A stretch of 34,342 bases of DNA from Okeania sp. SIO3B5. GTDB lineage: Bacteria > Cyanobacteriota > Cyanobacteriia > Cyanobacteriales > Microcoleaceae. The position numbers and the translations under genes are program-made. Location: contig NZ_JAAHHG010000060.1 of NCBI RefSeq assembly GCF_010692555.1, forward strand, positions 1 through 34,342. Direction: 5' to 3'. The notes beneath the pieces were generated by a model, which searched no databases, was not told the DNA's origin, and saw only the letters and a list, made by a program, of their open reading frames with translations. This document shows positions 1 through 34,342 of this stretch, piece after piece. Within the stretch, counting starts at the first letter, position 1. Every line of letters starts with the position of its first letter.

Positions 1-154
1 AAGAATTAACCGCACATTTCCTACTGTTAATCCAGTCTTTTCGCTCTCTCAAGGCATAATTCCACACTTTTCTACAGACTGCCAGCATATCTTCTATGAT
101 GGCAATCTGTTGCTGAGAAGGGATTAACTTAAATTCGTAGGTTAGTGTGATCAT
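1..154 (-). CDS. tnpB: TnpB/OrfB-family protein of an IS200/IS605-type element, 5' end only
   Basis: The reverse strand from the ATG at 154 reads MITLTYEFKLIPSQQQ, followed by a segment containing CRKVWNYALRERKDW. This matches the start of TnpB (OrfB) proteins of IS200/IS605 elements: a short beta strand, then the (R)xxWNxAL motif. About 51 codons are present and the rest lies left of the window, so the RuvC-like and zinc-ribbon parts cannot be judged. TnpB is an RNA-guided DNA endonuclease that promotes retention of its transposon. The hairpin at 218-247 upstream of the start probably belongs to the left end of the same element. The gene lies downstream of sigA on the same strand. Confidence 0.8.
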   Translation of the reverse strand, partial: MITLTYEFKLIPSQQQIAIIEDMLAVCRKVWNYALRERKDWINSRKCAVNS

Positions 155-217
155 GTCCCTATTGTATCATCATTCTATCTCAATGGAGTGCTTATTCTTT
201 ATTTGGTCGCGATTCAT

Positions 218-247
218 CTCCCGGTAAATCGGAGATTATACCGGGAG
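218..247. repeat. Perfect 9-bp hairpin, probable left-end structure of the IS200/IS605 element
   Basis: CTCCCGGTA at 218-226 pairs with TACCGGGAG at 239-247 across a 12-nt loop. It lies between the tnpB start (154) and the sigA stop (298). No T-tract follows on either strand, so a rho-independent terminator is unlikely. Subterminal hairpins upstream of tnpB are the recognition structures of IS200/IS605 ends, which is the preferred reading. Confidence 0.55.
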
Positions 248-297
248 TCCTCACTCGCTCCATTTTTGATAGATAACCAACTAACTTCCCAACTTCT

Positions 298-1464
298 CTA
301 ACGGATATATTCTTTGAGGATACTATTACGATTTGGATGTCGTAACTTCCTGAGAGCTTTTGCTTCAATTTGTCGAATCCGCTCGCGAGTCACATTAAAT
401 ATTTGACCAATTTCTTCTAAAGTTTTCATCCGACCATCATCCAAACCATATCGTAAGCGTAATACATCTCTTTCCCGTGGGCTTAAACTATTTAAAACAC
501 TTTCCAAATCTTCTCGTAGTAAATTTTTCGATACTTGGTCTTCCGGAGTTTCCCCATCTGACTCAATAAAATCTCCAAGTCGAGAATCTTCTTCTTTACC
601 GATCGGAGTTTCCAGAGATATTGGCAGTTGAGCTGACTTAGCAATAAAACGCAACTTTTCAATGGTCATTTCCATGTGAGTTGCTATTTCTTCTTCTGTA
701 GGTTTACGACCCATTTCTTGAGAAAGGAGTTTGGTCGTTTTCTTAATCCGGGATATCGTTTCATACAGATGAACTGGCAGACGAATAGTACGAGATTGGT
801 CTGCGATCGCTCTGGTAATAGCTTGACGAATCCACCAAGTTGCATAGGTACTAAATTTATACCCTTTTTCATGGTCAAATTTTTCTGCAGCTCGAATTAA
901 TCCCAAACTACCTTCTTGAATCAAATCTTGGAATGACAAACCTCGGTTCATGTACTTTTTAGCGATCGAGACCACTAGACGCAGGTTAGACTGTACCATT
1001 TTTTCTTTAGCTCTACGTCCAAGTATTAAGCGACGCTTAAACTTTAACAACTCCATGTCTACAGCATCTGCCCACTCACTAACTTGTGGTTCCCTGTCTA
1101 AATGGTACATTAGTTCTTCTCGAATTCGCTCCAATTCCAGTAAATCTGCAATTTTACGCGCCAGTTCAATTTCTTCATCAGCTCTTAATAGCCTAATTCG
1201 TCCTATTTCTTGTAGATAAAGGCGAATAGAATCTTCAGTGTAATGCTTTTTTTTGCCTGCAGCCGCAGTCTTAGTACGAGACTTAGCAACTTTACCAGAC
1301 TTCAGGTAGTTCTCATCAGACTGAGCATCTGTATATCCTTCTCTCTCTGTAATTAAGATTTCTAACTCATTATCTGGTTGTCTGGCTGGGGTTTGCGGAA
1401 ACAATTCGCTAGGCTCTAGCTCAGGCTGAATGGTGGTTTCGATTACGTTGTTAGTCTGGATCAT
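298..1464 (-). CDS. sigA: Principal RNA polymerase sigma factor SigA (RpoD, group 1 sigma-70)
   Basis: This 388-aa protein is the vegetative sigma factor, directing RNA polymerase to -10/-35 promoters. After a variable N-terminus of about 70 residues come region 1.2 ([19 protein letters not shown]), regions 2.1-2.4 ([19 protein letters not shown], then [20 protein letters not shown]), region 3, and region 4.2 ([20 protein letters not shown]). It ends in SILKEYIR, the C-terminus typical of cyanobacterial group 1 sigma factors. The length is normal for a cyanobacterial SigA and no part is missing. A HIP1 site lies inside the gene near 803-810. The upstream 2.1 kb contains no convincing gene, so the gene probably has its own promoter, but I could not place it. 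Group 2 sigma factors are close paralogues, but the full-length N-terminus and the C-terminus favour SigA. Confidence 0.95.
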
Positions 1465-1927
1465 GTCGCGTTCCTCATGCTCCTTAAAATTGAAGAATAA
1501 ATTACTTTACAGAAGTTTTCTGTCTATCTGAAGACAGTATAGCTAGTGACCAAACCTGTATGGTTTATGTTTGTTCTGGAAAATTAGGCAGTTCCCTAGG
1601 TAAGCTTTGAATAAATATTGATTTATTCAGGGCTTACTTTATTGATCTTGAACTTTTTTTCCCTCGTATGTATTTAGAGTGTCAGATTCTGGCTGGTAGT
1701 CATGCCAACATCATTTTCATTACTTTCTGGTTACCATGTCTTAAATATTAGTTAGTTGGGTAGGAATCGACACATACTGAGAGTCCGAGCATAACTTAGC
1801 ATTTTGTTTGCTATGACCAATAAATTTTTACGCTTTAAGCTATTTAAAATATGCAAAATAACAAAAGCTTTCAGCCTATTAACAATTAAGGGAAATTGAC
1901 ACAGCCAATCTCAAATTCAAGAAGCGG

Positions 1928-1948
1928 TCAGCACTCAGCACTCAGCAA
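1928..1948. repeat. Heptanucleotide microsatellite (TCAGCAC)n
   Basis: Three units of TCAGCAC, period 7, in non-coding DNA upstream of sigA. It is one of many 7-bp-period tracts in the window, like the short tandemly repeated repetitive (STRR) sequences known from filamentous cyanobacteria. Confidence 0.7.
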
Positions 1949-2308
1949 TCATTTTTTTTACGTTAATCAGGAGATTTTAACCCCTCCTCAACTATCTAGC
2001 TTTTATAGATAGAAGCTAGGGATTTTAACCCAGAGCTGCTAAAAGTTGATAGCTAGTTAATTCATCAGTTACCCATTATTAAAAATGACAACTATTTAGA
2101 CATGAAGGGTGTACTTCATAGTTGTCCCCCTTTCCATCCCCACTTTTAGAGGTAAGAATTTAGATGAGGGTTTTCATTTCTAATCTAACAGATGAAAAAT
2201 AATATGCTAACCATAAACTTTTTACTCTATCCCCGAAAGGGACTAACTATAGCTATTATAGTTCATAAAAATATAGTCAAATATGACATATCCTTATTTT
2301 GCAGGTGT

Positions 2309-2419
2309 TATCCTGACGCTCGTGTTAGCGCAGCTCCTCCGGAGGAGGTACTACAACACCACGCCAGTTGCGTGACTTTCGGGGGACCCGCCCAACGCAC
2401 TGGCTTCTCTATCCCATAG
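2309..2419. repeat. Block of nested GC-rich short palindromic repeats
   Basis: This GC-rich island sits in very AT-rich DNA. It contains the palindrome CTCCTCCGGAGGAG near 2333 preceded by GTGTTAGCGCAG, then a second imperfect dyad centred on CGGGGGACCCGCCC whose arms are CCAGTTGCGT and ACGCACTGG. Related words occur inside tnpB at 8586-8609 and in the IS right end near 8340. It therefore looks like a stack of two or more interspersed repeats rather than a gene. An open frame across it has no protein-like composition. Confidence 0.6.
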
Positions 2420-3636
2420 CCAAAGGCAAAAGGGAGCTACTTTTTCTTTTCCTCTTTTTTGATTATCTCCCTGATTCAATTTCTACTTGGTCATAATACA
2501 GAGGCATTGTTAGATTATGTCAATAGTCGCCCAAATTTCTGGAGACAAAAGACTATATTTAACTATATATGACTATATTTGTGTTGAACGTTTATGATAC
2601 CTCCTTTTTTTTCTTCACATTTACTCTTGCTATCATATCTCCTGTTCATCTTAGGGTTTTTGCTAAGATTTCTAGGTGAATATTTTTATTAGTTTAATGC
2701 TAGCAATAATTTATACATTAATTACCTCCATTATTTATCATGTTGAATTTAGAGAAATATTGCTAGTTTTTTCATACATAGAACTTAATTTTAACTATAG
2801 ATAAAAATTTTGCCAAGCTGTGGATCGCTCATATTTTCAAGACTTAACCATTCAGTATTATTACTGATTCCTATATTATTATAATTAATTTTACTCTATC
2901 TGCCATAGTTGAAATCTAATTAGGGAAAAACTTAGTACTCCCCACTTTAACAATTTAATTCTAGCAAAAGTCACTCTTAATATTATCCTCATACTTATGA
3001 TTTTTTGTAGTTACGGTCATTACATATCAAGCTTTGTTATTTATTCTTCTGTAATCTAACACAGATTAATTAATTATTTTAACTTTCATCTTAATTCTCA
3101 CTCTGTGGTGTCAATCTTTAGATAATACCAAATAATTTCTATATTTGTAATTTGTTAATTGTTTGATTGTAACTTTGGAGCTAACCTGTGAATAAAAAAA
3201 CTCTCAAGGTAGACTTCATAATCTGAAAAATCTCTAATTTATAGATTTTGCTACTGTAAATAATACTTACCCTTTAAATCAATGACTATATCAGCTCTTC
3301 CCATACCTGGTATTATAACAGACACTCCTCATATTTAAGTTATCTCAAACTTTAGCAATTAGGATTAAATATTACGTTAAGAGAAATTAAATTTTTGATG
3401 TTAAACAGTTACCACAGTTACCACTGAGATTTATGAGTCAACTTTTGTAAAAACAATCTTCAGAGTTTGAAAATAGAAAATGTGAAATCAATTCAGTGCA
3501 AGGGCTGAATATGAAGATAGTTAATATTAGCTGCTAAACATAAATAAAATAACAAACTACAATTTTTACCAGAAATTGATATTTATTAAGATTTGTTAAT
3601 TTAAGTGTGTCATTCTCATACTTTGCATATTTATTA

Positions 3637-4413
3637 TCAATAAGAACCTTTTCTCAAAAATTTGATGTAGTTTTCAACAAAAGGGCGAGTAATCTTTCTG
3701 TTAGTAATTCTTTGCCCACTATGATAGTGAATCTGAGCATGAACATGATAACCAGAAGTTCTTCCTGTAAGTCCTTGAATACCAATTGCTTGTCCTTTAT
3801 TAATTCTTGTTCCTGTTCTTGGTGGAGAACCTTGAACTAAATGGCCCATCAACCAATAATAATTAGTTCCATCACACATAAGTTCAACTATCTGACCTGC
3901 ACCTTGGGCAGTTGTAAAACTTCCATTTTTGCCTTGAAATCTAGTTCTACGGATAGTTCCTTGACAGGGTGCTGGAATGGGAATTTTTAATTTACCATTT
4001 TGCTCTAGAGTAAAATCGTAAGCTCCAGGAGGAGTATCGTCAATAAAATAGGGTGTATGAACTACATAAGGGAGAAATTGATCGGATTTGCCATAATATG
4101 GGGGAAATAATGGACTAATTTTCGGGAAGTGCTGTTGTACCCATTCTTGAACAATGTCAATTTTTTTTATAGTTTGCTCGAAAATTTTGACTCCTGTTTT
4201 TACGAAAGGAGCTAACACTGTTATATAGATCAAAGATATAAAGATCAAAAAAACTAAAAAATTTTTGATACTGCCAGTATGACGATTATCTTTTGCATGA
4301 GATGCAAGTTGTTTAATTATCAAAAAAAATGGTAATTGAACGTGTCTTCTTGAATTTTTAGATATTTTCTTATGTTTGAATTTGAGCAGAAATTTTTTTG
4401 AAAAAAATTGCAT
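3637..4413 (-). CDS. Membrane-anchored M23 (LytM-like) peptidase family protein
   Basis: The protein has 258 aa. A basic N-terminus of about 50 residues is followed by one hydrophobic helix (FLVFLIFISLIYITVLAPFV), so the C-terminal domain probably lies outside the cytoplasmic membrane. That domain has the M23 layout: GAYDFTL (metal-ligand Asp region), IPAPCQGTIRRTR (the V-x-A-p-x-x-G-x-V strand), YYWLMGHL, GTRINKGQAIGIQGLTG, and the HxH motif in GYHVHAQIHY. M23 enzymes are zinc endopeptidases that cut peptidoglycan cross-links. The usual HxGxD first-ligand motif is not obvious before GAYDF; the nearest His is in YVVHTPY. The enzyme could be divergent or inactive. It stands alone, with gene-free DNA on both sides. 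Confidence 0.8.
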   Translation of the reverse strand: MQFFSKKFLLKFKHKKISKNSRRHVQLPFFLIIKQLASHAKDNRHTGSIKNFLVFLIFISLIYITVLAPFVKTGVKIFEQTIKKIDIVQEWVQQHFPKISPLFPPYYGKSDQFLPYVVHTPYFIDDTPPGAYDFTLEQNGKLKIPIPAPCQGTIRRTRFQGKNGSFTTAQGAGQIVELMCDGTNYYWLMGHLVQGSPPRTGTRINKGQAIGIQGLTGRTSGYHVHAQIHYHSGQRITNRKITRPFVENYIKFLRKGSY

Positions 4414-4938
4414 AATTTAATTTTTATTATTACAATCAATTGGGAATCAAAATACAGTAAGGTTAGACAAAACTCAAGATTATTATCAAAAAAATTTATC
4501 TTGATGTATCAAAAATTTATAGATTCTTCTATTTATTCTTAAAGGCAACTAGAAGTAAACTATGTACTAATGAATAAATGAATAGTTTTGAAACATACTC
4601 TAACCGTAGAATTTCAAGAAGAAAATTAATTGATTTTGGTGTTTTTTTTAGTTTGATATAAAATTCTTCATTCTGTATCTGCTAAATTCCAGATATTGAG
4701 AGTAAAAAATATAAATTTTTAGACTTTTTTCTATATATATATTCGCAATCCTCCATCATTTGTAAAATATTCAAAACATACATAAATTAAGCTTGAAACT
4801 TTTCCTTCTATAATCTGTTGCTTTTGTTTTCTGGATAAAAAATTTTCTGTTATACAGTAATTTCATTTGAGTTGCTCCAAAAAACTGACAGCTTTTAGGC
4901 AAAAGGTAATCATGCTAGTGCAGGATGGCAGAAATAAC

Positions 4939-4970
4939 GAAGTCAGAAGTCAGAAGTCAGAAGTCAGAAG
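4939..4970. repeat. Heptanucleotide microsatellite (GAAGTCA)n
   Basis: About 4.5 units of GAAGTCA in non-coding DNA. Same period-7 class as the other STRR-like tracts in the window. Confidence 0.8.
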
Positions 4971-5591
4971 TTAAACCGCCCCTCCCAGGAGGGGAGCCAG
5001 GAGGGGAAGTAGGGGATTTGAGCAAGGCTCCAAAAATATTGCGCCTTAAAAGGCGGGGTTTTAGACTCATGTTATTTTGATAACTAACCAGTTATAAAAT
5101 CCTAAAACTCTTATCAATCAATACTTCTGACTGTCAGATGTGCATCTTACATTCTGGAGGGGCTGTGTGCAGAACTATTTCCGCACTTTAAAAGCGCCGT
5201 AGGAAACCTCGCCAATTAGCACTCAATGCCCGATTTTTAACTTCCGCGTAGCAGCACTAGAGGCAATAGGTGAGAAGGTTTGCCAAATTTTTGACTTGTT
5301 AGTAAATAACCAACTCTTGTTTGACATCTCGTTTGAAAACCCTATAGTAGTCTTCATTTAGTTATATAGGATACAGATGCTAAGGTGCAAAGGTAGCTAT
5401 ACTTGAAATGACTTAGTTGGTTATATAAAATTAAAGTCAGTCAACCTTATCACTTTTTTCCTCATCCTCTAAGTTAAATAATCATAATCGACACTTATTT
5501 CTAGTTTCTACTATTTGAAAATCAAAAACTGTAGTAATTCTACTATTAACTAATATCATGTCCGGTTGAATAGTTACACTTTGGAGGAATA

Positions 5592-5630
5592 AAGGCAGAA
5601 GACAGAAGGCAGAGGACAGAAGGGAAGAAA
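5592..5630. repeat. Degenerate heptanucleotide microsatellite (AAGGCAG-type)
   Basis: Units AAGGCAG, AAGACAG, AAGGCAG, AGGACAG and AAGGGAA follow each other with period 7. The frame on the minus strand across it is not a credible gene. Confidence 0.65.
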
Positions 5631-5927
5631 AGATTAGAAGGGATAAAGTTTTTTGCTCGCTAATTATCCAGACATAATATAATACCAATTTTATATGAAG
5701 TGGCACAGAATTAGGTGTTAGGCACTGCATATTATACCAATTTTATCTAAAAATGATACAGAATTATTAAATTGATTAACTTGTATATTTCGATCTATAA
5801 TCAATTCTAATTTCTGATTACAATATCATTCTATGCAACTTCAGTTCCTCTAATTTTTTTATTCTTGTTCTCTGTTCCCTGTTATCTACTAAAAAAATAT
5901 ACTTTTATTTGAAGTCCCTAATCTGAA

Positions 5928-6314
5928 TTAATTCGAGTTATCTTTAATTACCCACCTCCACAAAATATTAGTCGGTCCTTGAGCGCTAATCTGACATACT
6001 TGTTCTTCTAAACGCTTTTGTTCTTCAGGAGATAAACCCCAAAGAATATGTTTACTTTGCCAAACTAAAACAGCAGTTGTCATACCAATGCACAAACCTA
6101 AACCAAGTGTTGGTAACCTATGATAAATCAAAGCGTAACGTACCGCAATCCAAGTAAAATGCTCTGCCCACAAAGAAATTTCTCTGCGTAAACTCCAGAT
6201 ACTTAGAAAACCAATACTCATCCAGAGCAACCCAACTATCAACCATCTAACATAGATGATTAGTCTGTAAAGTCTTTCGACTCGGACTTTTAAAATTGGA
6301 TCATTTTTGTTCAT
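5928..6314 (-). CDS. Small two-helix membrane protein of unknown function downstream of secF
   Basis: The protein has 128 aa and I do not recognise a named family. Two hydrophobic segments are visible (residues about 17-42, LIIYVRWLIVGLLWMSIGFLSIW in part, and about 68-86, LPTLGLGLCIGMTTAVLVW). Between them is an aromatic segment (LWAEHFTWIAVRYALIYHRL), and a charged tail of about 40 residues includes SPEEQKRLEEQV. It is the last gene of the minus-strand pdhB-secD-secF series and is separated from secF by a MITE-like element (6459-6713). It could have been co-transcribed with secF before that insertion. A role with the Sec machinery would be speculation from position only. Confidence 0.7.
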   Translation of the reverse strand: MNKNDPILKVRVERLYRLIIYVRWLIVGLLWMSIGFLSIWSLRREISLWAEHFTWIAVRYALIYHRLPTLGLGLCIGMTTAVLVWQSKHILWGLSPEEQKRLEEQVCQISAQGPTNILWRWVIKDNSN

Positions 6315-6458
6315 TTTGAGGAAGAAATAAGGAAGAGGAAAGAGTTTTATGAGATACCAATTTAATCATTGAACTTTGGACAAAACTTTTTACAGGGAAG
6401 AGGGAAGAATAAAGTATTATAATTTTCAAATTATCATTTTCCTATAGTTATTTTTAAA

Positions 6459-6710
<252 letters not shown>

Positions 6711-6713
<3 letters not shown>

Positions 6714-7697
6714 AACAGTATTTTCTTGGTCTTCTGCTAATTGAAAATTTTCTACTACTGGATTAGGAATAGATTCACCAATACGCTCGCGCCACCAAGC
6801 TAAAAGTGTACTAGCAATAAAAATACTAGAGTAAGAACCTGCAATAAAACCAATAATTAAAGCTAAGGCAAAATACTTTAAAGTTTCACCACCAAATAGA
6901 AGAATGCCCACTAAAGGTAATAGAGTAGTCACAGTTGTATTAATCGATCTGGTCAAAGTTTGATTGACTGCACCATCAACAATATGATCTATTGATTCTC
7001 CTGGATAGCGCTTAATTACTTCCCTAACTCGGTCATAAATTACCACTGTATCGTTAACCGAAAATCCAATAATAGTTAGTAGAGCAACCAAGAATAAACT
7101 ATCTACCTCAACACCAACTACTAAACTAATAATTGAAAAAATGCCCACCGTCACTAATATGTCATGGAATAGAGCGACAAAAGCAAATACTGCATAGTCC
7201 AACTGGAATCTAAAAGTGAGATAGACAGTAATAGCAAAAAAAGCAACAAGGAGAGCTGATATGCCAGAAGTAAAAATTTGCCGTCCCAAAGTAGGGCCAA
7301 CAGTATCAATTTGTGTGGAACTTGGATCGAATTCACCAAACTCTGAACTTAAAGCAGCGATTAATTGAGTTCTATTATCAACATCTAGAGTTTTGGTGCG
7401 TATGTCAAGAGCTTGTCTTTCTTCTCCTACAACTTGAATCTTGCTATTACCTAAATCTTGATTGCTCATTATTTCTCTAACAGCAGCAACATTAATAGCT
7501 TCATTACAACTGTTAGGCATATTGCAATCTAGTTCAAGTTGCAGGCGAGTACCACCAACAAAATCTAAACTTGGACGTAAAGGAGCAGCAATATCTGGCC
7601 TAGTCCAAGAAATGACCATGGCAATTAAACCACTAATAATGATGGCTCCTGAAATTGTCCACCATAGCGATCGCTTTTCAATAACACTTATTTTCAT
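6711..7697 (-). CDS. secF: Protein translocase subunit SecF
   Basis: The 328-aa inner/thylakoid membrane protein works with SecD to use the proton gradient in late SecYEG-dependent export. It has an N-terminal helix (residues about 11-30), the periplasmic strand motif [12 protein letters not shown] (about 45-56), a periplasmic domain, then a five-helix RND-type membrane block beginning around residue 145. This block contains the conserved [16 protein letters not shown] near residue 210. The length is normal for cyanobacteria. It ends [17 protein letters not shown] and then TAG, and that stop is the first triplet of a MITE-like terminal repeat, so the last residues may differ from the ancestral protein. 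It is separated from secD by about 2.2 kb containing an IS element, whereas the two genes are normally adjacent. Confidence 0.95.
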
Positions 7698-7747
7698 TTT
7701 TTACTGATTTTATAGGGCTATGCTCTAGGGAATAGGGAACTTTCAAC

Positions 7748-7806
7748 AATTAATAATTAATAATTAATAATTAATAATTAATAATTAATAATTAATAATT
7801 AATAAT
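7748..7806. repeat. Heptanucleotide microsatellite (TTAATAA)n
   Basis: About eight perfect units of TTAATAA about 50 bp upstream of the secF start. It is the longest pure 7-bp repeat in the window and could vary in length between strains, in a position that might affect secF expression. Confidence 0.9.
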
Positions 7807-7874
7807 CACCTCTCCTTTAAAACGGATAGGATTGACTAATCATAAAAATTTTTCTTTATTATCCCCTTAAAAGG

Positions 7875-8098
7875 CTATCCCTTATAAGGAACTTCTGAAA
7901 ACCTTGTGGGAAGTAGGGGAGTAGGGAACAGGGGAGAAAGGATAAAGAATCATAGTAGATAAGAAAAACTACTTAAAGTTATCAAAAAAAATGTACTTTT
8001 AAATACACTTTTTCTCTGGCAAAAACCTGTTAAGGACTTATACATAACTTCTAACTTTTGTCAAGTTTTATGTTCAGAAAGATTTTTATAAAGCATAG
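7875..8098. mobile_element. MITE-like element, family C copy 1
   Basis: A 224-bp non-coding element that recurs in inverted orientation at 32257-32478. The copies share TATCCCTTATAAGGAACTTC, the next segment CTGAAAACCTTGTGG, a purine-rich tract, AAAATGTACTTTT, and TTTTGTCAAGTTTTATGTT. Ends CTATCCCTTATAA and TTTATAAAGCATAG form imperfect terminal inverted repeats. It lies between secF and the IS element. Confidence 0.75.
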
Positions 8099-8314
8099 TT
8101 AAAAGGGGAAGCTTTACACCACAATTTTTCGGTAAAAGAGTTTTAGGATTGAAAAATGTCCTAACTAATTCTTGTAGTGCCATATAAATAATTTTATAGA
8201 ATAGGCGCTCTAGAAAGAACTTAGGCAGAGTTAGAAGAATCGTAGTTTTGGAGAGTATCCGCTCAATACATAGTAGCGGACTACCAGTTTAGAACCATTT
8301 TAAGTAATTTGAGG
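8099..8314. other. Short gene-free spacer between MITE-like copy and IS element
   Basis: Nothing recognisable except AAAAGGGGAAGCTTTACACC near 8101. This phrase resembles the REP-like end sequence seen near 13345 and the IS ends, so it may be an IS-end relic. Confidence 0.35.
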
Positions 8315-8338
8315 CTTTTGACATCCTCCCCGGCCTGT

Positions 8339-8388
8339 TAGCGTTTGCGCAGCATTCCGATAGGAAAGCTCCTCTGAAAGAGGCAGGC
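8339..8388. repeat. Short interspersed repeat within the IS right end
   Basis: Between CCCCGGCCTG and AGGCACGGGGATT lies a segment starting TTAGCGTTTGCGCAGC and ending GCTCCTCTGAAAGAGGC. Without it the right end would form the expected hairpin arms CCCCGGCCT and AGGCACGGGG. It contains the AGCTCCTC-type word also seen at 2333 and 8600. It would lie in the predicted omega RNA. Confidence 0.5.
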
Positions 8389-8487
8389 ACGGGGATTCCT
8401 ACCGAGCCTAAGCTCCTCGGTGGGTTGACGTCTCACAGGCTGCTGCTACCAGATGCGGTAGTCTTACACTTGCCTCCACGTCCGTTT

Positions 8488-8538
8488 TTTGCTCCGCGTT
8501 CCCTTGCGCCTTTCAGCGGCGCGGGTTCGGTGCGCTTT
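8488..8538. repeat. 51-bp in-frame GC-rich insertion in tnpB
   Basis: On the minus strand AGCGCACCGAACCCGCG and following bases, ending GGGAACGCGGAGC, interrupt the expected ETK-NGRGGK junction of TnpB and add 17 codons. It is far more GC-rich than its surroundings and does not shift the frame. Confidence 0.55.
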
Positions 8539-8585
8539 TTTGTCTCCGAATGCCCTCGGGCGACTAATATATTTATCGCTGCGTT

Positions 8586-8609
8586 TGCCTCCTGCGGAGG
8601 AGCTTCGCT
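8586..8609. repeat. 24-bp in-frame palindromic insertion next to the TnpB RuvC III motif
   Basis: The minus strand reads AGCGAAGCTCCTCCGCAGGA and then GGCA, adding SEAPPQEA between DRDV and NAAINIL, which are contiguous in TnpB proteins. The CTCCTCCGCAGGAGG core is nearly palindromic and related to the block at 2333. Confidence 0.7.
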
Positions 8610-9186
8610 TACGTCTCTATCGTGTTTTGTGCCACAGTTTAGACACTCCCACTCTCGCACCTTAAGGTCTAATTTTCCACCTTTAAAGCCACAATTTGAG
8701 CAAACTTGAGAGGTCGGTTCCCAACGACTAATTACTCTAAAATCACGACCATATTTTTCAGCAATTCCATCTAAGAATGTCCGGAATTGTCTCCAACCTA
8801 AATCTGAAATTGCTCTGGATAATTTACGGTTTTTTACCATACCAGAAACATTCAAGTCCTCTAAAACAACTGTTTGGTTTTCACGAATTATTTTAGTAGA
8901 TAATTTATGTAGAAAATCAGTTCTTGTATCTTTCAGTTTGGCATAGAATTTAGCTACTCTAATCCTGGCTTTTTCATGCCTTTTTGACCCTTTAGTTTTA
9001 TGAGATAATGACTTACTTAACTTTCTTAATTTCTTAATTCGTTTCTTTAGTGGTTTTGGTGCATCAATCTTTGTACCGTCACTGAATGTAGCAAAGGTTT
9101 TAATACCTAAATCTATACCTACTGAATTATCAGTTTTAGGTAAGATTTCTGGTTGTATTTCTACTACAAAACTTAAGAAATATCTA

Positions 9187-9214
9187 GTAGGGGCGATTCG
9201 CGAATCGCCCCTAC
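9187..9214. repeat. 28-bp perfect palindrome inserted in tnpB
   Basis: GTAGGGGCGATTCG at 9187-9200 is followed by its exact reverse complement to 9214. It adds about ten codons (CRGDSRIAPT) between VTVIKD and RYFLSF without changing frame. Its GC content is well above its neighbours. Confidence 0.85.
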
Positions 9215-9297
9215 AATCTTTGATTACTGTTACTGATGATGGAGCAGTAGGTAACTCTCTTGACCATACAATTTTCAGCTTTCCAATTTTGGCGCTT

Positions 9298-9741
9298 CTA
9301 AACTTTATGTTGACCAATTTTAAATCCTCCCTTTGTGAACCTAGCAGTTTGCTTTGACTTTCTACTTTTAAATCGCGGAGCGTTGCGAGGAACGAAGCAA
9401 TCTGGAGGTCTAATCGGTCTACCTTTTCTCTGACCTTTAGTTGATTTGAAAAAGTTTTGATAAGCCTGATTTAAATCATTTAAAGATTGCTGCAATGGTA
9501 TGTTAGAGACTTCTGACAACCATTCTCTTTCTTCAGTCTTTTTAGCAGATGTAATAAAAAGCTTTTGTAGTTCTGAATTATTAGGTTTCTTTTCTGCTGA
9601 TTTATACTTCTGTTGGGAGTAAGCTAGACTATCATTCCAAACCACACGGACACAGCCGAATAGCTTGGCTAATCGGTATTTTTGTCCCGGCGTTGGATAG
9701 ATACGATACTTAAATCTAGCTTTCATAATTTGACGCATCAA
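9298..9741 (-). pseudogene. tnpB: tnpB, N-terminal part, frameshifted
   Basis: These 147 codons begin MMRQIMKARFKYRIYPTPGQ and contain the TnpB N-terminal motifs CVRVVWNDSLAY and SNIPLQQSLNDLNQAYQNFF. A 27-bp in-frame extra segment (DCFVPRNAP) separates RPIRPP from RFKSRKSKQTARF, which are normally adjacent. The frame ends QHKV-stop at 9298, overlapping the C-terminal half by 20 bp in another frame. Together the halves cover a whole TnpB, so the gene was inactivated by a small indel near 9300-9317 unless that indel is a sequencing error. It likely started at the MKARFKYRIYPT methionine, the usual TnpB start. Confidence 0.85.
9376..9402. repeat. 27-bp in-frame insertion in tnpB
   Basis: On the minus strand GATTGCTTCGTTCCTCGCAA followed by CGCTCCG adds nine codons between PP and RFKSRK. 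The word GATTGCTTCGTTCCTCGCAA is a recurrent interspersed-repeat word in cyanobacterial genomes (from memory). Confidence 0.6.
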
Positions 9742-9793
9742 ACTAACAAAATGATAACATATTTATTGAAAAAAATCAACCCGCAAGCAATAA

Positions 9794-9814
9794 AAAGTCG
9801 CCCTAGAAGGGCGA
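9794..9814. repeat. Left-end hairpin of the IS200/IS605 element
   Basis: TCGCCCT and AGGGCGA are inverted repeats around an AGA loop, about 55 bp upstream of the tnpB start. A similar structure (CGCCTTAAAAGGCG) occurs alone near 5042, suggesting solitary IS-end relics. Confidence 0.6.
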
Positions 9815-9883
9815 GGCTTGAGACCCATTTTTTCGGTCATTTACCAATTTATCCTAAATTATTGAGCGGTTTATTTTCCAACT

Positions 9884-11287
9884 TCAGCGTACCAAGTTGG
9901 GGTAGTTCACTTCAGGACAAAATAATTCTGGTTTGCGGAATTGAGAAAAACTGATCGCCCAAAACATTAGAGTACGACTACAAGTAACAGCAGTAAACAT
10001 ACTAATCGCTACACCTATTCCCAAGGTTAGAGCAAAACCTTTTACTAAACCAGTTCCTAGCCAGAATAGTGCTATACAGGCAATCAAGGTTGTGACATTA
10101 CCATCTAAAATGCTGGAAAAAGCCCGATAAAAGCCAGACTCTACAGAACGATATAAAGTTTTACCAGCTCGCAATTCTTCCCTTGTCCGTTCAAAAATCA
10201 AAACATTAGCATCAACTGCCATACCAATACTCAGAATAAAACCAGCAATTCCTGGCAATGTTAAAGTAACTCCCAAGATAGCAAAACTAGCAATGGTAAA
10301 CAGAGAATAAATAACTAGAGCTACATCAGCAATTATCCCAGGAAGTCGATAATAAACTACCATAAATATTAATACCAGAATTAGGCCACCAGCTCCTGCA
10401 TAAACACTACGCTGAATACTATCTCGCCCTAGAGTAGCTCCAACAGTTCGATTTTCCACAATTTCTACTGAAACAGGCAGTGCCCCACCCCGCAATTGTA
10501 CTGCCAATTCATTTGCTTGTTCGGCTGTAAATCTACCTTGAATTACTGCATTACCACCAGTAATTCCTGTTTCGGCAAATTCAACACCGACAGTGGGGGC
10601 ACTCAAAAGTTGGTCATCTAGGAAAATACCGATACTACGTCCAGTTCCTGCTAAATTTTTGGTAAGTTCCGCAAACTTCTGTCCTCCTTCAGAGGTAAAG
10701 CGCAAGGCCACATTCCAGTTATCAGACCCAGGAGCTTCTGGTTCTGCTAAAGCATCTCTCAGGTCTTGGCCTTTAATTGTGGGTTCTTTGAATAGTCCGG
10801 CGATCGCTTGATTTGTTTTTTCTAGAGATTCTAAATTTTTAGCTATAGCCTCTGGATCTTCAATATTTTTCAGTAATTCTTGTTCTACTAAACGTTGTCT
10901 TTGTAGTTGGTATTCAATTGCTAACTGTTGCTCGGTGCCCTGTAATTGTTCGCGGAAGTCTAGTTGAGCGGTACCTCCTAAAACTCGTTCTGCTTGAGCT
11001 GGGTCATTTACTCCTGGTAGTTGGACAAGAATTTGGTCTTGTCCTAGAGATTGAACTACTGATTCTGACACACCTAGAGCATTGACTCGATTTTCTACAA
11101 TTTTTAGGACTCCTTCCATTACCCGTTCGTCGATAGTGGGAACTTCTTCTGAGGTTTGTAGTTGAATAGTCAGTTGTGATCCACCTCGAAGGTCTAGTCC
11201 CAGTCGAATTGGAATTTGACTCAATACTGTTACTGATGCTATTACTAAGACTAGAATTAAGGCGATATATGAACTTTGTCTACGCAT
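9884..11287 (-). CDS. secD: Protein translocase subunit SecD
   Basis: This 467-aa membrane protein forms the SecDF complex that pulls exported proteins across the membrane using the proton gradient. An N-terminal helix (SYIALILVLVIASVTVL) is followed by the P1 motif LGLDLRGGSQLTIQL (about residues 29-43), a second periplasmic region with VGVEFAETGITGGNAVIQGRFT, and a five-helix RND block. The block includes LSIGMAVDANVLIFERTREEL near residues 350-375. The length is normal for cyanobacteria. It is downstream of pdhB on the same strand with a 500-bp gap. Its stop lies about 50 bp from the left end of the IS element that separates it from secF. The last residues (PEVNYPNLVR) appear natural but were not checked against orthologues. 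Confidence 0.95.
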   Translation of the reverse strand: MRRQSSYIALILVLVIASVTVLSQIPIRLGLDLRGGSQLTIQLQTSEEVPTIDERVMEGVLKIVENRVNALGVSESVVQSLGQDQILVQLPGVNDPAQAERVLGGTAQLDFREQLQGTEQQLAIEYQLQRQRLVEQELLKNIEDPEAIAKNLESLEKTNQAIAGLFKEPTIKGQDLRDALAEPEAPGSDNWNVALRFTSEGGQKFAELTKNLAGTGRSIGIFLDDQLLSAPTVGVEFAETGITGGNAVIQGRFTAEQANELAVQLRGGALPVSVEIVENRTVGATLGRDSIQRSVYAGAGGLILVLIFMVVYYRLPGIIADVALVIYSLFTIASFAILGVTLTLPGIAGFILSIGMAVDANVLIFERTREELRAGKTLYRSVESGFYRAFSSILDGNVTTLIACIALFWLGTGLVKGFALTLGIGVAISMFTAVTCSRTLMFWAISFSQFRKPELFCPEVNYPNLVR

Positions 11288-11787
11288 AATTTCACTAGCT
11301 GAAATAAGTATTTAGATAACTTAGGACTAAAGCTGTTAATATTTTACTTTTTGTATATTGAGCTTTTTGAGAAAGCTTTTATCAAGTCAATTCAATTGCA
11401 ATATAGGTCAATTATTTTTTATCTATGATATTGATACTGAGAAATCAATTTTTCCAGAAATTTATCTTAGCTTTCAATAGATATTAATTATATAATCTTT
11501 CATTTTAATTAATTACAGAAAAGAGAATTAAGCAATCATGAAATAGGGCAATATCAAGAAAAATAAAAAACTGACTCCTGAGTGCTTTTCCTACTAATTA
11601 CTATCTTTTAAATAGACAAGATATTCAGATACAGACGCTCCTAGAAGAACGTCTATATCCACAAAAACAATTAATAACTAATTAAAAGCAGAACTAGAAA
11701 TGAGATTTGCCACAATTTTACCTCAAAACAATTAATATTTGGTTTAAGTCAAAAAAGTTAATCAGCTCTTTTGCTTATTCCTTCAAC
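11288..11787. other. 500-bp gene-free spacer between pdhB and secD
   Basis: AT-rich, without a credible gene. A short dyad AGACG/CGTCT lies near 11631-11652. It may contain a promoter for secD or a pdhB terminator, but neither is clear. Confidence 0.4.
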
Positions 11788-12771
11788 TTAAACTTGCATT
11801 GCTACCATTTTCTGTACTGCTTCAACAATCTGCTCTGGTTGTACAATTGTCAATCTTTCCAGCGTACCATTATAAGGTGTCGGAATATCTTGTGAAGATA
11901 AACGTAGAACTGGTGCATCTAGTTCATCAAACAACCTCTCATTAATTGAGGCAATTAACTCAGCACCAATACCACCTGTTTTCATACACTCTTCGACAAT
12001 AATTACCCGGTGAGTTTTCTGAATAGAAGCACCAATAGTTTCAAAATCTAGAGGTTTGAGGGATATTAAGTCTATTACCTCTGGGTCATAACCCTGTTTT
12101 TCCAAACTTTTTACTGCTTGGGTAACGTGGTGACGCATCCGAGAGTAGGTCAAAATAGTTACATCTTTTCCTGTCCGTACCACTTCCGCTTTGTCTATAG
12201 GTAACAAATATTCCTCTTCTGGCAAGTCTTCCTTCAGATTGTAAAGGAGGACGTGTTCAAAAAATAGGACCGGATTATCATCACGGATAGCTGCTTTGAG
12301 TAAACCTTTAGCATTGTAAGGGGTTGAGCAGGCCACTATTTTCAGGCCAGGAACAGCTTGAAAGTATGCTTCTAATCTTTGGGAATGCTCCGCACCTAAC
12401 TGGCGACCTACACCACCAGGGCCACGAATAACTAATGGTATTTTGAAGTTACCACCAGAGGTGTAGCGCAACATTCCAGCATTATTGGAAATTTGGTTGA
12501 AGGCTAATAGTAAAAAGCCCATATTCATGCCTTCAATAATGGGTCTTAACCCAGTCAAAGCTGAACCTATGGCCATTCCTGTGAAGCTATTTTCTGCAAT
12601 GGGAGTATCAAGGACACGTAGTTCCCCATATTTTGCATAAAGGTCTTTAGTAACTTTGTACGAGCCTCCATATTGACCCACATCTTCACCAAGAACATAT
12701 ACAGCCTGGTCGCGGGCCATTTCTTCATCTATGGCTGCACGGAGAGCATTAAATAATAAAGTTTGTGCCAT
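11788..12771 (-). CDS. pdhB: Pyruvate dehydrogenase E1 component, beta subunit
   Basis: The 327-aa protein forms, with PdhA, the thiamine-diphosphate-dependent E1 enzyme that decarboxylates pyruvate and passes the acetyl group to E2 lipoyl domains. It begins [21 protein letters not shown] and has the typical E1-beta blocks [53 protein letters not shown], and the transketolase C-terminal domain with [15 protein letters not shown] and [18 protein letters not shown]. The length is normal and nothing is missing. It is the first gene of the minus-strand series with secD and secF, and is divergent from dnaA across about 720 bp. Confidence 0.95.
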
Positions 12772-13253
12772 CTAAGGGTTTGATTATATGAATTTTAGGT
12801 AACAGTTCCCAGACTAATCTCACGATTAGAAATGGGCTTCTCAATGACTCGACCTAATTGTTTAGGACATGGCATAGAGCTTTGTCAATCATTTTGCTCT
12901 AGCAAGTAAGCCCACTTTCAGTGTCGGGTTTTTGAGTTAGATTAGATGCTAATATTAACCTTTTACTGGATTGTCTGAGCAGCTTTATTGCTAATTTTAC
13001 TATATTAATTTGATCCGATTTTAATTTATTCTGATTTCCATACTTTATTAACTAACTTATTTTATCATTGTTAGTCCCAAATTTTAATTTACTAATTTAT
13101 CCTGCCTACCCTTCTTTTGCTTGTAGGTAATAGCTTGCTGGTTTAGCACACCGCAGTTAAAAATTGGGTTATTAACTCCACAACTCATCTGCATTTTCTA
13201 CGACTTTAGTTAGAGTTAATTAAAAGGTGTTAGGTTTTAGTAGCACGTTCATT

Positions 13254-13286
13254 AATGGATAATGGATAATTGATAATTGATAATTA
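13254..13286. repeat. Heptanucleotide microsatellite (ATGGATA/ATTGATA)n
   Basis: Units ATGGATA, ATGGATA, ATTGATA, ATTGATA in the pdhB-dnaA spacer. Confidence 0.75.
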
Positions 13287-13367
13287 CCTCTGGTTAAAAC
13301 CGAGAGGATTGAATATAAGGAAATATTTTTTCTTTTTTTCCCCTTAAAAGGGGAGGCTTTAAACCAG

Positions 13368-13404
13368 AATTATTTAATTATTAATTATTAATTATTAATT
13401 ATTC
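13368..13404. repeat. Heptanucleotide microsatellite (TTAATTA)n
   Basis: About five units of TTAATTA about 90 bp upstream of the dnaA start. Confidence 0.8.
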
Positions 13405-13492
13405 GGTAAGCTTTTTTCACCACCTACGACCTACAACCTTCTTTAAATATTTAATTAATTTTTATTTGTATTCATATAAAAAGGGGTTAACA

Positions 13493-14860
13493 GTGGAAAT
13501 TTCTCTTGATAATTTGTGGAACCAAGTTTTAGAAAGATTGCAATTGCAATTAAGCCGACCTACTTTTGAAACATGGATTAAAACAGCTAATGCCCAACAA
13601 CTAGAAAATAACTGTTTGGTAATTTGTACACCTAACCCTTTTGCTCGAAATTGGTTACAGAAATACTATGTAAAAACTATTGCTGATGTTGTACATGATA
13701 TTCTTGGTCATCCTGTAGAAATTTACCTAACTACGACAGTAGGAGAAAGTACGGGTAAAGATAATTCAGAACCTATATGGTCGGAAAATAAGGTTGCCGA
13801 TCTTTCAGAAAGTTTATCTAGTCAAAAGCCTAAACCAGCAAATCTGAATCTGAAATATATGTTTTCTAGGTTTGTGGTTGGTCCTAATAATCGTATGGCT
13901 CATGCAGCTTCTTTAGCAGTAGCTGAATCTCCTGGACGAGAGTTTAATCCTTTATTTTTATGTGGTGGAGTAGGTTTAGGAAAAACTCATTTGATGCAAG
14001 CTATCGGTCATTATCGTTTGGAGATTTTGCCTGAGTCTCAAATTTTTTATGTTTCTACGGAAAAGTTTACTAATGATTTAATTGTCGCTATTCGTAAAGA
14101 TAGCCTCCAAAGTTTTAGAGAACATTATCGAACTGCTGATGTTTTATTGGTAGATGATATTCAATTTATTGAGGGTAAAGAATATACTCAAGAAGAGTTT
14201 TTTCATACTTTTAATACTTTGCATGAAGCTGGCAAACAAGTAGTATTAGCTTCTGATAGACCTCCTAATCAAATTCCTAGTTTACAAGAACGTCTTTGCT
14301 CTCGGTTTTCTATGGGATTAATTGCTGATATTCAAGCTCCCGATCTGGAAACTAGGATGGCAATTTTACTGAAAAAGTCTGAGTATGAAAATATGGTTTT
14401 GCCTAGGGATGTAATTGAGTATATTGCAACTAGATATCCTTCAAATATTCGGGAGTTGGAAGGTGCTTTGACTAGGGTTGTTACTTATATTTCTATTTCA
14501 GGTTTGCCGATGACTGTGGAGAATGTCGCACCTATTTTAAATCCACAAAATGAAAAATTAGAGGCATCTCCAGAAGCAGTTATTAAGGCTGTTTCAGAAG
14601 TTTTTAATGTGTCTATAGAGGATTTAAAAGGAAGTTCTAGAAAACGAGAGATTAGTTTGGCAAGACAGGTTGGAATGTTTTTGATGCGACAACATACTGA
14701 TTTAAGTCTGCCAAAAATTGGGGAAGTTTTTGGTGGAAAAGATCATACAACTGTTATATATAGTTGCGATAAAATTGCCCAGCTACAAAAGAATGATTTA
14801 AACTTAGGCCAAATTCTCAGACAGTTGAGCGATCGAATTAATTTTTCCAGTCGTCGTTAG
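13493..14860 (+). CDS. dnaA: Chromosomal replication initiator protein DnaA
   Basis: DnaA binds DnaA boxes, oligomerises with ATP at oriC and opens the duplex. Domain I starts [25 protein letters not shown]. After a variable linker, the AAA+ domain has Walker A ([13 protein letters not shown], about residues 157-169), Walker B ([14 protein letters not shown], about 217-230) and the RFSMGL sensor region. Domain IV ends with the box-binding signature [15 protein letters not shown] near residue 415. I chose the GTG at 13493 (455 aa, starting MEISLDNLW). It follows AAGGGG at a suitable distance and matches the usual cyanobacterial N-terminus; the frame is open upstream to a TTG at 13466. Six consensus DnaA boxes and one near-match lie just downstream. 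Confidence 0.93.
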
Positions 14861-14910
14861 TCAAAAGTTAAAAGTCAAAAGTTAAAAGTCAAAAGTCAAA
14901 AGTCAAAAGT
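14861..14910. repeat. Heptanucleotide microsatellite (AAAAGTC)n after dnaA
   Basis: About seven units of AAAAGTC/AAAAGTT starting directly after the dnaA stop codon. Confidence 0.85.
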
Positions 14911-14970
14911 AATATATGACTGAGTTTGAGCATTTATAAATGTCCTAACCTATTTGCGTAGTGCTATAAC

Positions 14971-15217
14971 TAGGGTTTGCTGAATAAGTATGAGTGGTAG
15001 GGGTAGAATCCAGAATCCAGAATCCAGAAGTCAGGAGGAATGGGAATTATAGAAGAAGTAGTCAGAAGAATCGGATATAGTGATTTTCTACCCCTCGAAA
15101 TGCCGAAAATCTTAGATTTTTGAACCATTACCACCTAAAAGCGGGTACTCCCTTAGTACCTGAAAAGGGTAAAACCTTTACCTGTCAAGACGCGTGATAT
15201 TTAATCAGCAAACCCTA
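14971..15217. mobile_element. MITE-like element, family B copy 2
   Basis: Inverted ends are TAGGGTTTGCTGAATAA at 14971 and TTTAATCAGCAAACCCTA ending 15217. The interior shares TTAGATTTTTGAA and GTCAAGAC with the copy at 17474-17703, and a (CCAGAAT)n heptamer tract sits at about 15005-15036. It has no coding capacity and lies between dnaA and the DnaA-box cluster. Confidence 0.75.
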
Positions 15218-15239
15218 ACTATGAAATTTAAACTTTCGA

Positions 15240-15590
15240 CTTGTGTAAAACTTGTGGAAAACTTGTGGAAAAATCTAGAATCTGGACTATTAATTGGATC
15301 AAAACAACTATAGCGCTATGGAAATATTTTAGGACATTCCTCTATTGCCTGTTCCCTGTCCCCAGTTCTGGTGTTCCCTTACAACTAAAGTTTATTGTTC
15401 TGACCAAAAGATGTAGTGCTATAAACTGAAACCGAAAAGGTTGCATCACCTCAAAAATACAAGCTAATCCAAAATTGTATTTCAAACCAACAGTGATTTT
15501 TTCCACAGGTTTTCCACAAGCTATTTATTTCTGAAAGCATTGATATAACTAATAATTTTTTAGAGTTTTCCACATTTTCCACAGATATTA
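15240..15590. other. oriC: Predicted chromosomal replication origin oriC with DnaA-box cluster
   Basis: Six perfect copies of the cyanobacterial DnaA box TTTTCCACA/TGTGGAAAA are present, plus one near-match. Minus-oriented boxes are at 15253-15261 and 15264-15272, with the variant TGTGTAAAA at 15242-15250, all 11 bp apart. Plus-oriented boxes are at 15499-15507, 15510-15518, 15566-15574 and 15575-15583. The two groups point towards each other across about 225 bp. An AT-rich stretch at 15520-15565 could be the unwinding element. The dnaA-origin-dnaN arrangement is a conserved origin context in bacteria. Activity is inference. Confidence 0.85.
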
Positions 15591-15727
15591 ATTCGATCTT
15601 TTATGACTGATATTTTTCATCCAATGCTAGATATCTAGATTCCTCAAGTTAAGAATGTTAGGATTTCAGTTCGAGGTGAATTTTCTTAAAAAACCCTCTG
15701 GTTCCTTATATAACTAACTAAACTCTA

Positions 15728-16891
15728 ATGAAATTAACTTGTACTCAAAGTGACTTAAATAGTAATCTTTCTCTGGTAAGTCGCGCAGTTCCTTCTCGCC
15801 CTACTCACCCAGTATTGGCAAATGTTTTATTAATAGCAGATGTAGAAAATCAATGCTTAGAATTAACAGGGTTTGACTTAAGTTTAGGTATTCGTTCAAA
15901 TTTTCCAGCAGTTGTAGAAACAGGTGGGAGTTTTACTTTACCTGCCAAATTATTTAATGATATTGTCTCCAGATTACCAGACGGTAATATTACTATTGAT
16001 GATGATGAAGGGGAAGCGATCGCTACTCTTACTTCTACATCTGGACGTTATGAAGTCCGAGGTATGGGAGGGGAGGAATATCCAGAGTTACCAAAGGTGG
16101 AAGAGGGGGAGGTTATACATTTACCACCGGAAGCTTTAATTAATGGTTTAAAGGGAACTCTGTTTGCCACAAGTCCTGATGAAACAAAACAAGTGTTAAC
16201 TGGAGTACATTTAAAGGTACAAAAAGATGGTTTAGAATTTGCAGCAACTGATGGTCATAGATTAGCAATTGTTAAGACTGAAAGTGTGACACCAGAGGAT
16301 GAGTCAGAAGTAGAAGAAATTGAAGAAATTGAAGAGTTTGAAGTAACAATTCCTGCAAAAGCTTTACGAGAAATTGAACGAATGATTGGAATGGATCAAT
16401 CATCTGAAGCTGTTGCTTTGAGATTTGATGAAGGTCAGGTAATTTTTGAGCTAGGAGAACAATGTTTAACTAGCAGAAAATTGGAGGGTCAATATCCAGC
16501 TTACGGACAATTATTACCTGATAAGTTTACTAATCAAATTAATGTAGATAGGAAACAATTTTTAGGAGCAGTGGAAAGAATTGCTGTTTTGGCTGACCAG
16601 AAAAATAATATTTTGAAGTGTTCTATTGATAGTGTTAATCAGGAGATTTCTTTATCTGTAGATGCTCAAGATGTTGGTAGTGGTAGAGAGTCTATGGCGG
16701 CACAAATTTCTTCTGATGAACCGGAAGAAATTGCTTTTAATGTTAAGTATTTGATAGAGGGATTAAAGGCTATTCCTTCAGCTTCGGAGATTTCTATTCA
16801 GTTAAATACTGCTACAAGTCCGGTGGTTTTAAATCCATTGGGTGGGGTGAAAATGACTTATTTAATTATGCCTGTTCAGTTGAGAAATTAG
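15728..16891 (+). CDS. dnaN: DNA polymerase III sliding clamp, beta subunit
   Basis: This 387-aa protein forms the ring-shaped dimer that tethers DNA polymerase III to DNA. It begins MKLTCTQSDLNSNLSLVSRAVPSRPTHPVLANVLL, the standard clamp start. The three clamp domains follow, with LTGFDLSLGIRS, FAATDGHRLAIVK and the C-terminal LNPLGGVKMTYLIMPVQLRN. The C-terminal MPVQLRN corresponds to the conserved MPMRL. An acidic insert (about residues 190-205, EDESEVEEIEEIEEFEV) in the second domain is a cyanobacterial-type feature. Length is normal. It lies about 140 bp downstream of the DnaA boxes and is co-oriented with dnaA. Confidence 0.95.
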   Translation: MKLTCTQSDLNSNLSLVSRAVPSRPTHPVLANVLLIADVENQCLELTGFDLSLGIRSNFPAVVETGGSFTLPAKLFNDIVSRLPDGNITIDDDEGEAIATLTSTSGRYEVRGMGGEEYPELPKVEEGEVIHLPPEALINGLKGTLFATSPDETKQVLTGVHLKVQKDGLEFAATDGHRLAIVKTESVTPEDESEVEEIEEIEEFEVTIPAKALREIERMIGMDQSSEAVALRFDEGQVIFELGEQCLTSRKLEGQYPAYGQLLPDKFTNQINVDRKQFLGAVERIAVLADQKNNILKCSIDSVNQEISLSVDAQDVGSGRESMAAQISSDEPEEIAFNVKYLIEGLKAIPSASEISIQLNTATSPVVLNPLGGVKMTYLIMPVQLRN

Positions 16892-17004
16892 TTGCTTCAA
16901 GTGATTTTAAAATCGTAAGTTTATCGTGGCAGATTGGATGATTTTATATATCTAAATTTGCCCGATTTTTTTAACCCACATTCCGCACGACAAAATGTAG
17001 CATA

Positions 17005-17200
17005 ATACCAATTTGATAAATGTTTGCTACAAATAGCTAGGGTATTTATTAGAATCAAGAATTCAGAATCAAGAATTCGTATGGGGATAGATTTAATACC
17101 ATTTTTGATGTTGTAAATTATCTTTTTCGTCAAATAGACTTTATTTGAAAGTTTATTTATGATTCTTATTATTCGTAACATTCTTTTTTCAAAATGGTAT
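17005..17200. mobile_element. MITE-like element, family A copy 1
   Basis: A 196-bp element with ends ATACCAATTTGATAAATG and CTTTTTTCAAAATGGTAT, which are imperfect inverted repeats. The copy at 18347-18550 matches over its whole length, including GTTTGCTACAAATAG, ATAGATTTAATACCA and TTATTATTCGTAACATTC. No coding capacity. A/TA-flanked ends suggest mobilisation by an IS630/Tc1-type transposase, which is inference. Confidence 0.8.
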
Positions 17201-17473
17201 AAAAGGTGAGTAGTCAGTAGTCAGTAGGGAATGATGCCGATTAATTGTCTGGCGTTTTTTAAGTATTTATATTTAATATTTTCCTGAGAATTTGACTTCT
17301 GAGAAAGCTCAATGAAGATAAATTTTACAGTATAAATACTGATCGAGCTACCATTTTTTATGCTACTTTTGATATTATGAATTGATGTGCGAAACGTGGG
17401 TTTTAAGGGAGTATATGCTAAAATATATCATAACTTAATATACTCAAAAAGAAACCGGGTTTATATCCCTAAT

Positions 17474-17703
17474 TAGGGTTTGTTGAATAAAGTCTTTTTG
17501 TTCTTTGCAGGAGATAGGAGACAGGAGAAATGGAAATTTAGAGGAGGTAGGAGTTAAGAATTGTCTCTCAATTTTTCTGCCATAATCATCCCAAAATACT
17601 AGATTTTTGAATTTTTTCCACCAAAAAAATGGTACTTTTTTTCAACTCTAAAACGCTAAAATCAATATCAGTCAAGACTTTTATAATTAATCAGCAATTC
17701 CTA
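17474..17703. mobile_element. MITE-like element, family B copy 3
   Basis: Ends TAGGGTTTGTTGAATAA and TTAATCAGCAATTCCTA are imperfect inverted repeats. The interior matches copies at 6459-6713 (inverted) and 14971-15217. Confidence 0.7.
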
Positions 17704-17786
17704 ATTATTTCTCATCAGAAATTTTTCTGAATCGACCCAGTTTCTGGGTAATTTATAATATTTATAAACATCATTAAAGGGTAATT

Positions 17787-18347
17787 ATGTCTGTAGAATT
17801 AAAACGGCGACAATTTACTGTTAAAGAATACGATCTAATGGTTGAAGCAGGTATTCTTAAAAACGATGACAGAGTAGAATTAATAGCAGGAGAAATTATT
17901 CAAGTGGCACCTATGGGTTTGCGTCATGCTTCTTGTTTAAGACGTTTAAATAGGATTTTTAATAAACTATTGTACAGCAAAGTAATAATTGACACTCAAA
18001 TTCCCATCCAGTTAAATGATGAGAGTGAACCTGAACCAGATTTAATTCTATTACAATGGCGTGATAATTTTTATGAGGAAAAACATCCTCAACCAGAGGA
18101 TATATTTTTATTGGTAGAAGTCGCAGATTCAACTATTAAGTATGACCGAGAAATCAAGATACCTTTGTATGCTGAAAATGGAATTTCTGAGGTGTGGCTG
18201 ATAGATATTAATCAACAATTAGTAGAGGTTTATCGGCAAGCAAAAGGGAATAGTTATCGGGATGTGCAGCAATTTTTTCGAGGAGATATTTTAACTATTG
18301 AAGCTTTTGATGATATTAATTTAACTGTCGAGCAAATTTTGGGATAA
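17787..18347 (+). CDS. Uma2 family (DUF820) restriction-endonuclease-fold protein
   Basis: The 186-aa protein belongs to the Uma2/DUF820 family, which is greatly expanded in cyanobacteria and has a PD-(D/E)XK nuclease fold. Visible motifs are FTVKEYDLMVEAGIL (N-terminal), DRVELIAGEII, the catalytic-type EPEPDLILL (about residues 81-89) and FLLVEVADSTIKYDREIK (about 106-123). The E-x-V-A-D-S and downstream K of the family core are present. It ends AFDDINLTVEQILG, typical of the family. The biological role of these proteins is not established, and some links to mobile DNA have been suggested. The stop codon is directly followed by a MITE-like element that fills the space to the next gene. Confidence 0.9.
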   Translation: MSVELKRRQFTVKEYDLMVEAGILKNDDRVELIAGEIIQVAPMGLRHASCLRRLNRIFNKLLYSKVIIDTQIPIQLNDESEPEPDLILLQWRDNFYEEKHPQPEDIFLLVEVADSTIKYDREIKIPLYAENGISEVWLIDINQQLVEVYRQAKGNSYRDVQQFFRGDILTIEAFDDINLTVEQILG

Positions 18348-18550
18348 TACCAATTTTATAAGTGTTTGCTACAAATAGGTAGGGTACTTCTTAGGATTCA
18401 GGAGTCAGGAGTCAGGAGTCAGGAGTCGTATGGGAATAGATTTAATACCAGTTTTTAGGTCATAAATTCTCTTTTTTGTCAAAGGGACATTTCCTGCAAT
18501 TTTTTTTTATTGCACTTATTATTCGTAACATTCTTTTTTCAAAATGGTAT
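18347..18550. mobile_element. MITE-like element, family A copy 2, filling the Uma2-ATPase spacer
   Basis: This 204-bp element begins at the last base of the Uma2 stop codon (ATACCAATTTTATAAGTG) and ends CTTTTTTCAAAATGGTAT one base before the ATPase ATG at 18552. It matches the copy at 17005-17200 and carries a (GGAGTCA)n heptamer tract at 18393-18428. The ATPase gene therefore has its promoter and ribosome binding region inside or upstream of the element. Confidence 0.85.
18393..18428. repeat. Heptanucleotide microsatellite (GGAGTCA)n inside MITE-like copy
   Basis: About four to five units nested in the family A element; absent in that form from copy 1, which has AGAATCA-type units at the same place. 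Confidence 0.8.
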
Positions 18551-18551
18551 C

Positions 18552-19904
18552 ATGACTAATCAAAAAATAGACATAGAAGAACTACTAACAAATCTCTACA
18601 ACTCTTTCGATCCATTTCAACCATTACCAGCAGGAGACCCTCTTTATGTTGACTGTAAAAAAGTCCGAGGAGATGGAGATGTTTTACGAGATTTAGGCAG
18701 AAAAATTAAGCGTTCAAAGAGGATGACTTGTCAACTTTATGCTGGTCATCGAGGGGCAGGAAAATCGACGGAATTACTTAGACTTAAACAATATCTGGAA
18801 TCAGAGAAAATATTTGTGGTTTATTTTGCTGCGGATGAACAAGATATTGATGCGGAGGATGCGGAATATACAGATATTTTACTGGCTTGTACTCGTCATT
18901 TATTGCAAGATTTAAAAGACGCTGCTGAACCTAATTCTGTAGTTAATTGGTTAAAAGATCGTTGGCAAGAATTGAAGGATTTAGCTCTGACAGAAATTGA
19001 TTTTGAGAAGGCAACTATTGATGTAAAAATATCTGCTTTTGCTAAACTTACAGCAAATTTAAGGGCAGTACCAACTCTCCGTCAGCAAATTAGGCAGAAA
19101 ATTAATCCCCACACTGTCACTCTGATTAAAGTTTTAAATGATTTTATTGATGATGCTAAGAAAAATTTACCCAATGGTTGTACAGAATTAGCAGTAATAG
19201 TTGATAACTTAGACCGAATAGTGCCTGTTATTCAAGAGGATAAACGGACTAACCACGACCATATTTTTATAGACCGCTCCGAACAATTAAAAGCATTAAA
19301 TTGTCACATTATTTATACAGTTCCTATTTCTATGGTCTACTCCCATAGAGCAGCAGATTTGAGAGAATTTTATACAGCTCCCCAGGTTTTACCGATGATT
19401 ATGGTGCAGAAACCTGATGGTAGTAAATATGAACCAGGATTTAATAAAATTAAGGAGTTAATTATCAAGCGAGTGGAACAATTTGCTCCTAATCTTTCCC
19501 TAGAAACAGACTTATTTGATCGTGAAGAAACTTTGAATCAACTCTGTATAATGAGTGGCGGTCATGTGCGGAATTTACTATTATTAATTCAGTCAGCTTT
19601 TGACTATACGGATGATTTACCTATTCCGAGAAATGCTATCCGCAGGTCAATTACAGATGCTAGAGATATTTATCGGAAAACTGTGGATGATAATCAATGG
19701 ATAAGGTTAGCTGAAGTGGCATTTTCTAGGGAAGTTCCTAATGATGATAATTACCGTAGTTTAATGTTTAATCGCTGTATTTTGGAATATTGTTATTATG
19801 ATGATGAGGGAGAAAAGCGACGTTGGTATGATGTTCATCCGTTGATTAAGGGGACTCCTGAGTTTAAGAAAGCTGTTGAAAGTGTTAGTCAGAAAGTTCA
19901 GTAG
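18552..19904 (+). CDS. P-loop ATPase (AAA/STAND-like), partner of a TPR protein
   Basis: The 450-aa protein starts MTNQKIDIEELLTNLYNSFDP at the ATG at 18552; upstream in-frame codons lie in a MITE-like element. Walker A is in YAGHRGAGKSTELLRLKQYL (about residues 65-84) and Walker B in ELAVIVDNLDRIVP (about 213-226). An arginine-rich C-terminal half follows, ending in a possible winged-helix part (LMFNRCILEYCYYDDEGEKRRWYDVHPLI). It looks like cyanobacterial ATP-binding proteins found next to TPR proteins. The fold suggests an ATP-driven switch as in STAND or KAP NTPases, but no substrate can be read from sequence. It is followed by a 13-copy tandem array and a TPR gene on the same strand. Confidence 0.75.
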   Translation: MTNQKIDIEELLTNLYNSFDPFQPLPAGDPLYVDCKKVRGDGDVLRDLGRKIKRSKRMTCQLYAGHRGAGKSTELLRLKQYLESEKIFVVYFAADEQDIDAEDAEYTDILLACTRHLLQDLKDAAEPNSVVNWLKDRWQELKDLALTEIDFEKATIDVKISAFAKLTANLRAVPTLRQQIRQKINPHTVTLIKVLNDFIDDAKKNLPNGCTELAVIVDNLDRIVPVIQEDKRTNHDHIFIDRSEQLKALNCHIIYTVPISMVYSHRAADLREFYTAPQVLPMIMVQKPDGSKYEPGFNKIKELIIKRVEQFAPNLSLETDLFDREETLNQLCIMSGGHVRNLLLLIQSAFDYTDDLPIPRNAIRRSITDARDIYRKTVDDNQWIRLAEVAFSREVPNDDNYRSLMFNRCILEYCYYDDEGEKRRWYDVHPLIKGTPEFKKAVESVSQKVQ

Positions 19905-19910
19905 TATATG

Positions 19911-20889
19911 GAATTTTCTCTACTATTGCTTATAGAGCAATCATTATTCATTTTGTGAAGCACCATAACTTGAGAGGTGAGTAGGGAATTTTCTCTACTA
20001 TTGCTTATAGAGCAATCATTATTCATTTTGTGAAGCACCATAACTTGAGAGGTGAATATGGGATTTTTTCTACTATTGCTTATAGAGCAATCATTATTCA
20101 TTTTGTGAAGCACCATAACTTGAGAGGTGAGTAGGGAATTTTCTCTACTATTGCGTATAGAGCAATCATTATTCATTTTGTGAAGCACCATAACTTGAGA
20201 GGTGAGTAGGGAAATTTTTCTACTATTACGTATAGGGCAATCATTAATTCATTTTGTGAAGCACCATAACTTGAGAGGTGAGTAGGGAAATTTTTCTACT
20301 ATTGCGTATAGAGCAATCATTAATTCATTTTGTGAAGCACCATAACTTGAGAGATGAATAGGGGAATTTCTCTACTATTGCTTATAGAGCAATCATTGAT
20401 TCATTTTGTGAAGCACCATAACTTGAGAGATGAATAGGGAAATTTTTCTACTATTGCGTATAGGGCAATAATTGATTCATTTTGTGAAGCACCATAACTT
20501 GAGAGATGAATAGGGGAATTTTTCTACTATTGCTTATAGAGCAATCATTGATTCATTTTGTGAAGCACCATAACTTGAGAGATGAATAGGGAAATTTTTC
20601 TACTATTACGTATAGAGCAATAATAGTTTCATTTTGTGAAGCACCATAACTTGAGAGATGAGTAGGGAAATTTTTCTACTATTGCGTATAGAGCAATAAT
20701 AGCTTCATTTTATGAAGCACCATAACTTGAGAGGTGAGTAGGGAAATTTTTCTACTATTGCGTATAGAGCAATAATAGCTTCATTTTATGAAGCACCATA
20801 ACTTGAGAGGTGAGTAGGGAAATTTTTCTACTATTGCTTATAGAGGAATAATTGATTCATTTTATGAAGCACCATAACTTGAGAGGTGA
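19911..20889. repeat. 13-copy tandem array, 75/76-bp unit, two hairpins per unit
   Basis: TACTATTGC-type words begin at 19921, 19996, 20071, 20146, 20221, 20297, 20373, 20449, 20525, 20601, 20677, 20753 and 20829. The first four steps are 75 bp, the rest 76 bp. Each unit has ATTGC-TATAG-GCAAT-type and TTCATTTT(G/A)TGAA hairpins, then CACCATAACTTGAGAG. In late copies the second stem becomes perfect (GCTTCAT-TTT-ATGAAGC). There are no variable spacers, so it is not CRISPR. An open frame on the minus strand is just the 25-codon period of the early units. The array fills the whole gap between the ATPase and TPR genes. Confidence 0.95.
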
Positions 20890-20974
20890 AAATGAAGCAA
20901 GCGATCGCTCAGAATAAGACTAACAAATTAATCAGTATATTCGTGGCATAATCCGTGTGAGTATCTCAAAAGCT

Positions 20975-22582
20975 ATGAACCAAGATTTAACAGACTGGGA
21001 TGAGAATTTATTAAAAGACCCAGAAACAGAATATAAAGCTATAGTTAGGTCTCTCAAAAGAACGTCTGGTTTTAGATTATTGTTTGTAGAATGTTCTCCC
21101 GCAGAAGGAACAAAATTAATTCAGAAAATTAAGGAAGATATTCCTCAGAAAAAAATCGAAGTTTTGCCGTTAAATGAACCAACAAATAATTTATATAATC
21201 TGGTTGCTGGTTTGCCCAATAGACAGGATATTAATATTTTATTTGTGACAGGACTGGAAAATTCTCTGTATGAATATGAGTTGAATAAACTGAAAAATGG
21301 TTGGAGTAGTAATGAGAGATATAGTTACAGTGAAAAAGGTGTACCTCCAATTTTAAGTCACCTGAATCAACATCGAGAAAAATTCAGGGATGACTTTAAT
21401 ATTTGCTTTGTTTTTATCCTGCCTGTCTATGCTTTGAAATATTTTATTCATCGTTGCCCGGACTTTTTTGATTGGCGTTCTAATACATTTGAATTTAAGT
21501 CCGATCCAGAGTTAGTAGCTCAAGAATCATCTCGAATTATTGAAGAAGGAAATTATCAGAAATATCAGAGTTTCAGCTCTGAAGAAAGAAGACAAAAATT
21601 TTTGGATATTCAAAATTTAATTGAAGATGAAAATAATCCTGATGAACAAAAAGGAAAACTATTAGTTAAGCAGGGATTAATACTAGCATCAGAAAGTAAA
21701 AATGAAGAGGCGATCGCTGCTTATGATAAGGCTCTAGAAATTAAACAAGACTATTACAAAGTTTGGAATGCTAAAGGAAATGCACTAAGATATTTAGGCA
21801 GATATGAAGAGGCGATCGCTGCTTATGATAAGGCTCTAGAAATTAAACCATATTTTCACGAAGCTTGGTACAATAAAGGCATTGTTATGTCAGATTTAGA
21901 GAGATATAAACAGGCGATTTCTGCTTATGAAAAGGCTCTCGAAATTAAACAAGACTTTCACGAAGCTTGGAGTAAAAAAGGCGATGCTCTGTTAGACTTA
22001 GGCAGATATGAAGAGGCGCTCGCTGCTTGTGAAAAGGCTCTAGAAATTAAACAAGACTTTCACGAAGCTTGGTACTATAAAGGCGCTGCCCTAAGATTTT
22101 TAGGCAAATATGAAGAGGAAATTGCTGCTTGTGAAAAGGCTATAGAAATTAAACCAGACTATGGCTATGCTTGGAATGGTAAAGGCATTGATCTGTTCTA
22201 TTTAGGCAGATATGAACAGGCAATTTCTGCTTTTGAAAAAGCTATAGAAATTAAACCAGACTTTCACTATGCTTGGTTCCATAAAGGCTATGTTCTGTCT
22301 TATTTTGGCAGGTACGAACAAGCAATAGCTGCTTGTGAAAAAGCTATAGAAATTAAACCAGACTTTGACCATGCTTGGTATTTTAGAGGTGCTTTGCTGT
22401 GGAGACTACTCCGTTTTAAAGAAGGTTATGCTAGCATAATGAAAGGCAGGGAAATTAATCCTTATTTTCCTGTAGATTATTTTTATAAAAATATAAAAAG
22501 ACTTCCCACCGGTAAAAGCGGGTGGTATAACTTGAAAGAATTTTTTATTAAACTTTTGAGAGTTATAGTTCTAAAAATATGA
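20975..22582 (+). CDS. TPR protein with degenerate P-loop-like N-terminal domain
   Basis: The 535-aa protein is read from ATG 20975 (MNQDLTDWDENLLKDPE); a GTG six codons upstream is an alternative. Residues about 15-200 form an alpha/beta domain with LLFVECSPAEGTKLIQKI, which has the position of a P-loop but lacks the GxGK(S/T) lysine. INILFVTGLENSL resembles a Walker B strand. Residues about 235-500 hold about seven 34-residue TPR units of the type EEAIAAYDKALEIKQDYYKVW-NAKGNALRYLGRY. The first two start with HIP1 sites in the DNA. TPRs bind proteins, so this may be a sensor or scaffold for the upstream ATPase. The end (RLPTGKSGWYNLKEFF) spans a short palindrome, and TPR coding sequence resumes further downstream, so the protein is probably truncated. 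Confidence 0.8.
   Translation: MNQDLTDWDENLLKDPETEYKAIVRSLKRTSGFRLLFVECSPAEGTKLIQKIKEDIPQKKIEVLPLNEPTNNLYNLVAGLPNRQDINILFVTGLENSLYEYELNKLKNGWSSNERYSYSEKGVPPILSHLNQHREKFRDDFNICFVFILPVYALKYFIHRCPDFFDWRSNTFEFKSDPELVAQESSRIIEEGNYQKYQSFSSEERRQKFLDIQNLIEDENNPDEQKGKLLVKQGLILASESKNEEAIAAYDKALEIKQDYYKVWNAKGNALRYLGRYEEAIAAYDKALEIKPYFHEAWYNKGIVMSDLERYKQAISAYEKALEIKQDFHEAWSKKGDALLDLGRYEEALAACEKALEIKQDFHEAWYYKGAALRFLGKYEEEIAACEKAIEIKPDYGYAWNGKGIDLFYLGRYEQAISAFEKAIEIKPDFHYAWFHKGYVLSYFGRYEQAIAACEKAIEIKPDFDHAWYFRGALLWRLLRFKEGYASIMKGREINPYFPVDYFYKNIKRLPTGKSGWYNLKEFFIKLLRVIVLKI
22505..22526. repeat. Short palindromic repeat at the 3' end of the TPR gene
   Basis: CCCACC-GGTAAAAGC-GGGTGG forms a 6-bp hairpin inside the last codons of the TPR gene. 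Similar text (ACCACCTAAAAGCGGGTA) occurs near 15131. It marks the point where TPR similarity stops. Confidence 0.5.
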
Positions 22583-22630
22583 TAATTTTACCTCAACTAG
22601 ACTCAGAACTATTTAGAACAACATGAGTAG

Positions 22631-23008
22631 GCGATCGCTGCTTATGAAAAAGCTATAGAAATTAAACCATATTATCACTATGCTTGGAATGGTAAAGGCA
22701 ATACTTTATTACAGTTAAAACTTGATCAACAAGCAATAGTCACATATAAAAAGTCTCTAGAAATTAAACCAGACTATGAAAGTTCTATTACTAATATTGG
22801 CTTAGTTAAATATGAAATGGGAAAAATAGATGAAGCAATAGAAAATTGGCAAGCTGTACTTGAAATTAATAACCAATTTGTAGAATCTAAATTAGCATTA
22901 GGAGTTGCCCTCTACAACAAAGGCAAAATTCCAGAAAGTTTAACAATAGCTGAAGCAGCATTAAAATTAGATAAAAATTGGGGAAACTTGCAACGTCTGA
23001 AAAAATAA
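22631..23008 (+). pseudogene. Remnant of the TPR gene, three further repeats
   Basis: From 22631, directly after an in-frame TAG, the sequence reads AIAAYEKAIEIKPYYHYAWN, GKGNTLLQLKLDQQAIVTYK and on to EAALKLDKNWGNLQRLKK, that is about three TPR-like units in one frame. It then meets TAA at 23006-23008, where repeat copies downstream have GAA. It has no good start; an internal ATG at 22817 could at most give 63 aa. It is probably the detached C-terminal part of the TPR protein at 20975, separated by about 130 bp with stops. Confidence 0.7.
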
Positions 23009-23480
23009 CTTTGGGGGGATAAACTATTAGTAGATGCAGCCAAATTATTAGAAAATCCTCAGATAAAAGTCTTATTATCAGAGAACAAGGAATAGGGAGT
23101 AGAGAAAGATTATTTCTCCCTTTTTTTCAACATTTACTCCTTCTTCCTTCTTCCCTCTTCCTTCTTTCTTCAGAAAAAAGAACTTTGGGGCGACAAACTA
23201 TTAGCAGATGTAGCAAAATTATTAGAAAATCCTCTGATAAAAGCTTTACTATCAGAGAACAAAGAATAGGGAGTAGAGAAAGATTATTTCTCCCTTTTTT
23301 TCAACATTTACTCCTTCTTCCTTCTTCCCTCTTCCTTCTTTCTTCAGAAAAAAGAACTTTGGGGCGACAAGCTATTAGAAGATGCAGCCAAATTATTAGA
23401 AAATCCTCAGATAAAAGTCTTATTATCAGAGAACAAAGAATAGGGAGTAGAGAAAGATTATTTTTTCCTTTTTTTCAATT
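23007..23480. repeat. 174-bp tandem repeat, three copies, each carrying a duplicated TPR-protein C-terminus
   Basis: Copies start at 23007, 23181 and 23355, exactly 174 bp apart; a further fragment is at 23741-23785. Each holds codons for LWGDKLL(A/V/E)DVAKLLENP-type text and (L/I)LSENKE-stop, the typical end of cyanobacterial TPR proteins. After the stop come GGGAGTAGAGAAAGATTATT and a TCCTTCT-type period-7 tract. The 174-bp unit equals 58 codons. Other open frames across it are artefacts of the repeat. Confidence 0.85.
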
Positions 23481-23840
23481 TTGGGGGATGCGTGGGGGCT
23501 TGGATGTAGCAAATTTCTCAAACAACCTCTAATGTTGATTAGTTGGAAACTTTTGGTAGGAATTTTCCCCTAAACTTCCTTTAAAAATTATTTGACTGAT
23601 AACTGATAACTGATAACTGAAATTTGCCCCCCTGGCCCCTCAATTCTGGGGGGAACAAGAATTCATTAACTGGTAAAAGTCCCCCAATTTTGGGGGATGC
23701 GCGGGGGCTTTAATGTAGCAAATGAGACTTCTCAAATAACCTCTCAGATAAAAGCTTTATTATCAGAGAACAAGTAATAGGGAAGGGTAATTATCCATTA
23801 TCCATTAATGAAATAGTTATTAATTAATAAACAATTAGAT
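23481..23840. other. Gene-free spacer with repeat fragments before the 1015-aa gene
   Basis: Contains two copies of CAATTTTGGGGGATGCG followed by GGGGGCTT (near 23477 and 23688), a (ACTGATA)n tract at 23595-23620, a last fragment of the 174-bp repeat (AAAGCTTTATTATCAGAGAA near 23753), and (TTATCCA)n near 23800. No gene is seen. The promoter of the following gene may lie at 23790-23840. Confidence 0.5.
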
Positions 23841-26800
23841 ATGGTAAATGAATTAAGGGAAGGAGATAATCTAGTTCCAGTTAACTATGACAGTTTACTA
23901 CAACAAATTTTAAAGAAATTACCAGAACAAAATCTGTTTAAAATATCGAGCGATAGCCGACGTTTACTGATAAATATTGATGAGATAGCTGCATCTATTG
24001 CTACTACCAATATTCAAAATCCTTTAAGCACTACGAAGGGGGTTCGTGTTGCTAGTGTAAATTTTGTAAACCGAGAAAAATTTCTGACTCAAATACAAGA
24101 AATAAAAGACTATTTGATAACTAATTTAGAGTCTACAGAAGGAATAGGAGATATTGCTAGTTTTGTCGATAGTTTAATTGTGAATTTAACAGATTTTCAG
24201 GGGCGTGCTAATAAGCTAGGTTTAGCTTATCCTTTTAACGAAAGCTATACAGAATTGCAAAAACAAGAGTTGATTTTAGATTCTCAACTTCCTGGTAGTA
24301 ATTCTTTACTGAAATTCCATAAACTGACAATTACAGTGGGAAATATTGGGGAGTTTCAGTATCAGCTAGAAGCAGCAATTAAACGGAATATTCAAAACAA
24401 TTTTGATTCGGACGATCCAGAAGATATAGAAGATGTTTATAATCTTTTAGAAAAAAAAGTTGAGGATAAAAATTCAGATTTTAACCAACTACAAAGACTT
24501 GTAGATGAAGAAACGTTAGGGAAACTGAAAAAGGAAGCAAAAATTATATATCTAGAACATTTATTAGCGAATATTGAGACTAATGATAAGTTAGGAGTTA
24601 TTTATCTGACAGACTTAATTCGGCGCTTGAAGTTAATTGAGCAATATATTAATGATGAGTCTAAAGCGGATGGAGATTATGATGTTTCTTATGGTGGAGA
24701 AAAATTTAATTACCGAGATATTTTTGCTCGTGCTGAAGTTTTTGATGCACTGCCAATTATTCCAATTATTGATGGTAATTTGGGAGAAACTACAAATAGA
24801 GAAACGGGAGAAACTCAATTTGTTTTGGGTTTGAAAATGAAATTAGATGGCAAAGTACAAGCTAGGAGTGGAAAAGAAGTATTTGATTATAATTTGGAGA
24901 TAATTACTCAAAATAATCAGGAGGAAAATGAGGAATTAAAGGCTAATCCAGACAAAAGGAAAACTTGGGCAAGAAAAATATTAACACGAGCATTTTTATA
25001 CTATTTTGTATTTTCTTGCCCAGACTCAAATGCAAAAAATTATCATTCTGATGATGAGTTAACTTATAAGCCTATATCTAAATTTGACGAGCAAGTTTTG
25101 CCTGTATTGAAAGGAGATAATGATGCTGAAAAGGATAGTATTTTTCGGGGGTTGGTAAAAGGATTTGAGAAATATGGAGTCAAGGAAAAAATCAATAGGT
25201 TAAGGGGTTTAATCAGAAACTTTTTAGAGAGAGGGAAAAAATTACCTAACTGCATAGAAAATCGTCAAATTTGTATTAATAAACGAATTCTCAAAACTGA
25301 TACTGAGAGTCTGTTTCAAGGTAGTTTTTTTCATAATGATTTGAAAGAAAATTATAAGAAATGTCTGAGGTATATTTTTCTGGTTGAGGAAGGAACAAAT
25401 AATCGAGCGGTATGTCAGCTACCTGCTAGTATCAAGATAGAAGATGTCCGTTATTTTGAGGGAAGCGATCGCCAAAATTTTCAGTGGGAATATGATGTAG
25501 AAGGAATTAAAACATTACCTGTAATGTGGATACCTGATACAGATACTTGTCGGCGAATTTATCACGAAAATTTTGTGCAGAAAGGATATAAGTTGATTCT
25601 GTTTAGTTACAATAATCAACGTTTAAATCCAGAGAAAAATCAATTAAATTCGACTCAAGCATTTATCTATCGTTTTACTTGGATATTGTTATCTTATCTT
25701 TGCCTACATATTTTATTAGAGCAATATTCAGAAACAGAAAAAGAATTATTTATTCCCATGGTGCGACTCCATGAGGGAACCCACGAAAATCCTTTTCCTG
25801 CTGAAAAGTTTCTGGCTAATCTTGCCAAAACATTAGCTTTTATTTTCAGTAAAAAATATCGGTGTAACTCTCAAGGTTTCCGGGTTAATAAACCACCTAC
25901 TCCTTTCAATATTAGAAATGGTTTAAACTCCTTATACTCTGTACTGCCTAAAAAGTTTAGCTTCAATGATAATTCTGACTCTACTTTATTAGATAAACTG
26001 GCAATTATTATTGTCTCTAGCAAACTAAGTGATTCTAGAACAGGTAGTCAAAACCGTAAGGATAGAATTGCTAATTTGTTCGGGGAAGTAATAAGTATTC
26101 AAAGGTTAGAAAATGGCAGTGTAAAAATTCAACCTTTGACAACATTTTTTGATAACTATCAACTCCGAAATATGTATCAGGAACCACCTATTTTAATGGA
26201 TACAGTCAGCGAACTTTGCTTACAAGGATATCGACATTTTTTATATGTGGCACAAGCACCTTATACCAGTACATTACATATTACTCAACAAGAAGAAGAA
26301 AGATTATATTTTATGTCACCTACTATTATTAACACGATGAAGCAAAGCCGAGATGACATTAAAATATATCCTGTACTTTTTGATAAATATTATGTACACA
26401 AATTAAAATTAAAAAAACAGGAGGTGAAATCTTTGTATATTCAAGATACTCGCCAATTAATGAATATTGCTGAAGATAGTAGTCAAAAATCAGTGGTATT
26501 TTTCAATTTGTTTAATAGCATTTCTGTGGGTGGGAAAAAAACTGAGGATGAGCGATTTTATAATGGTGTTATTTCCTATTCCACTCTGTTAGGAAAATAT
26601 TATTCCGGGGTGATGGATGATGAGGATATTCGACAAGGTTTAGTTTATGATAGTGGATTGAAAAATGACATTCTTCAATATTTGACATTTTTCCATTTTT
26701 CCCGGTATGAGAAACAAGAGAAAGATAGTAGTAATTTAAGTTTAAAGTTAGATCCTTATGAAAATATTATTGGTGATAAAGCGTTGGGAAGTTTAGCAAT

Positions 26801-26888
26801 TTTTCCTCAGATGACAGAAAGTATTGAGTTTAATACTTTGGCTTTTTTGACAGAGGTTAATGATGCTGTTGATGGAGTTGATTTTTAA
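23841..26888 (+). CDS. Unrecognised 1015-aa protein, first gene of a three-gene candidate system
   Basis: I do not recognise this family. The protein starts MVNELREGDNLVPVNYDSLL. The first 300 residues are mostly helical and acidic. Around 400-480 lies a basic helical region with a cysteine pair (PNCIENRQICINKR). The C-terminal third alternates strong hydrophobic strands and polar loops: LDKLAIIIVSSKLSDSR (about 716-732), NLFGEVISIQRL, GYRHFLYVAQAPYTSTLHIT (about 795-814), IKIYPVLFDKYYVHKL and SVVFFNLFN. This could be an RNase H/Piwi-like alpha/beta fold, but the carboxylate set is not clear and I do not claim catalysis. No membrane segment or signal peptide is obvious. No P-loop is seen. It is followed by a tandem array and then by nuclease-like and helicase-like genes on the same strand. 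Confidence 0.7.
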   Translation: MVNELREGDNLVPVNYDSLLQQILKKLPEQNLFKISSDSRRLLINIDEIAASIATTNIQNPLSTTKGVRVASVNFVNREKFLTQIQEIKDYLITNLESTEGIGDIASFVDSLIVNLTDFQGRANKLGLAYPFNESYTELQKQELILDSQLPGSNSLLKFHKLTITVGNIGEFQYQLEAAIKRNIQNNFDSDDPEDIEDVYNLLEKKVEDKNSDFNQLQRLVDEETLGKLKKEAKIIYLEHLLANIETNDKLGVIYLTDLIRRLKLIEQYINDESKADGDYDVSYGGEKFNYRDIFARAEVFDALPIIPIIDGNLGETTNRETGETQFVLGLKMKLDGKVQARSGKEVFDYNLEIITQNNQEENEELKANPDKRKTWARKILTRAFLYYFVFSCPDSNAKNYHSDDELTYKPISKFDEQVLPVLKGDNDAEKDSIFRGLVKGFEKYGVKEKINRLRGLIRNFLERGKKLPNCIENRQICINKRILKTDTESLFQGSFFHNDLKENYKKCLRYIFLVEEGTNNRAVCQLPASIKIEDVRYFEGSDRQNFQWEYDVEGIKTLPVMWIPDTDTCRRIYHENFVQKGYKLILFSYNNQRLNPEKNQLNSTQAFIYRFTWILLSYLCLHILLEQYSETEKELFIPMVRLHEGTHENPFPAEKFLANLAKTLAFIFSKKYRCNSQGFRVNKPPTPFNIRNGLNSLYSVLPKKFSFNDNSDSTLLDKLAIIIVSSKLSDSRTGSQNRKDRIANLFGEVISIQRLENGSVKIQPLTTFFDNYQLRNMYQEPPILMDTVSELCLQGYRHFLYVAQAPYTSTLHITQQEEERLYFMSPTIINTMKQSRDDIKIYPVLFDKYYVHKLKLKKQEVKSLYIQDTRQLMNIAEDSSQKSVVFFNLFNSISVGGKKTEDERFYNGVISYSTLLGKYYSGVMDDEDIRQGLVYDSGLKNDILQYLTFFHFSRYEKQEKDSSNLSLKLDPYENIIGDKALGSLAIFPQMTESIEFNTLAFLTEVNDAVDGVDF

Positions 26889-26929
26889 TGGGAGGTGGGA
26901 AAAATAAGTTTTAAATAAATAGTAAGAAT

Positions 26930-28160
26930 ATTTCAAAAAGTGGAAAATTTTGAAGATATCTATATCTATATTTAAGAGTCAGAAAAAATCTGCTTTTACC
27001 TGACATATCTCTACTAAGTAGACTCTGATATTCTCAGGGAAAATCTCTGAATTTTCGGTAAAAGTCAGAAAGTGGAAAATTCTGAGGATATCTATATCTA
27101 AGAATCAGAAAAAATCTGCCTTTAGCTGAGAAACTTCTCTCAACTAGACTCTGACATTCTCAGGGAAAATCTCTGAATTTTCGGCAAAAGTCAGAAAGAG
27201 GAAAAATTCCCAATTTTCGACAAAACTCAGAAACTGGAAAATTCTGAGTATATCTATATTTATGAGTTAGGAAAAATTTACCCTTCTCTAGAAATGTCTC
27301 TCCAAAGCAGACTCCTAAATTCAAGAGAAATTCCCCAATTTTGGCAAAATTCAGAAACTGGAAAACTCGGAGTATATCTATATATATGAGTTAGGAAAAA
27401 TTTACCCTTCTCTAGAAATGTCTCTCCAAAGCAAACTCCTAAATTCAAGGGAAATTCCCCAATTTTCGGCAAAATTCAGAAACTGGAAAACTCGGAGTAT
27501 ATCTATATATATAAGTTAGGAAAAAATTATCCTTCTCTAGAAATGTCTCTCCAAAGCAAACTCCTAAATTCAAGGGAAATTCCCCAATTTTCGGCAAAAT
27601 TCAGAAACTGGAAAATTCGGAGCATATCTATATATATTGAGTTAGGAAAAATTTACCCTTCTCTAGAAATGTCTCTCCAAAGCAAACTCCTAAATTCAAG
27701 GGAAATTCCCCAATTTTCGGCAAAATTCAGAAACTGGAAAACTCGGAGTATATCTATATATATTGAGTTAGGAAAAATTTACCCTTCTCTAGAAATGTCT
27801 CTCCAAAGCAAACTCCTAAATTCAAGGGAAATTCCCCAATTTTCGGCAAAATTCAGAAACTGGAAAACTCGGAGTATATCTATATATATAAGTTAGGAAA
27901 AAATTATCCTTCTCTAGAAATGTCTCTCCCAACTAGACTTGGAAATTCTGAGGAAAAATTCCCCAATTTTGGCAAAACTCAGAAACTGGAAAACTCGGAG
28001 TATATCTATATATATGAGTTAGGAAAAAATTATCCTTCCCTGAGATATCTCTCCAAAGCAGACTCCTAAATTCAAGTAAAATTCCCCCAATTTTCGGCAA
28101 AACTCAGAAAGTGAAAAATTCTGAGTATATTTATATTTATGAGTTAGGAAAAATTTACCC
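26930..28160. repeat. About ten-copy tandem array, unit about 125 bp, inside the three-gene locus
   Basis: The word TGGAAAA(T/C)TC or a close variant begins at 26941, 27073, 27235, 27359, 27484, 27609, 27735, 27861, 27987 and 28112. Steps are 124-126 bp in the regular part; the first two (132 and 162) are irregular and the copies there are more diverged. Each regular unit holds the hairpin AATTTT-CGGC-AAAATT, the phrase TCTAGAAATGTCTCTCCAAA, and a (TA)-rich dyad GTATATCTATATATATGAG. No variable spacers exist, so it is not CRISPR. Where the unit is 126 bp, in-frame open frames of 42-residue repeats appear on the plus strand; their lack of ribosome sites suggests artefact. Confidence 0.92.
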
Positions 28161-28229
28161 TTACTTGAGATAATGTTAATTGAAAAACTTGAGTAATCTA
28201 AAACTACTATCAATCAAAAGGAGAATAGT

Positions 28230-29468
28230 ATGCCAATTGCTGAAAATTTAGGAAGTTTATTTGAAGTGGGATTTAATATTGGGATACTTGCCGATATTCA
28301 ACACCAGAAATATCAAAATTATTTTGGTGATTTATATCATCAAGATTTAGAAAAACTGAAATTACCAACTCTGGTTAGAAAAATCGCAGATGCAGAAAAA
28401 ATATCTGACACAGAGAGTATTAAAAATCTGGAAAGATGGAGTGAATATTTTATCCAGAAAGGATTTATTGCTGGATTAAATTTTTTTCGTGAATATATCA
28501 AGTCAACTGCTTGGAAACTCCACCTCAGAAAACCGGAAATTTTATACTATCAATGTAGCTTTGATGGAGATAATGCTTTTGGTTCTAACCCCAAGGATAG
28601 GCAACAAACAACCAGCAAATTATTATCTCAATTTTTATCTACTGATGTTTTAGATATTCAATTAAACAACTACGTTATCAAGTACCACAAAAAAGGAGAA
28701 TTTTTACAAGCAGATACTTTAATTCTGTTACGTTATCGCAGAGAAATTAGAATTATTTGTGTAGACTTGTCGATATTTTCCATCAAGTCAATGGAAGATT
28801 TATTAGCACTGGATAATATAGAAGTATTGCGCCGAATGTTGATGAGAGATATTAAACATATACGCTCTAAAAGTGTTTTTTCTAAACTGCGAATAGATAC
28901 GGGAGATACTCAGGATTTTGGTTTAGATTTTTCCCCAGATTTAAAACGATATTTTACTGCTTTTAAACGTAAGGATAAGGAAACTACTAAGTTAATTCAA
29001 GCTGGTGCTTATGCTTATAGTTTCTATAATTTTCTGCAAAAAGAGACCGATATATTAGATAACTCTAAGTCATTACTTTTTAATGTAGTGGGATATAGCG
29101 ATGTAGCTGCCGCTAGGCTCCGCCAACGCAACATTAGTTCTCTCTGTTTACAACCAAAAAATATTAATATTCTTGAGACTTGTGCAGAGATTTATCAAAA
29201 TGAACCGAAGGAGCAAGAGATAAAAAATGCCCGTCAGGAAGTTTTGGAAAAAATCAAACTCAATGCTAAAAAAAGTTTTCAAAATGGTAGAAAATTTATC
29301 CAAGAATTATCTGTAGAAAATTTTCAGGAGAAGGGGGATAAAATTACTCCAGTAGTTCATCAAGAAAAAATTGATGGTTTCTTTAATTCAGTAGGAATTA
29401 TCCCAGATGAGTTAGCAAAAAAAAATGGATATTACTCCCAAGTTAACTTTAAGAAATGCTCATGCTGA
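28230..29468 (+). CDS. Unrecognised 412-aa protein with degenerate PD-(D/E)XK-like core
   Basis: I know no named family for it. The start is clear: AAAGGAG lies about 7 nt upstream of ATG 28230 (MPIAENLGSLFEVGFNIGIL). Residues about 155-185 read GEFLQADTLILLRYRREIRI and then ICVDLSIFSIKS. This has the spacing of a PD-(D/E)XK core (D in a strand, then a hydrophobic strand ending x-D-x-S), but the usual E-x-K is D-L-S, so catalysis is doubtful. A lysine-rich helical tail follows. A short GC-rich repeat at 29112-29129 adds AAARLRQRN-type text in frame. The last 44 nt overlap the helicase gene, with an A9 tract at the junction. Role in nucleic acid cleavage or binding is inference. Confidence 0.7.
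   Translation: MPIAENLGSLFEVGFNIGILADIQHQKYQNYFGDLYHQDLEKLKLPTLVRKIADAEKISDTESIKNLERWSEYFIQKGFIAGLNFFREYIKSTAWKLHLRKPEILYYQCSFDGDNAFGSNPKDRQQTTSKLLSQFLSTDVLDIQLNNYVIKYHKKGEFLQADTLILLRYRREIRIICVDLSIFSIKSMEDLLALDNIEVLRRMLMRDIKHIRSKSVFSKLRIDTGDTQDFGLDFSPDLKRYFTAFKRKDKETTKLIQAGAYAYSFYNFLQKETDILDNSKSLLFNVVGYSDVAAARLRQRNISSLCLQPKNINILETCAEIYQNEPKEQEIKNARQEVLEKIKLNAKKSFQNGRKFIQELSVENFQEKGDKITPVVHQEKIDGFFNSVGIIPDELAKKNGYYSQVNFKKCSC
29112..29129. repeat. Short GC-rich interspersed repeat inserted in frame in the 412-aa gene
   Basis: GCTAGGCTCCGCCAACGC is the reverse complement of GCGTTGGCGGAGCCTAGC, a word of a well-spread cyanobacterial short repeat (from memory). It lies in a 33%-GC gene and translates within DVAAARLRQRNI without shifting frame. 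Confidence 0.65.
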
Positions 29469-31998
29469 ATTAATTACAAAAGCTCTGAAAAGTGATAAAA
29501 CTTATGTATTTTTAACAGGTAATCCAGGCATAGGAAAAACAACAGCGATCGCCAACTTTCTCAAATCTCATATTGAAGATGGATTTCTATTATTTTATGT
29601 TAGTCCTCGCACTCAAGTTAATGTCGATTTAATCAATAAGTTTAAGTCTAAAACTGACGAGTCTTTATGCAGCGATAAAATATTTGGTCTCACTACAAAT
29701 TCCATTCTTATTAAAGAAAATAATGGCAAACCTACAGTTAGTTATCATTCCAATCTTCGTCAAGATAATTTCATTAAAAATACTGTCAATTTTACCCATA
29801 AGGGTTTAGTTTCCAAACATCCACAAAAAACTGCCCACAAAAAGTCGCGATTTTACAGAGAAACTCAAGATAATATTAAAGACATTGGGGAAAAAAATGC
29901 AGGAGTTCTCGATAGTATCTGCCAGGGAATATATACAACTATCAATCAAAATATATCTAATAATATTGTCGCTACAGTCTCGATTCAATCTTTAAGAAAA
30001 ACATCAAATGGTGGAGATACTCTAAACCATCTCCGGAAAATATTCAAAGATGCTTATCACCGAAATACAGGTGTGATTCCTGAAAAAATGCAAGAAATTT
30101 CTCAGAGAATAAAGCATATATTCATCATGATAGATGAAGTAACCGGAGATGATAGTGGGGTAAATTTTTTGCATGGAATTAAGGAATTTTTGAAAGATTA
30201 TGATTTGACTAACCCTAAGCTTAAATTTAATACAAAAGTTATTGTTGCTGATGCTTCTATTGTCGAAAAAGAGGTTATTAAACAACACTTATCTCAGACT
30301 TCTCCAGAACCAGACAAAATTTATTTTCGGTCTGTAGGAGCAAATAGCAATTCGCCCATACAAGTAGATAATTTTGACTTTAATAAACAACCAGCAATTG
30401 CTATTAATACTAATTCTTATCCTGCTAGTAGTTTAGATATAACTTATAAAGTTTTCCTCCAATGTTATAAATTTAATGAAGCTAAATTTAAAGATGACAA
30501 TAAGCAGTTAATCAAAACGGTTGAAGCCAATATTTTATCCGATATAAATTATTATTTAGATCATCCCGAATCTAGTCAAATCTTAGTTTATATTCAAGAT
30601 AAACAGAAACTACAAAAATTAATAGACAAAATTAGTAATTCTCGAAAATTTGAACAATATAAAGACTATCTACAAATACACGCTAATTTATCCGATGAAA
30701 AAAAGAGCAAAATTGAAGGATGTAAACAAGACGTCAAAGTTGTATTTATGACATCTTCAGCAAGTCGAGGTTTATCCTTTCCTAAAGCCAAAATAATGTT
30801 AGTAGAAATTCCTAAATTTCAAATAGAAAGAAATTTAATGGAAATCATACAAGTTATCTATAGGGCGCGGGGAGAATATTGGGAAAATAACACAGCAAAA
30901 ACTTTAGATAATCAACCAAAACAAATAACCTTTTATTTGAGCGATCGCGCCATTTATTACCCTCAAGAAGAAAATACATCTCCACAAGACTATGCTGAAG
31001 AAAAAAAATTATCCTTAGCAGAAAGTTTATTAAATATCTGGGATATTTTATTAATTCTCAAATTGTCAATAATGACACGAATAACTGGTGCAGGTAGTTT
31101 AGGAATGAAACAATTTATGATGATTCCTATTGGTGGAAAATCTATTTCTGCTGCTGGAAATACATTTAGTAGTCAAGTGACAAATCTCATTAGAGAGTTA
31201 AAAAATGAACATCGTCGTCATCCTCAAAAACAAACTCTTCAAGATGTTTATACAAGTTTGAGAAAAATTTTTAGCAGTGCAGATTTTGTCTTACTTGAAG
31301 ATGAAAATAAATCTAAAAAATCAGATTCCCAATATCGTTCTTATCTTTCACTGATAGAATCTTTTAACCAAAAATTTTCCCACTATTGTCACCAACTTGA
31401 TAGATTACTAGATTTTGGCAATATCGAAACAGGTTATGTCACAGGCAATTTATTAGTAGTTCCTATTTCTGAACATAGATTAGAAGAAACTTATTTGATG
31501 AAATTAGAATCACAAATTAGACAGTTTGCTAATAATGAATTAGTCGAAAAAATGAAGAAAATTAGCATAAATAAAGATTATCCACCTAATCTCATATCTG
31601 CAATAAAAGGTAGTGTTTTAGAATTTGTTGAATTGCTGAATGGCGATATTAATAGAACCCAATGGTTTGAACAAAATAGTCAAAACTTAGACCAATATTA
31701 TGCTCTACCATTGTTTGTATTGATGAATAGAGAATTGATGAGTGAATATTTTAAGGAGGAACCCGAAGAAGAAGAAGAAACAGAATTTAGAACCCTCTTA
31801 TCCAAATATGTTCATTACCTTTATCCTGCCTATAATACCCTACCCATTGGTAGAAAATATCGAGAATTTCCCTTTATTATTTTTCGTAGCTATAGTTTAG
31901 GAGAAATGCGAGAAAAAATTTATAGCGATCGCTATCTTTTAACTTCCAATGAATTGAATATTCTCAACTTAATTCTTTGTCGAGATGAGAAAATCTAA
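29425..31998 (+). CDS. SF2-like helicase/ATPase of the three-gene candidate system
   Basis: This 857-aa protein starts MDITPKLTLRNAHAELITKA. Motif I is FLTGNPGIGKTTAIANFL (about residues 27-44), and motif Ia-like text is FYVSPRTQVNVDLI. Motif II is the variant FIMIDEVTGDD (about 233-243), and motif III-like text is KVIVADASIVE. The second RecA-like domain has SQILVYIQDKQKLQKL, motif V VFMTSSASRGLSFPKAKIM (about 440-458) and motif VI NLMEIIQVIYRARGE (about 470-483). This layout is that of superfamily 2 translocases or helicases, but the DEVT box fits no subfamily I know. The last 350 residues are helical and unassigned. The ATG lies inside the upstream gene (44-nt overlap), so translation is probably coupled. 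Confidence 0.8.
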   Translation: MDITPKLTLRNAHAELITKALKSDKTYVFLTGNPGIGKTTAIANFLKSHIEDGFLLFYVSPRTQVNVDLINKFKSKTDESLCSDKIFGLTTNSILIKENNGKPTVSYHSNLRQDNFIKNTVNFTHKGLVSKHPQKTAHKKSRFYRETQDNIKDIGEKNAGVLDSICQGIYTTINQNISNNIVATVSIQSLRKTSNGGDTLNHLRKIFKDAYHRNTGVIPEKMQEISQRIKHIFIMIDEVTGDDSGVNFLHGIKEFLKDYDLTNPKLKFNTKVIVADASIVEKEVIKQHLSQTSPEPDKIYFRSVGANSNSPIQVDNFDFNKQPAIAINTNSYPASSLDITYKVFLQCYKFNEAKFKDDNKQLIKTVEANILSDINYYLDHPESSQILVYIQDKQKLQKLIDKISNSRKFEQYKDYLQIHANLSDEKKSKIEGCKQDVKVVFMTSSASRGLSFPKAKIMLVEIPKFQIERNLMEIIQVIYRARGEYWENNTAKTLDNQPKQITFYLSDRAIYYPQEENTSPQDYAEEKKLSLAESLLNIWDILLILKLSIMTRITGAGSLGMKQFMMIPIGGKSISAAGNTFSSQVTNLIRELKNEHRRHPQKQTLQDVYTSLRKIFSSADFVLLEDENKSKKSDSQYRSYLSLIESFNQKFSHYCHQLDRLLDFGNIETGYVTGNLLVVPISEHRLEETYLMKLESQIRQFANNELVEKMKKISINKDYPPNLISAIKGSVLEFVELLNGDINRTQWFEQNSQNLDQYYALPLFVLMNRELMSEYFKEEPEEEEETEFRTLLSKYVHYLYPAYNTLPIGRKYREFPFIIFRSYSLGEMREKIYSDRYLLTSNELNILNLILCRDEKI

Positions 31999-32037
31999 AC
32001 TCGAAAACCCAGGTAAAATCTTTAGAATTTTCTGTTA

Positions 32038-32240
32038 CTACCAATTTGATAAATGTTTGTTACAAATGGTAGGGACATTGCATGCAACGTCCCTAAAAAA
32101 GAAGTAAGAGGGAAGAAAGAAGAAGGGGTAAATATTGAAAAAAAGGGAAAAAAGATAGAAATAACTATCTCAAATGAACTGGAGCAGCTATTTTTACGAT
32201 CGATATCTACCTTTTTGTAGCATTCTTTTTTCAAATAAGA
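32038..32240. mobile_element. MITE-like element, family A copy 3 (diverged)
   Basis: Begins TACCAATTTGATAAATGTTT-G, as in the copy at 17005, and ends TAGCATTCTTTTTTCAAAT. The middle differs and includes an inverted pair GGGACATTGCATG/CAACGTCCC and a purine-rich tract. Confidence 0.6.
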
Positions 32241-32256
32241 ATCCCCCGTTACAACG

Positions 32257-32478
32257 CTATGCTTTATAAACATCTTTCTTAACATAAAACTTGACAAAAT
32301 AGACAAGTTATGTATGAGTGTTTGAGAGACTTTTTCTTCAAAAATCATGTATTGAAAAGTACATTTTTTTGAGAACTTAAGTAGTTTTGTTTAGCTAAAT
32401 TGACTCTTTCTCCCTTCTCCCCTACTCCCTACTCCCCTGCTCGCCACAAGGTTTTCAGAAGTTCCTTATAAGGGATAG
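32257..32478. mobile_element. MITE-like element, family C copy 2 (inverted)
   Basis: Reverse complement of the element at 7875-8098 with the same order of words: CTATCCCTTATAAGGAACTT at one end, CTATGCTTTATAA at the other, and AAAATGTACTTTT inside. Confidence 0.75.
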
Positions 32479-32501
32479 GCGACAACGGGGGAGTATGTCA
32501 A

Positions 32502-32687
32502 TTAAGCTTCAGCAACTGCGACATTAGCTTCTTGAGTCACTGGATAAACGCTCACTTTTTTCCTACTCTTACCTTTTCTTTCAAAAGTCACCACACCCTC
32601 AACTAAAGCAAATAAAGTATAGTCACTACCGACACCAACATTATTGCCTGGATGGAACTTGCTACCACGTTGCCTAACAAGAATATT
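32502..32687 (-). CDS. rpmA: 50S ribosomal protein L27, 3' exon (gene split by a group II intron)
   Basis: The reverse strand from 32687 reads [20 protein letters not shown] followed by [20 protein letters not shown] and [21 protein letters not shown]-stop. This is the L27 sequence from the usual [10 protein letters not shown] onwards (61 codons). L27 is a large-subunit protein close to the peptidyl-transferase centre; its N-terminus reaches the P-site tRNA. The N-terminal exon (the AHKKGxGSTRNGRDS part) must lie right of the window beyond the intron. Translation needs splicing of the intron, since the minus strand is interrupted at 32688 directly before the Asn codon. Confidence 0.9.
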
Positions 32688-34342
32688 GTTAAACTAAGCC
32701 AGTTTGTTACCAAACCGACTCGTCTTCAAAACCGTGCGTGAGACTTTCACCTCACACGGCTCCTCTCTTAAACGTCCCTTGTCATGGGTACATCCCTGCC
32801 TTAATATCAACATATCGTCAACCCATAAATAACCTTCAGGTAAATCCTGTAACTTTGGTTCTGCGTATGTCTTTTTATCTAAGGCAGTTTTAGTATCGTG
32901 GCAATGTCGGTGCAACAATTGTTTGTTCTCATAAGTGTTGTCACCACCTTCAGACCTTGGTTTTATATGGTCAACTTCCAGTAGGTCAGTTGGTCTAAAA
33001 GTTAGTCCACAAAGTGCGCATTTATTCTTTTGTCGCTTTAATAGCGTTGTGACTTCTTTCCTTACGCCTGGATGTTTTCCGATTCTGCTACTCCAATAAG
33101 TCCAGTCACCGTCATAGGGTGATTTATTAGCTTTTACCTTGATGTGCCTTATAATAGGAACATCTGAGTGTTGGTTTAGTATATACCTGCCATCGTTAAG
33201 TACCCAATTTCGGGTTCCGTTGACTTTAGGAAAATACTTTTTCTTTACCCATTTAGCCGACTTATTTGGATGCCTTCTACTTACCCATCTCCATAATCTT
33301 CTCCATAAAAGCATATCCATTTTTCTGAATACTTCTTTACTGACTACGGTGGAAAAGTAGTTAGCCCATCCTCTTATTACCGGGTTTATTTTAGCTATAA
33401 GAGTTTCTGTAGAGGCGGTTTTATATTTGTCAAATGTATCCGCCAGTTTCCGGTAATGAGTTTTAATACTCTCGGAAGATGGTTTAATCAGAGTTTTAAA
33501 TCCTTGTTCGGTTGACTTAACTTTCCATTGCCTGATTGTGAATCCTAACAAGTCAAATCCGGGTTTATTACCTTCATATTCTTCCAGGGTGTGGGCAATT
33601 TTAGTTTTCTCTGGTCTTAGTTCTAATCCTACCTGGTTTAACCATTCCTGTATAACGGTTTTAGCTTGTACCACTACTTTGATGTCTTCATGTAGGATAA
33701 CGAAGTCATCAGCATAGCGTATTAGGGAAAGACTCTGTACTTTATTTTGCCAGCCTATTTGGCGACCATTGGGTCTCTTCATGTCTAGGGTTTTGGCAAA
33801 TTTATTAAGCCTTTCTTCCATACCGTGCAGGGCGATGTTTGCTAGTAAGGGTGATATAACCCCTCCCTGTGGCGTACCTTCCACAGATTCTAGGAATTGA
33901 TTATTGTCCATCACTCCAGACTTTAACCATTGCTTGATTAACCGTCTATATGGGGATTTTCCAATCTTTCCTAGCAGTGCATCATGGTTAATTCGGTCAA
34001 AACATTTAGATATATCAGCATCTAGAACATATTTAGGTTTTTGCTTGATACTACTATAGATGGCCTCTATAGCATCATGTGTTGACCACCGGAAAAGACC
34101 ATAGCTGTTTGGTTCAAAACGTGCCTCCCATTCTGGTTCCATACCTAACTTAACCAAGGCTTGTAATGCACGGTCGTACATTGTTGGGATTCCAAGAGGT
34201 CTCTTTTCATCCGTCCCTGGTTTTGGTATATATACTCTGCGGGTGGGACTTGCTTTAAGGTGGCGTGATGAGAGTAGGTTCACCAAGTTTAATCTTTGTA
34301 TGGGTGTCAAGTTTTTGATTCCATCTACCCCGGCGGTTTTCT
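32688..34342 (-). mobile_element. Group II intron in rpmA, 3' part (5' end outside the window)
   Basis: The 3' end on the minus strand is TAGTTTAAC, ending at 32688 in the required AY. Domain V is visible as GAGCCGTGTGAGGTGAAAGT followed by CTCACGCACGGTTT (about 32739-32772), a 34-nt hairpin typical of cyanobacterial introns. Domain VI follows as GACGAGTCGGTTTG-GTAA-CAAACTGGCTTAGTT. The intron-encoded reverse transcriptase and HNH domain fit the chloroplast-like (CL) class. The intron continues beyond 34342. Confidence 0.92.
32694..34342 (-). CDS. ltrA: Group II intron reverse transcriptase/maturase with HNH endonuclease, 5' end outside the window
   Basis: The frame is open to the window edge, where it reads KTAGVDGIKNLTPIQRLNL, the usual start of RT domain 1. 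So the TTG-started 538-aa frame from 34310 is only part of the protein. RT motifs include VYIPKPGTDEKRPLGIPTMYDR, VLDADISKCFDRINHDALL, TPQGGVISPLLANIALHGME and the catalytic YADDFVILHE. The maturase (X) domain follows with RGWANYFSTVVSKEVF, then the HNH domain (CALCG, LLEVDHIKPRSEGGDNTYEN, HRHCHDTKT). The protein helps the intron splice and retrohome. Its last 30 or so codons (GRLREEPCEVKVSRTVLKTS, ending NKLA) are translated from RNA domains V and VI. The stop is only 6 nt before the splice site. Confidence 0.93.
   Translation of the reverse strand, partial: KTAGVDGIKNLTPIQRLNLVNLLSSRHLKASPTRRVYIPKPGTDEKRPLGIPTMYDRALQALVKLGMEPEWEARFEPNSYGLFRWSTHDAIEAIYSSIKQKPKYVLDADISKCFDRINHDALLGKIGKSPYRRLIKQWLKSGVMDNNQFLESVEGTPQGGVISPLLANIALHGMEERLNKFAKTLDMKRPNGRQIGWQNKVQSLSLIRYADDFVILHEDIKVVVQAKTVIQEWLNQVGLELRPEKTKIAHTLEEYEGNKPGFDLLGFTIRQWKVKSTEQGFKTLIKPSSESIKTHYRKLADTFDKYKTASTETLIAKINPVIRGWANYFSTVVSKEVFRKMDMLLWRRLWRWVSRRHPNKSAKWVKKKYFPKVNGTRNWVLNDGRYILNQHSDVPIIRHIKVKANKSPYDGDWTYWSSRIGKHPGVRKEVTTLLKRQKNKCALCGLTFRPTDLLEVDHIKPRSEGGDNTYENKQLLHRHCHDTKTALDKKTYAEPKLQDLPEGYLWVDDMLILRQGCTHDKGRLREEPCEVKVSRTVLKTSRFGNKLA

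What the first reader, a model, noticed from the sequence alone, without database searches (positions are those of the whole stretch)
23841..31998. Candidate undescribed three-gene system: 1015-aa protein, PD-(D/E)XK-like protein, SF2-like helicase, built around a tandem array
Three large genes of unknown family lie on one strand in accessory-type DNA. The second and third overlap. The third has clear helicase motifs with an unusual DEVT box. The second has a nuclease-like core with D-L-S instead of E-x-K. The first has an alpha/beta C-terminus with strands such as AIIIVSSK and HFLYVAQAPYTS. A large protein with a helicase and a nuclease-fold partner recalls the pPIWI-RE/DinG/REase arrangement (Burroughs, Iyer and Aravind), but the sequences do not look like that family. 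The array between genes 1 and 2 could be a transcribed part. A defence or mobile-DNA-control role is inference.
Basis: partly seen in the sequence, partly recalled or inferred. Interest (0 to 1): 0.86.

Follow-up and report, generated by a model that had tools for sequence, protein, structure and literature searches.

The report
Argonaute-like protein with nuclease-helicase partner
In cyanobacteria and some other bacteria, a hidden Argonaute-like protein sits next to a partner that looks built to unwind and cut DNA, and the pair probably finds and destroys foreign DNA such as plasmids; it matters because it looks like a separate branch of this family that sequence searches miss.

Summary
The three ORFs exist, but they are two genes. 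In 80 of 80 genome-contig loci kept (of 217 found), ORFs 2 and 3 are read as one protein, B: an N-terminal RecB/Cas4-like PD-(D/E)XK-type domain fused to an SF2 helicase. The window copy is broken at an A-run (29417-29425), one base longer than in relatives. ORF 1 (protein A) has no convincing family match, but its predicted structure (pLDDT 84) matches Argonaute/PIWI proteins (Foldseek E 1e-5, probability 1.00; VIA-align Z 11.8 over 347 residues). Two of four guide-5'-end pocket residues are kept (Q678, K704); the catalytic aspartates appear lost. A lies upstream of B in 70 of 73 informative loci, 55 within 300 bp. Among 291 cyanobacterial genomes, all 21 with A also have B. The array is a lineage-specific repeat, not a component. 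Best reading: an inactive Argonaute-like sensor (A) uses a guide to recruit a nuclease-helicase (B) against plasmids or other mobile DNA. It works like DdmDE and ApsAB, but with the nuclease at the opposite end of the helicase and no sequence relationship detected. It is not pPIWI-RE. Many copies sit at conserved chromosomal sites beside housekeeping genes, unusual for defence. Guide, target and function are untested.

The parts
23841..26888 (+). Gene A: 1015-aa protein with Argonaute/PIWI-like predicted fold (MID-PIWI about residues 540-1011), predicted catalytically inactive, with partly conserved guide 5'-end pocket (Q678, K704; K663 and position 667 vary)
   Evidence: AlphaFold2 model pLDDT 83.7; Foldseek and VIA-align matches to Argonautes; conservation over 70 and 22 sequences; omega 0.23 versus L053
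26962..28162 (.). 126-bp tandem array between A and B; lineage-specific variable repeat, not a core component
   Evidence: TRF; only place found in own genome; about 24 copies in L053, fewer in L055, absent from L054
28230..29424 (+). 5' part of gene B: RecB/Cas4-like PD-(D/E)XK-type domain with D162, D179-L-S181, K250, K254, Q257, Y261
   Evidence: Model pLDDT 79.9; VIA-align Z 5.1 to ACE1, lower to MGME1, RecB, RecE, Exo5; residues invariant (179 is D or E) in a 16-row alignment
29417..29425 (+). Run of nine A where the reading frame of B breaks in this copy (true mutation, assembly error or slippage site undecided)
   Evidence: five nearest relatives differ by one base in length and read through
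29425..31998 (+). 3' part of gene B: SF2-type helicase (857 aa from the internal ATG) with a conserved C-terminal region of unknown fold
   Evidence: Pfam Helicase_C E 3e-6; motif residues invariant in 22 sequences; omega 0.21 versus L053

Best explanation
A-B is a two-gene interference system. A is a divergent, catalytically dead Argonaute-superfamily protein that binds a short nucleic-acid guide through its MID pocket and finds complementary foreign DNA. B, a RecB/Cas4-like PD-(D/E)XK-type domain fused to an SF2 helicase, is recruited to the opened target, unwinds it and degrades or nicks it. The likeliest target is plasmid or other mobile DNA. In this window B is split by a frame break, so the copy may be impaired unless slippage or an assembly error explains it. 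Shown here: A-B linkage and co-inheritance, B as one fused protein in relatives, conserved helicase residues. Predicted: the Argonaute-like fold of A. Inferred: guide binding, inactivity of PIWI, recruitment, nuclease activity, target, defence role.
For: Fold of A: 12 Foldseek matches at E <= 0.001, best E 1.1e-5, probability 1.00; 10 are titled as Argonaute, one is a chain of the SPARTA short-Argonaute complex, one (4kpy) has an uninformative title and is, from memory, also T. thermophilus Argonaute. VIA-align: 140 chains at Z >= 8; the 50 rows shown are Argonaute/Piwi/SPARDA entries or AGO2 complexes, plus Med13 (7kpv_D) and one uninformative title (8xih). Pocket: K663 in 54, H at 667 in 61, Q678 in 69 and K704 in 65 of 70 sequences, at -15/-11/0/+26; RsAgo has Y463-K467-Q478-K506, -15/-11/0/+28 (PMC6299218, passages), and the first of my 19 cyanobacterial pAgos has conserved Q459 and K485, 26 apart. 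Q678 stays in 21 of 22 wider relatives. The first RNase H strand has S726 in 70 of 70 where active Argonautes have D. B: nuclease-fold hits; D162, S181, K250, K254, Q257, Y261 invariant in 16 rows; helicase motifs. Linkage: A upstream in 70 of 73 informative loci, median gap 17 bp; A/B distance correlation 0.94 for 65 loci, 0 of 2000 permutations reach it. Co-occurrence: 21 of 21 A genomes have B; 21 of 22 B genomes have A, after dropping two 29-46-residue hits (Fisher 4e-31). Precedent: DdmDE (PMC12409362, passages) and ApsAB (PMC11096173, sections). Some distant-clade copies lie beside DruE-, GajB/UvrD- and HmaC-like genes; plasmid copies.
Against: No profile-profile similarity of A to pAgo or pPIWI-RE, although pPIWI-RE and pAgo detect each other. 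TM-scores are low (0.16-0.23 by query in the first 14 rows), so the match is partial. Two of the four pocket residues are changed, the window itself has F667, and K704 is K in only 9 of 22 wider relatives. The nuclease-type domain lacks the usual lysine; Foldseek found no significant match for it, and an unrelated lipoprotein ties with ACE1 at Z 5.1. Many main-clade copies sit beside pheT/bcp or purQ/trpE/psaD, apparently inherited vertically, unlike most defence genes. Three loci have B without A within about 8.8 kb upstream, and one genome has A and B 330 kb apart. No experiment.
Confidence: 0.62

Rival explanations
1. A-B is a genome-maintenance system of filamentous cyanobacteria, for example clearing R-loops, resolving replication intermediates or separating chromosomes, rather than a defence system.
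For: Among the 80 loci the orders pheT-A-B-bcp and fur-purS-purQ-A-B-trpE-psaD recur (pheT family in 20 loci, bcp 18, fur 15, purQ 15, trpE 14, psaD 14; gene names are mine), pointing to long vertical retention. No match in phage records or the viral contig scan. Omega near 0.2. An Argonaute is reported to help complete replication by decatenation (PMC10269773, start of abstract in search listing).
Against: Patchy: 21 of 291 genomes. Fragments or remnants in G116, G143 and G283, with stops in the first two. Copies on conjugative plasmids and beside defence-type genes in some distant-clade loci.
Confidence: 0.2
2. A-B is a true member of the ApsAB or DdmDE family with rearranged domains, not a separate lineage.
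For: Same two ingredients: Argonaute-like protein plus helicase-nuclease. ApsB has a conserved Y-x3-K-xn-QG-xn-K motif, and A has Q678-G679 and K704. ApsAB-like systems are said to occur in some cyanobacteria.
Against: ApsA and DdmD carry the nuclease C-terminal to the helicase; in B the nuclease-type domain is N-terminal in every relative read across the junction. The A gene precedes B, whereas the ApsAB authors looked for the partner downstream of apsA. No convincing PADLOC or NCBIfam match for 22 A proteins. PDB sequence search with the A and H profiles gave no such hit, though I did not verify that DdmD/DdmE chains or models are in those libraries.
Confidence: 0.25
3. A-B is a pPIWI-RE-type system (RNA-dependent restriction at R-loops).
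For: PIWI fold with an REase-fold domain and a helicase, the combination described by Burroughs et al. (PMC3702460, passages).
Against: PF13032 is not matched by A. In the same 291 genomes pPIWI-RE is found in 6, none of them an A-B genome. Profile-profile comparison negative. Gene order and gene number differ.
Confidence: 0.04
4. The window really carries a functional three-protein version, with nuclease and helicase made separately, or joined by slippage on the A-run.
For: Overlapping ORFs with an ATG right at the A-run; helicase part under purifying selection against L053 (omega 0.21).
Against: 0 of 80 relatives are split there; the nearest relative, 93% identical, is fused. A recent mutation or homopolymer assembly error explains it more simply.
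Confidence: 0.15

Closest known systems
DdmDE (Vibrio cholerae plasmid defence)
   Same: Two genes; catalytically inactive Argonaute-like protein plus SF2 helicase with PD-(D/E)XK nuclease (review PMC12409362, passages)
   Different: DdmD has the helicase N-terminal and the nuclease C-terminal; B is the reverse. No PADLOC match pointing to it. A has a MID pocket pattern; the ApsAB paper says DdmE lacks the MID-like motif.
ApsAB (E. coli antiplasmid system)
   Same: Nuclease/helicase protein plus novel Argonaute-like protein with a QG...K MID motif (PMC11096173, sections read)
   Different: ApsA: helicase then C-terminal D...DVK nuclease, helicase motifs GFGKS/DELH/QAVGRVER; B: N-terminal D...[DE]xS domain, then GNPGIGKT/DEVT/QVIYRARG. 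A is 1015 aa and encoded upstream. Direct sequence comparison not run.
pPIWI-RE triad
   Same: PIWI, REase-fold and SF2 helicase combination (PMC3702460; passages; sections 5, 7 and part of 6)
   Different: Order REase-DinG-pPIWI-RE, three proteins; no sequence similarity of A to six cyanobacterial pPIWI-RE proteins, some cut by locus ends.
Long-B and short prokaryotic Argonautes with nuclease partners; ACE1 Argonaute-associated Cas4
   Same: Inactive PIWI with associated nuclease (PMC6299218, passages); the N domain's best-scoring nuclease match is ACE1
   Different: A is not found by the Pfam Piwi model nor by profile comparison with 19 cyanobacterial pAgos.

Membership tests
Argonaute/PIWI superfamily (A) | MID-PIWI (RNase H-like) fold | tested here: met
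   predicted model, not a solved structure; low TM-scores
Argonaute/PIWI superfamily (A) | Guide 5'-end pocket Y/R-K-Q-K in MID | tested here: inconclusive
   Q and K kept (69 and 65 of 70), first two positions usually K and H; by spacing, not superposition
Catalytically active Argonaute | DEDX tetrad | tested here: not met
   First-strand position is S in 70 of 70 (S, A or V in 22 of 22 wider) and no D at 804/805 in 70; positions placed by pattern
Pfam Piwi (PF02171) pAgo | Sequence-profile membership | tested here: not met
   own genome also negative for PF02171
pPIWI-RE | RNaseH_pPIWI_RE (PF13032) match | tested here: not met
pPIWI-RE | Gene order REase-DinG-pPIWI-RE | tested here: not met
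   A then fused nuclease-helicase
pPIWI-RE | Conserved R and E pair in the beta-sheet extension; DinG Cys-rich helicase | not tested
   Needs model coordinates and a DinG comparison
DdmDE | Two-gene Argonaute-like plus helicase-nuclease | tested here: met
   nuclease assignment of B is by weak fold match and residue pattern
DdmDE | DdmD order: helicase N-terminal, nuclease C-terminal | tested here: not met
   Nuclease-type domain N-terminal in B
DdmDE | Sequence homology to DdmD or DdmE | tested here: inconclusive
   No PADLOC or PDB-sequence hit, but presence of those models/chains was not verified
ApsAB | ApsA: helicase then C-terminal PD-(D/E)XK with D...DVK | tested here: not met
   against the published description
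ApsAB | ApsB motif Y-x3-K-xn-QG-xn-K | tested here: inconclusive
   QG and final K present; the Y-x3-K part was not found at the pocket spacing tested
ApsAB | Sequence homology to ApsA/ApsB | not tested
   ApsA/ApsB sequences not obtained; the paper's supplements were not available to me
PD-(D/E)XK (RecB/Cas4-like) nuclease (N domain of B) | Core fold with D...(D/E)xK active site | tested here: inconclusive
   Fold matches weak (Z <= 5.1); D162, acidic 179, Q257, Y261 kept but S181 in place of K; K250/K254 invariant nearby

The most novel reading that the evidence does not exclude
A founds a separate lineage of prokaryotic Argonaute-superfamily proteins, as distinct as pPIWI-RE or Med13, with its own K-H-Q-K guide pocket. 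Its partner is a nuclease-helicase of inverted layout whose catalytic lysine has moved from the D/E-x-K strand to the helix before Q257. Filamentous cyanobacteria have kept it at fixed chromosomal sites as a standing surveillance system against foreign replicons.
Probability: 0.4. Interest if true: 0.85.

Novelty: new variant of a known kind. Interest (0 to 1): 0.74.

Why it matters
If right, a guide-directed defence lineage has been overlooked because its Argonaute-like protein is invisible to the sequence profiles tried here. It would show that the pairing 'inactive Argonaute plus helicase-nuclease' exists in more than one layout, possibly through independent assembly. It would also give cyanobacteria a candidate barrier to plasmids and engineered DNA. 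The model names residues (Q678, K704, Walker lysine, D162/D179) that make the idea directly testable.

Tried and rejected
Family searches of the three window ORFs in Pfam, PADLOC, NCBIfam and PHROGs gave only generic P-loop/helicase hits for the third and weak unrelated hits for the first. Scans of 22 A members in Pfam, NCBIfam and PADLOC gave only weak unrelated hits; 73 N regions in Pfam likewise (TnsA_C in 4 of 73, best E 0.0076, not pursued). In PADLOC, 7 of 22 helicase members matched mad8 (best E 1.1e-5) and one PDC-S73 (2.5e-5), the window member none; I took these as shared P-loop similarity and did not pursue them. PDB sequence searches with A and N profiles found nothing meaningful; the H profile found SF1/SF2 helicases weakly. 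Foldseek for N gave no significant hit.

Rejected: pPIWI-RE membership; the array as a component; three separate genes as the normal form; a phage origin (no match in 50,697 phage records; in the viral-contig scan 146 stretches matched a pattern and none encoded a relative). The array was checked for being a genome-wide repeat: only its own place was found in the genome. Rfam found only group II intron models in the window. Paper searches for an earlier description of this pair listed none that I recognised as this pair, but only the listings, and passages or sections of six papers, were seen, only open-licence PMC papers are held, and the ApsAB supplements, said to list some cyanobacterial proteins, could not be opened; so absence from print is not shown.

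Limits: one search used 28 relatives chosen by hand, of which 25 had gaps over 60 bp and were scanned. Loci are related, so counts are not independent. Distant-clade proteins could not be given to structure prediction. In one search the 70 loci include some with A cut by a contig end or split, and one (L085) with A 5.7 kb upstream. PADLOC hits come from 10 large neighbours picked by me, with no control set: 6 had defence-type or candidate models (two DruE-like, one GajB/UvrD-like, HmaC, PDC-M26A, weak PtuB), 2 only a generic or weak repeat model, 2 none.
Full report
WHAT IS THERE. The window carries gene A (23841-26888, 1015 aa), a 126-bp tandem array (26962-28162), and two overlapping ORFs of 412 and 857 aa (28230-29468, 29425-31998), all on the + strand. 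The window is a whole 34-kb contig of an 11-Mb genome. The nearest named relative of the locus is Okeania sp. SIO2B3, 93-94% identical in protein.

TWO GENES, NOT THREE. Of 217 genome contigs stretches encoding a relative of the helicase, the best 80 were kept. In 80 of 80, the nuclease-like and helicase parts are read in one frame across the junction. 74 of 80 are single ORFs of at least 1180 aa; of the other six, four are cut by contig ends and two (L072, L132) are broken elsewhere in the helicase. In the plasmid and GTDB loci, 26 of 27 are likewise fused; L028 has lost the region beside a transposase. In the window the frame breaks in a run of nine A (29417-29425), where the five nearest relatives have a stretch one base shorter and read through. 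All parts are under purifying selection against L053 (omega 0.23 for A, 0.19 for the nuclease part, 0.21 for the helicase, by a simple counting method). The break is therefore recent, a homopolymer assembly error, or a slippage site; I cannot tell which.

A AND B BELONG TOGETHER. Of the 80 loci, 70 have A upstream on the same strand. Seven contigs begin within 614 bp of B, too close to tell, and three (L104, L116, L120) have about 8.8 kb upstream without A. So A is upstream in 70 of 73 informative loci, with a median gap of 17 bp; 55 of the 70 gaps are at most 300 bp, the largest 5.7 kb. For 65 loci with both proteins near full length, distances among A proteins and among B proteins correlate at 0.94; 0 of 2000 permutations reach that. 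In 291 genomes of the same class, A was found in 21 and B in 24. All 21 A genomes have B. Of the three B-only genomes, two show only 29-46-residue P-loop hits and one (G283) a 131-residue fragment. Leaving out the two P-loop hits, Fisher's test gives 4e-31; genomes are related, so this overstates independence. Of 20 full-length A rows, 19 lie beside B; in G014 the two are about 330 kb apart on one contig. G116 and G143 hold decayed remnants with stops.

WHAT A IS. None of 22 A proteins has a convincing Pfam, NCBIfam or PADLOC match. An AlphaFold2 model from 70 aligned sequences has mean pLDDT 83.7 and pTM 0.80. Foldseek against the PDB gave 12 matches at E <= 0.001: 10 titled as Argonaute (Thermus thermophilus, best E 1.1e-5, probability 1.00), a chain of the SPARTA short-Argonaute complex, and 4kpy, whose title is uninformative (recalled as T. 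thermophilus Argonaute). TM-scores were low (0.16-0.23 by query in the first 14 rows), so the match is partial. VIA-align gave Z up to 11.8 (7kx9, 347 residues, rmsd 4.4), with 140 chains at Z >= 8. The 50 rows shown are Argonaute, Piwi or SPARDA entries or AGO2 complexes, apart from Med13 (7kpv_D, Z 11.6; chain identity from PMC12477606, passages) and one entry titled only 'protein-DNA complex' (8xih). Sequence profiles do not see this: comparison with 19 cyanobacterial pAgos and with six cyanobacterial pPIWI-RE proteins was negative, also with a merged 88-sequence MID-PIWI alignment. The positive control, pPIWI-RE against pAgo, gave E 0.0017 and 0.0008; the unrelated helicase profile gave nothing with A, as expected.

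GUIDE POCKET AND ACTIVE SITE. RsAgo anchors the guide 5' end with Y463, K467, Q478 and K506 (PMC6299218, passages), that is -15/-11/0/+28. A has K663 (54 of 70), H at 667 (61 of 70; F in the window copy), Q678 (69 of 70) and K704 (65 of 70), at -15/-11/0/+26; in the first of my cyanobacterial pAgos the conserved Q459 and K485 are also 26 apart. In the wider 22-sequence set Q678 is Q in 21, G679 is G in 22, and K704 is K in only 9. The first RNase H strand has S726 (70 of 70; S, A or V in the 22) where active Argonautes have aspartate, and the fourth-strand positions 804-805 are A/S and Q/K/A in the 70. A is therefore probably inactive. These placements rest on pattern and spacing, not on superposition.

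WHAT B IS. The N-terminal part (model pLDDT 79.9) has no significant Foldseek match. Among re-aligned candidates its best-scoring nuclease is ACE1, an Argonaute-associated Cas4-family protein (9iac, Z 5.1, 132 residues, rmsd 3.9), followed by MGME1, RecB, McrBC, RecE, Cas4 and Exo5 at Z 2.0-4.3. An unrelated lipoprotein ties at Z 5.1, so the fold match alone is weak. The residue pattern is better evidence: in a 16-row alignment reaching Proteobacteria, D162, S181, K250, K254, Q257 and Y261 are invariant, and position 179 is D or E followed by x-S instead of x-K. A migrated catalytic lysine (K250 or K254) is my inference. The C-terminal part is an SF2-type helicase: Helicase_C E 3e-6, with GxPGIGKT, DE, RGxSFP and QxxYRxRG residues invariant in 22 sequences.

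WHERE IT LIVES. Related copies lie in filamentous and other cyanobacteria, in one Ktedonobacter genome (L129), and on plasmids of cyanobacteria, Acinetobacter, Cupriavidus and Acetobacter. The six plasmid records matched by A itself are cyanobacterial and all typed conjugative. Among the 80 loci the orders pheT-A-B-bcp (pheT family in 20 loci, bcp in 18) and fur-purS-purQ-A-B-trpE-psaD (fur 15, purQ 15, trpE 14, psaD 14) recur (gene names are mine from the sequences, not from an annotation call). This suggests vertical retention and speaks against a purely mobile defence cargo. In the distant clade, the neighbours I picked include DruE-like, GajB/UvrD-like and HmaC-like proteins (ten proteins, no control set). 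No homologue of the helicase was found in phage records or by the viral contig scan. In the window, dnaA and dnaN lie about 9 and 7 kb upstream of A.

THE ARRAY. The 126-bp array occurs in the window (about 10 copies), L053 (24 copies) and L055 (about 6 by length), and not in L054 or the other relatives scanned (25 of 28 chosen). L057 has a different array that repeats the 5' end of gene B. The window array has no other copy found in its genome. It is a lineage-specific variable repeat.

HOW IT MOST LIKELY WORKS. By analogy with DdmDE, where inactive DdmE uses DNA guides to find plasmid DNA and recruits the DdmD helicase-nuclease (review PMC12409362, passages), and with ApsAB, where an Argonaute-like protein with a MID motif and a helicase-nuclease eliminate plasmids but showed no activity against eight phages (PMC11096173, sections): A binds a guide and target, B is loaded, unwinds and cuts. 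The linkage is shown and the folds are predicted; guide, target, recruitment and cutting are inferred.

MEMBERSHIP. By predicted fold A belongs to the Argonaute/PIWI superfamily. It fails the Pfam Piwi and pPIWI-RE sequence tests. The pair works like DdmDE/ApsAB, but B has the nuclease-type domain N-terminal to the helicase where DdmD and ApsA have the nuclease C-terminal, so I do not file it as a member. Direct comparison with ApsA/ApsB and DdmD/DdmE sequences was not possible, and the ApsAB authors mention some cyanobacterial members that I could not inspect; a rearranged member of that family remains a live rival.

Noticed in passing
window 13466-14860 and 15728-16891: dnaA and dnaN (Pfam): the locus may lie near the chromosomal origin.
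   Followed up: no
window 32688-34310 (- strand): Group II intron with RVT-GIIM-HNH maturase and intron model matches.
   Followed up: no
window 19912-20889: Second tandem array, 76-bp unit, about 13 copies, 94% matches, just upstream of a TPR-repeat protein.
   Followed up: no
window 8433-9317: OrfB_IS605/TnpB-like ORF lying between the secF-like and secD-like genes.
   Followed up: no
L057 5786-7295: Three extra tandem copies of the first 53-73 codons of B between A and B, suggesting repeated duplication around the start of B; L104 also has a short extra match to the start of N upstream of B (7614-7715).
   Followed up: partly
L098, L102, L103, L123: Tandem A-B-A arrangements (L102: A-B-A-B, cut by contig end); the two A copies differ (44% and 46-47% identity to the window A), so possibly two guide-binding paralogues share one B.
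   Followed up: no
G014 C1:118127-121108 and C1:451085-453613: A and B present but about 330 kb apart, the only full-length A not beside B among 20 rows.
   Followed up: no
L104, L116, L120: B intact but no A within about 8.8 kb upstream: orphan effectors or distant A.
   Followed up: partly
window about 29103-29126 (N residues about 292-299): The window nuclease part carries about eight extra residues (VAAARLRQ) absent from L053 and the other rows of the alignment.
   Followed up: no
PADLOC scan of helicase members: 7 of 22 members of the helicase alignment match mad8 (best E 1.1e-5), perhaps only through the P-loop region.
   Followed up: no
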